NCBI RefSeq assembly: GCF_000238315.3
Contig: NZ_CP011924.1
Location: 4,176,001-4,240,000 of the forward strand
Length of the DNA: 64,000 bases
Source: Pseudoalteromonas piscicida
GTDB taxonomy: Bacteria > Pseudomonadota > Gammaproteobacteria > Enterobacterales > Alteromonadaceae
Direction of reading: 5' to 3'
Each line of letters starts with the position of its first letter. Position 1 is the stretch's first letter. Below, in pieces: positions 1 through 64,000 of this stretch. Position numbers and translations under genes: made by a program. Below the pieces are notes generated by a model, which saw nothing but the letters and a program-made list of their open reading frames with translations, made no database searches and had not been told where the DNA came from.

Positions 1-398
1 GCTGCGCTTGCCGTTTTACGCAAGCTCGGCAAAGGCGACCCAGTTAAATACCTAAGAGACATCAACTGGCAAGACCTAGGAAAACAATCCGCCACGGAAG
101 TTAAAAACATCGTCAAAGGCCTGCGCAATTCACTCGATGAAATGTCTAGCAGTTGGCACTACGACCTACTGCTTCCAGACGCCGCCATCGAAGGCATGCA
201 AGCCACGGTAAAACGCTTAGACGAGGTCACCCCAAAAATCGACCAGCATATGCAACAAACCGCCCAAGAAATCGGGCAGCGAGTTAATAAAGCACTGGAT
301 GAGTATCAAGGCCAATCACCAATTCGAGGCGTCACCGACAAGCCCACCAAAGCCAAAGCTGATGAATTGGAGCCGCTAAAAGGGAATGAATTGCCGGG
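1..398 (+). repeat. Pre-toxin module, copy A
   Basis: This is copy A of a coding module that recurs at 2524-2978, 5349-5815, 9995-10428 and 18758-19207. It encodes KGDPVKYLRDINWQDLGKQ, then SWHYDLLLPDAAIEGMQ, and ends with NELPG just before the variable toxin domain. The nucleotide sequence is almost unchanged between copies and stops abruptly at the toxin boundary. Confidence 0.9.
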
Positions 399-1002
399 AG
401 GGAAAGGGTTGCACCCTCTCAAAGCAGGCATGAAAGCATACAAGGTCCCCTGTTTTAAACCAAGTGATAACTTAAGGAAAAAACATAAGGGCGACTTACG
501 TGCTTTAGAGCATAATTACGCAAGGCAGCTTAAGAATCAAGAAAAAGGCTTAAATGATTTAACCATTGGTGAATACAGAGAAAACCGCGATCGATACAAA
601 AATATGAAGCGCAAAGGGACTGGAACTGTTCAAGAAGGTTTTAGAAAAGACTTCGAAAAAGATTTAAAGAGATCTCTTAAAGACTCATACAGTAGAAAAT
701 TATCATATGCTGAAGCCGAAAAATTAGCCTTGCAAAGAGCAACAGAAATTATGGGCAATTTACATGCATTACATGACCCTGATATGGGCGCTGGCGGTTA
801 TGATAATGTTACTCGTCTGGGTGATAAAAGAGTTAATGAATCTATAGGTCCGCAGTGGGCCAAAGCACCTATAGGAAGTAAAAAAGGGGATAAAACACGC
901 GTGGAATTAATGGATGAGCAAGTTGAAAAAGCATTTAAAGAATATGGCCCAGATGCTAAGTTGAACATTCGACTTGAGCGTTGCCCGTTGAACAAAAAGT
1001 AA
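1..1002 (+). CDS. Polymorphic toxin, Ntox15/Tde-like DNase C-terminus (5' end outside window)
   Basis: The frame is open to the left edge, so the N-terminus lies outside the window; an internal ATG at 142 has no clear ribosome site. The first 130 or so codons are the pre-toxin module shared with four other cassettes, ending at the motif GNELPG (about base 398). The variable C-terminus is lysine-rich and helical and ends with LHALHDPDMGAGG. Its HDPD fits the HxxD catalytic motif known for Ntox15 DNases such as Agrobacterium Tde, which are delivered by type VI secretion. The next gene is a GAD/DUF1851 protein, the known partner type of Tde toxins, and this supports the call. The role (DNA cleavage in a rival cell) is inferred from the family. 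Confidence 0.75.
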   Translation, partial: AALAVLRKLGKGDPVKYLRDINWQDLGKQSATEVKNIVKGLRNSLDEMSSSWHYDLLLPDAAIEGMQATVKRLDEVTPKIDQHMQQTAQEIGQRVNKALDEYQGQSPIRGVTDKPTKAKADELEPLKGNELPGGKGLHPLKAGMKAYKVPCFKPSDNLRKKHKGDLRALEHNYARQLKNQEKGLNDLTIGEYRENRDRYKNMKRKGTGTVQEGFRKDFEKDLKRSLKDSYSRKLSYAEAEKLALQRATEIMGNLHALHDPDMGAGGYDNVTRLGDKRVNESIGPQWAKAPIGSKKGDKTRVELMDEQVEKAFKEYGPDAKLNIRLERCPLNKK

Positions 1003-1014
1003 AGTAGAGAACCT

Positions 1015-1695
1015 ATGATAGAGACGAATGATGACGCATTAGAATATTTTCTAAGCAAATTTAGCCAACCAACAACAATCATACCTGCGACTACCGCTGA
1101 TATAGAAGCGTATCGAGGGAAACTGCCTGACAAGCTACTTGAATACTGGCAAATACTCGGTTTCAGTGGCTTTGCCGATGGTTTATTTTGGTTGACAAAT
1201 CCAGCGGATTATCAAGACATTCTTGACCGATTTTTAGAAGACACCCCGTTTGAGCAAGATGATATCTATTATGTTATAGCGCGTAACGCTTGGGGGGAAC
1301 TTCAGATTTACGGCGAAACAACAGGTGAGTCCCTTGAAATAAGCCCGCACCTAAATTGGATGCGAACAAAAAAAGGGAATGAGCAAGATATTAAAGCAGG
1401 TAACACTGAGCGGACAATAAAAAATTTTATAGCGTTTCAAGAAATTGAAGATCTTGATATTGAAAATAACCAAAGGAAGCCACTCTTTCCTGCGGCATTA
1501 AAAAAACAGGGCCCACTCAATGCCGATGAAGTGTACGGCTTTGCACCATTTTTATTTATGGGTGGCGAGAAAAAAGTCAAGAATATTGAAAAGTGCGATA
1601 TTTTTGCCCATTTGAATTTAATTGCCGACATGGGGGATATGGAAATCATTGATATGGCTTCTATGGTACGTGGCGCTATTAAGCAGCATGAATAA
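1015..1695 (+). CDS. Tdi-like immunity protein (GAD-like / DUF1851)
   Basis: The 226-aa protein starts 12 bases after the Ntox15 toxin. Its N-terminal half has the GAD-like pattern (KLPDKLLEYWQILGFSGFADGLFW, shown in two parts: KLPDKLLEYW and FSGFADGLFW), followed by YYVIARNAWGELQIYGET typical of DUF1851. Two paralogues in the window (5935-6612 and 10986-11672) share these motifs, and two of the three follow HDPD/HNPD toxins. The inferred role is to bind and neutralise the cognate DNase in the producing cell. No membrane segment or signal peptide is visible, which fits a cytoplasmic immunity protein. Confidence 0.8.
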   Translation: MIETNDDALEYFLSKFSQPTTIIPATTADIEAYRGKLPDKLLEYWQILGFSGFADGLFWLTNPADYQDILDRFLEDTPFEQDDIYYVIARNAWGELQIYGETTGESLEISPHLNWMRTKKGNEQDIKAGNTERTIKNFIAFQEIEDLDIENNQRKPLFPAALKKQGPLNADEVYGFAPFLFMGGEKKVKNIEKCDIFAHLNLIADMGDMEIIDMASMVRGAIKQHE

Positions 1696-1811
1696 CGCTG
1701 TATTGTGACACTTGTTGTGATTCAATCAAATAGGACACGACGCTTTCGTGCCCCATACTGGAGGAATGTCTATTTAGGGTGGAGGCTATAAAAAGTAACA
1801 AGGAGCAAAAA

Positions 1812-2273
1812 GTGAATATAATTTGGGAAGAGTATGTAGATCCTCCTTTGCAAGATATCTCGAGCACTGAGATCTCAACAATAGAGGCCATTATAGGTTT
1901 TATACTACCTGCTGATTACAAATCTTTTATAGTTGACAAACAGGGGTTAGTACCATCTAAAGAGGTAATTGAATCAGGTGACTTAGCACCCGTAACGTTT
2001 GGACCGTTATTTCACGTTTTAGAAAATTGTTCCTCTGAACACATGCTATATAGTGCTCTGGAAAAATTTAATAAATGGAAAGATTTATATCCAAATATCT
2101 TTCCTATTGCTGATGCCGGAGGTACAGGCAACTTTTTTGCCTATAATTTTAATATTGATCATTCAAATCCACCTATAATCTTCGTGAATGTGGAAGAAGA
2201 TCCTGATTCACCAGAAGCTTTTATATATGTTTCAAAAGATATAAATGAACTTCTCAATAATTTGAGAGCTTAG
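1812..2273 (+). CDS. SUKH (SMI1/KNR4-type) orphan immunity protein
   Basis: The 153-aa product starts at a GTG preceded by AAGGAG at a good distance; an upstream in-frame GTG at 1779 has no such site. Features typical of the SUKH fold are visible: an early ILPADYKSF helix motif, PIADAGGTGNFFAY in the centre, and the acidic C-terminus. No toxin gene precedes it directly, so it is probably an orphan immunity gene retained after loss of its toxin. This role is inferred from family and position. Confidence 0.7.
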   Translation: MNIIWEEYVDPPLQDISSTEISTIEAIIGFILPADYKSFIVDKQGLVPSKEVIESGDLAPVTFGPLFHVLENCSSEHMLYSALEKFNKWKDLYPNIFPIADAGGTGNFFAYNFNIDHSNPPIIFVNVEEDPDSPEAFIYVSKDINELLNNLRA

Positions 2274-2524
2274 TAACCTAATCTGAATCTGGATATATCC
2301 TCCATACGTGCTTCTAGGCTTACCCAAGGGTGTTGACTTGTTTTACACCCTTAGCTGTTTTGTGGACAGAGGCTAGGTGGTATAGTGCCGCACGGTACGA
2401 TGTGTGCTTCGCAGGGCAAAACTGCCGGAAAATTCTAGCCAAACTGTGGGTAAACTGAGTTGCTCAACCAGTCTGAGCACCAAAATGTCAATATTCAGAA
2501 TCGACTAAATAGAGGTCTATAGAC
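2274..2524. other. Intergenic stretch with an inverted repeat
   Basis: No convincing gene. AAGGGTGT at about 2328 and ACACCCTT at about 2344 form an 8-bp inverted repeat that may be a weak terminator behind the SUKH gene. The rest shows no match to other parts of the window until the pre-toxin module begins at 2524. Confidence 0.4.
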
Positions 2525-2978
2525 AAGGTTATCTTAAAAAATACTGGAGAGTCTCTCTGTGCTGCGCTTGCCGTACTGCGGCTTTTTACCCAAAGAAAAG
2601 TTGGAAAGGCGGTAAAGGCGACCCAGTTAAATACCTAAGAGACATCAACTGGCAAGACCTAGGAAAACAATCCGCTACGGAAGTTAAAAACATCGTCAAA
2701 GGCCTACGCGATTCACTCGATGAAATGTCTACCAGTTGGCACTACGACCTACTACTTCCAGACGCCGCCATCGAAGGCATGCAAGCCACGGTAAAACGCC
2801 TAGACGAGGTCACCCCCAAAATCGACCAGCATATGCAACAAGCCGCCCAAGAAATCGGACAGCGAGTTAATAAAGCATTGGATGAATATCAAGGTCAATC
2901 ACCAATTCGAGGCGTCACCGATAAGCCCACCAAAGCCAAAGCTGATGAATTGGAGCCGCCAAAAGGGAATGAGCTGCC
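2524..2978 (+). repeat. Pre-toxin module, copy B
   Basis: Same module as at 1-398, here starting with AAGGTTATCTTAAAAAATAC. It carries extra bases near 2605-2613 (AAAGTTGGAAAGGCGG instead of the usual AAAGTCGGCAAAGG). These shift the upstream part out of frame with the toxin, so a long fusion protein cannot be made from this copy as it stands. Confidence 0.85.
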
Positions 2979-3432
2979 CAGCGGTCAAAACAAGTGGTTA
3001 GCAGCTGAAAAACTAGAGATACAAGCTTCCGATTATGCGAGTTTAATTAATTCAAATAAACCTTGGTCTTGGAAAGATTTTCCAGATGGCGATAAGCTTA
3101 CTATTAAAGAAAAAAGAGCAATCAAGCAAAAGGCTATTGATAAAGGTTTGGTTCCTAATGTTTCGTTTAAATCTGGAACAAAATACCCTGACTTTGCGTC
3201 AGCTGGTTTAATTAAAGCAAAGTTAGAATTACCAGAAGGACTATGGAAAAAATCAGATTACATTCAATTTAAGTGGCTCGATGAAAAGTTGCCTGTAGGT
3301 ATGAGAGATGGTAACACTTGGCATCACTCAGAGATTCCTGGTGTTATGGAGTTGGTTCCTTTTGGTCCTCATAATATGATTAACCACCAAGGTGGAAGGT
3401 CGAAAGGCCATTGGGCATACAGCAAAAGATAG
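2725..3432 (+). CDS. Polymorphic toxin with WHH-type HNH/Endo VII nuclease domain
   Basis: The 235-aa reading frame starts with MSTSWHYDLLLP and keeps the module up to about residue 85. The variable C-terminus ends in NTWHHSEIPGVMELVP, then HNMINHQGG and the terminal GHWAYSKR. A TWHH motif followed by G-x-M-x-LVP and a downstream HxxxxHxGG is the signature of the WHH branch of HNH/ENDO VII nucleases. There is no convincing ribosome site before ATG 2725 and the upstream module is frame-shifted, so this may be a silent donor cassette. The SUKH gene 9 bases downstream is the likely immunity partner. Confidence 0.8.
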   Translation: MSTSWHYDLLLPDAAIEGMQATVKRLDEVTPKIDQHMQQAAQEIGQRVNKALDEYQGQSPIRGVTDKPTKAKADELEPPKGNELPSGQNKWLAAEKLEIQASDYASLINSNKPWSWKDFPDGDKLTIKEKRAIKQKAIDKGLVPNVSFKSGTKYPDFASAGLIKAKLELPEGLWKKSDYIQFKWLDEKLPVGMRDGNTWHHSEIPGVMELVPFGPHNMINHQGGRSKGHWAYSKR

Positions 3433-3441
3433 AGGTTATAT

Positions 3442-3906
3442 ATGATCACTAAACGTAATGACTCTTATGAGTTAAATAACTCAAGCATATTTGAATTGGA
3501 AAGCTTTTGCAGAGTTAAACTTCCACATTCATTTATCGAGTTTTTCCGCAACAACAATGGCGTTGCTTTTGAAGGCTTAACTTACGACATAGACAATGAG
3601 GAGCGGTTGATTGAGCGAACACTTCTTATCACAAACGATTCAAATTTGTCAGACGATATTATGCAATACGAAATAAAAGTGGTGCTCGCTCAGATTGAAG
3701 AGCGCCTAACCGACAATGAAGATTTAGTGGGTGCTGAGCTACTTCCTTTTGCTCATGTTTTTGGTGGAGACTTTTTATGTTTAAACTTCAAAGATAGCAA
3801 TATTGAACCGTCAGTTGTACTCTGGGATCATAATGAATCAGATGAATTAAGTCCTGTTTTTGTACTAGTTTCAGATAGTTTTGAAGCTTTTGTTGAGCGT
3901 CTTTGA
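3442..3906 (+). CDS. SUKH (SMI1/KNR4) immunity protein for the WHH nuclease
   Basis: The 154-aa protein has an AGAGG ribosome site before the ATG. The N-terminal LPHSFIEFFRNNNGVAFEG, central LLPFAHVFGGDFLCLNF and C-terminal DSFEAFVERL form the classic SMI1/KNR4 pattern. SUKH proteins are the usual partners of HNH-type toxins, and it follows the WHH toxin directly, so assignment as its immunity protein is well supported by context. Confidence 0.85.
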   Translation: MITKRNDSYELNNSSIFELESFCRVKLPHSFIEFFRNNNGVAFEGLTYDIDNEERLIERTLLITNDSNLSDDIMQYEIKVVLAQIEERLTDNEDLVGAELLPFAHVFGGDFLCLNFKDSNIEPSVVLWDHNESDELSPVFVLVSDSFEAFVERL

Positions 3907-4259
3907 TAGGCTGAATATGGGTAATATAAATGGTTAGTTTGCGTCCTCCTTATTAGCATTGGGTATTAGATGTCGTAATTAAGAAAGGTGCTTGTCAGAA
4001 AAGTGAACCAATTTCGGCGGAAAACTGCACTGTTCAGACCGGTTGTTTATAACTTTGTAAAACACACTGGTCGTGAAGATTCGATACGTCGCAAATATGT
4101 ACGACCCTCAATTGACGATGAACTTGAGGCAGAGCTGACCTTCAGTGTTAATGGTAGTTAACACTGTATGCTCTCACCCAAGGATCGAGAGATCCAAACT
4201 CGAAAAGACCTAAAATCAATTGCAAAAAATAATAAAAAGATCTGAAAGTCTAGATCCTT
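3907..4259. other. Degenerate stretch between cassettes
   Basis: No intact gene is visible. Short open stretches, for instance around 4070-4160, look like decayed coding sequence, but none can be assigned. Confidence 0.4.
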
Positions 4260-4325
4260 AAAAACAATATCAGAGAGTGGGTTGAAGGTGGTTATATTTC
4301 ATTGCCCAAGGGATTTCATAAATAA
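4260..4325 (+). pseudogene. Possible 3' remnant of a toxin gene
   Basis: One frame reads NIREWVEGGYISLPKGFHK followed by TAA, 11 bases before the Imm22-like gene. A glycine/lysine/histidine ending directly upstream of an immunity gene resembles the tail of an HNH-type toxin whose body has been lost. The match is short, so this is only a suggestion. Confidence 0.35.
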
Positions 4326-4336
4326 GGCGCATTAAA

Positions 4337-4735
4337 ATGACCAGAGAGGAATACCTAGAAGAAGACGACTATTATACTCAAGGGTTTGAAAAAGAAGGTG
4401 TTGTTTCTATATGGCTTGGAGTTGAAGCTGCGAATGAATCTATAGAAGTTGATGTTCTACAAGATCTGTGTGGCGTTGGTTATTATGACTTAGCAAATCA
4501 AGAATCTGAGTATATAGAATCAGGAATTGTCGATATTGCAGAACTTTTTACAGAAATATCTTATGCAAGTTCCTTTGAAAAAAGTGCCATAGACTCTGCT
4601 AAGTCAATCGGTATTACCAAAGCAAGGTGGCTTGTTTGTCAGTTTGATTTTGATTATGACCCTAAAAAAATAACACGCTCTGTTCAAAGTGACCCTATTT
4701 TTATCGGTTCATTTGCTTATGAGGAAGATGATTAG
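4337..4735 (+). CDS. Imm22-like orphan immunity protein
   Basis: The 132-aa acidic protein has an N-terminal GVVSIWLGVEAANESIE, resembling the start of Imm22 family proteins (VSLWVG-type motif), and a C-terminal WLVCQFDFDYDP. No intact toxin precedes it. Family assignment is from memory of the pattern and is tentative. Its place in the array, its size and its acidity all fit an immunity role. Confidence 0.5.
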   Translation: MTREEYLEEDDYYTQGFEKEGVVSIWLGVEAANESIEVDVLQDLCGVGYYDLANQESEYIESGIVDIAELFTEISYASSFEKSAIDSAKSIGITKARWLVCQFDFDYDPKKITRSVQSDPIFIGSFAYEEDD

Positions 4736-5283
4736 AATCAGTTATAAGGCCTAGGTTACCTGCAAATCATCAAATATACCGCCATGCTTTTGAAAAGTTG
4801 GGCGGGCAAATCGATGCTGTCGGCTCCCCTAATATCAATCGTTATATCTACACTTTGTGGTGGCTGGCACTTTTACAAGCCTGTGATGTCGCTCCAGCTC
4901 ATATTCAAGAAGTGCTCGATGTTATTGGCGAACGCGGCAAAGACACCTTACTTGATAATGTAGTCATTGCACTTGGTGATAACGATAGACCTATTTCGCC
5001 CACACTCTACTACCCTGAAATTTATCAAAACCTTTCACTCGCTTTTAGAGTACCCAGTGAACAACAGCCTGATTTACTCAACCAATTTTCACAAAATTGG
5101 TACAGTAAGTTAGAGGGCTTGGCGGACTGGCATGATAATCACAATTGTGAATGCGAATTCGAGTACACGGACTATTACATTGGTTATTGGTGCTTTGAAT
5201 TAGTTTTAGTCGCTAATGCTTTAGAAATACCAAGAGAATCCTTAGAAGATAGTGTTTATGTTCCGGTTGATTTAATCAGATAA
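4734..5283 (+). pseudogene. PoNi-like (DUF1911) immunity gene, 5' truncated
   Basis: The frame is open from just after a TGA at about 4731, reads PANHQIYRHAFEKLGGQ and continues to the stop at 5283. The only candidate start in the conserved part is TTG at 4798 (161 aa), without a good ribosome site. The C-terminal DYYIGYWCFELVLVANALEI followed by VYVPVDLIR resembles the DUF1911 half of PoNi proteins, which protect against PoNe nucleases. The expected N-terminal DUF1910-like half is missing. It is probably a remnant, though a short product cannot be excluded. Confidence 0.55.
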
Positions 5284-5348
5284 ACTTCTGCGCATGATTT
5301 TTAAAAAAGGATAGGCTGAACCACTTGGGTGTTGCAGGGCTAAGCCGC

Positions 5349-5828
5349 TAACCTTCACTGACAGTAGTCAGCCCCTCGATTTCCATGATACCGATTATCG
5401 ACCAAGTCATGGATTTACGAGATATCATCGCCAATGTCATACTACTGACTGACGATGATGAAGCTAACGACACCGACGCTTGGCTTGCCTTTACCCTCAC
5501 GGGCATTGGTTTAGTGCCAGTTGTGGGCTCAGCAGTCAAAGGCGTAGGCAAGGTTATCTTAAAAAATACCGGAGAATCACTCTGTGCTGCGCTTGCCGTG
5601 CTGCGGCTTTTTATCCAAAGAAAAGTCGGCAAAGGCGACCCAGTTAAATACCTAAGAGACATCAACTGGCAAGACCTAGGAAAACAATCCGCCACGGAAG
5701 TTAAAAACATCGTCAAAGGCCTGCGCGATTCACTTGATGACATGTCTACCAGTTGGCACTACGACCTACTACTTCCAGACGCCGCTATCGAAGGCATGCA
5801 AGCCACGGTAAAACGTTTCAGTTTATAG
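5349..5828 (+). pseudogene. Pre-toxin module copy C, truncated before any toxin domain
   Basis: This copy extends further upstream than the others. It encodes IIDQVMDLRDIIANV, an acidic stretch and the hydrophobic LTGIGLVPVVGSAVKGVG before joining the common module. It breaks off after MQATVKR and stops at 5828. The extra part is a likely membrane-interacting helix of the parent effector and shows what the complete protein looks like upstream of the module. The deletion removes the rest of the module and most of the toxin. Confidence 0.8.
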
Positions 5829-5840
5829 GGAGTTTCCTGT

Positions 5841-5921
5841 ATGGATGAGGCAGCAAGGTTTGCGTTGGGAACAATGGGCCCTACTACCCAAGTGAATATA
5901 GAATTAGAACGGTGTAAGTAA
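5841..5921 (+). pseudogene. 3' tail of a lost Ntox15-type toxin
   Basis: The frame reads MDEAARFALG, then GPTTQVNIELERCK and stop. This parallels the last residues of the first toxin (MDEQVEKAF, then GPDAKLNIRLERC). It lies directly before a Tdi-like immunity gene, so a Tde-like toxin stood here and lost its centre by deletion. Confidence 0.7.
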
Positions 5922-5934
5922 GGAGGTTAGAGTA

Positions 5935-6612
5935 ATGACCAAACAATTTGAAATAGATGAAGATTTCGAGTGGTTTCTTGAAAAATTTGAAGAGCCTACT
6001 GAAAAACATCAAGCCCCAGCAGAAATAACAAAAAAGTTTGAAGGTAAACTGCCTGCTAGATTATTAGAATATTGGAGTGAATACGGATTTTCTGGTTTCG
6101 GGGAAGGGCTTTTTTGGTTAACTAATCCCGATGATTTTGAAGATACCTTAGATGCATGGCTTGGAGATATAGGTATCATCGAGCAAGACACATATTATGT
6201 AATTGCTCGCAGTGCTTTTGGAGAGCTATTCTTATGGGGAGAGAAATTTGGACATAAATATCTAATCGACCCATCTCACGGTTGGATTATAGAGAAAGAA
6301 GGTAATGCCGAAGACATAGCAGTTGGAGAAGAAAACGATGCCATGCAGTTTTTCTTTGGTGCAAAAAGGCCAACATCGCTGGATATAGATGATACGAGTG
6401 GAGGCTTACTTTTTGAGAAATGTAAACTTCGATTATCTCAATTAAAATATAACGAAATGTATACTTTTGAACCCGCTTTTTTTCTTGGTGGGCAGCCTAC
6501 CATTGACAATGTCAGTAAAGTAAATATTTTCGCCCATCTAAGTGTATTAGCATCATTTGGTCAGAAAGAAATACTAGACCAACAAGGGCTTATAGCTAAG
6601 GCTTATTCATAA
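5935..6612 (+). CDS. Tdi-like orphan immunity protein (GAD-like / DUF1851)
   Basis: The 225-aa protein has a strong AAGGAGG ribosome site. It is a paralogue of the gene at 1015: GKLPARLLEYWSEYGFSGFG, GLFWLTNPDDF, YYVIARSAFGELFLWGE and VNIFAHLSVLASFG are all conserved. Its toxin is reduced to a 27-codon tail immediately upstream, so it is an orphan immunity gene. Such genes may protect against DNases of relatives; this is inference. Confidence 0.8.
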   Translation: MTKQFEIDEDFEWFLEKFEEPTEKHQAPAEITKKFEGKLPARLLEYWSEYGFSGFGEGLFWLTNPDDFEDTLDAWLGDIGIIEQDTYYVIARSAFGELFLWGEKFGHKYLIDPSHGWIIEKEGNAEDIAVGEENDAMQFFFGAKRPTSLDIDDTSGGLLFEKCKLRLSQLKYNEMYTFEPAFFLGGQPTIDNVSKVNIFAHLSVLASFGQKEILDQQGLIAKAYS

Positions 6613-6696
6613 TAAATGCTCCTGTTATTAAAGTAGCAAATAAAAACCACTTAACTCCTTACCACTAAAAACACTTACTTATTAATTGAAAATGCG

Positions 6697-8880
6697 ATGA
6701 TGATTAACTTTGAACTCATCGCTAATCAAATTGACGTCAGCGCCAAACAAAATATCACCCTTAAGGCGGGTCGCAGCCATCGCAGTGTTATCCAAAGTGA
6801 TATAAACCTCAAGGCAGACAACAACCTCACCATCACCGCCCCGGCGGGAAGTCAAATCATTCAAAGCCAAGGCAATATCACGATTAAAGGCAGTGGCTCT
6901 GGCAACCTCACTCTTGCCAATGGCGGCAGTGAAATCAGCATTGACTCAAGTGGTAACGTCAACATCTTTGCAGACAAGTTACTGACCTTAAAAGGCAAAG
7001 CCATGACTGTGTTTGACGGTAGCATGGAGCAAGATATTGATGGTAAACAAAGCGCCACTATGCCGAGTGTACCGCAAATAGCGCAGATAGCAGCAAATCA
7101 ACGCTTGTCGTTAACCGCTGATGGTACGGCATCACTTGCTGATAAAACCATTGACCTTTCGTATTTTTATAGCGACGGCACACCAGTAGAAGACATTGAT
7201 TACGAAGTCGTGATGGATAACGGCAAAAAATACACCGGCCAGCTTAGTCGCGGTACTGCAGAAATCATTGATGTGCCTGCTGGGAATTATACCGTGAGTT
7301 ACATCGGCGAGGACGAAGAGAAGATTGTCTCGTTACGCCAAGAGCTTCGCACGGCCCTTGACCAAATGGTTGCAGAAATCCGCAAGCAAGCTGACATTCA
7401 AGAGCGCCTGATTGATGACGAAAATCTTGGGATGCAAGGACTTATCTATAGCGGTGCTTTCTTATACGGGCTTTATCAGCAAGGAGAAAGCATTGTAACG
7501 GGAGTTGCAGATTTAGTCGAAGGCACAGCAGGGGCAATTTATGATGTTGGCGCAGCAACTTTCCGTATTTTGGGCCACCTCGCAACTGGCGATGTGGAAG
7601 CTATGCGGGCAGAGTTACAGCAAATTATGTCAACTGCCTCAGAGTCCATTAATGGCATCGTTGAAGCGTTTGAAACATTAGTTATAATTGCAGAAGATGA
7701 AGAAGCGCGTACTTTACTTGCAAACTTTCCAGCACGTTACTTTAATGCCCATTCCAGTGTTGAACGTACCAGAATGGCAGGTCGCTTGTCGTTTGAAATA
7801 CTGCTTGCCCTTGCCACCTTTGGTAGTGGTGCAGTGGTTTCTGCTATCGCTAAATCCAATTACTTTGTTAAAGCAACCCGCGCATTGGAAAAGCTCACTC
7901 AAGCCACCAAGTTAAAACGCTTAAGTTACACTCGCTCGGGTACAACTGAAAAAGTACAACTAGACCGGCTCCCAAAGGTCGAAACCGACATTGACGACGT
8001 TAAAAGAATTGAGTCTGTCGCACCCGCCTCAGTTGCATTAAAAGTTAACCCTAGGACGCATGTTCAAATATTATTGGATGACTTTTTAAGTGATGCCCCA
8101 GAGCATGTAAAGAATAATTACCGGGTTGCATTACGAGATGGAAAACCGTATATAACAAGGCGAAACCAAACGGTCAGTGACCAATTGCAGTATGTTGACG
8201 GCCAAATTGTTTTCGCCTCGAATAGAATTGATACACCTAATAAAGTCTTGCAACGCTTGAAGGTTGACCACAAGTCACTCACTCCAGCGGCAAAACAAAA
8301 GCTTAGGACGCTAGAAGCACAAAGAAATCAAGCCATCGCCAAACGCGATGCCGCATTAAAGTCTGGTAATGCAGAGCACCTTAAAGCTGCATATAAAGAT
8401 ATGCGTGCAGCCAGTGAAGAGTTGGGTGAAGAAGCTGCCCGGATCTTCGTAGAACAAAATTACCCAGGAGCAACACCACTGAGATCAAAGTTACTCACAG
8501 ATGGTAAGCAAGGACAATTTGACCAATTATATCAAACCGAAGACGGTAGACTCCTAGTTATTGAAGCCAAAGGTGGTAGCGCAACTTGGGGGAGTCGAAT
8601 GGCCGGAAAGCGTAGAGCTCAGCAGGGCTCAAGAGAATACATGGACTCTATTTTCAAGAATTACGAAGATAAATTAAGAGAGTATCTAGATAGCCCCAAT
8701 TTTGGATCTGACAAACATGAAGTATTTACAAATCAAGTTGAACAACTTGAAGATATGATAGACGCTTATAAATCATCAAAGCTAACAGAAAGCATAGATT
8801 ATATAGGTGTGCAACAAAGAGTTCGAGACAACGGACTTGTCGAAGTGATAGACATAACAGAGTTTGATATTATAAGGTAA
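6697..8880 (+). CDS. VgrG C-terminal fragment fused to PD-(D/E)xK-type nuclease toxin
   Basis: The 727-aa frame begins inside a VgrG. Residues 1-110 are the repetitive beta-prism spike ([36 protein letters not shown]); the gp27/gp5-like front part is missing and there is no ribosome site at the ATG. A carbohydrate-binding-like segment follows ([10 protein letters not shown]), then helical, hydrophobic pre-toxin sequence (about 240-410). The C-terminal nuclease (about 560-727) has [20 protein letters not shown], an E-x-K preceded by D, and then RAQQGSREYM, the pattern of restriction-endonuclease-fold toxins. An immunity gene follows. The protein would be an evolved VgrG effector if joined to a full VgrG. 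As it stands it may be silent. Confidence 0.75.
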   Translation: MMINFELIANQIDVSAKQNITLKAGRSHRSVIQSDINLKADNNLTITAPAGSQIIQSQGNITIKGSGSGNLTLANGGSEISIDSSGNVNIFADKLLTLKGKAMTVFDGSMEQDIDGKQSATMPSVPQIAQIAANQRLSLTADGTASLADKTIDLSYFYSDGTPVEDIDYEVVMDNGKKYTGQLSRGTAEIIDVPAGNYTVSYIGEDEEKIVSLRQELRTALDQMVAEIRKQADIQERLIDDENLGMQGLIYSGAFLYGLYQQGESIVTGVADLVEGTAGAIYDVGAATFRILGHLATGDVEAMRAELQQIMSTASESINGIVEAFETLVIIAEDEEARTLLANFPARYFNAHSSVERTRMAGRLSFEILLALATFGSGAVVSAIAKSNYFVKATRALEKLTQATKLKRLSYTRSGTTEKVQLDRLPKVETDIDDVKRIESVAPASVALKVNPRTHVQILLDDFLSDAPEHVKNNYRVALRDGKPYITRRNQTVSDQLQYVDGQIVFASNRIDTPNKVLQRLKVDHKSLTPAAKQKLRTLEAQRNQAIAKRDAALKSGNAEHLKAAYKDMRAASEELGEEAARIFVEQNYPGATPLRSKLLTDGKQGQFDQLYQTEDGRLLVIEAKGGSATWGSRMAGKRRAQQGSREYMDSIFKNYEDKLREYLDSPNFGSDKHEVFTNQVEQLEDMIDAYKSSKLTESIDYIGVQQRVRDNGLVEVIDITEFDIIR

Positions 8881-8898
8881 GTTGGAGCGTTAAAATAA

Positions 8899-9753
8899 AT
8901 GGTTAAAAATCACTATAGTTACGCAAAGCGAACGTACGACAGAGCGAATAAGCTATATGAGAAAAGTAATAGTATTTTTTTAGAAACACTTCAAAAAAAT
9001 GGCTGTCATACGTTATCTACATTCGCGTCGTTAAATTTAGAAGAGATGTTCCCTCTTGAAGTTCTCGAAAGTCCAGGTAGCGACAAAGCATGGCATTACA
9101 TTGCAAGAGCCTTACAGCTGAAGCTTGCTATTTTCCAATTTAATGAAAGCCCTGATAGCATATTCAAATTTGCCTATGATAACGAAGTAATTGAACTATC
9201 TGGGCAGCTATCTCCACAATATGCAAACATATTTAATTGGCAAAAAGCGCTGTTCTGCGCCATTATCACTCGAAATCAAACTGCGATTGATTACTTAATA
9301 ACTGTAGATAACTCAGTTTTTAAATCAGCCAAATATTCAGAGCAGCTCTTGCCTTTTGATTTTGCATATGTTGATTTGCTCAAAGCTATTTTTACACCCA
9401 GTGCAGATTTAAACCAAGCGATAGAAAAAGCGTTAATCGCCAGTGATCCAAATGACTGTAGTGAAGACGACGTATACCTTTATTCAAGTCGCTTAGAATG
9501 GCCAATAGTGTCTGTGATTCTTGGTATATTTACCGATGATAGTGGAACGGAATACAACCAGGCAGTAGAGAGTGCTAGCGCCCTGCATAATGAATACTAT
9601 AACACTGATGACCGAAGGTACTCGTTAGACGGAGCTATTTCAATACCTCTCACTGCCATGGCTTCATTAGCAAAAGACATTAAAGGTTACGACTTGACCA
9701 CAGAAAATGGCTATATACCTGATTGGTTGGTAAACCCTAACCCACCAAAATGA
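8899..9753 (+). CDS. Imm49-like immunity protein (partner of the first VgrG nuclease)
   Basis: The 284-aa, all-helical, acidic soluble protein starts 18 bases after the nuclease frame. It has the order HYSYAKRTYDRA, FPLEVLESPGSDKAWHYIARA, FNWQKALFCAIITRNQ and SIPLTAMASLAKDIKGYD. This resembles the Imm49 family as I know it; the assignment is tentative. A paralogue at 17660-18514 follows the second nuclease copy. The final 35 codons are identical in DNA between the two, while the rest has diverged strongly. Confidence 0.65.
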   Translation: MVKNHYSYAKRTYDRANKLYEKSNSIFLETLQKNGCHTLSTFASLNLEEMFPLEVLESPGSDKAWHYIARALQLKLAIFQFNESPDSIFKFAYDNEVIELSGQLSPQYANIFNWQKALFCAIITRNQTAIDYLITVDNSVFKSAKYSEQLLPFDFAYVDLLKAIFTPSADLNQAIEKALIASDPNDCSEDDVYLYSSRLEWPIVSVILGIFTDDSGTEYNQAVESASALHNEYYNTDDRRYSLDGAISIPLTAMASLAKDIKGYDLTTENGYIPDWLVNPNPPK

Positions 9754-9994
9754 TTAAGTTAAATTAAAAAGATGTCTAATTTGCTAAACCACACTCTTTA
9801 ACAACATAGATGTTGCAAGGCTAGGTTCAATTATCCTCCTAGCCTACATTTCTCATCAAATTTCTTCTGTTGCTTTCATGTACATTTTTAATTAGAGAAG
9901 CTGAGGTAGCTAACTTTCAACTGCTTTATTGAGATGGTATGTAATGGTAAGACGAAGTCACAAATAAAGGCCCAAGACATACCACAACCATAAG
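9754..9994. repeat. Intercassette repeat, copy 1
   Basis: This gene-free stretch is similar to 18515-18757 over its whole length and leads into a pre-toxin module in both places. It contains the AGGCTAGG/CCTAGCCT hairpin at 9818-9845. Confidence 0.8.
9818..9845. repeat. Cassette-end hairpin, copy 1
   Basis: AGGCTAGG and CCTAGCCT form a perfect 8-bp stem with a 12-base loop. They lie in a conserved stretch of about 80 bp that begins ACATAGATGTTGCA. Two further copies follow immunity genes at 11709 and 18580. It could be a terminator or a recombination site; no strong T-run follows the stem. Confidence 0.75.
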
Positions 9995-10960
9995 TAAGGT
10001 TATCTAAAAAAATACTGGAGAATCCCTCTCGGCTGCGCTTGCCGTACTACGCAAGCTCGGCAAAGGCGACCCAGTTAAATACCTAAGAGACATCAACTGG
10101 CAAGACCTAGGAAAACAATCCGCCACGGAAGTAAAAAACATCGTCAAAGGCCTACGCGACTCACTTGATGACATGTCTACCAGTTGGCACTACGACCTAC
10201 TACTTCCAGACGCCGCCATCGAAGGCATGCAAGCCACAGTAAAACGCCTAGACGACGTCACCCCAAAATCGACCAGCATATGCAACAAGCCGCCCAAGAA
10301 ATCGGACAGCGAGTTAATAAAGCACTGGATGAATATCAAGGCCAATCACCAATTCGAGGCGTCACCGACAAGCCCACCAAAGCCAAAGCCGATGAATTGG
10401 AACCACCAAAAGGGAATGAGTTGCCGGGGGCAGCAATAAAACGTATGCCGCAACATAAAGTAGCTTGCTTTAAGAAGAACGATAAAGGCACTGTACAAGA
10501 ATACGACCGACAGTTAGAAGGCCAAATGAAAGGGCTTAATAACATGACAGTAAAAGAATACCTTGATAATCGCGACGCTTTTAAAAAGATTGGACGAAAA
10601 GGAACTGGGAAAGCACAAAAGAAAGCAAGAGAAGACTTTAAGAACGAACTTATTTTAAAGTACGAGGAAAAGCTTAATAATAGCGGTGAGTATTTTGGAG
10701 ATGAAGCCATCAAGCAAGCCAAGCAGCTCGCGAGTAAAGATATGAAAACCCTTCATGCGCTACATAACCCTGATATGATAGCGGGCGGATTAGATGAGGT
10801 CGTTGAATTAGGGGATGCAAGTGTGAACCAATCTATTGGCGCGCAATGGAATAATAACGGCTTTGACGACAACGGTATGAAGACTACATCGAGTCGAGTT
10901 GAAATAATGGATATTGAGGCAAAAAAGCACTCTCTACACTTGGTCCCGATACAAAGTTAA
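9995..10960 (+). pseudogene. Polymorphic toxin, Ntox15/Tde-like, frame-shifted in the module
   Basis: Module copy D (9995-10428) starts in the frame of ATG 10173 (MSTSWHYDLLLP). At about 10259-10266 the run CCCCAAAATC lacks one base compared with the other copies (CCCCCAAAATC or CCCCAAAAATC), and the rest is read in the frame ending at 10960. The toxin part has KTLHALHNPDMIAGG, so HNPD supplies the HxxD motif, with GLDEVVELGDASVNQSIGAQW following as in the first cassette. A Tdi-like immunity gene follows. The frame shift lies next to homopolymers and could be a sequencing error; otherwise this is a silent cassette. Confidence 0.75.
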
Positions 10961-10985
10961 ATATGAACCTACATAGGTGCAAATA

Positions 10986-11672
10986 ATGAATAAGTTTTTT
11001 GACAATTTTTATAACTATAAAGGTTTTGGGCCGGCTACCCACTCAATTGAAACCTCACAGGAGGTTTTGGACTTTTATCATGATAAATTACCCAAAAAAT
11101 TACTCGACTACTGGCTAGAGTATGGCTTTTCCAGTTGGGGGAAAGGCATATTCTGGACCGTAAATCCAAAAGAGTATGAAGAAGCTTTAGCGTATTGGTT
11201 GCGCGGTACTGAGTTCGAAGAGAGACAATTACGAGGGGTTGATAAGTACCACGTAATCGCAATTGGAGCTTTTGGTCGAATGTTTATTTGGGGTGAAACA
11301 TCGGGTCAAAGTATTAAAATCAACCCAGGTTATGCAATGATTTTACCTACCAACAAAACTGAAGACCTTAATAAGTTTGGCTCTGAACGATGTATAGAGT
11401 TATTTTTTGCTACGATGTCAAAGGACCTTGTTGATGAGAAAGACCTTGATGATAGGCTTTTATTTGAACGAGCTTTGGAGAAGTTAGGTCCTCTAGAAAA
11501 TGGAGAAATCTATGGCTTTGTGCCAGCTCTTGCCCTTGGTGGCGAACCTAAGCTTGAGAATCTCCAAAAGGTAAAAGCCACGGAACATTTAGCTTTCTTA
11601 GCAGACCTTGGAGAGAAGCGTGTTATGGCCGATATCGTTGCGCTATCTAATCAATTACCCCATAACCAATAG
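10986..11672 (+). CDS. Tdi-like immunity protein (GAD-like / DUF1851)
   Basis: The 228-aa product uses ATG 10986, with AGG eight bases upstream; an in-frame GTG at 10977 is less likely. It is the third member of the paralogous set: KLPKKLLDYWLEYGFSSWG, GIFWTVNPKEYEEA, YHVIAIGAFGRMFIWGETSG, and a C-terminal EHLAFLADLGEK. It follows the HNPD toxin and is its likely antidote. Divergence from the other two sets suggests each recognises its own toxin. Confidence 0.8.
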   Translation: MNKFFDNFYNYKGFGPATHSIETSQEVLDFYHDKLPKKLLDYWLEYGFSSWGKGIFWTVNPKEYEEALAYWLRGTEFEERQLRGVDKYHVIAIGAFGRMFIWGETSGQSIKINPGYAMILPTNKTEDLNKFGSERCIELFFATMSKDLVDEKDLDDRLLFERALEKLGPLENGEIYGFVPALALGGEPKLENLQKVKATEHLAFLADLGEKRVMADIVALSNQLPHNQ

Positions 11673-11708
11673 CACTTTTTTAAGTCCGTTAAATACATAG
11701 ATGTTGCA

Positions 11709-11736
11709 AGGCTAGGTTCAATCATCTTCCTAGCCT
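11709..11736. repeat. Cassette-end hairpin, copy 2
   Basis: AGGCTAGG and CCTAGCCT with a 12-base loop, 36 bases behind the Tdi-like gene, within the same conserved stretch of about 80 bp as copies 1 and 3. Confidence 0.75.
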
Positions 11737-11844
11737 ACACTCCTCACCAAATTTCTTTTGCTGCTTTCGTTTTAAAAATGACGCACTATGAAACAATAAA
11801 CGTCGATTGGCCAATTCCCGAAGGCTTGGTTTATCCTAAGTGAG

Positions 11845-12309
11845 ATGATGATGAGCGTACTAATCAATTTGATCGAACAGAAAAACAAAATAGAAGAATC
11901 GCAATACCAAGAAGGTTTTTTACTTCCTCCTGCAACTGAGAAACAACTTATAAAGCTGCAAGAAAACTCATTAAGATTGTTTAAGAGGAAAATATCAGAC
12001 CAGTTTATAGAATTATTAAAAATTTCAAATGGTTTTTCTGTAAATGGTTTAAACGTGTATGGTGCAAACACCATCGAAAGTCCAATTTATCTACCAGGTA
12101 TAATTGAAGCCAATGAATCATTTTATGAAGAGTGCTCCCTGAAGCAATTTATTGCATATGCTGATGAAAACATGAGGCGTGTAGTTTTCAATTTGAACAC
12201 CCGACTCTATGCTGTCATAGATAGAGTTACTTGGGAAATAATTGATGAGTATGAAACGTTTGAAGAAGCGTTACTTGCATTAATTGAGGAGAGTTGTGTG
12301 TTTGAATAA
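11845..12309 (+). CDS. YrhA/SUKH-like immunity protein
   Basis: The 154-aa protein starts at the first of three consecutive ATG codons. LPPATEKQLIKLQENSL, QFIELLKISNGFSVNGLNVYG and a C-terminal YETFEEALLALIEE match the SMI1/KNR4-related YrhA pattern. No toxin lies directly upstream, so it is an orphan immunity gene at the right edge of the first toxin block. Assignment rests on fold-like motifs and context. Confidence 0.65.
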   Translation: MMMSVLINLIEQKNKIEESQYQEGFLLPPATEKQLIKLQENSLRLFKRKISDQFIELLKISNGFSVNGLNVYGANTIESPIYLPGIIEANESFYEECSLKQFIAYADENMRRVVFNLNTRLYAVIDRVTWEIIDEYETFEEALLALIEESCVFE

Positions 12310-12338
12310 TGCATACCAACTCAGGATTACATGAAAAG

Positions 12339-12385
12339 TTACCCGCTTCAATCGGTGACTGCCAGTCTACGTGTTAAGCGGGTAA
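12339..12385. terminator. Inverted repeat between convergent genes
   Basis: TTACCCGCTT and AAGCGGGTAA form a perfect 10-bp stem with a 27-base loop between the convergent SUKH-like gene and the chemoreceptor. A bidirectional terminator is plausible, although the loop is long. Confidence 0.45.
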
Positions 12386-12411
12386 ATTGAGAAGCCCTGT
12401 AGTGCTTTTTA

Positions 12412-13494
12412 TCAATGCCCTAGTTGGTCGAGTAAGTCCATTACTTCAACGCTGGCATGTTCCATTTGGTTAAGCTGTTTTACTGCGCCTTGAGAATCGC
12501 CTGCTTTAAACTTTTTCATTGCTTCTACACCGGCTCTATGGACTTCTTTATGCGGAGCTTCTAGGCGTTTAAACGCGTTGTGACCGCCAAACTTTTGGGC
12601 GCCATCGCCACTAAACCACTTACCTAAGCGGCACATTGTATGATCGGCAAAGTCGCTGATATTTTTATGGCTATTGCCAATAATAACGTTGTATACGTCT
12701 CCTTTCCAAACGACATGATCGAGCTTTACTGTCTGGATAAAAGTTTGGGTGGTAGAAACCAAAATGGTGTCTTTCATTGAATCACAACAACTTACAATCC
12801 CTTCGTATTCATCGTTTAAGTGTCCAATACTGTCAGATAGGGTGATATTAGACGCTTGAATTTCTTCCACGGCACTCACGGTTGTATGAGTCGTATCGAT
12901 GATCTTTTTGACCAGATCGGAGACTTCGTTGGCGGACTCGTTGGTGTTGGTTGCCAGTGCACGTACCTCATCGGCGACAACCGAAAAGCCACGGCCAGCT
13001 TCACCCGCTCGGGCTGCTTCAATAGCAGCATTAAGCGCTAACAGATTAGTTTGATCTGAAATTTTTGAAATCGTTGTAACAAAGGTATTAATGCTATCGG
13101 CCATTTGTGATAGGCCGGAAATATTGGTGGTCATTCTGTCCATATTGCCACCGAGCTGCTCCATTCCCGCGAGTATTTTACGCAATGCGGTTTCAGATTT
13201 AGAAAAGGCGGAGTTTACTTGCTCAATTGAATGGCTTTCTTCTTCAATACTCATAAAGCTTGCAAGAACAGTTTCGCGGATCCCTTGCACTTGGCTTAAT
13301 CCGGTCAATGCACACTGCAGTAGTTGATTGTCAGTATTATCATTGAGCGCAGCTTGTGAGCTTACAACTTCTTGTTTTAATGACTCATTTTCAGCAATTA
13401 ATTGCGCATTCGCATGTTTTAAACTGGCAATCTCTTGTTGCGCGGCTAATAAGGCCTGTTGGGTTTCATTGTTTGTAAATAGTTTTGCAAACAC
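12412..13494 (-). CDS. Soluble methyl-accepting chemotaxis protein with CZB domain
   Basis: The 360-aa protein starts at GTG with AAGGGA upstream. An N-terminal coiled coil (residues 12-50) is followed by the signalling hairpin, with the conserved tip [20 protein letters not shown] and [13 protein letters not shown]. The C-terminus holds a chemoreceptor zinc-binding domain with [16 protein letters not shown] and HKEVH, the expected His/Cys ligands. There are no membrane segments, so it is cytoplasmic. CZB receptors sense zinc-linked oxidants such as hypochlorous acid. It stands alone here, without che genes. Confidence 0.9.
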
Positions 13495-13668
13495 GTTATT
13501 TTCCCTTGTAACTTGATATTAACGCAAGCTTAGCAATCATTGGAAAATAGTGCTACCTCTTTAGGTTTTAAAAAAGCTATAAATTTAGAGAAGTTAGCGT
13601 AGAATTGTGGTTGGATTTTGGTGCGCTGAGCATCATTGAAATTGAATCAATAAAACTGTGTTATGGTG

Positions 13669-14511
13669 TTACCCTCTAGCACTAGATCTGAGTGATTTAC
13701 CGCGTTTATCGCCATACATATGCTCATCGGCTTCGTGGATGATGAGATCAGCTTGTTTAGCTGGGTCAACTTTGACCATTCCAATACTCACGTTAATTTT
13801 GTAATCGTGTAATCCTTTTAATAATGCCGCTCTTACTTCGTCTGTATCCGGAAGCACCGCATTAATATAGGCAATAAATTCGTCTCCCCCGATACGAAAG
13901 CTGTAGTCTAAGCCAAAGTAATCTTTCATATTCTGGGTAAACTTAATCAAAACCTCGTCGCCAATATGATGGCCATAGTTGTCATTCACCTGCTTAAAAT
14001 TATCCAAATCGAGGTAGAGTAGCCATTGATTATCAAAGCGATGTGTTTGCAAGCCTTCAAAACATGCGCGACGACTGCCCACACCCGTCATCGCATCATG
14101 GTTAGCTTCATAGCGCATCCGCTCCTCTAACAACCTTCTTCTCTCTACTTCTTTTTTTAGCTCTGTAATGCTGGCTCTTTTATTGGTGATCATGCAGTAA
14201 AAACCAAAGCTGATGAGTAAAAAACCGATATTTTTCAAAGAGGTGTCAAAATTAAGTAAAGGAATGGAAAAACCGTCGGTAAAATTATCAATAATATCAA
14301 GGAGTAGGCCCGCACAATACACAAGTAGGGCAAGGCGTAAGAACGGATTAGCGATTTCTCTGGTGATCAAATTGAATAAAGTGAAAGAAATGCCGAACCA
14401 GAACAACTCTTCGTAGCTCTCGTATTCGTAGTGACCAATATAGTACATGTAGCCACCAAAAAAGATGATAGCTATCCATATAACTAAGGGAGGTAACGCG
14501 CTTTTGATCAA
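13669..14511 (-). CDS. Membrane diguanylate cyclase (GGDEF)
   Basis: The 280-aa protein has about four hydrophobic segments in residues 5-110 and a short linker helix (ITELKKEVERRRLLEERM). The C-terminal GGDEF domain has DAMTGVGSRRACFE, LDLDNFKQVNDNYGHHIGDE and an intact RIGGDEF signature, so it should make cyclic di-GMP. The frame begins with TTG without a clear ribosome site; the exact start is uncertain. No inhibitory RxxD motif is evident before the signature. Confidence 0.88.
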   Translation of the reverse strand: MIKSALPPLVIWIAIIFFGGYMYYIGHYEYESYEELFWFGISFTLFNLITREIANPFLRLALLVYCAGLLLDIIDNFTDGFSIPLLNFDTSLKNIGFLLISFGFYCMITNKRASITELKKEVERRRLLEERMRYEANHDAMTGVGSRRACFEGLQTHRFDNQWLLYLDLDNFKQVNDNYGHHIGDEVLIKFTQNMKDYFGLDYSFRIGGDEFIAYINAVLPDTDEVRAALLKGLHDYKINVSIGMVKVDPAKQADLIIHEADEHMYGDKRGKSLRSSARG

Positions 14512-14578
14512 AATACTTTGGCTTCTGGTGCTTCAGTTATCTTTAGTTATAGTTAATTGAGCTTAAGAAGCAAGCCGC

Positions 14579-15001
14579 TTATGCGTTTAACTCAAGTGCT
14601 TGAGCAATCATAAATAGATGACTAACAAAAACGAGAGAAGTCAGTATTGTTCGCATTTTTTGATAGTCTTTATGATAGTCACTCCAGCGAGACGAACTGC
14701 GCTCTATAAAATATACAAGCCAATATGCGATAGCTAGATAGAGAAGCAACCATTGTGGTGCTGCAATACTAAGTAAGGGGTATGGGATCACGACAATCAC
14801 GGCCAGTATCGCTTGTTTGTTGGTTTGCTCACCTGCACGCCATAAACTTCCGGCCATAAAAGCTAGAATCCCCAGACTGTAAAACTGAAAAGCATGAAGC
14901 ACGTCACTTGATACACCTGTCATTAGCGTCCACGCGATACAAGCCAAAAAGGGAACGAAGCCAAAGTAACCAAGTTGAATATGATTGAAGTACGGGTGCA
15001 T
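14579..15001 (-). CDS. DUF3429 membrane protein
   Basis: The 140-aa protein uses the ATG giving MHPYFNHIQLGYFGFVPF; a GTG two codons earlier is possible. Four or five hydrophobic segments cover most of it, with LHAFQFYSLGILAFMAGSLW and YPLLSIAAPQWLLLYLAIAYW. This matches the DUF3429 pattern of small inner-membrane proteins of unknown function. It is divergent from ahpC, with 229 bases between. Confidence 0.75.
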   Translation of the reverse strand: MHPYFNHIQLGYFGFVPFLACIAWTLMTGVSSDVLHAFQFYSLGILAFMAGSLWRAGEQTNKQAILAVIVVIPYPLLSIAAPQWLLLYLAIAYWLVYFIERSSSRWSDYHKDYQKMRTILTSLVFVSHLFMIAQALELNA

Positions 15002-15230
15002 AGTCACGCTCTGCTGTAGTTAATTGCTGGGATCATACCGTAATTATCTTATTTTTATACTCTTATGCTGAATTAGTTGATCATTTAAAAGTGAATTATC
15101 GGTTTTTCCGATTACAGTGATTCAAACAATCCATTTTATTTAATCATCACTTCCCTTTATCTTTGTACTCAAGCCAAGGCGAACAGTAATCGCCAACATT
15201 ATTTTAAACTAAACAACAGTGAGGAAAGCG

Positions 15231-15734
15231 ATGAGCACTTCATTAATCAATACTAAAATTCAACCATTCAACGCAACTGCATACCATGGTGGCGACTTCG
15301 TAGAAGTTTCTGAGCAAGACCTACTAGGTAAATGGTCAATCGTATTCTTTTACCCAGCGGATTTCACTTTTGTATGTCCAACAGAGCTTGGCGACTTAGC
15401 TGACTACTACGCACAGCTACAAGAAATGGGTGTAGAAGTTTACTCTGTATCGACAGACACGCACTTCACGCACAAAGCATGGCACGATGCGTCAGACACC
15501 ATTAAGAAAATTCAATTCCCAATGATTGGTGACCCAACTGGCCGTATTACTCGAACCTCAAGGCAGACAACAACCTCACCATCACCGCCCCGGCGGGAAG
15601 TCAAATCATTCAAAGCCAAGGCAATATCACGATTAAAGGCAGTGGCTCTGGCAACCTCACTCTTGCCAATGGCGGCAGTGAAATCAGCATTGACTCAAGT
15701 GGTAACGTCAACATCTTTGCAGACAAGTTACTGA
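15231..15734 (+). pseudogene. ahpC: ahpC 5' part, cut off and fused to vgrG sequence
   Basis: ATG 15231 has GAGGAAAG just upstream; the GTG at 15219 overlaps that site. Residues 1-107 are an excellent alkyl hydroperoxide reductase [18 protein letters not shown] with the peroxidatic cysteine, [16 protein letters not shown] and [11 protein letters not shown]. At 15554 the sequence switches abruptly to vgrG DNA (identical to 6805 onward) read in the wrong frame, giving a meaningless tail to 15734. The half carrying the resolving cysteine is absent from the window, so no working 2-Cys peroxiredoxin can be made here. It is either a real disruption or an assembly join. Confidence 0.88.
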
Positions 15735-17656
15735 CCTTAAAAGGCAAAGCCATGACCGTGTTTGACGGCAGCATGGAGCAAGATATTGGTGGTAAACAAA
15801 GCGCCACTATGCCGAGTGTACCGCAAATAGCGCAGATAGCAGCAAATCAACGCTTGTCGTTAACCGCTGATGGTACGGCATCACTTGCTGATAAAACCAT
15901 TGACCTTTCGTATTTTTATAGCGACGGCACACCAGTAGAAGACATTGATTACGAAGTCGTGATGGATAACGGCAAAAAATACACCGGCCAGCTTAGTCGC
16001 GGTACTGCAGAAATCATTGATGTGCCTGCTGGGAATTATACCGTGAGTTACATCGGCGAAGACGAAGAGAAGATTGTCTCGTTACGCCAAGAGCTTCGCA
16101 CGGCCCTTGACCAAATGGTTGCAGAAATCCGCAAGCAAGCTGACATTCAAGAGCGTCTGATTGATGACGAAAATCTTGGGATGCAAGGACTTATCTATAG
16201 CGGTGCTTTCTTATACGGGCTTTATCAGCAAGGAGAAAGCATTGTAACGGGAGTTGCAGATTTAGTCGAAGGCACAGCAGGGGCAATTTATGATGTTGGC
16301 GCAGCAACTTTCCGTATTTTGGGCCACCTCGCAACTGGCGATGTGGAAGCTATGCGGGCAGAGTTACAGCAAATTATGTCAACTGCCTCAGAGTCCATTA
16401 ATGGCATCGTTGAAGCGTTTGAAACATTAGTTATAATTGCAGAAGATGAAGAAGCGCGTACTTTACTTGCAAACTTTCCAGCACGTTACTTTAATGCCCA
16501 TTCCAGTGTTGAACGTACCAGAATGGCAGGTCGCTTGTCGTTTGAAATACTGCTTGCCCTTGCCACCTTTGGTAGTGGTGCAGTGGTTTCTGCTATCGCT
16601 AAATCCAATTACTTTGTTAAAGCAACCCGCGCATTGGAAAAGCTCACTCAAGCCACCAAGTTAAAACGCTTAAGTTACACTCGCTCGGGTACAACTGAAA
16701 AAGTACAACTAGACCGGATCCCAAAGGTCGAAACCGACATTGACGACGTTAAAAGAATTGAGTCTGTCGCACCCGCCTCAGTTGCATTAAAAGTTAACCC
16801 TAGGACGCATGTTCAAATATTATTGGATGACTTTTTAAGTGATGCACCAGAGCATGTAAAGAATAATTACCGGGTTGCATTACGAGATGGAAAACCGTAT
16901 ATAACAAGGCGAAACCAAACGGTCAGTGACCAATTGCAGTATGTTGACGGCCAAATTGTTTTCGCCTCGAATAGAATTGATACACCTAATAAAGTCTTGC
17001 AACGCTTGAAGGTTGACCACAAGTCACTCACTCCAGCGGCAAAACAAAAGCTTAGGACGCTAGAAGCACAAAGAAATCAAGCCATCGCCAAACGCGATGC
17101 CGCATTAAAGTCTGGTAATGCAGAGCACCTTAAAGCTGCATATAAAGATATGCGTGCAGCCAGTGAAGAGTTGGGTGAAGAAGCTGCCCGGATCTTCGTA
17201 GAACAAAATTACCCAGGAGCAACACCACTGAGATCAAAGTTACTCACAGATGGTAAGCAAGGACAATTTGACCAATTATATCAAACCGAAGACGGTAGAC
17301 TCCTAGTTATTGAAGCCAAAGGTGGTAGCGCAACTTGGGGGAGTCGAATGGCCGGAACAAAGCGTGCTCAGCAAGGCTCAAGAGCCTATATGGATTCAAT
17401 TTTTAAGAATTATGAAAAGAAACTAATAGAATATAAAGCTGATCCGAAATATGGTGACCCAAATGAGGCTAAGTTTAACGAGCAGGTTAAAGAATTAAAC
17501 CGAATGCTCGAACACTATAAAGATATGATTAAAATGGACGGTATTATTGATGACCCAATTGAATATATTGGTGTACAACAAAAAGCTTCTGATGCTGGAA
17601 TTAAAGGAGCCATTGATGCCACCATATTTGATATTAAAAATATAGAAAAGGGATAG
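15554..17656 (+). CDS. Second VgrG fragment fused to PD-(D/E)xK-type nuclease toxin
   Basis: 15554-17356 repeats 6805-8607 with only scattered base changes (for example DIG for DID after the spike and DRIPK for DRLPK). The first in-frame ATG is 15752, giving 634 aa; upstream codons come from the ahpC junction. The catalytic part [20 protein letters not shown] is shared, but from 17357 (after SRMAG) the sequence differs from the first copy: [20 protein letters not shown], then a new tail. The swapped end is followed by a correspondingly different immunity gene. No clean start or ribosome site is present, so expression is doubtful. Confidence 0.72.
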
Positions 17657-17659
17657 AAA

Positions 17660-18514
17660 ATGATTAAAAATCATTATACGTACGCACAGGCCAGCTATGA
17701 AGATAGCCAAGACTCATACAATAGGTTTCCTGACGAATTAACACTCACCGCAATTAGAAATAAACCGCAAAGTGCTTTGTCTACGTTTTTAACAACCAAC
17801 TTAAGAACATTCCCACTAGAAGCCCTTGAAAACCCAAACAGCAAAAATGCATGGAAATACCTCACGCGTGCACAAGAATTAGGATTGGGAATTTTTCAAT
17901 CTAACGATAATCCAAGTAAGCCATTTCAACTACACTACGATAACCAAGTTATTGAAGTAGTCGGGGCATTAGACCCTGAAGGCGCTGATATTTTTAATTG
18001 GCCAAAGGCTATGTATCTTGCAATAATTACGCGAAATCAAGATGCGATTGATTATCTAATTCAAGTTGATGATTCAGTTTTTAAAGCGGCTAACTATGCT
18101 GAGCAATTCACTCCTTTTGATTACGCTCTAGTTGATTTGCTCAAGTCCATTTTTACGCCTGACGCAGACTTAGCCTCGGCAATTGAAAAAGCATTAATTA
18201 CCAGTAATCCAGACGATTACAAATACGATGAGGCTTATCACTATGCTAGTAGACTCTACTGGCCCGTAGTTTCTGTCATTTTAGGTATATTTACCGATGA
18301 TGGCGGCGTAGAGTTTAATCAGGCGATTGAAAAGGCAACGCTACTTCATAAAGAATACTACGATACCAAAGAAGAGAAATTTGAAATTGATGGCGCATTA
18401 TCCATTCCCCTCACTGCCATGGCTTCATTAGCAAAAGACATTAAAGGTTACGACTTGACCACAGAAAATGGTTATATACCTGAGTGGTTGGTAAACCCTA
18501 ACCCACCAAAATGA
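17660..18514 (+). CDS. Imm49-like immunity protein (partner of the second VgrG nuclease)
   Basis: The 284-aa protein begins 3 bases after the nuclease stop, with AAGGGA upstream. It is a paralogue of the protein at 8899: HYTYAQASYEDSQ, FPLEALENPNSKNAWKYLTRA, FNWPKAMYLAIITRNQDAID, SIPLTAMASLAKDIKGYD. The C-terminal 35 codons are almost base-for-base the same as in the first copy, while the rest differs widely. This fits a specificity-determining body exchanged together with the toxin tail. Confidence 0.65.
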   Translation: MIKNHYTYAQASYEDSQDSYNRFPDELTLTAIRNKPQSALSTFLTTNLRTFPLEALENPNSKNAWKYLTRAQELGLGIFQSNDNPSKPFQLHYDNQVIEVVGALDPEGADIFNWPKAMYLAIITRNQDAIDYLIQVDDSVFKAANYAEQFTPFDYALVDLLKSIFTPDADLASAIEKALITSNPDDYKYDEAYHYASRLYWPVVSVILGIFTDDGGVEFNQAIEKATLLHKEYYDTKEEKFEIDGALSIPLTAMASLAKDIKGYDLTTENGYIPEWLVNPNPPK

Positions 18515-18757
18515 TAAAGGTAAATTAAAAAAGAAGTCTAATTTGCTAAACCACACTCTTTAACAACATAGATGTTGCAAGGCTAGGTTCAATCATCCTC
18601 CTAGCCTACACTTCTCACCAAATTTCTTTTGCTGCTTTCGTTTACATGTTTAATTAGAGAAACCACGGTAGCTAACTTTCAACTGTTTTATTGAGATGGT
18701 ATGCAGTGATAAGACAAAGCCATAAATAAAGGCCCAAGACATACCACAACCATAGTC
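18515..18757. repeat. Intercassette repeat, copy 2
   Basis: Gene-free stretch similar to 9754-9994, containing the third cassette-end hairpin and leading into module copy E. Confidence 0.8.
18580..18607. repeat. Cassette-end hairpin, copy 3
   Basis: AGGCTAGG and CCTAGCCT, 12-base loop, in the same surrounding sequence as copies 1 and 2. Confidence 0.75.
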
Positions 18758-19615
18758 AAAGTTATCTTAAAAAATACTGGAGAATCGCTCTCTGCTGCGC
18801 TTGCCGTACTGCGGCTTTTTACCCAAAGAAAAGTCGGTAAAGGCGACCCAGTTAAATACCTAAGAGACATCAACTGGCAAGACTTAGGAAAACAATCCGC
18901 CACGGAAGTAAAAAACATCGTCAAAGGCCTGCGCGATTCACTTGATGACATGTCTAGCAGTTGGCACTACGACCTACTACTTCCAGACGCCGCCATCGAA
19001 GGCATGCAAGCCACGGTAAAACGCCTAGACGACGTCACCCCCAAAATCGACCAGCATATGCAACAAGCCGCCCAAGAAATCGGACAGCGAGTTAATAAAG
19101 CACTGGATGAATATCAAGGCCAATCACCAATTCGAGGCGTCACCGATAAGCCCACCAAAGCCAAAGCCGATGAATTGGAACCACCAAAAGGGAATGAGCT
19201 GCCGGGGGCTAAAAGCAATAGCTCAAATAATATAAAGACTAAGAAAGCTCGTAAGATATCGAGCCGCTTGAAATACCTTGGTAAAACACCAAGTAAAACA
19301 TCTCGCACTGGTAAAGAGGTCATTGCTAGGATGCGCAAAGAAGGTAAGATAAGAGATAAATTCGGTAAAACGCAGTTTAAAGACAGCAAAGGAAATTGGC
19401 ACCCGCTTTCACAAGCAGACATGGCACATGACCCGACAGATGCAGTAAGGTGGTGGAATACGAAAGGTAGGCAATATGGCGCAAAGTCGAAAGAAGTTAG
19501 GGAGTGGATGCTTGACCCAAATAACTATACATTGGACCATTACAGCCTAAACCGTTCAGCGGGAGCTAAGTTAAAAGAAACCTATTTACCCCCAATTAAT
19601 AAGTTGAAAAAATGA
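18758..19615 (+). CDS. Polymorphic toxin with GH-E-like HNH/Endo VII nuclease domain
   Basis: Module copy E (to about 19207) is followed by a variable domain; from ATG 18950 the product has 221 aa. The C-terminus shows RTGKEVIARMRKEGKIRDKF, WHPLSQADMAHDPTDAVRWW, GAKSKEVREWMLDPNNYTLD and SAGAKLKETYLPP. This is the pattern of GH-E nucleases of the HNH/ENDO VII group, with AH where GH is usual. There is no clear ribosome site before the ATG. The stop overlaps the next ATG (ATGA), indicating coupling to the immunity genes. Part of this gene (from 19469) is repeated in tandem at 20725. Confidence 0.75.
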   Translation, partial: KVILKNTGESLSAALAVLRLFTQRKVGKGDPVKYLRDINWQDLGKQSATEVKNIVKGLRDSLDDMSSSWHYDLLLPDAAIEGMQATVKRLDDVTPKIDQHMQQAAQEIGQRVNKALDEYQGQSPIRGVTDKPTKAKADELEPPKGNELPGAKSNSSNNIKTKKARKISSRLKYLGKTPSKTSRTGKEVIARMRKEGKIRDKFGKTQFKDSKGNWHPLSQADMAHDPTDAVRWWNTKGRQYGAKSKEVREWMLDPNNYTLDHYSLNRSAGAKLKETYLPPINKLKK

Positions 19616-20037
19616 AAGAATTAGATGAAAAATTAAGTGATGAGATTAATGAAAAATTTAATCGTTCTCTGGAGTTTAGAGACAGAGGAAAAATAGATGA
19701 GTCATTTGTTGAAATGCAAGAAGCTATCGAATTAATCCCCTCACCGAAGAGCCAGTGGTCAGAATCATTAATTATTATTACTTCAGCTTGTGAACACTTT
19801 ATTACCATAGAGAAGCTTGCTGAGGCCGAGGCACTAATTGATGAGTACTTAACTTCAGACTTTTGCATTTCATATGATGATAGCCCAAGCTTCATAAAGG
19901 GAATTATATTATTTGAAATGGGTAACTTTAAACAAGCATATGAATGGTTTGCTAAAGCCAATTCTATTTCACGGGGCAGATGCTTTGTAGAACAACCTAA
20001 AAAATACAAAACTTTCTTTAATGAGTATAACCAATGA
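19612..20037 (+). CDS. TPR-like helical immunity protein 1 (first copy)
   Basis: The 141-aa acidic, helical protein overlaps the toxin stop by ATGA. The repeat-like EFRDRGKIDESFVEMQEAIELIP and MGNFKQAYEWFAKANSI resemble tetratricopeptide units. It ends in another ATGA overlap with the next gene, so toxin and two helical proteins form one unit. Immunity is inferred from position. An identical copy is at 20868-21293. Confidence 0.7.
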   Translation: MKELDEKLSDEINEKFNRSLEFRDRGKIDESFVEMQEAIELIPSPKSQWSESLIIITSACEHFITIEKLAEAEALIDEYLTSDFCISYDDSPSFIKGIILFEMGNFKQAYEWFAKANSISRGRCFVEQPKKYKTFFNEYNQ

Positions 20038-20453
20038 ATGTACATGACCAGATAGAAGAGTATTGCGAGCAAGGCAATGACCTTTTTGATGAAGAAGATT
20101 TTCAAGGCGCAATGACACTTTGGAAAAAAGCTTTCGATTTGCTTGCTGATCCAGATGAAGAGTGGGAGCAAGCCGTTTGGCTTAAAGTATCTATTGGGGA
20201 TAGTTATTATATGCTTGATGAATATCAACAATCCCTAGATTCAATGCTGGATGCATTAAACTACCCTGAAGCACTTGACAACCCATTTATTCACTTTAGA
20301 GCTGGCCAGTGTCATTATCAGTTAGGTGATAAAGAGCGCAGTAAAAATGCTTTACTTAAGGCCTATATGTTAGCCGGGAAAGAAATTTTTGAAGACCATG
20401 GAGAGGATGGGCTTTTTTATTACGACTTTTTAAAGTCCGAAATCAAGTTATAA
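20034..20453 (+). CDS. TPR-like helical immunity protein 2 (first copy)
   Basis: The 139-aa acidic protein starts in an ATGA overlap. GNDLFDEEDFQGAMTLWKKA, GDSYYMLDEYQQSLDSML and GQCHYQLGDKERSKNALLKA are three clear TPR-like helix pairs. Such proteins are known next to HNH-type polymorphic toxins. An identical copy is at 21290-21709. Confidence 0.72.
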   Translation: MNVHDQIEEYCEQGNDLFDEEDFQGAMTLWKKAFDLLADPDEEWEQAVWLKVSIGDSYYMLDEYQQSLDSMLDALNYPEALDNPFIHFRAGQCHYQLGDKERSKNALLKAYMLAGKEIFEDHGEDGLFYYDFLKSEIKL

Positions 20454-20560
20454 ACCATTTCTACGCAAAGGACAGCACATGACGGTTAGCATATACATCG
20501 TGCAATATTTTGTTCGATATATTTACCACAAAATTCAAGAGCCTTGGCTTAAGTGCCACA

Positions 20561-20724
20561 CAAAATATCACCCTTAAGGCGGGTCGCAGCCATCGCAGTG
20601 TTATCCAAAGTGATATAAAGCTCAAGGCAGACAACAACTTTACCATCACCGCGCCGGCGGGAAGTCAACTCATTCAAAGCCAAGGTAATATCACAGTAAA
20701 AGGCAGTGGCTCTGGCAACCTCAC
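20561..20724 (+). pseudogene. vgrG spike fragment (first copy)
   Basis: Similar to 6748-6911 of the first vgrG fragment (ITLKAGRSHRSVIQSD, then [16 protein letters not shown]). It ends at CCTCAC, where the tandem copy begins. Too short to function. The 100 bases before it (20454-20560) show no recognised content. Confidence 0.85.
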
Positions 20725-20871
20725 AGGCAATATGGCGCAAAGTCGAAAGAAGTTAGGGAGTGGATGCTTGACCCAAATAACTATACATTGGACCATTACA
20801 GCCTAAACCGTTCAGCGGGAGCTAAGTTAAAAGAAACCTATTTACCCCCAATTAATAAGTTGAAAAAATGA
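20725..20871 (+). pseudogene. 3' fragment of the GH-E toxin (tandem copy)
   Basis: Repeat of 19469-19615: the last 48 codons of the nuclease domain without an N-terminus. It follows the vgrG fragment in a different frame. Confidence 0.9.
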
Positions 20872-21293
20872 AAGAATTAGATGAAAAATTAAGTGATGAG
20901 ATTAATGAAAAATTTAATCGTTCTCTGGAGTTTAGAGACAGAGGAAAAATAGATGAGTCATTTGTTGAAATGCAAGAAGCTATCGAATTAATCCCCTCAC
21001 CGAAGAGCCAGTGGTCAGAATCATTAATTATTATTACTTCAGCTTGTGAACACTTTATTACCATAGAGAAGCTTGCTGAGGCCGAGGCACTAATTGATGA
21101 GTACTTAACTTCAGACTTTTGCATTTCATATGATGATAGCCCAAGCTTCATAAAGGGAATTATATTATTTGAAATGGGTAACTTTAAACAAGCATATGAA
21201 TGGTTTGCTAAAGCCAATTCTATTTCACGGGGCAGATGCTTTGTAGAACAACCTAAAAAATACAAAACTTTCTTTAATGAGTATAACCAATGA
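20868..21293 (+). CDS. TPR-like helical immunity protein 1 (second copy)
   Basis: Identical to the product of 19612-20037. Expression is uncertain because only a toxin fragment precedes it. Confidence 0.65.
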   Translation: MKELDEKLSDEINEKFNRSLEFRDRGKIDESFVEMQEAIELIPSPKSQWSESLIIITSACEHFITIEKLAEAEALIDEYLTSDFCISYDDSPSFIKGIILFEMGNFKQAYEWFAKANSISRGRCFVEQPKKYKTFFNEYNQ

Positions 21294-21709
21294 ATGTACA
21301 TGACCAGATAGAAGAGTATTGCGAGCAAGGCAATGACCTTTTTGATGAAGAAGATTTTCAAGGCGCAATGACACTTTGGAAAAAAGCTTTCGATTTGCTT
21401 GCTGATCCAGATGAAGAGTGGGAGCAAGCCGTTTGGCTTAAAGTATCTATTGGGGATAGTTATTATATGCTTGATGAATATCAACAATCCCTAGATTCAA
21501 TGCTGGATGCATTAAACTACCCTGAAGCACTTGACAACCCATTTATTCACTTTAGAGCTGGCCAGTGTCATTATCAGTTAGGTGATAAAGAGCGCAGTAA
21601 AAATGCTTTACTTAAGGCCTATATGTTAGCCGGGAAAGAAATTTTTGAAGACCATGGAGAGGATGGGCTTTTTTATTACGACTTTTTAAAGTCCGAAATC
21701 AAGTTATAA
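21290..21709 (+). CDS. TPR-like helical immunity protein 2 (second copy)
   Basis: Identical to the product of 20034-20453, again with an ATGA overlap to the gene before it. Confidence 0.65.
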   Translation: MNVHDQIEEYCEQGNDLFDEEDFQGAMTLWKKAFDLLADPDEEWEQAVWLKVSIGDSYYMLDEYQQSLDSMLDALNYPEALDNPFIHFRAGQCHYQLGDKERSKNALLKAYMLAGKEIFEDHGEDGLFYYDFLKSEIKL

Positions 21710-21816
21710 ACCATTTCTACGCAAAGGACAGCACATGACGGTTAGCATATACATCGTGCAATATTTTGTTCGATATATTTACCACAAAATTCAAGAGCCT
21801 TGGCTTAAGTGCCACA

Positions 21817-21980
21817 CAAAATATCACCCTTAAGGCGGGTCGCAGCCATCGCAGTGTTATCCAAAGTGATATAAAGCTCAAGGCAGACAACAACTTTACC
21901 ATCACCGCGCCGGCGGGAAGTCAACTCATTCAAAGCCAAGGTAATATCACAGTAAAAGGCAGTGGCTCTGGCAACCTCAC
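21817..21980 (+). pseudogene. vgrG spike fragment (second copy)
   Basis: Tandem copy of 20561-20724. Here the sequence continues past CCTCAC into CCTTACAAGACGG and then unrelated DNA, marking the right edge of toxin-related sequence. Confidence 0.85.
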
Positions 21981-22026
21981 CCTTACAAGACGGTTGCACT
22001 ATGTCGGCTTAGGATTTGAGGATTAA

Positions 22027-22380
22027 GTGTGATGCTGGGGCGACGTTTTCTTGGTTCGTTCTTTTTCGTCGTTTAAAAAGAATGAACGAGGAGCGCATGG
22101 ATGCGCTTTGATATTAAACATGGAGGTTTATATTGCTAACGGCTGATAGCTCGAAATTTATCGAAGTCAGCCCGTCCTCCGGGACAGTTTTCGACGCCTA
22201 TCCGCGGGCTACGGCTACCCGAAAAGCATACTTCTCGGCGGGTGAATTGCTTTCCAAAAAGCTATTTGCATCGTCAATTAGGAGGCTGTGACTTGGGAGA
22301 CATACTACGTTGTCGGTTTCTTGTAAGCCTCGACACAGCTTAATTGCTAAAATAATCCGTGCTTACTCTCACAGGAAGAG
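22027..22380. other. Gene-free stretch at the edge of the toxin region
   Basis: No supported gene or RNA. It has GC-richer pieces (for example around 22165-22210) than its surroundings but no clear hairpin with a T-run. Confidence 0.4.
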
Positions 22381-23499
22381 TTATTGCCATGCGCCACGTT
22401 GAATTTGGCGAGGTGTGTTACGCCATCCCTCAAATTGTGATTCGACATTTTCATTAAAATTACGAAAGAGCTGCTCGATGTTTTGTGCAGGGACAATATT
22501 GCACGGATTGCTGCTTTCTTGTCGTAAATACTCGAAAAAAGCGTTGCTGTTGTGCTCGACCATAAATCCCGTAAACAGGTAACTATTGGCATATAAGGTG
22601 GTACTTTGCATGGTTTGCCACTGATTTTCGCTATTGAATAGGGTGTTAATATCAAGCTTGGCAAAGCGCGATTTCAAAATCCCTTCTTTCGTCAACCAAT
22701 CTTCGTCAGAGAGGTAAACCGAAAATTGACCTGTTTCGGTAATTCTTAGGTGCTCAAAATATTCGGCTAAGCCTTCCGTTACCCATCGAGGGGTTACGCC
22801 GAAATAGTAAAAAACGAGGGCGTGCACGGACTCGTGAATGAGCGTTCTTAGCGTTTCTTCTTCAGTGCGACTGCCATTGATAAAGCCTTGGTTTTGAAAC
22901 AAGAAGTACATGCCCAAGGTGCCAGCGGGCTCTGCATCGCGAGAGAGGATTAACTCATTGTAGTCAGTGTCATTGGCGGCAATATGCATGTTCAATTGGA
23001 TGGGGGATAAGGCTTCTTTGTGTGCTAACTGGTTAAAAAAGTGCTTAAACATCATATACACCACGTTGAGGGCTTGCTGCGCCTGATACTCAACATAAGG
23101 GCTCACGGGTTCACCCGTTAGATTGAGTTTAAAATTTTCAATGTCGTTGAATTGCGTTTGCAAGGAAAATACTTCGCGCTTTAGTGCCCCGCAGGTAGGT
23201 GTTGAGATACCGCTGAACATATTAACAATATCACTGTGCCCGTTTAGGTTATAAAAGGCTTTTTCTGGTACTTCAGGTAGCTGTTGTTTTGTTACTTTTG
23301 GTGGTGCAACCGTTAGGTGAGGAGTGGTGTCTGGCTGACTTAAACGTTTTTCTGTATGGGTGTCTAGCTGTATGCCTAATTCAGTCAATAAAGGTTTTAT
23401 AGACCTCATCGAGTTTGCTGCTGCACTTGGATAGATAAAATAAAGCGCAAACAATATCATTGTGATGATAAGTAGTAGGACAAAGACCCGCCAAACCAA
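22381..23499 (-). CDS. Membrane-anchored HExxH metallopeptidase-like protein
   Basis: The 372-aa protein starts at TTG, supported by AAGGA seven bases upstream. Residues 4-24 are one hydrophobic segment (signal anchor), followed by a proline-rich linker. HESVHALVFYYFGVTPRWV at 222-240 and TEGLAEYFE give the HExxH plus downstream glutamate arrangement of zinc gluzincins (peptidase MA / DUF1570-like). The catalytic domain should face the periplasm. Substrate unknown. It abuts the toxin region and is probably ordinary chromosome. Confidence 0.75.
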   Translation of the reverse strand: MVWRVFVLLLIITMILFALYFIYPSAAANSMRSIKPLLTELGIQLDTHTEKRLSQPDTTPHLTVAPPKVTKQQLPEVPEKAFYNLNGHSDIVNMFSGISTPTCGALKREVFSLQTQFNDIENFKLNLTGEPVSPYVEYQAQQALNVVYMMFKHFFNQLAHKEALSPIQLNMHIAANDTDYNELILSRDAEPAGTLGMYFLFQNQGFINGSRTEEETLRTLIHESVHALVFYYFGVTPRWVTEGLAEYFEHLRITETGQFSVYLSDEDWLTKEGILKSRFAKLDINTLFNSENQWQTMQSTTLYANSYLFTGFMVEHNSNAFFEYLRQESSNPCNIVPAQNIEQLFRNFNENVESQFEGWRNTPRQIQRGAWQ

Positions 23500-23728
23500 A
23501 GTAATATCCTTGTGTAATACATGCCCAGAGACTCTGGTTATACTCGATTATCGGTAAACTTGGCAATGGGTAATTTGATTATCGGCCTACTCCCATGGCA
23601 TTAAATAACAGCTACTTTAGTGTGTCATAGCGCATCGTTTGCATTATTTGCCATTCTTTTTTCTACAACAATGTACCCATAATCTAATTCGTTGCCTATA
23701 CTTTTTGAAAAAATAACAGAGCATACAG

Positions 23729-24481
23729 ATGAAAGTAGTTTGGCCGTTGATTTTACTGTGTTGTGTGAGCGGGAGTGCGAGCGCGCTTGATACTCAGGTG
23801 AATATTACGACGGGGCAGTGGCCGCCGTACTTAGATCAAGCGAAACAAGATCAAGGCTGTGTGGCTGCTGTGATCCGAGATGTCTTTGCGCTCTCTGATA
23901 TCAAAGTCCGATTTTTATTTATGCCTTGGGAACGCGCCTATCAAGAGGGAATGAAGGCGGCTTACATTGGTAGTGCTTATTGGTATTACAGTGAGCAAAG
24001 GAGCAAAGACTATATTTACACTCAATACCCACTCACTGAAGAAACAGCACGCTTTTATCATCATCGAGATTTAGCGTTTACCTATACGAGTTACGCAGAT
24101 CTTAAGCCATTTAGATTGTTGCTCAATCAAGGGTTAACTTATCCGCCTTCTCTGCTAGAAGCGGTAGAGACGCTTGAAATCAAAACCTCATATGCCACGT
24201 ATACCAGTAAAAATGTGGCACTGATCCTACGAAACCGTGCGGATATTATGATTATGGACGAAAAATCGGCGAAGTCCTATCAGCAGGAACTGCCAGCAGA
24301 AGAGGCGGAGTTATTAGTGGCGCAAGCGATCCCAGCTTTTATTCAAAAAGGCTATTTGCTAATCAATAAACATCATAGTGAATATGTCGAGTTGTATAAC
24401 GAAGGGCTTAAAAAACTATGGGCGGATGAAGACTATGTTGCTCAGTATCGTGCTCGCTGCTCTCGTGTGTTTAGCGATTGA
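23729..24481 (+). CDS. Periplasmic solute-binding protein, family 3 type
   Basis: The 250-aa protein has a signal peptide (residues 1-19, ending SGSASA). The mature part has ITTGQWPPYLDQ, the typical opening of extracellular solute-binding family 3 proteins in marine bacteria, then FLFMPWERAYQEG and NRADIMIMDEKSA. No ABC transporter genes are next to it. Such lone proteins can act in sensing. Ligand not predictable. Confidence 0.78.
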   Translation: MKVVWPLILLCCVSGSASALDTQVNITTGQWPPYLDQAKQDQGCVAAVIRDVFALSDIKVRFLFMPWERAYQEGMKAAYIGSAYWYYSEQRSKDYIYTQYPLTEETARFYHHRDLAFTYTSYADLKPFRLLLNQGLTYPPSLLEAVETLEIKTSYATYTSKNVALILRNRADIMIMDEKSAKSYQQELPAEEAELLVAQAIPAFIQKGYLLINKHHSEYVELYNEGLKKLWADEDYVAQYRARCSRVFSD

Positions 24482-25036
24482 TTGCTTTTTGGTTTTGCTA
24501 AAACTAAATAATGTCCTGATCCGTTGCGAAATCTTTCATAAGTTAGAATCCAAATTTATTTTTAATGCTTTTCATAGCCTGTTGCCTATTTTGACGGTAT
24601 ATAAAGCATAAAGAATGTTATTACATGTAAAGCCTAATAGTGTATTCAGTGGATTTTAGAGCATGCTTTACAGCCAACAATCGTAAAGACTATCTTGAAT
24701 CGTCATTGGCTGCTTTAGATTAAGACTTGCCTTATCCAAACCGCCTTTCCGGCAGCTTGATTTAGCGTTAATTGGTATATGTCTATCTGGTCTGACCATT
24801 TAAATCACCTTTTAAATTTGCCCGATTCTTGGTTAAAGTTTATGCACGCCAACTGTTGTTTTTACACTCAGCTAATTATTGAATTGGGCTGAATTTTGAC
24901 AGTTGTCATGGATTTTGATAACGTATTGTGCAAATTTGGTATGACCAATTTACCTATGAAGTTAATTCTTACCAAATTGATTAAAATAAGTCAGCGATCT
25001 GGCTAGGTCACATCATAAAAAATTGGCGTTATTTCA
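24482..25036. other. Gene-free stretch holding the pdhR control region
   Basis: Between 24482 and 24900 no gene is visible. AGCCAA near 24672 and TTGGCT near 24705 form an inverted repeat. The last 120 bases contain the PdhR operator and the presumed pdhR promoter. Confidence 0.6.
24932..24951. promoter_or_regulatory. PdhR operator
   Basis: AAATTTGGT, spacer ATG, ACCAATTT: a near-perfect palindrome matching the known PdhR site core (ATTGGT-N3-ACCAAT, one mismatch in the left arm). It lies about 85 bases before pdhR, as expected for autoregulation relieved by pyruvate. Confidence 0.8.
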
Positions 25037-25786
25037 ATGTCTTTAAAGATTAAAGCAGCAAAATTATCCGACGTAATACTAGAACAGCTTGAGAATATGA
25101 TCCTCGAGGGCTCGTTATTACCCGGTGCAAAGTTGCCGCCTGAGCGTGAACTAGCTAAGCAGTTTGAAGTGTCGCGTCCATCACTTCGTGAGGCTATCCA
25201 GAAATTGGAAGCCAAGGGGCTTGTTACCCGTCGTCAGGGTGGTGGCACGTATGTTAAGAATCAGCTAGAAGAAGGGCTGACTGATCCGTTATTCGACTTG
25301 ATCAGTAAGCATCCAGAATCTCAGTTCGATTTACTTGAGTTTCGTCATGCATTAGAAGGCATCGCCGCCTACTATGCGGCACTCAGGGGCACAGAGAATG
25401 ACTTTGCAAAGGTACAACAAAGCTTTGACAATATTGCAGAGATAGGTGATGACCTGATGCAAAAGGCAAGGGCAATTAATGCTTTTCACTTTGCCGTTGC
25501 AGAAGCGTCACATAACGTCGTCCTGCTTCATCTTGTAAAAGGGATGCAGTCATTGCTTGAGCAAAACGTGTTGCAAAACTTAACGGTCTTGGTGCAAAAA
25601 TCAGACGTGAGTGAGCAGCTCGGTGAGCACAGAAAGTTGTTATTAGATGCGGTGATCAATGGTAACCCTGAACAAGCAAGACTTGCTAGTAACGCCCACT
25701 TAGCCTTTATCGAAGAAGCGTTATTAGAAGCCGGTAAAGAGCGTTCGCGAATAGAACGTTCACTGCGTAGAACAAAACAGCAGTAA
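25037..25786 (+). CDS. pdhR: Pyruvate dehydrogenase repressor PdhR
   Basis: The 249-aa GntR/FadR-type regulator has a winged helix at residues 1-70 (LEGSLLPGAKLPPERELAKQ, then SRPSLREAIQKLEAKGLVTR) and a helical FCD ligand domain (DLLEFRHALEGIAAYYAALR, FHFAVAEASHNVVLLHL). It lies directly upstream of aceE in the same direction, as in E. coli, and a PdhR-type operator lies in its own promoter. Pyruvate is the known effector of the family. Confidence 0.93.
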   Translation: MSLKIKAAKLSDVILEQLENMILEGSLLPGAKLPPERELAKQFEVSRPSLREAIQKLEAKGLVTRRQGGGTYVKNQLEEGLTDPLFDLISKHPESQFDLLEFRHALEGIAAYYAALRGTENDFAKVQQSFDNIAEIGDDLMQKARAINAFHFAVAEASHNVVLLHLVKGMQSLLEQNVLQNLTVLVQKSDVSEQLGEHRKLLLDAVINGNPEQARLASNAHLAFIEEALLEAGKERSRIERSLRRTKQQ

Positions 25787-25856
25787 TCGGACTTGATTCA
25801 GTAAGAATTGGCACAAATAGAATAAATTCGTATTTTAAACATAAGGAACACTCCAT

Positions 25857-28523
25857 ATGTCTGAAGTCAATAAAATTGACGTAGACGCGCTAGAAACCCA
25901 AGAATGGTTACAGGCGCTTGAGTCGGTAGTAAAAGAAGAAGGCGTAGAGCGCGCTCAGTTCTTGTTAGAGCAAGTATTAGAGCAAGCGCGTCTTGATGGC
26001 GTAGATATGCCAACAGGCACTACGACTAACTATGTCAACACAATCCCAGCAGATCAAGAACCTGCGTATCCTGGGGATGTGAACCTTGAGCGTCGTATTC
26101 GCTCTATCATCCGTTGGAATGCTATTATGATCGTACTTCGTGCTTCGAAGAAAGATCTTGAGCTGGGCGGGCATATGGCCTCTTACCAGTCGTCAGCTGC
26201 ATTCTATGAAATGTGTTTCAACCACTTCTTCCGTGCACCAAACGAGAAAGACGGTGGTGACTTAGTGTATTACCAAGGTCACATCTCTCCGGGCATTTAT
26301 GCTCGTGCATTTGTTGAAGGCCGCCTAAGCGCTGAGCAGCTAGATAACTTCCGTCAGGAAGTAGACGGTAACGGTATTTCTTCATACCCACACCCTAAGT
26401 TAATGCCTGAATTCTGGCAGTTCCCAACGGTTTCCATGGGTCTAGGTCCAATCGCGTCTATCTACCAAGCGCGTTTCCTTAAATACCTAGATGGCCGTGG
26501 TCTAAAAGATACGTCTGAGCAACGCGTTTACGCCTTCCTTGGTGATGGTGAAATGGACGAGCCAGAATCACGTGGTGCGATTTCTTTCGCTGCCCGTGAA
26601 AAGCTAGACAACCTATGCTACCTAATCAACTGTAACCTACAGCGTCTTGACGGCCCAGTAATGGGTAACGGTAAGATCATCCAAGAACTAGAAGGCCTAT
26701 TTAAAGGTGCTGGTTGGAACGTGATCAAAGTCGTTTGGGGTTCTGGTTGGGATAAGCTACTTGCCAAAGATACTACGGGTAAATTGCTGCAACTGATGAA
26801 TGAAACAGTTGACGGTGATTATCAAACTTACAAAGCAAAAGATGGTGCCTTCGTACGTGAGCACTTCTTCGGTCGTTACCCAGAAACAGCAGCGCTTGTT
26901 GCTGATATGACTGACGACGAAATCTTCGCGTTGAAGCGCGGTGGTCATGAGCCATCTAAGCTATTTGCTGCATTTAAAGCGGCACAAGACACCAAAGGTC
27001 GTCCGACTGTGATCTTAGCTAAAACCGTTAAAGGTTACGGCATGGGCGCTGCGGCTGAAGGTAAAAACATTGCTCACCAAGTTAAGAAAATGGACATGAC
27101 ACACGTAGCGCACCTACGTTCACGTCTAGGTCTAGATGACTTGGTATCTGATGAGCAATTACAAGAGCTACCTTACTTGACGCTAGAAGAAGGGTCAAAA
27201 GAGCACGAATATCTACATGCTCGCCGTAACGCGCTTCACGGTTATACACCTAAGCGTCTACCTAACTTCACAGAAACACTTACGCTACCTGAGCTAGATG
27301 CATTTAAACCGCTTCTAGAAGAACAAAAGCGTGATATCTCAACCACAATGGCATACGTTCGTGCACTTAATATCTTATTAAAAGACAAGAATATCGGTAA
27401 GAGCGTTGTTCCAATTATTGCTGATGAAGCGCGTACTTTTGGTATGGAAGGTTTATTCCGTCAAATCGGTATTTACAACCCGCACGGCCAAAACTACAGC
27501 CCAGAAGACCGCGATATCGTTTCTTACTATAAAGAAGCAACGTCAGGTCAGGTACTACAAGAAGGTATCAATGAGCTAGGTGCGATGTCTTCATGGGTTG
27601 CAGCAGCAACGTCATACAGCACCAACGACCTACCAATGATCCCGTTCTATATCTACTACTCAATGTTTGGTTTCCAACGTGTAGGTGATATGGCGTGGAT
27701 GGCGGGCGACCAACAAGCGCGTGGCTTCCTATTAGGGGCAACTGCCGGTCGTACAACGCTAAATGGTGAAGGTCTACAGCACGAAGACGGTCACTCACAC
27801 ATTCAAGCAGGTACAGTGCCTAACTGTATTTCTTACGACCCAACGTTTGCATTTGAAGTAGCGGTTATTCTGCAAGATGGTATCCGTCGTATGTACGGTC
27901 CAGAGCAAGAGAACGTGTTCTACTACCTAACGCTAATGAACGAAAACTACCATATGCCAGCAATGCCTGAAGGCGCTGAAGAAGGTATTCGTAAGGGTAT
28001 TTACAAGCTTGAAAGCTACACTGGCGACAAAGCACAGGTTCAGCTAATGGGCTCGGGTACTATCCTGAACGAAGTACGTAAAGCGGCGCAAATTCTAAGC
28101 GACGATTACGGTATCGGTTCAGACGTATTCTCTGTAACGTCATTTAACGAGCTTGCTCGTGACGGTCAAGATGCAGAGCGTTTCAACATGCTTAACCCAG
28201 AAGCAGAGCAAAAAGTAGCTTACATCACCAGCGTGCTTGGTGATGCGCCAGCAATTGCTGCTACGGATTACATGAAAAACTATGCTGATCAAGTACGTGC
28301 ATTTATGCCAAGTGCATCTTACAAAGTACTTGGCACAGACGGCTACGGTCGTTCAGACAGCCGTGAAAACCTACGTCGTCACTTTGAAGTGAACGCCGGT
28401 TACGTGGTAGTTGCTGCACTTGGCGAGCTAGTTAAGCAAGGCAAAGTTGAAAAATCAGTAGTGACTGACGCTATCAAGAAATTTGATATCGACACCACCA
28501 AAACTAACCCACTTTACGCATAA
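25857..28523 (+). CDS. aceE: Pyruvate dehydrogenase E1 component
   Basis: 888 aa, close to the 887 of E. coli. The homodimeric E1 decarboxylates pyruvate with thiamine diphosphate and acetylates the E2 lipoyl groups. The cofactor motif [10 protein letters not shown] to LINCNLQ is present around residues 229-262, and the sequence is colinear with the family (EEHGYLHARR-like region, [18 protein letters not shown]). AAGGA precedes the ATG. It is followed after 11 bases by aceF. Codon choice is strongly biased, as expected for a highly expressed gene. Confidence 0.97.
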
Positions 28524-28534
28524 GAGGACGAGTG

Positions 28535-30427
28535 ATGGCAATCGAAATTCATGTTCCAGATATTGGTGCCGATGAGGTTGAAGTAACCGAGATCCTAGTA
28601 AGCGTAGGTGACACGGTTGCAGAAGAGCAATCGCTTATCACTGTTGAAGGCGACAAAGCATCAATGGAAGTACCTGCCTCAGTGGCGGGTACAGTTAAAG
28701 AAATCAAAATAGCGGAAGGCGATAAAGTATCGACTGGCTCTTTGATTATGGTTTTTGAAGCGGCAGGTGAAGAAGCACCGGCAGAGCAACCAGCAGAAGA
28801 AGCTAAGCCAGAAGCAAGCGCCTCAGGCAAGACAGAAGTGAAAGAAGTTCACGTACCAGATATTGGTGGCGATGAAGTTGAAGTAACTGAAATCTTAGTA
28901 GCTGCGGGCGATGTTGTTGAAGAAGAGCAATCGCTTATCACGGTTGAAGGCGACAAGGCTTCAATGGAAGTACCAGCACCATTTGCAGGTACTATTAAAG
29001 AAGTGAAAATCAACGCAGGTGACAAAGTGTCAACCGGTTCATTGATCTTCATCTTCGAAGTGGCAGGTAGCGGTGATGCGCCTGCGACTACTGAAGCTGC
29101 AGAAGCGCCAGCTGAAGAGCAAGCACCAGCTGCATCAGCTGAAAAAGAAGTGCATGTACCAGATATCGGTGGCGACGAAGTTGAAGTCACTGAAATCATG
29201 GTTGCTGTTGGCGACAGCGTTGAAGACGAACAATCTCTTATCACGGTTGAAGGCGACAAAGCCTCAATGGAAGTACCAGCACCGTTTGCAGGTACGATTA
29301 AAGAGATCAAAGTCAATGCGGGCGACAAAGTATCAACGGGCTCTTTAATCTTCGTATTCGAAGTGAAAGGCGCGGCACCTGCACCTCAGGCAGCAGCTAA
29401 AACTGAAGCAAAACCAGCTCAATCAGCGGCTCCCGCGGCAAAAGCTGAAGCACCAAAAGCTTCTGCACAAAAAGATGACTTTGTGGCCAATGAACAGTAT
29501 GCCCACGCATCACCTGTGGTACGTCGTTTAGCGCGTGAGTTTGGAGTTAACCTAGCTCGCGTTAAAGGTACAGGTCGTAAAAATCGTGTACTAAAAGAAG
29601 ACGTACAAAACTACGTGAAAGAGCTGGTTAAGCAAGTTGAGTCTGGTCAAATCGCAAAAGGTGGCAACACTGGCGGCGGTGAGCTTGGTCTTATTCCTTG
29701 GCCAAAAGTAGATTTCAGCAAGTTTGGTGAAATTGAAGAGAAGAAACTTTCTCGCATCAACAAGCTATCGGGTGCAAACCTTCACCGTAACTGGGTACAA
29801 ATCCCACATGTTACGCAGTTTGACGAAGCAGATATCACAGAGCTTGAAGCGTTCCGTAAAGAACAGAACGTGCTAGCTGAGAAGAAGAAAATGGGTGTGA
29901 AGATCACGCCATTAGTATTCGTGATGAAAGCGGCTGCAAAAGCACTTGAAGAGTTCCCAACATTTAACTCTTCACTACCTGAAGATGGTGAGAGCTTAAT
30001 CTTGAAGAAATATGTTCACATCGGTATCGCGGTTGATACACCAAATGGTCTAGTGGTTCCTGTTGTTCGCGACGTGAACAAGAAAGGCATCATTGAGATA
30101 TCACGTGAGTTGATGGAAATTTCCAAGAAAGCACGTGATGGTAAACTGACGTCTGCTGATATGCAGGGCGGCTGTTTCACTATTTCAAGCCTAGGCGGTA
30201 TCGGCGGTACGGCGTTTACGCCAATCGTTAATGCTCCTGAAGTTGCGATTTTGGGTGTTTCTAAGTCAGACTTCAAACCGAAATGGAATGGTAAAGAGTT
30301 TGAGCCGCGCCTAATGGTGCCGCTAAGCTGTTCATACGACCATCGTGTCATTGACGGCGCGCTAGCAGCTCGCTTTACTGTGACACTTGCAAACTACCTA
30401 AGCGATATTCGCCAGCTAGTAATGTAA
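28535..30427 (+). CDS. aceF: Dihydrolipoyl acetyltransferase, E2 of pyruvate dehydrogenase
   Basis: 630 aa from ATG 28535 (AGAGG seven bases upstream; a GTG one codon earlier is also possible). Three lipoyl domains occur, each with [12 protein letters not shown] around the lysine to be lipoylated, joined by Ala/Pro-rich linkers. A peripheral subunit-binding domain follows ([16 protein letters not shown]), then the catalytic domain ending in [15 protein letters not shown] with the active-site histidine. The three-lipoyl layout equals that of E. coli. Confidence 0.96.
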
Positions 30428-30433
30428 GAATAG

Positions 30434-30466
30434 AAACCGCATGATTTAGGTGATGCGGTTTTCTTG
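30434..30466 (+). terminator. Terminator between aceF and lpd
   Basis: AAACCGCAT and ATGCGGTTT make a 9-bp stem followed by TTCTTG, just behind aceF. It probably lets lpd be transcribed separately at higher level. Confidence 0.75.
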
Positions 30467-30638
30467 TATTTTATTGTTCCGCTTGATAATTAGGCGGGAC
30501 AACAGAGAGTGTGAATAATACACTTTCGAGCAATAATAACTCTCTCTGCCCTGTGCCCCGAATCGGGTGTTTGGCAGGCACTTTGGGTCGGCTACTCTCG
30601 ACGAGTAAACCCGTTCAAATAACAGTTAAGGTAATAAC

Positions 30639-32063
30639 ATGAGCAACGAAATCAAAACTCAAGTTGTTGTACTAGGCGGTGGTCCTGGTGGTTACTCTGC
30701 AGCATTCCGTGCAGCAGACTTAGGTTTAGACGTTACACTAATCGAATCTCGCGACACGCTAGGTGGTGTGTGCTTGAACGTTGGTTGTATCCCTTCAAAA
30801 GCCCTTCTTCACGTTGCAAAGGTAATTGACGATGCAGCTGAAATGGCTTCTCACGGTGTTTCTTTCGGTGCTCCACAAATTGATCTAGACAAAATCCGTT
30901 CATGGAAAGAGTCTGTTATCGGTCAACTTACTGGTGGTCTTGGCGGAATGGCTAAGATGCGTAAAGTAACTGTAGTTAATGGCTACGGTAAGTTCACAGG
31001 TTCTAACACTATCGCAGTTGAAGGTGCTGATGGTGCGAAAACAGTGACCTTTGAAAACGCAATCATTGCAGCGGGTTCTCAGCCTGTAAGCCTACCTTTC
31101 ATTCCTGAAGACGAGCGTATCATCGACTCTACAGGTGCACTTGAGCTTAAAGACGTGCCTGAAAAGCTACTTGTACTAGGTGGTGGTATCATCGGTCTCG
31201 AGATGGGTACTGTTTACCGTTCACTAGGTTCAGCGATTGACGTAGTTGAGTTTGCTGATCAACTAGTACCAGCGGCAGACAAAGACGTTATCAAGATTTA
31301 CCAAAAGTACGTTAAAGACAAGTTTAACGTAATGCTTTCTACTAAAGTTGTTGCTGTTGAAGCGAAAGAAGACGGTATCTACGTATCTTTCGAAGGCAAG
31401 CAAGCACCAGAAGGCCAAGTTCGTTATGACAAAGTACTAGTTGCTGTTGGTCGTACACCAAATGGTAAGCTAATCGACGCTGACAAAGCGGGCGTAAATG
31501 TTGATGAGCGTGGCTTTATCAGCACTGACAAGCAAATGAAAACCAACGTTGATCACATCTTCGCTATCGGTGACATCGTAGGTCAACCTATGCTTGCACA
31601 CAAAGCGGTTCATGAAGGTCACGTTGCTGCTGAAGTTATCTCTGGTAAGAAGCATTACTTCGATCCTAAGTGTATTCCTTCAATTGCATATACAGATCCA
31701 GAAATCGCTTGGGTTGGTGTGACTGAGAAAGAAGCAAAAGAGCAAGGTCTAAGCATTGAAACTGCGGTATTCCCGTGGGCTGCTTCTGGTCGTGCAATCG
31801 CTTCTGCACGTACTGAAGGTTCTACTAAGCTTATCTTTGATAAAGAGTCAGGCCGTGTGATCGGTGGTGCTATGGTTGGTATCAATGCAGGTGAAATGCT
31901 TGGTGAAATCGGTCTAGCAGTAGAGATGGGTGCTGACGGTGAAGACCTAGCGCTTACTATCCACGCTCACCCAACGCTGAACGAGTCAATCGGTCTAGCT
32001 GCTGAAATCTTCGAAGGTTCAATCACTGACCTTCCAAATAAAAAAGCAGTGAAGAAAAAGTAA
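30639..32063 (+). CDS. lpd: Dihydrolipoyl dehydrogenase (E3)
   Basis: The 474-aa FAD-dependent disulfide oxidoreductase shows VVVLGGGPGGYSAAFRAADL (FAD), GGVCLNVGCIPSKALLH with the redox cysteine pair, GGGIIGLEMG (NAD) and the C-terminal HAHPTLNES with the catalytic histidine. E3 serves the pyruvate and 2-oxoglutarate dehydrogenase complexes and the glycine cleavage system. This fits its separation from aceEF by a terminator and a 211-base gap that may hold its own promoter. Confidence 0.97.
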   Translation: MSNEIKTQVVVLGGGPGGYSAAFRAADLGLDVTLIESRDTLGGVCLNVGCIPSKALLHVAKVIDDAAEMASHGVSFGAPQIDLDKIRSWKESVIGQLTGGLGGMAKMRKVTVVNGYGKFTGSNTIAVEGADGAKTVTFENAIIAAGSQPVSLPFIPEDERIIDSTGALELKDVPEKLLVLGGGIIGLEMGTVYRSLGSAIDVVEFADQLVPAADKDVIKIYQKYVKDKFNVMLSTKVVAVEAKEDGIYVSFEGKQAPEGQVRYDKVLVAVGRTPNGKLIDADKAGVNVDERGFISTDKQMKTNVDHIFAIGDIVGQPMLAHKAVHEGHVAAEVISGKKHYFDPKCIPSIAYTDPEIAWVGVTEKEAKEQGLSIETAVFPWAASGRAIASARTEGSTKLIFDKESGRVIGGAMVGINAGEMLGEIGLAVEMGADGEDLALTIHAHPTLNESIGLAAEIFEGSITDLPNKKAVKKK

Positions 32064-32079
32064 GTTTTTCTGAGCTTTT

Positions 32080-32107
32080 AAAAACCCAGCCTTGTGCTGG
32101 GTTTTTT
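32080..32107 (+). terminator. Terminator after lpd
   Basis: AACCCAGC, loop CTTGT, GCTGGGTT then TTTT: a classic intrinsic terminator 20 bases behind lpd. Confidence 0.9.
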
Positions 32108-32146
32108 GTTTTTGGCTAAGTGGGAGAGCTTATTTTTCTAAGTATC

Positions 32147-33103
32147 CTAAGCCATCAGCCTGAGAAAATTAATAATTACAAGTAGTAAGGCGGAAGTGGC
32201 AATAAATAGCCAGCGCATTTGGTTGAGTAGTCCGAGTAAATGCTGAATATGTTCAGATGAGGGTTGCGCTTTTGCACCTACCCGCATCACGTCAAAACGT
32301 TCACCAAAATAAAAACGCGGCCCTGCGAGTTGTGTATGTAAATTTGCTGCAAAAAAGCTCAGTGCCCATCCAGTATTCGTTTGGCTAAAGTGACGGCCGT
32401 AGTATTTAATGTAGTGCCAAGTTTGCTTTGGTCTAAGTAGCAACGAAAAGCAGGTAATTAATAATCGAATAGGCACAAACTCAACGAGCCAAATCATGCG
32501 GGAAAGACTTGCCATAAAACGGCTTGAGGGGAGCATTACTTGCCGCCAAGCGTGGTCACACAGTAGTAATAGTTTATAAAATAGCGCGAGATAGGGACCT
32601 GCTGCTAGATACAGTAAAGCAATGACAAAAAAATGGCGCAAGGTATTTAATGCGGTGCTATCTATGGCGGCTTTACAAATACCAAGCTCTGTTAGCTTCT
32701 CTACATCTCTTGCTACCATTCCTTGCAACACGGCTCTTGCGGTTACTTTTTGCTTTGATTTTATCAATGCGGAAATACGCTTAACACGGCTTTCATGGCT
32801 AATATCTAAGCATAAAAACAACACCAGCCCACCGAGCCAATTAGGATAAAAAGCAAAGCTAATAATCGCATGAGTTAATACAGTGATAGTTAATATTGGT
32901 AGGAGGAAGCCGAGTGTGCCGGATAAAAGTTGATAACTAGAAGCCGCTTTGGGGCGATAAACTCTTTCGGCAATGGCTTTAAAAACAAGGCTAAGAATAA
33001 GATTAGGGTGATAAAGTGTTGATAACCTTACCCCTAGGCTGGCAAAAATCGCCAGTAAGAAAATGATCAGGCCCTCATGGGCCTGAAGCAAGCTGTCGAG
33101 CAC
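32147..33103 (-). CDS. CobD/CbiB-family membrane protein
   Basis: The 318-aa protein starts at a GTG sharing one base with the mtnN stop. Several hydrophobic segments occur in 10-110, 160-185, 205-230 and 295-318. The central LQGMVARDVEKLTELGICKA followed by GPYLALFYKLLLLCDHAW matches CobD/CbiB proteins (adenosylcobinamide-phosphate synthase family). An mtnN-cobD pair is also known in vibrios. No other cobalamin genes are here, so true B12 synthesis is not shown; a divergent paralogue role is possible. Confidence 0.72.
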   Translation of the reverse strand: MLDSLLQAHEGLIIFLLAIFASLGVRLSTLYHPNLILSLVFKAIAERVYRPKAASSYQLLSGTLGFLLPILTITVLTHAIISFAFYPNWLGGLVLFLCLDISHESRVKRISALIKSKQKVTARAVLQGMVARDVEKLTELGICKAAIDSTALNTLRHFFVIALLYLAAGPYLALFYKLLLLCDHAWRQVMLPSSRFMASLSRMIWLVEFVPIRLLITCFSLLLRPKQTWHYIKYYGRHFSQTNTGWALSFFAANLHTQLAGPRFYFGERFDVMRVGAKAQPSSEHIQHLLGLLNQMRWLFIATSALLLVIINFLRLMA

Positions 33104-33810
33104 TAAAGCGTAACCTTATCCAGCTTATTAAGTAGTGCCATCACCATCTTAGAAGAGTTTACAGAAGCGACTTCTAGATACTCTTCGAATGATTGCGGTG
33201 ATTCTTTGCCGGCGATATCAGATAGCGAGCGGATCACAACAAATGGCGTGTTTAAAGAATGACAAGCCTGCGCAATTGCCGCACCTTCCATTTCGACTGC
33301 TAACATCGTAGGGAAGTCTGCACGCGCCTTGTCGATGCGTACTGGGTCACACATAAATGAGTCACCCGTACAGATCAAACCAACCATAGTTTGAATGCCT
33401 TCAAGCTCATGTACGCTTTGCTCTGCAGCTTCAACTAATTTTGCATGCGAAGTGAACGCAGCAGGTATTTGTGGAACTTGACCAATTTCATAGCCAAATG
33501 CAGTAACATCAACATCGTGATGACGTACTTCATTTGAAATAACCACATCGCCGACGTTTAGTGATGGTTCAAAACCACCTGCAGAACCCGTGTTGATCAC
33601 GCAATCTGGCGCAAAGTTGTCGATCAGCAAAGTTGTCGCAACTGTTGCTGCCACTTTACCAATGCCAGACTGTACAAGCGTTACATCAAGACCAGCCAGT
33701 TTGCCGGTATAAAAAGTAAAGCCACCTTTGGTCAATGTTTGCGGGTTTTCCATGGTGTTACGCAAAATGGTAACTTCTTGCTCCATTGCGCCGATAATGC
33801 CTACTTTCAT
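33103..33810 (-). CDS. mtnN: 5'-methylthioadenosine/S-adenosylhomocysteine nucleosidase
   Basis: 235 aa from the ATG giving [17 protein letters not shown] (AGGAA upstream); a longer frame adds 14 doubtful residues. [39 protein letters not shown] (catalytic glutamate) and RSLSDIAG (catalytic aspartate) are intact. It removes adenine from MTA and SAH, serving methionine salvage and autoinducer-2 synthesis. Translation is coupled to the cobD-like gene. A truncated tandem copy lies at 34736-35203. Confidence 0.95.
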
Positions 33811-33895
33811 CAAAAGATTCCTAATTTGTGGTGGGGAAAGCCCCAGTGTCAAAATTGCTTTTATTATACGAAAGGGGTTTTGATAGGTAAAACAA

Positions 33896-33917
33896 AAAAC
33901 GGGCTGACGCCCGTTTT
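33896..33917 (-). terminator. Terminator after the DUF2726 gene (first copy)
   Basis: AAAACGGGC, loop, GCCCGTTTT followed on the minus strand by more T. It lies directly behind the stop at 33919. A copy is at 35289-35310. Confidence 0.9.
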
Positions 33918-33918
33918 G

Positions 33919-34509
33919 CTAGATTTCTGCCAACTGAGTTGACTGTGCTTTTGCCTGTGAAGGTGACAGTACTGCAGGTTTGTAGGTGCGGTTTCTGGTT
34001 TTCTTTGGCATCTCCACTTTTTGGCCGAGCTTGAATAAGATTGCCGCACGAACTTCAGCACTTTGGTAGCCACTTTTGATTTTCATGCGAATGTGTGGAA
34101 TACCCGCAGATTCCAGAGCGCCACTGACAAACCAATCTTTTTGTGCTTTATGGCCGTTTTTATTGGAATTATTGACTAAGTCTACAGCGGCAACAATTTT
34201 CAGTGTCTCTTTGTCTACCAAAACATAATCCAACTGTTTATTCTTAGCTTTAGTTACCGCGGCACGACGTGCTTTTGGAGAGATCCCCGGTTTGCACTCA
34301 ATCACATCAATGAGTTTAATGCGGCTAACGATTTTATATATATCGCCAACAGCACGTTCTAATAAATGTAGAAACGAGGCTTCAACGGTAGTAAAAACAG
34401 ATTCTTTACGATTAAACGGATAAGGATTGCCACCTACATCGGTGTACTTAGAAGCGACAATGGAAGCAACGACCACTAGAGCCAAAATAGCAAGCAACGC
34501 AAATTCCAT
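33919..34509 (-). CDS. DUF2726 nuclease-like membrane-anchored protein (first copy)
   Basis: 196 aa from the ATG preceded by GGAG (a TTG four codons earlier is less likely). Residues 1-19 are hydrophobic. The rest has FTTVEASFLHLLERAVGDIY, VIECKPGIS, QLDYVLVDKETLKIVAAVDL and AGIPHIRMK. This is the DUF2726 pattern, thought to have a restriction-endonuclease-like fold (D-Y-V-L, then I-x-A-V-D-L in place of ExK). Function unknown. Upstream of mtnN in the same direction but separated by a terminator. Confidence 0.8.
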   Translation of the reverse strand: MEFALLAILALVVVASIVASKYTDVGGNPYPFNRKESVFTTVEASFLHLLERAVGDIYKIVSRIKLIDVIECKPGISPKARRAAVTKAKNKQLDYVLVDKETLKIVAAVDLVNNSNKNGHKAQKDWFVSGALESAGIPHIRMKIKSGYQSAEVRAAILFKLGQKVEMPKKTRNRTYKPAVLSPSQAKAQSTQLAEI

Positions 34510-34735
34510 ACAAAACTCCAAATCAAAAAAATGACATCTGTGATTTGATAAGCAATAGCTGTGCCAAAATAGCGCTTAAATTAGTGGGTGGTTAACATTA
34601 AATCGGTGAATCAGTATTTGGGATATGGAAAGAAAAATAAAGTGCTTTAAGTTGTTTATACTAGGCAGCGATATCTTACAGCAGGGCTGCCTAGTACTGG
34701 ATAATGATACTATACCAATTAACCTTAATACTTGC

Positions 34736-35203
34736 TCAATTTGAAGGAGTAAACCTGACGCTAACAGCGTTAAAACTTTTTTTTTGAATGCCTTCAAGCT
34801 CATGTACGCTTTGCTCTGCAGCTTCAACTAATTTTGCATGCGAAGTGAACGCAGCAGGTATTTGTGGAACTTGACCAATTTCATAGCCAAATGCAGTAAC
34901 ATCAACATCGTGATGACGTACTTCATTTGAAATAACCACATCGCCGACGTTTAGTGATGGTTCAAAACCACCTGCAGAACCCGTGTTGATCACGCAATCT
35001 GGCGCAAAGTTGTCGATCAGCAAAGTTGTCGCAACTGTTGCTGCCACTTTACCAATGCCAGACTGTACAAGCGTTACATCAAGACCAGCCAGTTTGCCGG
35101 TATAAAAAGTAAAGCCACCTTTGGTCAATGTTTGCGGGTTTTCCATGGTGTTACGCAAAATGGTAACTTCTTGCTCCATTGCGCCGATAATGCCTACTTT
35201 CAT
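34736..35203 (-). pseudogene. Truncated mtnN copy
   Basis: Carries the first 140 codons of mtnN, then switches at the duplication junction (34783) to intergenic sequence, giving [16 protein letters not shown] and stop. Both catalytic acids near the C-terminus are missing. Confidence 0.92.
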
Positions 35204-35311
35204 CAAAAGATTCCTAATTTGTGGTGGGGAAAGCCCCAGTGTCAAAATTGCTTTTATTATACGAAAGGGGTTTTGATAGGTAAAACAAAAAACGGGCTGA
35301 CGCCCGTTTTG

Positions 35312-35902
35312 CTAGATTTCTGCCAACTGAGTTGACTGTGCTTTTGCCTGTGAAGGTGACAGTACTGCAGGTTTGTAGGTGCGGTTTCTGGTTTTCTTTG
35401 GCATCTCCACTTTTTGGCCGAGCTTGAATAAGATTGCCGCACGAACTTCAGCACTTTGGTAGCCACTTTTGATTTTCATGCGAATGTGTGGAATACCCGC
35501 AGATTCCAGAGCGCCACTGACAAACCAATCTTTTTGTGCTTTATGGCCGTTTTTATTGGAATTATTGACTAAGTCTACAGCGGCAACAATTTTCAGTGTC
35601 TCTTTGTCTACCAAAACATAATCCAACTGTTTATTCTTAGCTTTAGTTACCGCGGCACGACGTGCTTTTGGAGAGATCCCCGGTTTGCACTCAATCACAT
35701 CAATGAGTTTAATGCGGCTAACGATTTTATATATATCGCCAACAGCACGTTCTAATAAATGTAGAAACGAGGCTTCAACGGTAGTAAAAACAGATTCTTT
35801 ACGATTAAACGGATAAGGATTGCCACCTACATCGGTGTACTTAGAAGCGACAATGGAAGCAACGACCACTAGAGCCAAAATAGCAAGCAACGCAAATTCC
35901 AT
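35312..35902 (-). CDS. DUF2726 nuclease-like protein (second copy)
   Basis: Identical to the product of 33919-34509, with the same start region and the same terminator (35289-35310). Confidence 0.78.
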   Translation of the reverse strand: MEFALLAILALVVVASIVASKYTDVGGNPYPFNRKESVFTTVEASFLHLLERAVGDIYKIVSRIKLIDVIECKPGISPKARRAAVTKAKNKQLDYVLVDKETLKIVAAVDLVNNSNKNGHKAQKDWFVSGALESAGIPHIRMKIKSGYQSAEVRAAILFKLGQKVEMPKKTRNRTYKPAVLSPSQAKAQSTQLAEI

Positions 35903-36275
35903 ACAAAACTCCAAATCAAAAAAATGACATCTGTGATTTGATAAGCAATAGCTGTGCCAAAATAGCGCTTAAATTAGTGGGTGGTTAACATTAAATCGGT
36001 GAATCAGTATTTGGGATATGGAAAGAAAAATAAAGTGCTTTAAGTTGTTTATACTAGGCAGCGATATCTTACAGCAGGGCTGCCTAGTACTGGATAATGA
36101 TACTATACCAATTAACCTTAATACTTGCTCAATTTGAAGGAGTAAACCTGACGCTAACAGCGTTAAAACTTTTTTATTTAGAACAACTAAATAGCAAAAT
36201 TTTTGCCTTGTTATCGACAAGATTTTCTCGCCTCAAAATAGACCACTTAATTAAGATAACTGGTATTAGCTCGCG

Positions 36276-38180
36276 TTATTTGTCCTCTTTAAGCACATAG
36301 ATCTCACCATCGAAACTACCTTGAATGGTCAATCCTTGGCCTGCCAGTTCCTTGAGATATTCAATATGCTCTTGGGTAATATGTTGACCTGGCACCAAAA
36401 GCGGAATACCCGGAGGATACGGGGTGACTAAACCTGCACAAATACGGTTGTTGCTCTTGCTAATAGGTACAGATTCACGCTCGCCGTAGAAGGCATCACT
36501 AGGAATACAAGCAAGGTCAATAGCGGGCAAATTCTCAGGTAAGCGTGAGCGTCGCGTTGACTTCGATAGTTTTACCTTGCCGCCATCAAGTTTCTTTAAG
36601 GCATTGTATAAACGAATGATCTTTGAGCGTGTACCACCCAAGGTTAGTAAGACTAAGATGGTACTGTGTGTATATTTCTCAATCTCCAGCCCAATTTCGT
36701 CCAGCAGAAACTTATGAATATCCTTTAATGAGTATGGCAGCTCACTAATATCGATGAGGATTTTAAGTGGATCATGCCCCATATTATCGCCACTAAAATG
36801 TGGGAATATATTCATAAAGTCTTGCTTATCAAGCACTTTAATATGCTTGAGCGAGGCCATCTGCTGTTTGAATTCTGCAACATGGTTCAGCAGTGCATTG
36901 AGTAACTTATAGCCTTCCATCTCTAGCTGCTTTTGGCACACATCCAAAGACGCAATAAGCTGGTATTTGGGCGAGGTGCTGGCGTAGATACTGTAAATCT
37001 CACGGAAGAAATCAGCATCAAAATCGGGGTCATTAATATGGATATAAGACGCCTGCGAAAATGCCGATACGACTTTATGCGCCGAATGGGTGACATAATC
37101 GGCACCTGCATGAATGGCGGAGTAATGGCGCAAGCTAGGGTGAAATAGCGAGTAAGCAAACCAAGCTTCATCAATAAAGACTTTGATGCCATGCTGATGA
37201 GCAAATTCTACGACTTGTTTCAGGTCGCTCAGCAAACCATCATAGGTACAGCCTGTGAGCACCAGTAGTTTTGCATCGGTATTTTGTTCAATCGCTTGCT
37301 TAATATCGGCCAGTGAAGGCGGTGCAAATATGCCATATTTTGGATTTAAGATACTCGACAAATAGATTGGGAAACTGGCCGATTGCAAAATGCCATAGTG
37401 CACAGACTTATGACAGTTGCGGTCGATGATCACCTTATCGCCCTTGCGAAGGAGGGTTTGCAAAATAATTTTATTCGAGGTGGACGAACCGTTGGTCACG
37501 AAGTAGGTGCGTTTAACCTCAAACGTTGCCGCTGCGGACTCCTGAGCGCGGCCAATGGTATTGGTGCTGTCTGACAGTGAACCTAACGAATCAACCGATA
37601 CAGACAAGTCTCCGACAAATACATTACGGCCATAGAATTGATAAAAATCTTTGATATAAGGAGAGTTTCTAAAGCTCGAACCGCCGCTGTGACCCGGAGT
37701 ATGCCAAGAGTCGTTCGCTTCGCCGACATAGCTGCGATACGCCGTCCAAAATGGCGTCTCGGCTCTGTCATCAAAGTCGTTGATCATATATCCTAAAATG
37801 GCTTCAGGATCTGAGATAACTTCATCTTTAAAGAAGAAAGACTCGATTTCCTCGGATTCGTTGACTATCTCAAGCCCTTTAGTGTCATCACCAATAACGT
37901 AAACCGGTAATTATAGACGAATACTTTTTAATTGCTCGATAAAGCGACTATAGGTTTGTTCGCCACTTTTGTTGTGCACATCCCAACTCAGCACGACGGC
38001 TTGAATATCACCATCTTCAGTGACATGTTCCAAGGCTTTTGAAAGTTCGAGGCATTCAATAATATCGATTTGAACATCCTCTCGCTCAAAGTTAGGGATC
38101 GTTTTTGACAGATTGCTTGAGAGCGCTTGCAATACAGCTGGCTCTTGTTCTATTAACAAGATACGAAGGACAGGTAGCAT
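36276..38180 (-). pseudogene. Orn/Lys/Arg decarboxylase split by an in-frame stop
   Basis: Two frames in the same register make one gene. 38180-37914 encodes the response-regulator-like wing domain (LRILLIEQEPAVLQAL to LKSIRL). A TAA at 37911-37913 follows, and the frame continues open as LPVYVIGDDTKGLEIVNESE into MINDFDDRAETPFW and the PLP domain. SWHTPGHSGGSSFRNS, VTNGSSTSNKI, IDEAWFAYSLFHP and THSAHKVVSAFSQ (PLP lysine) are intact. ATG 37787 could start a 503-aa product lacking the wing. Only one codon breaks an otherwise good gene of about 634 codons, so it is a fresh nonsense mutation, a sequencing error or read-through. Substrate (lysine, ornithine or arginine) cannot be told. Confidence 0.88.
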
Positions 38181-38484
38181 AATGATATTCGCATTAAAAT
38201 TTAAAGACTTTCATTAGCATAAAGAAAGCGCAGTGATTTGTGAAATCAATACTTTGAAAATGTTCCAGAAATTGTAAAACGGATGTAGGCGAGGAAGTTG
38301 TTGCGAGTGATGGAAAGTGTGCGATTCAACATAGGAAACAGGAAGGTTTCGAGTATCAGGCGTGTCTGAGTTAAATTTGGGATAGGGTGTTTTTGAAGGC
38401 TGTATTACGATTGCTTTTCAATGATAAATACAGTCGGTAGTTATAAAAACAATAGTACTAGCTAACAGATCAAAAGGAGTCAAA
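38181..38484. other. Divergent intergenic region, decarboxylase / YVTN gene
   Basis: 304 bases without a gene. It should hold the divergent promoters; no box is clear enough to name. Repeated at 39798-40101. Confidence 0.5.
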
Positions 38485-39480
38485 ATGAGATTGGTTAATT
38501 ATGTTGTGTATGTGTTCTTATTTGGGTGTTTAATCAGCTTCCCTTCATGGGCTGATACAAATAACTTGTCGGGAACATTGGTTGTTGTAAATAAAAAGGG
38601 GGACTCGGTTGATTTCATCGATCTTAGCAGCCGAAAAATTAAGCTGACGCTCGCAACCGGCAGAGGACCACATGAATTAGCAATGAGTGCCGACGGGCAT
38701 ACGGCTGTTGTCACTAATTATGCACGTGGCAATAGTCTAAGTGTTTTTGACGTTCGGCAAGCAAAAAAAGTAAAAACCATTGATTTGTCTCGTTATCCAA
38801 GGCCACATGGCGTGTTGTTTTTTAAAGACCAAAAACGCGTTGCAGTATCGTCTGAAGGTTCAGACAGTGTGGTAATCGTTGATATAGAGTCGGGGAAAAT
38901 TGATAAAGTAATAGCAACAGAGCAAAAAGGCTCTCATATGGTGGCGCTGCCGGCGTCTAGCGAGCGTGTTTACACCACAAATATGCGCGCAGATTCAGTG
39001 TCTGAATTAGATGTAAAGTCAGGTGCCTTACTTCGCAAAATTTCAATGCCAAAAGTACCAGAGGCTATCACTATAAATAAAAGTGGCTCAGAGCTCTGGG
39101 TTGGTAGCAACGATGATGGCTTAGTTACCGTGTTTGATGTAGCAAATGAGCGTATAATTAAGCAATGGAAAGGCTATAGCTTTCCATACCGTGTGTTACT
39201 TACCCGCGATGAGCAGCTTGCTGTGATCCCAGACTATAGGAATCACACCCTTGATGTGATCGATGCAATGCACAAAGAAAAGCTGCGTCAAATAAAGTTT
39301 GAGCTGGGAACAGGACCAAAAGGCGTGATCCTCCATCCAGACGATCGCACTTTATTTTTATCCGCTTACCAAAAAAATAAGGTCCTTGTTATAGATATTG
39401 TATCTGGCAAAACCTTATTTGAACTCCCTACTGGTAACGGACCAGATGGAATAGGGTATTCAGCAGTGGTATTGCCTTAG
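38485..39480 (+). CDS. YVTN-type beta-propeller protein (first copy)
   Basis: The 331-aa periplasmic protein has a signal peptide of about 23 residues (cleavage after PSWA). AAAGGAG precedes the ATG. Repeating blades contain GTLVVVNKKGDSVDFIDL, GRGPHELAMSADGHTAVVTN, GSDSVVIVDIESGKI, SELDVKSGALLRKI and GTGPKGVILHPDDRTLFLSA. This is the seven-bladed YVTN/quinoprotein-like propeller. No enzyme active site is recognisable, so a binding or scaffolding role is likely. An identical copy is at 40102. Confidence 0.85.
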   Translation: MRLVNYVVYVFLFGCLISFPSWADTNNLSGTLVVVNKKGDSVDFIDLSSRKIKLTLATGRGPHELAMSADGHTAVVTNYARGNSLSVFDVRQAKKVKTIDLSRYPRPHGVLFFKDQKRVAVSSEGSDSVVIVDIESGKIDKVIATEQKGSHMVALPASSERVYTTNMRADSVSELDVKSGALLRKISMPKVPEAITINKSGSELWVGSNDDGLVTVFDVANERIIKQWKGYSFPYRVLLTRDEQLAVIPDYRNHTLDVIDAMHKEKLRQIKFELGTGPKGVILHPDDRTLFLSAYQKNKVLVIDIVSGKTLFELPTGNGPDGIGYSAVVLP

Positions 39481-39629
39481 GCTAGCCATCTCGTCGATAC
39501 GAATGTGGCGTAAAGTAGGAGCTGCTTTACGCAGCGATCTGTGTTTCCAGAACACTTGGATAATTTTACGAAACAACAAATTCACGGTAACCACCATAAA
39601 TAAAAGTTGTGCTTATGCTAAAACAAAGA

Positions 39630-39728
39630 TTAACTATCAGTCTTCTCTTTAAACTCACATAAGTCTTCAATAATACAGCTGCCACATTTAGGTTTACGCG
39701 CGGTGCACACATAGCGGCCATGGAGAAT
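39630..39728 (-). pseudogene. nth 3' tail fragment A (first copy)
   Basis: Encodes the iron-sulfur end of endonuclease III (YVCTARKPKCGSCIIEDLC, then EFKEKTDS and stop). It differs in sequence from the tail of the intact nth at 46656. Cut at 39728 by the tandem-duplication junction. Confidence 0.9.
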
Positions 39729-39797
39729 ATTGCTTGAGAGCGCTTGCAATACAGCTGGCTCTTGTTCTATTAACAAGATACGAAGGACAGGTAGCAT
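39729..39797 (-). pseudogene. 5' fragment of the decarboxylase gene (tandem copy)
   Basis: The first 22 codons of the wing domain and its upstream region, repeated from 38112-38180 and running straight into the nth tail fragment. Confidence 0.9.
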
Positions 39798-40101
39798 AAT
39801 GATATTCGCATTAAAATTTAAAGACTTTCATTAGCATAAAGAAAGCGCAGTGATTTGTGAAATCAATACTTTGAAAATGTTCCAGAAATTGTAAAACGGA
39901 TGTAGGCGAGGAAGTTGTTGCGAGTGATGGAAAGTGTGCGATTCAACATAGGAAACAGGAAGGTTTCGAGTATCAGGCGTGTCTGAGTTAAATTTGGGAT
40001 AGGGTGTTTTTGAAGGCTGTATTACGATTGCTTTTCAATGATAAATACAGTCGGTAGTTATAAAAACAATAGTACTAGCTAACAGATCAAAAGGAGTCAA
40101 A

Positions 40102-41097
40102 ATGAGATTGGTTAATTATGTTGTGTATGTGTTCTTATTTGGGTGTTTAATCAGCTTCCCTTCATGGGCTGATACAAATAACTTGTCGGGAACATTGGTT
40201 GTTGTAAATAAAAAGGGGGACTCGGTTGATTTCATCGATCTTAGCAGCCGAAAAATTAAGCTGACGCTCGCAACCGGCAGAGGACCACATGAATTAGCAA
40301 TGAGTGCCGACGGGCATACGGCTGTTGTCACTAATTATGCACGTGGCAATAGTCTAAGTGTTTTTGACGTTCGGCAAGCAAAAAAAGTAAAAACCATTGA
40401 TTTGTCTCGTTATCCAAGGCCACATGGCGTGTTGTTTTTTAAAGACCAAAAACGCGTTGCAGTATCGTCTGAAGGTTCAGACAGTGTGGTAATCGTTGAT
40501 ATAGAGTCGGGGAAAATTGATAAAGTAATAGCAACAGAGCAAAAAGGCTCTCATATGGTGGCGCTGCCGGCGTCTAGCGAGCGTGTTTACACCACAAATA
40601 TGCGCGCAGATTCAGTGTCTGAATTAGATGTAAAGTCAGGTGCCTTACTTCGCAAAATTTCAATGCCAAAAGTACCAGAGGCTATCACTATAAATAAAAG
40701 TGGCTCAGAGCTCTGGGTTGGTAGCAACGATGATGGCTTAGTTACCGTGTTTGATGTAGCAAATGAGCGTATAATTAAGCAATGGAAAGGCTATAGCTTT
40801 CCATACCGTGTGTTACTTACCCGCGATGAGCAGCTTGCTGTGATCCCAGACTATAGGAATCACACCCTTGATGTGATCGATGCAATGCACAAAGAAAAGC
40901 TGCGTCAAATAAAGTTTGAGCTGGGAACAGGACCAAAAGGCGTGATCCTCCATCCAGACGATCGCACTTTATTTTTATCCGCTTACCAAAAAAATAAGGT
41001 CCTTGTTATAGATATTGTATCTGGCAAAACCTTATTTGAACTCCCTACTGGTAACGGACCAGATGGAATAGGGTATTCAGCAGTGGTATTGCCTTAG
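40102..41097 (+). CDS. YVTN-type beta-propeller protein (second copy)
   Basis: Same 331-aa product and upstream region as 38485-39480. If real, gene dosage is doubled without sequence change. Confidence 0.82.
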   Translation: MRLVNYVVYVFLFGCLISFPSWADTNNLSGTLVVVNKKGDSVDFIDLSSRKIKLTLATGRGPHELAMSADGHTAVVTNYARGNSLSVFDVRQAKKVKTIDLSRYPRPHGVLFFKDQKRVAVSSEGSDSVVIVDIESGKIDKVIATEQKGSHMVALPASSERVYTTNMRADSVSELDVKSGALLRKISMPKVPEAITINKSGSELWVGSNDDGLVTVFDVANERIIKQWKGYSFPYRVLLTRDEQLAVIPDYRNHTLDVIDAMHKEKLRQIKFELGTGPKGVILHPDDRTLFLSAYQKNKVLVIDIVSGKTLFELPTGNGPDGIGYSAVVLP

Positions 41098-41246
41098 GCT
41101 AGCCATCTCGTCGATACGAATGTGGCGTAAAGTAGGAGCTGCTTTACGCAGCGATCTGTGTTTCCAGAACACTTGGATAATTTTACGAAACAACAAATTC
41201 ACGGTAACCACCATAAATAAAAGTTGTGCTTATGCTAAAACAAAGA

Positions 41247-41495
41247 TTAACTATCAGTCTTCTCTTTAAACTCACATAAGTCTTCAATAATACAGCTGCC
41301 ACATTTAGGTTTACGCGCGGTGCACACATAGCGGCCATGGAGAATAAGCCAGTGGTGGACATCCACTTTAAACTCTTTTGGTACAACCTTTTCCAGCTTT
41401 TGCTCGACGGCCACCACATCTTTACCCATAGCAAACTTGGTGCGGTTGGAAACGCGGAATATATGGGTGTCTACAGCAATAGTCGGCCAGCCAAA
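41247..41495 (-). pseudogene. Displaced nth 3' end (tail A plus core)
   Basis: 83 codons of the endonuclease III C-terminus, including FAMGKDVVAVEQKLEKVVP, DVHHWLILHGRYVC and the four cluster cysteines. The 149 bases at 41347-41495 match 46756-46904 of intact nth with two or so changes; the last 90 bases before the stop (tail A) are clearly more divergent. At 41496 nth sequence ends and the defence-gene region begins. Confidence 0.9.
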
Positions 41496-41597
41496 AGATA
41501 AGCAAGGTAGTTGTCTGGTTGAAAGTATAATAGCACTTGAATTTTTTTGCTTTTCAGTGGCATAGTTCCTAATGCAATAAAATAATATGGATTTTTC

Positions 41598-44500
41598 ATG
41601 GCAGAACTTTCAATTCCCCAATCTTTAAAAGCACACTTAGCTAGCAATGATGTTATTCCTTTAATTGGTGCTGGTGTTTCTATGTCTGTCGAAAAGAAAG
41701 ATGGGAGTAGAGCTTTTCCATCTTGGCCTGAACTACTTAACTTTGCAGCAGAAAGATTGGAAGATGAAGAGTTATTAGATGATAGTCAGCTAGTAAAATT
41801 GCTTGTGAAGAAAGGAAAGCTCCAACAGGCTGCACAAGAAGCTCAAGAGCAATTGTCAGGCAGGCGCTGGTATGATTTTATGCAATCCCAATTTGCAATA
41901 GATTTCACTCAATTGGACGATAGTTGTAAGGCGTTACCACAGGCAATATGGCAATTAAGTAGCAGGCTTGTTACCTTAAATTATGACAAGGTATTAGAAT
42001 GGGCACATACAGAATCAGTTAATGTTTGTGCTTTTGATAATGACAACACAAACAAACTTGCCGAATTTACTCGAAACGGCTCCCATGAAATGCTTTGGCA
42101 TTTACATGGTAAAATAGATGTTCCCCAAAACATGGTGCTGACACCACAATCATATTATCGCCTATATCAAGAAAATGCCAAAGAACACTATCAAACAGCA
42201 CTTACAAAGTTTAGAGAATTACTTAGCAATAAGATTCTTCTATTTATAGGCTGTTCACTTAATGATGCTGAGTTATTGGCTGAAATTGTAAAGCAAAACC
42301 AACTGTTTGACGGCAATACAGGCCCTCACTATGCACTTGTAAGAGAAAAAGACAAAGAAATAATAGAGCAAAAATTAATCGGTATTAATGTAGAATTACT
42401 TACTTTTAGTGACTTTGGTCAACCGTTGATAGCTTCTGTTCAGCAACTAGCTGAATGCAAAAATAAACTAGAGCAGCAACAAATAATTCAGCAACTAGAA
42501 GAATCAGTTCAACCACTTAACGAAGAACCAAATAAGTACGATAAAATTGGTCTATTTACAGCCTCACCTTTAGATAAACCAATAGATGATTCGGATATCA
42601 TCGCAAAACTTAAAAAGTTTAAACATCCTATTTCGCAACAAGCTTTTACAGAAAGTAACTTAATGGAGGCTGATGATTATTCCATTTTATTTTTATTAGC
42701 CAAAACAACGAGTAGTGGATTGTTGATTGAAGACGACAACGCTTGTAGTGATTACCTAGCAATTGATGAACTAGAAAGTAGCTTACCATTTAATGCTAAA
42801 ATAACAGTGTTGATCACAGATAAACCATTGAATGAGCAAGAACTAGGGCGAGTTAAGTTTCCATTACTGGTTTTTCCTCTGTTAAATCAACAAGGCAAAG
42901 AGCTTAAACCTCTTGATAAATTAGCGCATCAGCTATTTAAAAGGCCGGATGTTAAACACTTCATTGATAAAAGTAATGTTCAATCGGTGCATATTAGCGG
43001 TGAGTTATTAGAATCTCTGAAACCAGAAAATCGCAAGCATTGGCAGAAGTATCAACCATTACTACCTAAAGGTATTAATGCAAGTGAATTGCAAGGTTTT
43101 ACTGGGCGCTTATCTGATTTAGCGGATATCAGCCAAAAGCTTGCTAAAGCAGCCAACAAACAAAGGTTATTAACAATTAAAGGCAGTGGTGGCTTAGGTA
43201 AAACAACAATAGCAAAAAAAGTGGCATTAGAATTAGCGAATCGCGGGCATTTTGATGCAGGTGTGAATTTTATTGATTGTGAACATATCTCAAGTAGTAA
43301 TCAGCTTGAAATGCACATCGGCAGTGCCTTTAACTTACGTGCCGCTGATGATTTATTTGATCACTTAGCAAAACATCATGATCAGCGAGAGCGCTTACTG
43401 ATTTTTGATAACTTAGAAAGTTTATTGTATTTAAAACAAGCGGGTAAAAGCCAAAATAAGCAAGAAGTAGAACAAGTTAGGTTATTGTTATCGCAAACAC
43501 TAATGTACGCAAATGTGTTGGTTACTTCCAGAGAAAGTGTTAATGCTGAATGGGAAGATGTGTTGCCATTTCGGCAAATGGAATCTGAAGAAGTATTAGC
43601 ATTATTTAATCGCCTAACTAAAAATGGTTACCACAGTGATAAAGATCAAGAGTTTGCGCGCAGAAAAATTCTAGAACCACTACTAAATAATAACCCGTTA
43701 GCCATTAAGTTAATTTGTGATGGTATGCCTGCAGGTAAAAGCTTAAAAGAGTTAAAGCAAGAGTTAGAAGACGACTTTTTTGATAAGGTTAAAGAAGAAG
43801 ACTTAATTTTAATGTTTGACGATGAAGTTGATTTGAATATTAATCGTCAAGAGTCTCTTTATGTTTCTATTCTTTATTCTTACCGTTCATTGGAGGAACA
43901 TCAGAAACGTACATTGGAGTCCTTCTCGTTATTTCCTGACGGAATAGACCTCGATACATTTAAACATTTAATAACAGAGAGTAAGAGGAAGGATAGAAAC
44001 GAAGAGGCAAGTAAATTGAAAAAGCCGATTAGTGATAAAGATATTGCTGTTCTTACAAATAAATCATTAGTCGAAGCTTATGGTGAGTTTTATTCATTAC
44101 AATCGGTTATCCAACGTTTTGCCCGTTTTCGATTTGAACAACATACGGCAGAAAAAGACAAGCTAGAATTGTTCAGGCAAGCCTTTAAATACAACCTGCA
44201 GCTCATGGAGTTTGTTTATAAACTCAGGAAAACAAATAAAAAAGCAATGCATATCTTCTTATCTTTATTTAACAATTTGTTAAGTGCGATCGATTACGGT
44301 GCAAAAGAAAATGTAGTGAGAAGTGAAACTGAACTTGAAGATTACTTTGAGATGATCGATAACATCTCTCAATTTTCAAGTGATTTAAATCTAGGCTCTG
44401 AATTTTTAGCTGCCCACGAAGCAATTAATATTGAAGGGCTTATAACAAAAAGTAATGAATTTCGGGTAAAGCAGGTATGGAAGCTCATTGAGCTAAGCGT

Positions 44501-45410
44501 GCGCTATTATAATGGCGAGTTTGATGCTGCTTATGAGAAATTAAAATCTTTAATGACAATTGAGTCTTTATCGGCTCTTTCAGGAAATTATGAAAGAGGT
44601 CGAGTGCTTGAAAGAAATGTTTACTATATCGCAGCAAGCCTATATCAGATGGAAGGTTATGCACTTGATAGAGTTGCCCATGACATAAAGTTTAATTCAT
44701 ATCGTTACGTTACTTTGAGGTTATGGAATGTTCAAGTTGCAATGAATGTTGAATCTTTAATGAATCTTGTTAACACTGACTTGAGTTACTTCGAGGCACA
44801 AGGTTATTTATATGGTGCAATCAATCTAAATCAACTAAATCATTCAATTGATGATCTATATGAAAATCAGCATATGGAAAGGGTGCAGTTAACTTATCTT
44901 AAATTTCGTGAAACCTATGTGAGCTTCGAAGCTATAGATAAATTGGTTAGCGTTAACCCTTATACTCGAGGTTTAAAAAAGTTGATGTATGCTTTTTCAT
45001 GCGAGCATGAACAGTCATCTGAGCTAGAACATAATGAGCTGAATGAGAATATAATTCGGTATTACCAATCAGCATTACCAGACTTAAGCCATATTAAGTT
45101 TTATTATGTGCAAGCTCTTTATTTTTATGCTCGATTTTTACAAAAAGCTGATAGTTTAGATTTCGAAACTATTTATGAACAAGGGTTAGGGTTAACTAAA
45201 AGGCATTATTATCGATATTGGCAACACAGATTTTTATTATTAAAACAACCCAGTTTAGGACGTTATAAACCAGAAGATTACCCACTACCTGGAAACCCTG
45301 ATATTTCGTCATTAGTTGAAAAGCAAGCTAAGTGGATAAAACGAACTTATGGTACAAGCTTAAATCCATTCAATCAGGGCAACACTGAGTTAAAAGCGCT
45401 TCCAAGTTAA
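41598..45410 (+). CDS. SIR2-STAND anti-phage NADase (Avs-like)
   Basis: 1270 aa. Residues 1-290 are a SIR2-like NADase: PLIGAGVSM at 21-29, LVTLNYDKVLEWA with N128, LWHLHGKID with H170, and LLFIGCSLNDAEL. Residues 310-500 form an unassigned middle domain. A STAND/NB-ARC ATPase follows: IKGSGGLGKTTIAKKVA near 528, Walker B LLIFDNLESLL near 600, VLVTSRESV near 640. The C-terminal 400 residues are helical TPR-like repeats, the likely phage-sensing part. Known relatives (SIR2-STAND, Avs5-type) deplete NAD when triggered by phage proteins. The gene is alone, flanked by nth fragments, and more AT-rich than its neighbours, which signals transfer. Confidence 0.88.
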   Translation: MAELSIPQSLKAHLASNDVIPLIGAGVSMSVEKKDGSRAFPSWPELLNFAAERLEDEELLDDSQLVKLLVKKGKLQQAAQEAQEQLSGRRWYDFMQSQFAIDFTQLDDSCKALPQAIWQLSSRLVTLNYDKVLEWAHTESVNVCAFDNDNTNKLAEFTRNGSHEMLWHLHGKIDVPQNMVLTPQSYYRLYQENAKEHYQTALTKFRELLSNKILLFIGCSLNDAELLAEIVKQNQLFDGNTGPHYALVREKDKEIIEQKLIGINVELLTFSDFGQPLIASVQQLAECKNKLEQQQIIQQLEESVQPLNEEPNKYDKIGLFTASPLDKPIDDSDIIAKLKKFKHPISQQAFTESNLMEADDYSILFLLAKTTSSGLLIEDDNACSDYLAIDELESSLPFNAKITVLITDKPLNEQELGRVKFPLLVFPLLNQQGKELKPLDKLAHQLFKRPDVKHFIDKSNVQSVHISGELLESLKPENRKHWQKYQPLLPKGINASELQGFTGRLSDLADISQKLAKAANKQRLLTIKGSGGLGKTTIAKKVALELANRGHFDAGVNFIDCEHISSSNQLEMHIGSAFNLRAADDLFDHLAKHHDQRERLLIFDNLESLLYLKQAGKSQNKQEVEQVRLLLSQTLMYANVLVTSRESVNAEWEDVLPFRQMESEEVLALFNRLTKNGYHSDKDQEFARRKILEPLLNNNPLAIKLICDGMPAGKSLKELKQELEDDFFDKVKEEDLILMFDDEVDLNINRQESLYVSILYSYRSLEEHQKRTLESFSLFPDGIDLDTFKHLITESKRKDRNEEASKLKKPISDKDIAVLTNKSLVEAYGEFYSLQSVIQRFARFRFEQHTAEKDKLELFRQAFKYNLQLMEFVYKLRKTNKKAMHIFLSLFNNLLSAIDYGAKENVVRSETELEDYFEMIDNISQFSSDLNLGSEFLAAHEAINIEGLITKSNEFRVKQVWKLIELSVRYYNGEFDAAYEKLKSLMTIESLSALSGNYERGRVLERNVYYIAASLYQMEGYALDRVAHDIKFNSYRYVTLRLWNVQVAMNVESLMNLVNTDLSYFEAQGYLYGAINLNQLNHSIDDLYENQHMERVQLTYLKFRETYVSFEAIDKLVSVNPYTRGLKKLMYAFSCEHEQSSELEHNELNENIIRYYQSALPDLSHIKFYYVQALYFYARFLQKADSLDFETIYEQGLGLTKRHYYRYWQHRFLLLKQPSLGRYKPEDYPLPGNPDISSLVEKQAKWIKRTYGTSLNPFNQGNTELKALPS

Positions 45411-45434
45411 ATTTTTCAATATTATTTTTTAGAT

Positions 45435-45456
45435 GGGAGAGTTTTATAACTCTCCC
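45435..45456 (+). terminator. Hairpin after the SIR2-STAND gene
   Basis: GGGAGAGTT, loop TTAT, AACTCTCCC: a perfect 9-bp stem 24 bases behind the stop. The T-run is weak (TGATAAGTTTT). Repeated at 46576-46597. Confidence 0.7.
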
Positions 45457-45514
45457 TGATAAGTTTTAATTAAGCAGTGAAGTAAGCCCAAATTCAGATA
45501 ATAATTAGTGTGAC

Positions 45515-45614
45515 TTAAATTTCAGTCTTCTCTTTAAACTCACATAAGTCTTCAATAATACATGAGCCGCACTTGGGTTTGCGGGCAACACAGACATAAC
45601 GGCCATGCAAAATC
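45515..45614 (-). pseudogene. nth 3' tail fragment B (first copy)
   Basis: The last 33 codons of nth in the version found in the intact gene, cut at 45614 by the duplication junction. Confidence 0.9.
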
Positions 45615-46551
45615 GGTATGGAAGCTCATTGAGCTAAGCGTGCGCTATTATAATGGCGAGTTTGATGCTGCTTATGAGAAATTAAAATCTTTAATGACAA
45701 TTGAGTCTTTATCGGCTCTTTCAGGAAATTATGAAAGAGGTCGAGTGCTTGAAAGAAATGTTTACTATATCGCAGCAAGCCTATATCAGATGGAAGGTTA
45801 TGCACTTGATAGAGTTGCCCATGACATAAAGTTTAATTCATATCGTTACGTTACTTTGAGGTTATGGAATGTTCAAGTTGCAATGAATGTTGAATCTTTA
45901 ATGAATCTTGTTAACACTGACTTGAGTTACTTCGAGGCACAAGGTTATTTATATGGTGCAATCAATCTAAATCAACTAAATCATTCAATTGATGATCTAT
46001 ATGAAAATCAGCATATGGAAAGGGTGCAGTTAACTTATCTTAAATTTCGTGAAACCTATGTGAGCTTCGAAGCTATAGATAAATTGGTTAGCGTTAACCC
46101 TTATACTCGAGGTTTAAAAAAGTTGATGTATGCTTTTTCATGCGAGCATGAACAGTCATCTGAGCTAGAACATAATGAGCTGAATGAGAATATAATTCGG
46201 TATTACCAATCAGCATTACCAGACTTAAGCCATATTAAGTTTTATTATGTGCAAGCTCTTTATTTTTATGCTCGATTTTTACAAAAAGCTGATAGTTTAG
46301 ATTTCGAAACTATTTATGAACAAGGGTTAGGGTTAACTAAAAGGCATTATTATCGATATTGGCAACACAGATTTTTATTATTAAAACAACCCAGTTTAGG
46401 ACGTTATAAACCAGAAGATTACCCACTACCTGGAAACCCTGATATTTCGTCATTAGTTGAAAAGCAAGCTAAGTGGATAAAACGAACTTATGGTACAAGC
46501 TTAAATCCATTCAATCAGGGCAACACTGAGTTAAAAGCGCTTCCAAGTTAA
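45615..46551 (+). pseudogene. 3' fragment of the SIR2-STAND gene (tandem copy)
   Basis: Encodes the last 311 residues (VWKLIELSVRYYNGEFDAAY onward) without SIR2 or ATPase domains. The only upstream ATG (45562) lies in antisense nth sequence, so a natural product is unlikely. If made, it would be a free sensor domain. Confidence 0.85.
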
Positions 46552-46655
46552 ATTTTTCAATATTATTTTTTAGATGGGAGAGTTTTATAACTCTCCCTGA
46601 TAAGTTTTAATTAAGCAGTGAAGTAAGCCCAAATTCAGATAATAATTAGTGTGAC

Positions 46656-47291
46656 TTAAATTTCAGTCTTCTCTTTAAACTCACATAAGTCTTCAATAAT
46701 ACATGAGCCGCACTTGGGTTTGCGGGCAACACAGACATAACGGCCATGCAAAATCAGCCAGTGGTGGACATCCACTTTAAACTCTTTTGGTACAACCTTT
46801 TCCAGCTTTTGCTCGACGGCCACCACATCTTTACCCATAGCAAACTTGGTGCGATTGGAGACGCGGAATATATGGGTGTCTACAGCAATAGTCGGCCAGC
46901 CAAAGGCGCAGTTTAGTACCACGTTGGCGGTTTTGCGACCCACGCCTGGCAGCGCTTCGAGTGCTTCACGGTTTTCAGGAACTTCGGAGCCGTGCTTGTC
47001 GACGAGGATCTGACACATTTTATAGACGTTATTGGCTTTTGAATTAAATAAACCAATGGTTTTGATATAGTCTCTTAAGCCCTCAAGGCCAAGCTCCAGG
47101 ATCTTTTCTGGTGTGTTGGCAACAGGGAAGAGTTTGCGTGTCGCTTTGTTTACCCCAACATCAGTGGCTTGTGCTGAGAGGGTAACGGCAACTAAAAGCT
47201 CGAATGGTGATGAGTATTCTAGCTCAGTTTCAGGGTGTGGATTTTCGTCCCTGAGTCGCGTGAGTATTTCTATACGTTTTTGTTTATTCAT
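46656..47291 (-). CDS. nth: Endonuclease III
   Basis: The intact 211-aa DNA glycosylase/AP lyase for oxidised pyrimidines has the helix-hairpin-helix LEALPGVGRKTANVVLN with the catalytic lysine, AVDTHIFRVSNR with the catalytic aspartate, and a C-terminal cluster motif C-x6-C-x2-C-x5-C. It follows rsxE by 99 bases in the same direction, the order known from E. coli. Its 3' end seems to have been exchanged when the defence gene arrived: the displaced original end is at 41247-41495. Confidence 0.96.
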   Translation of the reverse strand: MNKQKRIEILTRLRDENPHPETELEYSSPFELLVAVTLSAQATDVGVNKATRKLFPVANTPEKILELGLEGLRDYIKTIGLFNSKANNVYKMCQILVDKHGSEVPENREALEALPGVGRKTANVVLNCAFGWPTIAVDTHIFRVSNRTKFAMGKDVVAVEQKLEKVVPKEFKVDVHHWLILHGRYVCVARKPKCGSCIIEDLCEFKEKTEI

Positions 47292-47390
47292 AAGATTTAC
47301 TTGCTAAATTCAATGACGGTAGCATGCGGTTATTTTCATTAAGCAGCGATAGTGACGGTATCGCTGCAAATTGGCATTATTATTACCGCA

Positions 47391-48089
47391 TTAGTTTAAG
47401 TTAGTGACCCGTGCTCTTGGGCCTTTTACTTCTTCGGCTGTTGGCGCTGCTTTAGCTTTGAGCTGAGCGTCGATAATGTTTTTAGCGGCAATCAAAAAAC
47501 CAAGGCCCAAAAAGGCGCCCGGTGGCAGGATTGCAACTAAAAATTGATGATCGAATGAGAAGATCTCAATGCGCAATACACTTGCCCAGTTGCCAAGGAG
47601 TAGCTCGGCACCATCAAATAGTGTTCCTTGACCAATGAGTTCGCGCATTGCACCCAGTACAAATAGCACCAGTGCAAAACCCAGTCCCATCATTAAACCA
47701 TCCCAAACCGATAACAGCGGACTATTCTTCGAAGCAAATGCCTCGGCACGACCAATAATGGCGCAGTTGGTCACGATCAACGGAATAAATATGCCAAGGG
47801 ATTGATACAGACCAAAGGTATAAGCGTTCATGAGTAGTTGAATAACCGTAACAAAGGCGGCGATGATCATGACAAACACGGGAATACGAATGTCTTTTGG
47901 CACCCAGTTTCTCACCACGGATACGGTAAAGTTAGAACCAACCAGTACCAGTAATGTGGCGATACCAAGCCCTAACGCATTGGTTACCGTTGAAGTCACC
48001 GCGAGGAGCGGACACAGGCCCAAAAGCTGCACTAAAGCAGGGTTATTTTGCCATGTACCTTCTTGAAAGAGCGATTTTAACTGACTCAT
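47391..48089 (-). CDS. rsxE: Rsx/Rnf electron transport complex subunit E
   Basis: 232 aa from the ATG in an ATGA overlap with rsxG. Six hydrophobic segments. [17 protein letters not shown] and [17 protein letters not shown] are the paired conserved cysteine motifs that hold the membrane Fe-S cluster with RsxA. Part of the inner-membrane, ion-coupled NADH:ferredoxin oxidoreductase; in E. coli the homologue keeps SoxR reduced. Confidence 0.95.
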
Positions 48090-48721
48090 TGCGACACCTC
48101 GCAAGTATTAGGCGCGTTAAATAGCGCATCAAAATGAGTTTTGGCAAACCATGCGGCCTGATTTACCGAGGTTACCACAGCGCGTGGGGTAATGGTTGCG
48201 CCGGTAAATGAATCAAATTGACCACCGTCTTTTTTCACATTCATTTTAGGGTCTTTTTCATCTTCAACTTGAACGCCGTTGAAAGTCGTTACCCAAGCCG
48301 ATTTTGCCAGCTCGACCTTATCACCAAGTCCTGGGGTTTCTTCATGGCGCGTTACACGCACACCTGAGATCAGACCTTGTCTATCAACAGCGGTTAAGAC
48401 ATCAATATTGCCACTGTAGCCTTTGGGGGTGATATGTCTCACTAATAGGGCTGAGGGTTCGCCATTGAGTCTGGCTCTGTAAATGGTGTGCGGGCCGCCT
48501 GGGCCGAGTTCTAAGGCGTTGCTGGTGGTGCAATCCAAATACAGTGTATTGTCGTACATATCTGCTGCAATCACCTGAGAAAGTAGTTGCATCAGGTGCT
48601 GCTGCTCTTGGCTGGCAATTTTATCTTTAGTGAGGTCATTAATCAGTGCGACCGCTCCTGTTGTTGCCAGTGCAAATGCCGCGAGGATGATGCCATTTTT
48701 CTGCATCGATTGAATTATCAT
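48086..48721 (-). CDS. rsxG: Rsx/Rnf electron transport complex subunit G
   Basis: 211 aa with one N-terminal membrane segment (9-26) and a periplasmic FMN domain. [13 protein letters not shown] carries the threonine to which FMN is covalently attached. [13 protein letters not shown] and [14 protein letters not shown] are family motifs. Overlaps rsxD and rsxE by 4 bases each. Confidence 0.95.
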
Positions 48722-49779
48722 GATTTAGCTCCATGACCATAAGTACGAGGCTGAGTGTAATGATCGATAAGTGGTACTGCCATATTCATGATCACAACTG
48801 CAAATGCAACGGCGTCTGGATAGCCACCAAATTGACGAATAACATAGACTGTTAAGCCGATTGCCGCGCCGTAAATCAGGCGACCTAAGTTAGTGGTAGA
48901 GGCCGACACCGGATCGGTGGCTATAAAAAAGGCACCAAGCATAGCGCCGCCACTTAACAAGTGGAATAGGGTACCGGGCTCTGACTCAGGGGCAATGATA
49001 TAGCCAATTGCGCTAGCAAGGCCAAGACTGGCAATAAAGGCCACTGGAATATGCCAGTTGATCACTTTGGCTTTTAGCAGATAAAGACCACCTAGCAAAA
49101 AGGCCAGGTTAACATATTGCCAACCAAGTCCCGCAAGTGCTCCAAAACCCTGCTTATTCATCGCCTCATTCACGGTTAAGCCTTGCGAGACTGCGGTTTT
49201 TACCGAGTCTAATGGCGTGGCACCAGTCGCACCGTCAATCACCCCTGCACGCCATACGTCAAGTGAGACACCTTGGCTGGTGGACTCGGTAAAGATCATC
49301 GCGAGTTGGTCGACAAAGCTTAGCGACTCTAGCGTGAGTGCTTGAATAGGTGACCATGAAGTCATTTGTACAGGGAAGGAGATCAGCAATAATACATAGG
49401 CCGCCATGGCTGGGTTGAAAAGATTAAAGCCTAGGCCACCGTATAGCTGTTTTACAATTGCGATGGCAAAAAATGCGCCAATGACGGTTATCCACCAAGG
49501 GGCTAGTGGCGGAATACTGATGGCCAGTAGCACAGCAGTGAGCCAAGCACTACCGTCGCTGAGGCTGTGCCATATTGCTCGACCTCTTAGCTTTAGCACT
49601 AGCGCTTCAGCAAGGCTTGCGGTAATAAGCGCCAAAGCCAACTGGATCAATACACCTAAACCAAAATAGTAGGTTTGGACTAAGATCCCGGGAATGCAGG
49701 CTGCCATGACGGTCATCATGATTTTGTTGACTGATTTATGGCTATGATTGTGCGGGGATGAGGCCATGGTTAGTTTCAT
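48718..49779 (-). CDS. rsxD: Rsx/Rnf electron transport complex subunit D
   Basis: 353 aa, about nine membrane segments. DGATGATPLDSVK contains the FMN-linked threonine, and GGLGFNLFNPAMAAYVLLLI is conserved. The start codon overlaps the rsxC stop (ATGA). Confidence 0.95.
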   Translation of the reverse strand: MKLTMASSPHNHSHKSVNKIMMTVMAACIPGILVQTYYFGLGVLIQLALALITASLAEALVLKLRGRAIWHSLSDGSAWLTAVLLAISIPPLAPWWITVIGAFFAIAIVKQLYGGLGFNLFNPAMAAYVLLLISFPVQMTSWSPIQALTLESLSFVDQLAMIFTESTSQGVSLDVWRAGVIDGATGATPLDSVKTAVSQGLTVNEAMNKQGFGALAGLGWQYVNLAFLLGGLYLLKAKVINWHIPVAFIASLGLASAIGYIIAPESEPGTLFHLLSGGAMLGAFFIATDPVSASTTNLGRLIYGAAIGLTVYVIRQFGGYPDAVAFAVVIMNMAVPLIDHYTQPRTYGHGAKS

Positions 49780-52346
49780 GACGGTTCATTTCCTTCTTGT
49801 TCTTTCGCTTGCTTCTTCGCTTTTGCTCTCGCAATTGCGGCTTTAACGGCGGCTTTTTTACGTGCTTCAGGGCTGGCTTGTTGCTGCTCAGATGTGCCCT
49901 CAGCACCTTGCTCTGTACCGCTGGAGTCTGTTTCTGATCCCGCCGTTGGCTCATTTGCTTCTTTGCCTTGCTCACTCACGCTTTCGCCAGCTTCTTGTGC
50001 CTCTTTAGCGGCTTTCTTGGCCTTAGCTCTGGCAATTGCGGCGGCAACGGCGGCTTTACGTGGATCTTCCTCGGCGCTTTGTGTTGGAGCTGCTTCTGCT
50101 TGTTCGCTCACGCTTGCGCCAGCTTCTTCAGCCTCTTTAGCTGCTTTCTTGGCCTTAGCTCTGGCAATTGCGGCAGCAACGGCGGCTTTACGTGGATCTT
50201 CGTCAGCATTATCGGTTTGAGCGCTTTGGACAGCCTCTGCTTGCTCGCCTGTGCTCTCGCCAGCTTCTACCGTCTCTTTAGCAGCTTTCTTGGCCTTAGC
50301 CCTGGCAATTGCGGCAGCAACGGCGGCTTTACGTGGATCTTCCTCGGCGCTTTCTGTTGGGGCGGCTTCTGCTTGTTCGCTCACGCTTGCGCCAGCTTCT
50401 TCCGCCTCTTTAGCAGCTTTCTTGGCCTTAGCTCTGGCAATTGCGGCAGCAACGGCAGCCTTTTTATCGCTTGGCGCTGCATTGGCTTCAAGCTCAGCAG
50501 TGTCTTCTGCGGCTGCTTTTTTGGCTTTAGCCCGGGCGATTGCAGCAGCTACGGCTGCCTTTTTATCATCTGTTGCTGCTGGCTCAGACTCAGATGATGC
50601 TTGGGCTGCGGCCTTTTTCGCCTTTGCACGGGCAATGGCGGCGGCTACTGCGTCTTTTTTATCTGTGCTTTCAGGCTGGTCAGTTTTTTCTTCTTTATAT
50701 TTACGCGCCTGCGCTTTGCGTTTTTCACGCTCTTCTGCAATGGCGCTGTTATCCGGCTCTAATTCGCCGTTCTCACCTCGTTTGGCTTTGGCGCGTGCAA
50801 TCGCAGCTTGGACCGCGGATTTATCTGACTGCTTATCCTTAACGCGTGAGAGTGCTTCTTGCACTTTTTCTTTATCTGCGGCTTTTGGTGCAGCGCCCGC
50901 CGAACGGCGTTTATGTTTATTTTGACGCTCTTCTTGTTCGCGCTCTAAGCGCTCTTTTCTCGCTTCAAAACGCTCTTTAGCACGCTCTGCTTTGACTTGT
51001 TCAAGCTTTTGTTCGCGAATGTCGGCTTTGGCAACTCGATAGTATTGCACCAAGGGGATTTCGCTTGGGCAAACATAAGAGCACGCACCACATTCGATAC
51101 AGTCAAAGAGGTTGTATTCCTCTAATTTTTGGTACTCTTTGCCTTTAGCAAACCATTGTAACTGCTGCGGTAATAAGCTTTGAGGGCAGGCATCTGCACA
51201 GGCACTACAGCGAATACATGCCTTTTCATCACCCGGGATCGCAAGTTCTTGGTTGTCTGGCGCGAGTATACAGTTGGTGGTTTTGACCACAGGGATCCTA
51301 ACCGATGGCAAGGTAAAGCCCATCATTGGACCGCCCATGACTACGCGCTGCGCCTCTACTGGCGAAAAGCCTTGTGAGTCTAGCAGGTGCTTTATTTCAG
51401 TGCCGAGTAAAGCCCACACGTTGCTTGGCTGAGTAATGGTATTACCGGTCACGGTAACTACACGCTCAATAAGTGGTTTACCCTCAAAAATGGCTTGCCA
51501 AATTGCGAACAGTGTTCCAACGTTCTGCACTAGAACGCCGATATCCGCCGGGATCCCAGTGCTTGGCACTTCTTTAGAGGTTAGTAGTTTGACCAGTTGC
51601 TTTTCACCACCAGAGGGGTATTTAGTTGGCACACTACGGACTAGGATATCTGGATTATGCTGAGCTGCTGCGGTGATCGCCGCAATGGCTTCAGGTTTAT
51701 TATCTTCAATGCCAAATAACACTTTTTGTGGCTTCAATATACCTTGTAGCACTTCGACGCCTGCGATGATTTCTTTGGCGTGCTCACGCATCAAACGATC
51801 ATCGGCTGTAATATATGGTTCGCATTCAATGCCATTGACGACTAAAAACTCAATGGGCTTTGGGCTGTCTGCTTTGACATAGGTTGGGAATCCCGCACCG
51901 CCCATACCGGCAATACCAGCTTGGTGGATAATATCGATAAGCTGTTTGTTATCAAGCGTGCTAATGTCGCTAATTGGGTTCATTGGTGTCCACTTATCTT
52001 CACTGTCTGGGCGCAAAATAATACTGAGCTCAGGTAGCGCGGATGGATGCGCCGATGGCATCGGTTTTATCGCTTCAATGATGCCAGATGTGGGAGCGTG
52101 GATGGGCAGCGACCAGTTCGTGCCGGGAGCCGTCAATGCTTGCCCTTTAAGGACGTGATCGCCAGAGTTAACTAACAGGCTACCATTGGCACCAATGTGC
52201 TGCTTTAGGGGCAGGATTAGTTTATCAGGCAAAGGTAAACGAGCAATCGGTTGCTGGTTGGATAATGTCTTTTGCTCTGGTGGATGGATGCCACCTGGGA
52301 ACTGCCACAGTTTTCCGCTTTCTATTTGTTCAAGTAATGTGTCCAC
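49776..52346 (-). CDS. rsxC: Rsx/Rnf electron transport complex subunit C, with long repeat tail
   Basis: 856 aa. The N-terminal NADH/FMN-binding part has AGIAGMGGAGFPTYVK. Two 4Fe-4S ferredoxin motifs follow (CIRCSACADACPQSLLP, CIECGACSYVCPSEIPL). From about residue 470 a charged helical tail contains eight copies of a unit close to AAVAAAIARAKAKKAA, separated by acidic linkers. Such tails are known in gammaproteobacterial RsxC, but their function is unclear. The DNA of the tail (49810-50850) is repetitive and can vary by slippage. Confidence 0.95.
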   Translation of the reverse strand: MDTLLEQIESGKLWQFPGGIHPPEQKTLSNQQPIARLPLPDKLILPLKQHIGANGSLLVNSGDHVLKGQALTAPGTNWSLPIHAPTSGIIEAIKPMPSAHPSALPELSIILRPDSEDKWTPMNPISDISTLDNKQLIDIIHQAGIAGMGGAGFPTYVKADSPKPIEFLVVNGIECEPYITADDRLMREHAKEIIAGVEVLQGILKPQKVLFGIEDNKPEAIAAITAAAQHNPDILVRSVPTKYPSGGEKQLVKLLTSKEVPSTGIPADIGVLVQNVGTLFAIWQAIFEGKPLIERVVTVTGNTITQPSNVWALLGTEIKHLLDSQGFSPVEAQRVVMGGPMMGFTLPSVRIPVVKTTNCILAPDNQELAIPGDEKACIRCSACADACPQSLLPQQLQWFAKGKEYQKLEEYNLFDCIECGACSYVCPSEIPLVQYYRVAKADIREQKLEQVKAERAKERFEARKERLEREQEERQNKHKRRSAGAAPKAADKEKVQEALSRVKDKQSDKSAVQAAIARAKAKRGENGELEPDNSAIAEEREKRKAQARKYKEEKTDQPESTDKKDAVAAAIARAKAKKAAAQASSESEPAATDDKKAAVAAAIARAKAKKAAAEDTAELEANAAPSDKKAAVAAAIARAKAKKAAKEAEEAGASVSEQAEAAPTESAEEDPRKAAVAAAIARAKAKKAAKETVEAGESTGEQAEAVQSAQTDNADEDPRKAAVAAAIARAKAKKAAKEAEEAGASVSEQAEAAPTQSAEEDPRKAAVAAAIARAKAKKAAKEAQEAGESVSEQGKEANEPTAGSETDSSGTEQGAEGTSEQQQASPEARKKAAVKAAIARAKAKKQAKEQEGNEPS

Positions 52347-52355
52347 TTAAACCTC

Positions 52356-52910
52356 TTAATCAATCTGTGTCACAGGAATGGCGTCTAGCTGCCACTTCCA
52401 CGTTTGCTTGGTCTGTGCAACCGGGATCATATCAATACAATCGACCGGGCAGGGCTCGACACACAGATCGCAGCCTGTGCACTCGTCGATGAGCACGGTG
52501 TGCATTTGTCTGGTTGCACCAACGATAGCATCCACGGGGCAAGCTTGAATGCATTTGGTACAGCCAATACATTCGTCTTCACGAATGTAAGCCACCTTCT
52601 TGACCGGCTCTGCGTCTTCTCCGCCAGCCAGTGGCTTTGCTTCTACGCCCATTAAGTCCGCCAGTTTTTTCACTGTTGCTTCACCGCCTGGAGGGCATTT
52701 ATTTACGTCATCGCCATTTGCAATCGCTTCAGCGTACGGTCGACAGCCGGGATAGCCACACTGGCCGCATTGAGTTTGTGGCAGAATGGCGTCTATCTGT
52801 TCAACAATTGGGTTGCTTTCAACTCGGTATTTCACTGCTGCATAGCCAAGCACAATACCAAAAATAAGCGCCAGCGCACCCAGCGCAAGTAATGCGTAAA
52901 GTAATGTCAT
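52356..52910 (-). CDS. rsxB: Rsx/Rnf electron transport complex subunit B
   Basis: 184 aa: N-terminal membrane anchor, CGQCGYPGC cluster motif, then two ferredoxin motifs ([16 protein letters not shown] and [16 protein letters not shown]). Two bases from rsxA. Confidence 0.96.
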
Positions 52911-52912
52911 AT

Positions 52913-53494
52913 CTAAAACTTAACCAATCCAGAAAAGCCCATAAACGCAAGCGACATAAGTCCTGCGGTGATCATTGCTATCGATGCACCTTTAAACGGT
53001 GTCGGCACGTCAGCGACAGCTAAACGCTCACGCAAAGCGGCAAATAGCACCAAAACCATAGAAAAGCCAACCGCAGCGCCAAAGCCATAGACAGCAGACT
53101 CTAAAAAGGTGTGGTCTTTTTTGATATTAAGTAGTGCGACGCCTAGTACAGCGCAGTTGGTGGTGATCAAAGGTAAGAAAATCCCCAGTAACCGATACAA
53201 GGTTGGACTGGTTTTACGCACCACCATTTCCGTAAATTGTACAACTACCGCGATAACCAAAATAAAGCTCATTGTTCTTAAAAAAGTGAGGTCGAGCGGC
53301 AATAAAATATACTGATTGACCAAATAGCTGGTAACTGAGGCTAGCGTGAGAACAAAGGTGGTCGCTAACGACATTCCCACTGCGGTATCCAATTTTCCAG
53401 ATACCCCCATAAATGGACATAAGCCCAAAAATTGGACTAAAACGAAGTTATTCACCAGCACTGTGCCAATGAGCAACAAAATGTATTCGGTCAT
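52913..53494 (-). CDS. rsxA: Rsx/Rnf electron transport complex subunit A
   Basis: 193 aa, six membrane segments. [18 protein letters not shown] and [16 protein letters not shown] carry the cysteines pairing with RsxE. First gene of the rsxABCDGE-nth operon; its promoter should lie in the 600 bases upstream. Confidence 0.96.
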
Positions 53495-54093
53495 TCCTGC
53501 CTCTATAACTTATTCACTTTATGCGGGTTTTTCCCGTCAAATCGAGGTGATAGTTAACTGTATTAAAGAACTTACTAGGTGCAAGTTTTGAATGGATTTA
53601 ATTTTGCTAAAAATACTTTTTAGTAGAATTAAACCGATAGCACCGTTCCGCTTTGAATTTTTTTAAGTGAAAACATGTGCCTGCTATCATTTTAGCTAGC
53701 GTCTCAAATAGTGTGAGGCTGTAGCTTGTCATATAATGCTGACAGTTTTCATTCAGTTATTAGCAAGTAATCCTAATTCAGAGTTTGCTTATCAGGCTAA
53801 ATAAATGAGCTTTTAGCAATAAAATCATGGTGATAGAATGATTTTATTGCTAGATCTTGGATTACCGCTAGTGCCGAAATAATCTTCAAGCTTATCTTTG
53901 TGAACTTCTTAATACACATGGATAAATTTGAATGATAATTCCTGCCAATAGTAACACAGATTGTAACTAGTGTGGCAAATGATAGTGTGCGAAAGTCAGC
54001 GCGACGGCAGGGGATCAAGGGAAGGGCACACAAGTTGCCCTTGGAACTTTCGTTGAACTTGGATAAGAGGTAAGTTATCCAAGCTCCGGCTTC
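53495..54093. other. Gene-free stretch upstream of rsxA
   Basis: No supported gene. It should contain the rsx promoter and the end of the GGDEF-EAL transcript, which reads away from it. The only clear structure is the inverted repeat at 53814-53852. Confidence 0.6.
53814..53852. repeat. Perfect 15-bp inverted repeat
   Basis: TAGCAATAAAATCAT and ATGATTTTATTGCTA with a 9-base loop. AT-rich with T-runs on both strands; it could be a terminator or the remnant of a small mobile element. Confidence 0.7.
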
Positions 54094-56037
54094 CTAAATT
54101 TCCTTCGGCTTTTCGATGTAATAGCCTTGTACACCGTCCAAACAAAGCGTTTCGACGATGTGTTTCTCTTCTTGGCTCTCGATACCTTCGGCAAATACGT
54201 TGACACCGATACGGTGTGCAAGGTCAACCATTAATCGCATAAAGTATTGATTATTCTTGTCTTCTTCAAGACCCCGAGTATAGCTTGCATCCATTTTGAT
54301 ATAGTCAGGTTTTAAGTCTCTGAAGAACTTAAACGACGTTAAACCCACACCAAAACGCTCAACGGTGATACGAGCGCCGGCACGGTGCACCATATCAATA
54401 AAGCGCTTACTGGCTTTAATATTTTGCTGTAAGCCAAACTCGCTAACTTCAAATACCAATTTAGAGGCTAGATTGGTTTCTTTTAACAAACGACGCTCTA
54501 ACCAGATCACAAATTGATCGTTATGAGCGCTCGATGCGGTAACATTGATCCCAAAATACTTTTCATTAAAGTTACGCGTTTTGATAAGTTCTAGCGAGGT
54601 GTCGATGATCAGCTGATCAATCTCGATGGCCATTTCTAGCTTTTCTGCCATGGCAAGGAAAGAGGCCGTTGGCAGCATCTGTCCTTCTTCAGTTTTGAAG
54701 CGGGATTGGATCTCTGCGTAGGCTTTAGAATTTTTACCAATTGGCATGATATTTTGCATCATCAAGCTAACACGCTTGCTGTTGATCACATCGCGGATCA
54801 CGCGACGCCAGTTTTGGTTGCCAAATCCAGCACTGACATTATTCACTAAGTCAGACTCACGTTGAATATGCCAAGCATTGGCTTGCTTGCTTTGCGCCAT
54901 ACTCATCGCATTATCGACAACCGACAGTAGTTCTCCAAGTGGTTTACCGTTCTCGTAAGGCACGATCCCAGTGTTTGCAACCGATGATAGTTCTTGGTTT
55001 TGCTGGAACTGAGTAAAGCGCGCTTGCAGTGTTTCACCAAACTCTTCCGCTTCTTTACTTGGCACATTGGGTAAGATCACTGCAAAATCTGAGCTATTTA
55101 AACGGAACACTTGGCTGCCGGCATAAGTACCTGTAACGTGCTTGATGATATCCGATACTGACTTAATGTATTCATCGCCTTTTTGATAGCCACGGGTTTG
55201 GTTAATGACCTGTAATTCAGAGCAACGGATCATCGCCAGTGAGCCAAATGCCTTTTTGGCAGACGACTCGATATATTGCTCGTAGTACTCAACAAACATA
55301 TTACGGTTGCCAAGATCCGTAACCACATCTTTATACGCTTCTTGCTTGATAGAGTGGGCGGCATTTTTGATGTCTTCTTGCTTTGACTTTAAAAAGCTAG
55401 CTAAGCGTTTAAAAGAGGGGATTAAATCTTGGCCGAGTTCTGCAACTTTGCCATCGTTAAAGTCAAATTCAATATTGTCGGTAACTTGATTTTGCGTGAT
55501 ATATGAATCTACAGCATTGGCAACTGTCATACTAACGTTGCGATTCAGCTTTTTATAGACGCCTTGCATAAAGAAAACAGGAATAAAGGCAACTAACGCT
55601 GAAATAATGATAAGTAGCAGTAGGGCTTGTTGTAGTAATTGCGCCTGACTTTGTGCATTGATCAAGAATTCGATTTTGATGTCTTTGCTATCGTTAACAG
55701 CAAATTGGGGGCGAATAGCATTGATATTTGATTCTATGAGTTCGGCGATAAAGGGGAGGTTGCTCGGTGTATTGACTTGCAAAACGGTTTGACCGTCAAA
55801 GTCTCGAACAATAAAAGTTGAGAAAACATCTCCGCTATTTAAGGCTTGGCGGATATGTTCAGGAGTAACTTCAGTGAGTTTCTTATCCTTTATATACTCT
55901 GTCACCATGGTATGGGCACTTTGCTGTGCTTTGTTGATTGCAGAGTCAAAACTTGTTGCGAAAAAAAAGCTACCAATCAAGGAGAATAATAGCCAAGAGG
56001 TGACTTGGAGTACGATAAGTTTTTTAAAACCAGCCAT
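54094..56037 (-). CDS. Degenerate GGDEF-EAL membrane protein (LapD/CsrD-like)
   Basis: 647 aa. Membrane segments at about 7-27 and 136-158 enclose a periplasmic part of about 105 residues. The GGDEF region has RLNSSDFAV instead of the signature. In the EAL region the EAL motif is missing and the usual DDFG is ERFG, although FGINVTAS, FEVSEFG, IKMD and AEGIES remain. Both domains should therefore be inactive, which fits a c-di-GMP receptor (LapD type) or an RNA-turnover factor (CsrD type, also about 646 aa). No lapG or msh gene is near to decide. Confidence 0.75.
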   Translation of the reverse strand: MAGFKKLIVLQVTSWLLFSLIGSFFFATSFDSAINKAQQSAHTMVTEYIKDKKLTEVTPEHIRQALNSGDVFSTFIVRDFDGQTVLQVNTPSNLPFIAELIESNINAIRPQFAVNDSKDIKIEFLINAQSQAQLLQQALLLLIIISALVAFIPVFFMQGVYKKLNRNVSMTVANAVDSYITQNQVTDNIEFDFNDGKVAELGQDLIPSFKRLASFLKSKQEDIKNAAHSIKQEAYKDVVTDLGNRNMFVEYYEQYIESSAKKAFGSLAMIRCSELQVINQTRGYQKGDEYIKSVSDIIKHVTGTYAGSQVFRLNSSDFAVILPNVPSKEAEEFGETLQARFTQFQQNQELSSVANTGIVPYENGKPLGELLSVVDNAMSMAQSKQANAWHIQRESDLVNNVSAGFGNQNWRRVIRDVINSKRVSLMMQNIMPIGKNSKAYAEIQSRFKTEEGQMLPTASFLAMAEKLEMAIEIDQLIIDTSLELIKTRNFNEKYFGINVTASSAHNDQFVIWLERRLLKETNLASKLVFEVSEFGLQQNIKASKRFIDMVHRAGARITVERFGVGLTSFKFFRDLKPDYIKMDASYTRGLEEDKNNQYFMRLMVDLAHRIGVNVFAEGIESQEEKHIVETLCLDGVQGYYIEKPKEI

Positions 56038-56223
56038 AGTACGCTTCTTAAAGAGGGTTATTCCATAGTATCGGGTGCATTGCCAATTTCTTTATCAAAT
56101 TCATCGGTTTGATTTTGTCTGGTCGATAAATTACTGAGAAGGTTGTTATTTGAGCAAATGCAGTGAGAATATTGCTTGTAGAGTAGTGTAAATGCTGGAA
56201 AAAGTCTAATGCTTTCGTGGAAT

Positions 56224-56300
56224 TGGCTCCCCCTCCCCGACTCGAACGGGGGACCTGCGGATTAACAGTCCGTCGCTCTAACCAACTGAGCTAAGGGGGA
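56224..56300 (-). tRNA. tRNA-Asn(GTT) 1
   Basis: 77 bases with encoded CCA; anticodon loop CTGTTAA gives anticodon GTT; acceptor stem TCCCCCT pairs with AGGGGGA. Last gene of the transcript. Confidence 0.98.
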
Positions 56301-56319
56301 ATAGTCAAGTGTGAGAATT

Positions 56320-56396
56320 TGGCTCCCCCTCCCCGACTCGAACGGGGGACCTGCGGATTAACAGTCCGTCGCTCTAACCAACTGAGCTAAGGGGGA
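56320..56396 (-). tRNA. tRNA-Asn(GTT) 2
   Basis: Identical to the gene at 56224; 19-base spacer on both sides. Confidence 0.98.
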
Positions 56397-56415
56397 ATAG
56401 TCAAGTGTGAGAATT

Positions 56416-56492
56416 TGGCTCCCCCTCCCCGACTCGAACGGGGGACCTGCGGATTAACAGTCCGTCGCTCTAACCAACTGAGCTAAGGGGGA
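56416..56492 (-). tRNA. tRNA-Asn(GTT) 3
   Basis: Identical gene, 19-base spacers. Confidence 0.98.
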
Positions 56493-56511
56493 ATAGTCAA
56501 GTGTGAGAATT

Positions 56512-56588
56512 TGGCTCCCCCTCCCCGACTCGAACGGGGGACCTGCGGATTAACAGTCCGTCGCTCTAACCAACTGAGCTAAGGGGGA
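56512..56588 (-). tRNA. tRNA-Asn(GTT) 4
   Basis: Identical gene, 19-base spacers. Confidence 0.98.
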
Positions 56589-56607
56589 ATAGTCAAGTGT
56601 GAGAATT

Positions 56608-56684
56608 TGGCTCCCCCTCCCCGACTCGAACGGGGGACCTGCGGATTAACAGTCCGTCGCTCTAACCAACTGAGCTAAGGGGGA
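56608..56684 (-). tRNA. tRNA-Asn(GTT) 5
   Basis: Identical gene; preceded in the transcript by the unusual 47-base spacer. Confidence 0.98.
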
Positions 56685-56731
56685 ACAATTTGGAACTTTG
56701 GGAATGCTCTTTTGAGCAATATCTTATTGAT

Positions 56732-56808
56732 TGGCTCCCCCTCCCCGACTCGAACGGGGGACCTGCGGATTAACAGTCCGTCGCTCTAACCAACTGAGCT
56801 AAGGGGGA
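56732..56808 (-). tRNA. tRNA-Asn(GTT) 6
   Basis: Identical gene, isolated between the two odd spacers. Confidence 0.98.
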
Positions 56809-56842
56809 ACTACAATAAGATGCTGACTTTCCGATAAAGGAG

Positions 56843-56919
56843 TGGCTCCCCCTCCCCGACTCGAACGGGGGACCTGCGGATTAACAGTCCGTCGCTCTAA
56901 CCAACTGAGCTAAGGGGGA
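56843..56919 (-). tRNA. tRNA-Asn(GTT) 7
   Basis: Identical gene; last of the upstream block of six. Confidence 0.98.
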
Positions 56920-56938
56920 ATAGTCAAGTGTGAGAATT

Positions 56939-57015
56939 TGGCTCCCCCTCCCCGACTCGAACGGGGGACCTGCGGATTAACAGTCCGTCGCTCTAACCAA
57001 CTGAGCTAAGGGGGA
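56939..57015 (-). tRNA. tRNA-Asn(GTT) 8
   Basis: Identical gene, 19-base spacers. Confidence 0.98.
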
Positions 57016-57034
57016 ATAGTCAAGTGTGAGAATT

Positions 57035-57111
57035 TGGCTCCCCCTCCCCGACTCGAACGGGGGACCTGCGGATTAACAGTCCGTCGCTCTAACCAACTGA
57101 GCTAAGGGGGA
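57035..57111 (-). tRNA. tRNA-Asn(GTT) 9
   Basis: Identical gene, 19-base spacers. Confidence 0.98.
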
Positions 57112-57130
57112 ATAGTCAAGTGTGAGAATT

Positions 57131-57207
57131 TGGCTCCCCCTCCCCGACTCGAACGGGGGACCTGCGGATTAACAGTCCGTCGCTCTAACCAACTGAGCTA
57201 AGGGGGA
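57131..57207 (-). tRNA. tRNA-Asn(GTT) 10
   Basis: Identical gene, 19-base spacers. Confidence 0.98.
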
Positions 57208-57226
57208 ATAGTCAAGTGTGAGAATT

Positions 57227-57303
57227 TGGCTCCCCCTCCCCGACTCGAACGGGGGACCTGCGGATTAACAGTCCGTCGCTCTAACCAACTGAGCTAAGGG
57301 GGA
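57227..57303 (-). tRNA. tRNA-Asn(GTT) 11
   Basis: Identical gene, 19-base spacers. Confidence 0.98.
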
Positions 57304-57322
57304 ATAGTCAAGTGTGAGAATT

Positions 57323-57399
57323 TGGCTCCCCCTCCCCGACTCGAACGGGGGACCTGCGGATTAACAGTCCGTCGCTCTAACCAACTGAGCTAAGGGGGA
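57323..57399 (-). tRNA. tRNA-Asn(GTT) 12
   Basis: Identical gene; first of the transcript, next to the promoter. Confidence 0.98.
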
Positions 57400-57422
57400 A
57401 GCGTATCTCTCAACGGGGCGAA

Positions 57423-57451
57423 ATATTAATGACGACATTGCAAGGTGTCAA
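57423..57451 (-). promoter_or_regulatory. Sigma70 promoter of the tRNA-Asn array
   Basis: On the minus strand TTGACA (57451-57446), a 17-base spacer, then TAATAT (57428-57423), followed by the GC-rich discriminator TTCGCCCC. Near-consensus boxes and such a discriminator are typical of stringently controlled stable-RNA promoters. Confidence 0.88.
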
Positions 57452-58660
57452 CCACTAAAATCACAGAAACGTAAAAAACTCTACTAAGCGATGAATTAAT
57501 GCGCTATTTGTTGGCTTTTTAGCTAGTTTTGAATTCTTGATATAGGGCCTGTTGACCTTTGCTGTTTGATTTTGGTTCCCCTGAGTGGGTTTTGATCGCG
57601 GCGCTCGACTTGCCGCCTAGTAATCTAAGCAAAAGTTGAGCAATACGTAATTTATCCATCGTTCATATAATGACTCTTAGTGAGTTTTGATTTCAATATG
57701 CCTACATGATGAAGATCTGCAAAATATGAAAGATAGGGCTGTTGTATAAAATACCTAAATCATCGTGTAGGGATGTCGAATAAAATTAACATATACAGTA
57801 TTTACTGTTTATCTATACAGTGCTATATTCTGCTTAATGTATTTTTTGAACGTTTTGTTTGAATTATATCCCTAACTGCTCATTTTATGATGTTTTCTTG
57901 AGATCTTTAAATCATTGCAATTATCACGTGAATGAGATCAATGAGCATAAATAGTGTGGTATTGATAATCTCTATTTAAACGCGGCGTGACAAACAGTAA
58001 GTAGTTACTATCATTAAAGCGATAATCAATGATTTAATAAAAAGTTGAATTAAAACAGTTGGGTATGTGTTCCTTGTTATTTTTAGTCGTTAGATGCTTT
58101 TTACTTCCAGAAGCAAGGTTAGTCTAGAGATCTAAATTGATCCAGTTGTTGTTTTAAGAATGATCATACTAAACACGCCATTGATCAAAATTACTCCAAG
58201 CTGAAAACCTTTATTCTATTGGCTTGGAGCGACTTATCCACGGAATCTGTGGATAACATTGTTTATTATTATTTGAGAAGTATTGCAAGACTATGAAATT
58301 AGGGCGCTGCAGCCGTTTCAAGTAAAATTCGATAAATATTTAATTTCAATAATATCAATGGCTTATATTTGATTGGTTATTTTTGTTTATTTGTTGTTCA
58401 GTGTGAAGCTTTTATGAACTTTTTACCATTTTGGCTGTGCAAAAAACATGCTACTTTGCAAGCTGGATTGTAACTTTTTTGTCAAAACTTACTGAATCGT
58501 TATTTTCAACACTAAACCTCAATCCTGCAGCGTAATACAAGCTTTTTATAGGTAACTGTTGCTAATTTAGACTTTATAACGACTCTTAACGTTTACCCCA
58601 TAGCGTCAACATCTTGAATAGCATACAATGAGCCGCTTAAAGTATCAGAAATAGGTTGTT
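57452..58660. other. 1.2-kb gene-free, AT-rich stretch
   Basis: No supported reading frame or RNA gene. It contains AT-rich pieces (57780-58060) and an 8-bp inverted repeat CTCCAAGC (58194-58201) / GCTTGGAG (58222-58229). It could hide a small RNA, but nothing can be assigned. Confidence 0.5.
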
Positions 58661-60037
58661 ATGACTCAAGCTAAGTCAAATTCCAGTGGCAACGATATCC
58701 TTTTTGGTGATATTGGGGCGACTTTAAAGCGAATGACGATCCCCATGATATTCGGGATGATCACGCTGATGATGTTTAATCTCGTTGATACTTTCTTTAT
58801 TAGTATGCTTGGCACAGAGCCGCTCGCGGCAATCAGCTTCACCTTTCCTGTTACCTTTACTGTAATTAGCTTAGCCATCGGGTTAGGTATTGGAACATCC
58901 GCCGTTATCGCGAAGGCTTTAGGTAGCAATTTGCTCGATGAAGCCAAATTTGATGCCGCAGTAGCTATTATTATCTCTGCGATATTCGTTTCATTACTTT
59001 CTATTCTCGGTTTCATTTTTGTCGATGAGATCTTTATTCTCCTCGGTGCTGGTGAAGCGGTTATGCCATTTATCCACGACTACATGTCGGTGTGGTTCAT
59101 TGGTTCGATTTTATTGATAACGCCGATGATTGGTAATTCAGTGCTGCGCGCCAGTGGTGATACCAAAACGCCAAGTTTAGTTATGGGGCTCGGGGGATTA
59201 GTAAATGCGGTGCTGGACCCGATATTAATCTTCGGGTTTGGGCCTATTGATGCAATGGGTGTAAAAGGCGCTGCAGTGGCCAGTGTGTTGTCTTGGAGTC
59301 TTGGGGTAACTATCATTTTATATTTGCTGATAGTTAAAAAGCGTCTTATCTCACTGTCTGCAAAATACACCAGCTTCACAAATGCGGCGAAAAAAATTCT
59401 CACCATAGGCCTGCCTGCAGCTGGTGCAAATATGCTGACACCTTTAGCAATGGCGGTAATGACAGCACTTATAGCTAGTTATGGACCTGAAGCTGTGGCC
59501 GCATTTGGTGTTGGAAGTCGTATTGAGTCTATCGCAAGTCTGGTGGTTTTAGCGCTTTCTATGACCTTGCCTCCCTTTGTAAGTCAGAACTTTGGTGCAA
59601 AGCACTATCAGCGTGTGGCTGATGCTTATACCCAAACACTTAAATTTGTGCTTGGTTTTCAATTTGCGGTCTACTTATTACTGGTATTGAGTGCTTACTA
59701 CATCAGTCATACTTTTGGTAATGAGCCAGCTGTCGTTGAGACCATACAGCTATTTATTTATATCATGCCGCTAGGATACGGACTTCAAGGTGTGATCATA
59801 TTAACCAATTCGTCATTTAATGCGTTGCATAAACCGATGAATGCGCTCATTCTAAGTGTGATCCGACTGTTCATATTTTATGTACCTATCGCTTATATAG
59901 GCTCACAGTTGGCTGGGTTGCCAGGGTTATTTACAGGCGCTGCTTTGGGGAATTTATTTACCGCAGCTATTGCCTACAATTGGTTTAAGAAAGTGATCAA
60001 TGAAATTGCAGCAAGCGAGGTTCAAAAGGAGGCGTAA
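58661..60037 (+). CDS. MATE-family multidrug efflux transporter
   Basis: 458 aa, twelve membrane segments in two homologous halves. [36 protein letters not shown] and the second-half [20 protein letters not shown] are typical MATE motifs. It exports cationic compounds in exchange for sodium or protons; the substrate is not predictable. Its stop shares one base with the uvrB start, and its end carries the uvrB ribosome site, so the two are co-translated. Confidence 0.92.
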
Positions 60038-62040
60038 TGGAAGATAAGTTTCAGCTAGTTTCTGAGTTTCAGCCAAACGGAGATCAACCAACAGCGATTG
60101 CTCAACTGTGCGATGGTTTAGAATCAGGCCTTGCACATCAAACCTTGCTGGGGGCTACGGGAACGGGTAAAACCTTTACCATGGCCAACATCATTAATAA
60201 CCTTAACCGCCCGACAATTATTATGGCGCATAACAAAACGCTGGCGGCGCAATTGTATGGCGAAATGAAAGAATTCTTTCCTCATAATGCGGTTGAGTAT
60301 TTCGTCTCTTATTATGACTATTATCAACCCGAGGCTTATGTCGTTGCCAGCGACACATTTATCGAGAAAGACGCGTCTATCAACGATCATATAGAGCAAA
60401 TGCGTTTATCCGCGACCAAAGCCTTGCTTGAGCGCAGAGATACGATCATCGTCGCCTCAGTTTCAGCGATTTACGGCCTTGGCGATCCCGACTCTTACAT
60501 GAAAATGATGCTATTACTGAAAGTCGGTGAAACTATCGATCAGCGTGACATGTTAAGGCGTTTGGCTGAACTACAATACACGCGTAATGATATGGATTTT
60601 AGCCGAGGTACCTATCGAGTTCGCGGTGAAGTGATTGATATTTTTCCTGCGGAATCGGAAACCATTGCGGTACGGGTTGAGATGTTTGACGATGAAATAG
60701 AGCGGATCAGTTTATTTGATCCCTTGACTGGCGCCGTTGAAAAACACCTGGTTCGCGCGACTATTTATCCAAAAACTCACTATGTAACGCCAAGAGAAAA
60801 GATCCTTGATGCCATTGAGCGCATTAAGATGGAACTCAAAGATCGTCGTAATCAATTATTGGATAAAAATCGCTTAGTCGAAGAGCAGCGCATCGCTCAA
60901 CGTACACAGTACGACATTGAAATGATGACCGAGCTTGGCTATTGCTCTGGTATTGAAAATTACAGTCGATATTTATCGGGACGCGCACCAGGCGAGCCAC
61001 CACCAACTTTGTTAGATTACTTGCCGGATGATGCGCTTATGATCATCGACGAGTCTCACGTTACCGTTTCGCAGGTGGGGGCAATGTACAAAGGCGATCG
61101 CAGTCGTAAAGAAAACTTAGTTGAATATGGTTTCAGATTACCGTCTGCGCTAGATAATAGACCACTAAAGTTTGAAGAGTTCGAAGCGATTTCGCCGCAG
61201 ACCATTTATGTTTCGGCGACACCCGGTGATTATGAATTGAATAAATCAGCGGGTGATGTTGCTGAGCAAGTGATCCGCCCAACAGGGCTGTTAGATCCAG
61301 AAGTAGAAGTGCGTCCAGTTGCAACTCAAGTTGACGATTTGCTCTCTGAGATCTACAAACGGGTGGAAGTGAATGAGCGTGTGCTGGTTACTACGCTAAC
61401 AAAACGCATGTCAGAAGATCTGACCGATTATCTTAACGACCATAATGTTAAGGTGCGTTACTTACACTCTGATATCGATACCGTTGAGCGTATGGAAATC
61501 ATTCGAGACCTACGCAAAGGTGTTTTTGATGTACTAGTCGGCATCAACTTGTTACGAGAGGGCTTGGATATGCCTGAGGTTTCATTGGTTGCCATACTTG
61601 ATGCAGATAAAGAAGGCTTCTTACGCTCGACGCGCTCTCTTATTCAGACAATTGGCCGCGCGGCACGTCACTTACATGGTAAAGCTATTTTATATGGTGA
61701 TAGGGTGACGAATTCAATGCGTCAAGCAATAGATGAAACGCAAAGACGTAGAGAAAAGCAAGAGGCGTATAATGAGGCTAATGGCATTACACCAACGGCG
61801 CTCAATAAGAAGATCATGGATGTAATGGATCTCGGTGAGGAAGTGGCTGATGACAAAGTGGTGGATATCGATGCCAAGTTTAAACCAGGTATGCCTGCAA
61901 TGGGTGCGAAAGAGATCGCCAAAGAAATAGACCGACTTGAAGCACAAATGATGAAGTTTGCTAAAGAGCTTGAGTTTGAAAAAGCAGCTCAAGCGCGCGA
62001 TCAAGTTCAGATCTTACAAAAGCGTTTGATTAAAGCCTAG
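60037..62040 (+). CDS. uvrB: Excinuclease ABC subunit B
   Basis: 667 aa. Walker [11 protein letters not shown], the beta-hairpin [11 protein letters not shown] that probes the DNA strand, [11 protein letters not shown], helicase motifs [19 protein letters not shown] and QTIGRAARH, and a C-terminal UVR motif ([20 protein letters not shown]) for UvrC contact. Damage verification in nucleotide excision repair. AGGAGG five bases before the ATG lies inside the MATE gene. No LexA box is visible directly upstream because of this overlap. Confidence 0.97.
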
Positions 62041-62065
62041 GGCTAAAACGTCGGCTTTAAAGAAT

Positions 62066-62096
62066 AAAAAAGCATGTATAGACCACATGCTTTTTT
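62066..62096. terminator. Bidirectional terminator between uvrB and the beta-barrel gene
   Basis: AAAAAAGCATGT, 7-base loop, ACATGCTTTTTT: a 12-bp stem with T-runs on both strands between convergent genes. Confidence 0.92.
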
Positions 62097-62115
62097 ATTG
62101 GTTGGGTAGGTTGCT

Positions 62116-62709
62116 TTAGAAACGGTAGCTGACACCTAGAGATAGGCTCGATGTATCCAAGTCACCCATATCAAGGTACTTGTAGCCAAGGTTAACTGCC
62201 ATACCGTTATCCCAGTCATATTGCCAACCGGCTTCAGCAACAAAGCCGATACCATCGTCGGTAATTAATTTAGTGCGGCCACGAGTGATTTCGTAATCAT
62301 AATAGTTTGCACCTAATTTGCCGTAAAAGTAGCTGTTGTCGGAAATTTGATAGTAGCCTTTTGCCGCAACAACAAAGTTATCAAATTCTAAGTTATTAGC
62401 ACCAAGACCAAACAAAGTTTTGTTATTTTGTGTGCAGGTAAACTTGCGATCATTTTCGTCTTCACACTTCCAATCATCTAAGTCTTCACCGCTGTTATAA
62501 CCTAATTCCAGCGCCAAAATTGGCGTAAAGTGATAGTTGTAATACAGGTAGGCTTGGCCTACACCATCACCATCTTTACTTGAGCTTTTATAAGAAGCGC
62601 CACCGCCAGAAATGTCTAAACCAACGCGATGTGTCTCGTTATTTTGTTCTGCAAAAGACGATAAACTTGTTGTGAGTAATGCAAGAGATAAAAGCGCTTT
62701 AATTTTCAT
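62116..62709 (-). CDS. Outer-membrane beta-barrel protein (porin-like)
   Basis: 197 aa from the ATG giving MKIKALLSLALLTTSLSSFA, a signal peptide of 20 residues. The mature part has alternating strands (VGLDISGGGASYKS, FTPILALELGYNSG, FVVAAKGYYQ, AVNLGYKYLDMGDL) and ends in GVSYRF with the terminal phenylalanine needed for barrel assembly. It resembles the small OmpA-like/OmpW-sized eight-stranded family. Two cysteines in a loop (KCEDENDRKFTC) may pair. Function unknown. Confidence 0.83.
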   Translation of the reverse strand: MKIKALLSLALLTTSLSSFAEQNNETHRVGLDISGGGASYKSSSKDGDGVGQAYLYYNYHFTPILALELGYNSGEDLDDWKCEDENDRKFTCTQNNKTLFGLGANNLEFDNFVVAAKGYYQISDNSYFYGKLGANYYDYEITRGRTKLITDDGIGFVAEAGWQYDWDNGMAVNLGYKYLDMGDLDTSSLSLGVSYRF

Positions 62710-62846
62710 AATCAATGTCCGTTGTGGTTAACTTGAGGACAGTATAAATAGAGGGAGTGTCAAGGTCTGTTGGGGGGCTGTCATAAAGTGTAAGAAGGCG
62801 TCGAATTCAGTTTGCTTTATTTTACAAATATAAATAGTTGTATTTG

Positions 62847-63218
62847 CTAAGTGCTCTTAGCTGTCTTAGGTTTTGCAATGAACGTTTGGTATTTTAGTAT
62901 GGTCGTCAATGTCAAAATTGCAGCAATAAGCCCACTCCATATGTGATGCATGATCAAATGGCTTGCAATGAACATAGGCACATCTTGCCAGCCATCAATT
63001 AACAAAAGTTTACTCACTAACAGCAAATATCCGAGTAGGTGTGCAAATAGCACAAGTTTAAATGATTTAACGAACTGGTTTTTTGCGTTGACTGAGAGAG
63101 CGGGTATGTTGAGGTGTAGCGCGAGAATAAAGACAGTTGATAGCACAATACTGACTACTCCTAACCCGAGTAATGAGGTTTTTATCAACACCATGGAGTA
63201 GATAAAAGCAAGTAACAT
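62847..63218 (-). CDS. Small four-helix membrane protein, unknown function
   Basis: About 123 aa from ATG 63218 (AGG upstream); a TTG at 63233 would add five residues. Four hydrophobic segments with HLIMHHIWSGLIAAI in the last third. I do not recognise the family. It lies alone between the barrel gene and a divergent regulator. Confidence 0.6.
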   Translation of the reverse strand: MLLAFIYSMVLIKTSLLGLGVVSIVLSTVFILALHLNIPALSVNAKNQFVKSFKLVLFAHLLGYLLLVSKLLLIDGWQDVPMFIASHLIMHHIWSGLIAAILTLTTILKYQTFIAKPKTAKST

Positions 63219-63480
63219 GAGCCAGCCTAACAATTACGGAAAACGCAGTTTATATACGCTTAGGTTTTGAGTCTATTCGAATTATTCTAAGGATTAGGTA
63301 GTGATTTTCTGAGTGATCGCTCTATACTAAAAGCCGATTTTATCAATAGTTTGTAAACCGATGTAACATTGCCCTATATTTTCGCGGCATGTTTCGCTAT
63401 AAATGCAATGTTATGTCGTAGTAAATTCGAATAAAACAATAATTATTATAGTAATTAAGACCAAGTTGGGAACTAGGGAA

Positions 63481-63999
63481 ATGAAATTTGCTTTTAAGGA
63501 TTTTTTGTTTGATAGCAAAGAGCTAAAGCTTTATAAAGACGACAGAAAGCTAAATTTAAAACAAAAACCTGCTCAGATATTGGAGTTATTTTTATCCGCT
63601 CCTCAAACTATCCACAGTAAAGAAGACATCTTAGAGAAAGTATGGCCAGATAGGAAAGTCACAGATCAGGTCGTATTTCAAAATATTGGCCATTTACGAG
63701 CTTTGTTCGGTGATGATGCTATCAAAACCTTTTCACGAAAAGCGTATCAATGGCAGATCCCTTGTACGGCTTTTGAAGGGACTGCGGAAGCTCAGGCTTC
63801 ATCGCAGGCTTCACCTCAAACAGCGACCAATGAGTCGACTAAAGTGGATGTACAACCGGTGGAAGAAGAAACGGTAGTGACTGAATCACCTTCTGAAGTG
63901 CTCGAAAGGCCTGGATCTAGTGGTAGCAAGCTGCCTATGTTTGGGCTTGCGGGTGCACTTGTGTTGCTAGCCTTGGGTATCTACTTTACGTTATCGTGA
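63481..63999 (+). CDS. ToxR/CadC-like membrane regulator without a periplasmic domain
   Basis: 172 aa from the ATG with AGGGAA just upstream (an upstream in-frame ATG at 63403 has none). Residues 1-95 are an OmpR-type winged helix: LNLKQKPAQILELFLSAPQ, SKEDILEKVWPDRKVTDQVV and a terminal AYQWQIPC. An acidic Pro/Ser/Thr linker (100-148) and one membrane segment (LPMFGLAGALVLLALGIYF) follow, and the protein ends two residues later. ToxR-type proteins normally have a periplasmic sensor after the membrane segment; here it is absent. It could need a partner protein, or the gene could be truncated. Confidence 0.78.
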   Translation: MKFAFKDFLFDSKELKLYKDDRKLNLKQKPAQILELFLSAPQTIHSKEDILEKVWPDRKVTDQVVFQNIGHLRALFGDDAIKTFSRKAYQWQIPCTAFEGTAEAQASSQASPQTATNESTKVDVQPVEEETVVTESPSEVLERPGSSGSKLPMFGLAGALVLLALGIYFTLS

Positions 64000-64000
64000 G

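Follow-up and report, generated by a model that had tools for sequence, protein, structure and literature searches.

A SIR2-STAND gene as likely cargo of a family of small cassettes at the nth gene of Pseudoalteromonas and related genera

The nth locus of Pseudoalteromonas piscicida

We analysed a stretch of 64,000 nucleotides from Pseudoalteromonas piscicida (contig NZ_CP011924.1), here called the window, in which an intact nth gene lies next to a gene predicted to encode a protein with SIR2 and STAND NTPase domains. Past this gene, seen from intact nth, there is a second nth 3' end (Table 1). A first-pass annotation of the sequence had described this displaced end, which is 249 nt long and 91.6% identical to nt 388-636 of nth; within the genome this match is far beyond chance (blastn E 6.7e-98). 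The two copies share a direct repeat of 149 bp with 2 mismatches (41347-41495 and 46756-46904), also described earlier, and differ at 19 positions in the 100 nt from this repeat to the nth stop. Exact repeats of 98 bp and 44 bp are present between them.

Table 1. Features of the nth locus in the window
Feature	Coordinates	Strand	Remarks
Intact nth (endonuclease III, 211 aa), chimeric	46656..47291	-	native-like nt 1-536
Foreign tail of intact nth, last 99-100 nt	46656-46755	-	sequence comparison
Core TTTGGCTGGCC (nth nt 388-398) in intact gene; presumed insertion site, attB/attL-like	46894..46904	-	
Window cassette as assembled	41496..46904	.	~4.0 kb + nth end, second unit B copy discounted
SIR2-STAND gene, 1270 aa, likely cassette cargo	41598..45410	+	SIR2_2 124-259; NB-ARC/NACHT-type NTPase ~509-721
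Element right-end motif AACTACCTTGCTTATCT (consensus ATCTACYTTNATTATMT)	41496..41512	-	immediately before TTTGGCTGGCC
Displaced native nth 3' end (nt 388-636)	41247..41495	-	attR-like boundary at 41495
149-bp segment nearly identical to 46756-46904; probable gene-conversion footprint	41347..41495	-	
YncE-like beta-propeller gene, native nth neighbour at empty site	40102..41097	+	150 bp from displaced nth stop
Exact tandem duplication A, 2 x 1617 bp	38112..41345	+	extra propeller gene copy 38485-39480, nth tail 39630-39728
Exact tandem duplication B, 2 x 1141 bp	44474..46755	+	truncated STAND copy ORF 45562-46551, nth tail 45515-45613

Comparison with three relatives that have an empty site showed that the displaced tail is 92-98% identical to their native nth tails and the tail of intact nth only 77-83%; the foreign portion of the intact gene starts near nt 537. 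Joining the flanks of the insert gave an nth of 211 aa without interruption, and the propeller gene directly follows nth in three relatives, with 1.1 kb at 97.7-98.4% identity. Because relatives without the insert show the same end, the displaced fragment is the native nth end. The earlier proposal of an element that inserted into nth with a 3' end of its own, so displacing the native end, thus agrees with the empty sites.

The STAND protein combines a SIR2 domain (PF13289, 1.4e-22) with a STAND NTPase (PF00931, 1.2e-9), the fusion that is also found in SIR2-STAND defence genes (Avs5-like, ThsA-like SIR2). In contrast to those genes, PADLOC matched only the SIR2 part, to LmuA and ThsA, and no Avs model matched at E 1e-5. 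Solved structures gave three weak matches, the best being a SIR2-type deacetylase over residues 10-238 (E 1.9e-4). By analogy with its family, we take the protein to be a putative phage sensor that probably depletes NAD through its SIR2 domain.

The locus also contains two exact tandem duplications that add two 99-nt nth tails. The copies of unit A lie at 38112-39728 and 39729-41345 (period 1617, border ambiguous by one base) and those of unit B at 44474-45614 and 45615-46755 (period 1141), and the outer edge of the 149-bp repeat is the exact endpoint of both duplications. We regard them as probable assembly artefacts and not as part of the mechanism. It is very improbable that they are real and were made by an enzyme cutting nth at that position, even though they end at equivalent positions of the two nth copies. 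The units are in single copy in a sister genome with the same cassette (G083), albeit a draft, and exact copies could be merged in a draft made from short reads. The window has two more exact tandem copies (1.26 and 1.39 kb), and others of ~1.03 and 1.16 kb occur elsewhere in the assembly (in 20 pieces of 20 kb, 8,000 bases masked); 355,548 bases of other genomes contained no such copies. Three of these four further copies were tested, and they abut, lie in or overlap genome repeats. Searching the genome with 16S rRNA for borders of repeats gave no match.

A fixed junction in nth and the cassettes beside it

As the first-pass annotation had suggested, we surveyed nth borders across the genus, using 101 loci from the window and 100 of 107 other genomes; the other 7 were inspected separately, outside this table. 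The border is variable and not invariant across the genus. A canonical displaced fragment starting near nt 388 was present at 29 of the 101 borders, with up to four at one border, and this share is a lower bound because 15 fragment-less loci reach a contig end within 6 kb.

Among 68 fragments, 28 start at exactly nt 388, 35 at nt 386-389 and 46 at nt 386-398; the 68 include two (537, 538) that are the duplicated tails of the window. The core at nt 388, TTYGGCTGGCC, encodes Phe-Gly-Trp-Pro in nth. It is adjoined by a conserved 17-bp end, ATCTACYTTNATTATMT, that is common to 44 unique fragments or ends, past which the sequence is near-random. In these ends the junction reads ATTATMT followed directly by TTYGGCTGGCC, with no GTT. 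The 17-bp end adjoins 46 examined fragments, its match ranging from 13 to all 27 of the scored positions. Since fragments start at about nt 388 beside this end, we place the junction at the inner edge of the 149-bp repeat. The first-pass annotation had taken the repeat itself as the crossover segment, a role that we do not retain: its near-identity is probably better explained, judging from the sequence, by gene conversion, because G083 has a different mosaic.

Mean identity drops after the core from ~0.96 to ~0.89 across 99 pairs whose nth 5' parts are close. Chimera breakpoints were found in 23 pairs, 7 of them independent. The support intervals of four independent breakpoints overlap nt 385-400 (two tightly, two broadly), and the other three (319-365) exclude it.

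In each cassette, one to a few genes are combined with an nth 3' end (~245 nt) and the 17-bp right-end motif; cassettes are stacked serially beside nth. The fragments separate cassettes of ~2.3 kb (65 intervals, median 2.26 kb, including one, L081, with no displaced 3' end and two, L136 and L137, that enclose a native decarboxylase). Sizes recur across species (4005, 4005 and 4038 nt; 2399 and 2399 nt). Related cassettes were found in distant species and at different ranks. The STAND cassette is 86-90% identical in six genome pairs whose nth 5' parts are 72-74% identical in five and 84.9% in one, and a TetR plus acyltransferase-like cassette at ranks 3, 5 and 2 shows 94-99% identity versus 82-91% for nth 5'. 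Two other cargoes are less alike than nth 5': c57-15 (64-71% versus 75-77%, three pairs) and c70-71 (76% versus 84-85%, two of three pairs).

We scanned 79 cargo proteins, mostly from small cassettes, out of 82 representatives; there was no Pfam for the remaining three (the native decarboxylase, the duplicated STAND piece and one 127-aa ORF), and the STAND protein of the window was used in place of that of locus L112. Few of the 79 are defence-like. The earlier idea of nth as a defence-gene hotspot is therefore too narrow.

Beyond the genus, an order survey allowing up to 2 mismatches found 22 end-plus-core sites in 16 of 394 genomes, 21 of them followed by an nth 3' fragment, and a reversed-pattern control gave 0. 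The exact pattern occurred in 11 records from six genera, with nth residues ~129-210 following in each. The junction is also present in Thalassotalea, Paraglaciecola, Alteromonas, Aestuariibacter and Psychrosphaera. In some genomes, nth and a displaced fragment with a similar end lie 10-73 kb apart. These presumed large elements have the end motif in common with the small cassettes. In viral_contigs there was no exact match for two patterns. The nth 3' end matched 199 plasmid and 12 phage records, and no likely cassette carrier was seen among the matches listed; the one record opened was a Shewanella baltica plasmid carrying the entire rsx-nth region.

Mechanism of insertion and search for a recombinase

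We consider it likely that the SIR2-STAND gene is the cargo of one member of a family of small mobile cassettes whose insertion point is nt 388 of nth. This keeps the outline of the insertion model in the first-pass annotation and corrects its boundary, the role of the 149-bp repeat and the view of the cargo as defence. Insertion is probably site-specific, with the recombinase presumably acting in trans because none was found in the small cassettes. A circular cassette, in which the motif adjoins TTYGGCTGG, would recombine with the TTYGGCTGG that follows the nth 5' part. Each integration would then rebuild nth, regenerate the target and move older cassettes outward, much as first-position insertion does in an integron. 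The mosaics suggest that the repeated nth ends subsequently undergo gene conversion and recombine with one another by homology, which reshuffles the array by swapping tails and cassettes.

No tyrosine or serine recombinase and no integrase remnant was found among the 79 cargo proteins, and the element in the window has no integrase, as the first-pass annotation had reported. In 12 Pseudoalteromonas genomes, matches to PF00589 are either on other contigs or separated from nth by 178 kb or more. In 12 true array genomes the nearest are a 417-aa phage-type integrase 22 kb from the site in G266 and a match 55 kb away in G253; those of the other genomes are on other contigs or no closer than 99 kb, draft contig ends hiding the rest, and no IntI-type match was near the sites of these 12. 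A short tyrosine recombinase (ORF 207 aa) lies beside a TIR-domain gene inside a presumed 31-kb element in G105, a match of the same short size (207-216 aa) is on the contig of the fragment in G015, and matches of equal size are on other contigs in G069, G008 and G015. Although short recombinases (~190-220 aa) are present in many array genomes, we did not adopt them as the mover because they are missing from the array genomes G095 and G341. We also rejected a conserved tyrosine recombinase of 403-423 aa that occurs in four Pseudoalteromonas regions among 20 and at 44-47% identity in G254: no fetched G341 or G189 match clustered with this family, in a set made up without the IntI-type and one 299-aa match of G341 and without the IntI of G189.

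The lack of a recombinase in the 79 cargo proteins would also fit a history in which no site-specific enzyme acts today. Here an ancestral integrase-bearing island at nth would have bequeathed the 17-bp motif, and cassettes would spread by natural transformation and homologous recombination, with nth 5' DNA and the displaced nth ends serving as the two flanking homologies. Exact repeats of 98 bp and 44 bp should be enough for RecA exchange; nth mosaics that break away from nt 388, and conversion between nth copies in the window and in G083, are likewise in its favour. We nonetheless think it unlikely, as it leaves unexplained why unrelated cargo sits exactly between the nth end and the 17-bp motif in at least six genera. 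Separate decay of many prophages, ICEs or IMEs, each formerly with its own nth-specific integrase, seems less probable than that. Larger ancestors would give intervals of 10-73 kb with similar ends, such as were seen, and two large presumed elements contain a short tyrosine recombinase; but the 65 intervals are small and recurrent in size across species, which argues for compact units and not random decay, and the cargo, mostly from small cassettes, lacks integrase remnants.

The recombinase in trans could instead be the integron integrase IntI, encoded elsewhere, with nth as an extra landing site. IntI (TIGR02249 over cut-off) is present in 14 of 15 array genomes versus 149 of 379 others (Fisher p = 2.9e-5), with G454 counted as non-array since nth does not follow its only site, and the first-position stacking logic is that of an integron. 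Within 430 bp before 20 intI genes we found 6 motif matches (<=4 mismatches) at 5 loci, two of them homologous, whereas 200 Markov shuffles gave 1.5 on average and never more than 5. These matches raised our estimate for IntI slightly, to a level still low and just above that for separate decay. However, the association is confounded by kinship because IntI is common in the family with most arrays; G028 has arrays and no IntI over cut-off, and G004 has no PF00589 match of IntI-like length. Moreover, the cassette junction has no GTTRRRY box, the positions of the weak motif matches relative to intI vary from -114 to -409, and the likely attI junctions differ in sequence from the nth junction.

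Relation to known elements and significance

Like 3'-end genomic islands (tRNA-type, SGI1 in trmE; Islander/TIGER) and IMEs, the nth cassettes restore the end of their target gene and leave a displaced fragment at the far border. According to the portions of the literature consulted, such islands also share site-specific entry and the possibility of tandem integration. They carry an integrase, whereas no such gene was found in the nth units, which are ~2 kb long and hold one to a few genes. In those portions we found no description of nth as an insertion site of this kind. CIMEs are understood to be decayed pieces of ICEs or IMEs that share their site with a resident relative. The nth cassettes resemble them in having att-like borders without a recombinase, in stacking at one site and in needing a helper, but no sure helper was found and constant sizes recur in several species. 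SE elements (strand-biased circularizing) differ in that they encode tyrosine recombinases themselves and have C and C' ends of 19 bp in inverted orientation, while small nth cassettes have no recombinase and one conserved end, the other being the nth 3' end. As in chromosomal integrons, the nth arrays are ordered stacks of small cassettes with varied cargo, starting from one anchored site. Unlike integrons, they have no adjacent intI and no attC-type GTTRRRY junction, the anchor is a housekeeping gene, and most cassette ORFs point toward nth (89 of the 127 that have >=120 aa). Additive flexible genomic islands of Alteromonas also gain cassettes at a conserved place by site-directed recombination; the sites described in the parts of those reports consulted are a tRNA gene and integrons, with nth and the 17-bp end not among them (PMC4119200, PMC5217437).

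We tentatively suggest, while leaning against it on balance, that there might be a second, integron-like gene-capture system in several marine gammaproteobacterial genera, in which nth receives cassettes that terminate in the 17-bp recombination motif joined to an nth 3' end, a single recombinase in trans adds them and the gene is rebuilt each time. The recombinase itself offers a concrete target. Cassettes can be discovered in any genome by a pattern search for the fixed junction and the 17-bp end, and the repeated nth ends may explain broken assemblies, as contig ends or, here, as false tandem copies. For these bacteria, nth is a defined and testable entry point for defence and many other genes, carried by small elements without an integrase.

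Evidence for an insertion at nth and tandem copies in the assembly

The endonuclease III gene, nth, was found in 108 of 108 Pseudoalteromonas genomes. The window comes from a two-contig genome of 5.49 Mb. Alignment to the intact gene in the window showed that a displaced fragment corresponds to nth nt 388-636 with 92% identity; the two ends differ at 2 positions over 149 nt and at 19 over the last 100 nt. In three relatives a beta-propeller gene lies 150 bp after nth (loci L077, L078 and L080 from genomes G071, G072 and G034), and in the window this same gene stands after the displaced fragment. Compared with the nth tails of these relatives, the last 99 nt of the displaced fragment match at 94.9, 98.0 and 91.9% identity and the tail of the intact gene at 77.8, 82.8 and 76.8%; the 1.1 kb following the displaced fragment is 97.7-98.4% identical to these empty-site relatives. 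Joining nth nt 1-387 to the displaced fragment in silico yielded an open 211-aa gene. Because the displaced tail is closer to the native nth of the relatives and the joined flanks are open, these comparisons indicate that an element inserted at nth and that the end of the intact gene is foreign sequence. The first-pass annotation was borne out on all three features: a displaced end, an intact nth whose tail differs, and a SIR2-STAND gene lying between the two.

Coordinates of features in the window and in two loci from other genomes
Feature	Sequence	Position	Strand
nth	window	46656-47291	-
SIR2-STAND gene	window	41598-45410	+
Displaced nth end	window	41247-41495	
17-bp element end, window copy	window	41496-41512	-
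Tandem unit A, two copies	window	38112-39728 / 39729-41345	
Tandem unit B, two copies	window	44474-45614 / 45615-46755	
Truncated second STAND ORF	window	45562-46551	
Exact tandem duplication, 1256 bp	window	19469-21980	
Exact tandem duplication, 1393 bp	window	33390-36175	
Dispersed repeat, ~165 bp	window	about 36104-36268	
Long near-exact direct repeat, offset 8749	window	6805-8608 / 15554-17357	
Twelve consecutive tRNA-Asn genes	window	56223-57400	
Tyrosine recombinase and adjoining TIR-domain gene	L153 (G105)	146-1802	
Cut nth, Nth-like gene and displaced nth 3' end	L169 (G010)	2816-4205	

Units A and B each consist of 100% identical copies that terminate exactly at the start of the 149-bp repeat. 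The window has four such exact tandem copies, 1.1-1.6 kb long, these two included; 20 pieces of 20 kb from elsewhere in this genome yielded another two, and 355,548 bases of other genomes yielded none. Three further tandem copies that were tested all abut, lie in or overlap genome repeats, and the draft genome G083 carries the same STAND cassette with single copies of both units. Units A and B are probably assembly artefacts, in which case neither the truncated second STAND ORF nor the second copy of the propeller gene would be real. The 1256- and 1393-bp duplications, abutting or within dispersed repeats, are probable artefacts that duplicate genes. The ~165-bp dispersed repeat has 48 further genome matches excluding the tandem copy, and several repeats related to the long direct repeat share the first 22 kb of the window with it. 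Spacing between the tRNA-Asn genes is 96 bp in most cases, and almost all of them have the same sequence; this unusual copy number may be either real or a product of assembly.

Distribution of the junction and contents of the cassettes

The 3' side of nth was fetched from 100 of 107 further genomes in the genus, giving 101 loci with the window, of which 15 without a fragment stop within 6 kb. At least one nth fragment longer than 90 nt and starting at nt 385-400 was present in 29 of the 101 loci, with up to four per locus; counting every 3' fragment above 60 nt raises this number of loci to 40. Of the 68 fragments, 46 begin within nt 386-398, including 28 whose first base is nt 388. Alignment of 46 upstream stretches (44 unique) revealed a conserved 17-bp end, ATCTACYTTNATTATMT, directly before the fragments, with near-random DNA further out; older, distal fragments fit this end less well. 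Across the 108 genomes of the genus, a strict junction pattern matched nine sites, spread over 8 genomes, and its reversed control matched none. Among 394 genomes of the order, a longer pattern allowing at most two mismatches matched 22 sites, in 16 genomes, and none when reversed; an nth 3' fragment follows at 21 of the 22, the exception being in G454. The exact pattern occurs in 11 records of named genomes (Pseudoalteromonas 3, Thalassotalea 3, Paraglaciecola 2, Psychrosphaera 1, Aestuariibacter 1, Alteromonas 1), all then encoding nth residues about 129-210, and had no match in the viral contigs searched. No description of nth arrays (serially stacked cassettes) was found in passages of PMC4119200, PMC5217437, PMC4246890 and PMC9345347 or elsewhere in the literature searched, which covered a minority of subscription papers; an earlier description may exist.

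The 65 intervals between successive nth fragments have a median of 2.26 kb and usually 1-3 ORFs, with L081 (not a displaced 3' end) and L136 and L137 (enclosing a native decarboxylase) being doubtful members. The STAND cassette is also present in G036, G043, G067 and G083; comparison of four genomes (six pairs) put the identity of its DNA at 86-90%, and nth 5' identity is 84.9% in one pair and 72-74% in the other five. Another cassette, carrying genes for a TetR-type regulator and an acyltransferase-like protein, occupies rank 3 in the stack of one genome, rank 5 in a second and rank 2 in a third. By contrast, in some pairs from cargo groups c57-15 and c70-71 the cargo is less alike than nth, so cassette sharing there may be old. 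Pfam was run on 79 representative cargo proteins and, as an eightieth, the native propeller; the cargo proteins with matches were chiefly regulators, hydrolases, transporters, TonB receptors and acetyltransferases. Few were defence-like (SIR2-STAND, AbiV, RelE), perhaps joined by a RelA/SpoT-domain protein and a KAP protein; when 82 proteins were run through PADLOC, 12 families had a match, each to a single protein. Four cargo proteins have transposase-type domains (L045, two in L151, L123), and none of the 79 matched a tyrosine or serine recombinase in Pfam.

Recombinases and probable exchange among nth ends

In 12 Pseudoalteromonas genomes, every match to PF00589 was either on a different contig from nth or separated from it by 178 kb or more. 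In 12 array genomes the nearest were at 22 kb (G266, a phage-type integrase) and 55 kb (G253), the remainder being at least 99 kb from the site or on other contigs. Each of two presumed large elements (G105 and G015) encodes a short tyrosine recombinase; the G105 protein, catalytic-only and 207 aa long, adjoins a TIR-domain gene in a presumed 31-kb nth element. Another tyrosine recombinase, of 403-423 aa, is conserved in L235, L236, L253, L254 and L242; it occurs in Pseudoalteromonas and one other genus, distant from nth. Integron integrases scored over the cut-off in 14 of 15 array genomes versus 149 of 379 others (Fisher p 2.9e-5), as would be expected if this enzyme moved the cassettes in trans, but the association is confounded by kinship and the nth junction has no integron box. 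Weak matches to the 17-bp motif before intI numbered 6 against a mean of 1.5 in shuffles, yet their positions are scattered, and we consider it unlikely that the integron integrase is the mover.

A divergent 663-nt form of nth is present in G045 (L151), G008, G015, G035, G037, G068, G069 and G105. The G045 gene is 96% identical to that of G075 in its 5' part and only 76% at its 3' end, an exchange across a large distance. In G010, nth breaks off after about nt 397; next come a complete but different gene for an Nth-like protein (226 aa) and then the displaced nth 3' end. The 17-bp motif is absent from this border, and replacement of nth in its entirety, rather than restoration of its 3' end, seems to have occurred here.

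In 99 pairs whose nth 5' parts have an identity of 0.93 or more, mean identity is about 0.96 before the core (TTYGGCTGGCC, nt 388-398) and about 0.89 after it, a small decrease being visible as early as nt 337-384. Best breakpoints vary: 23 pairs were compared, seven of them independent, and of these seven, four allow a breakpoint at nt 385-400 and three place it upstream. In the window, nt 388-536 (149 bp) are homogenised between copies and the tail is foreign; in G083 almost the entire nth end is alike in both copies. Since these two mosaics differ, the 149-bp repeat, previously taken for the crossover segment, is best read as a footprint of homologous exchange. Together with the varied breakpoints, the mosaics suggest that homologous exchange among nth ends has been superimposed on a site-specific event.
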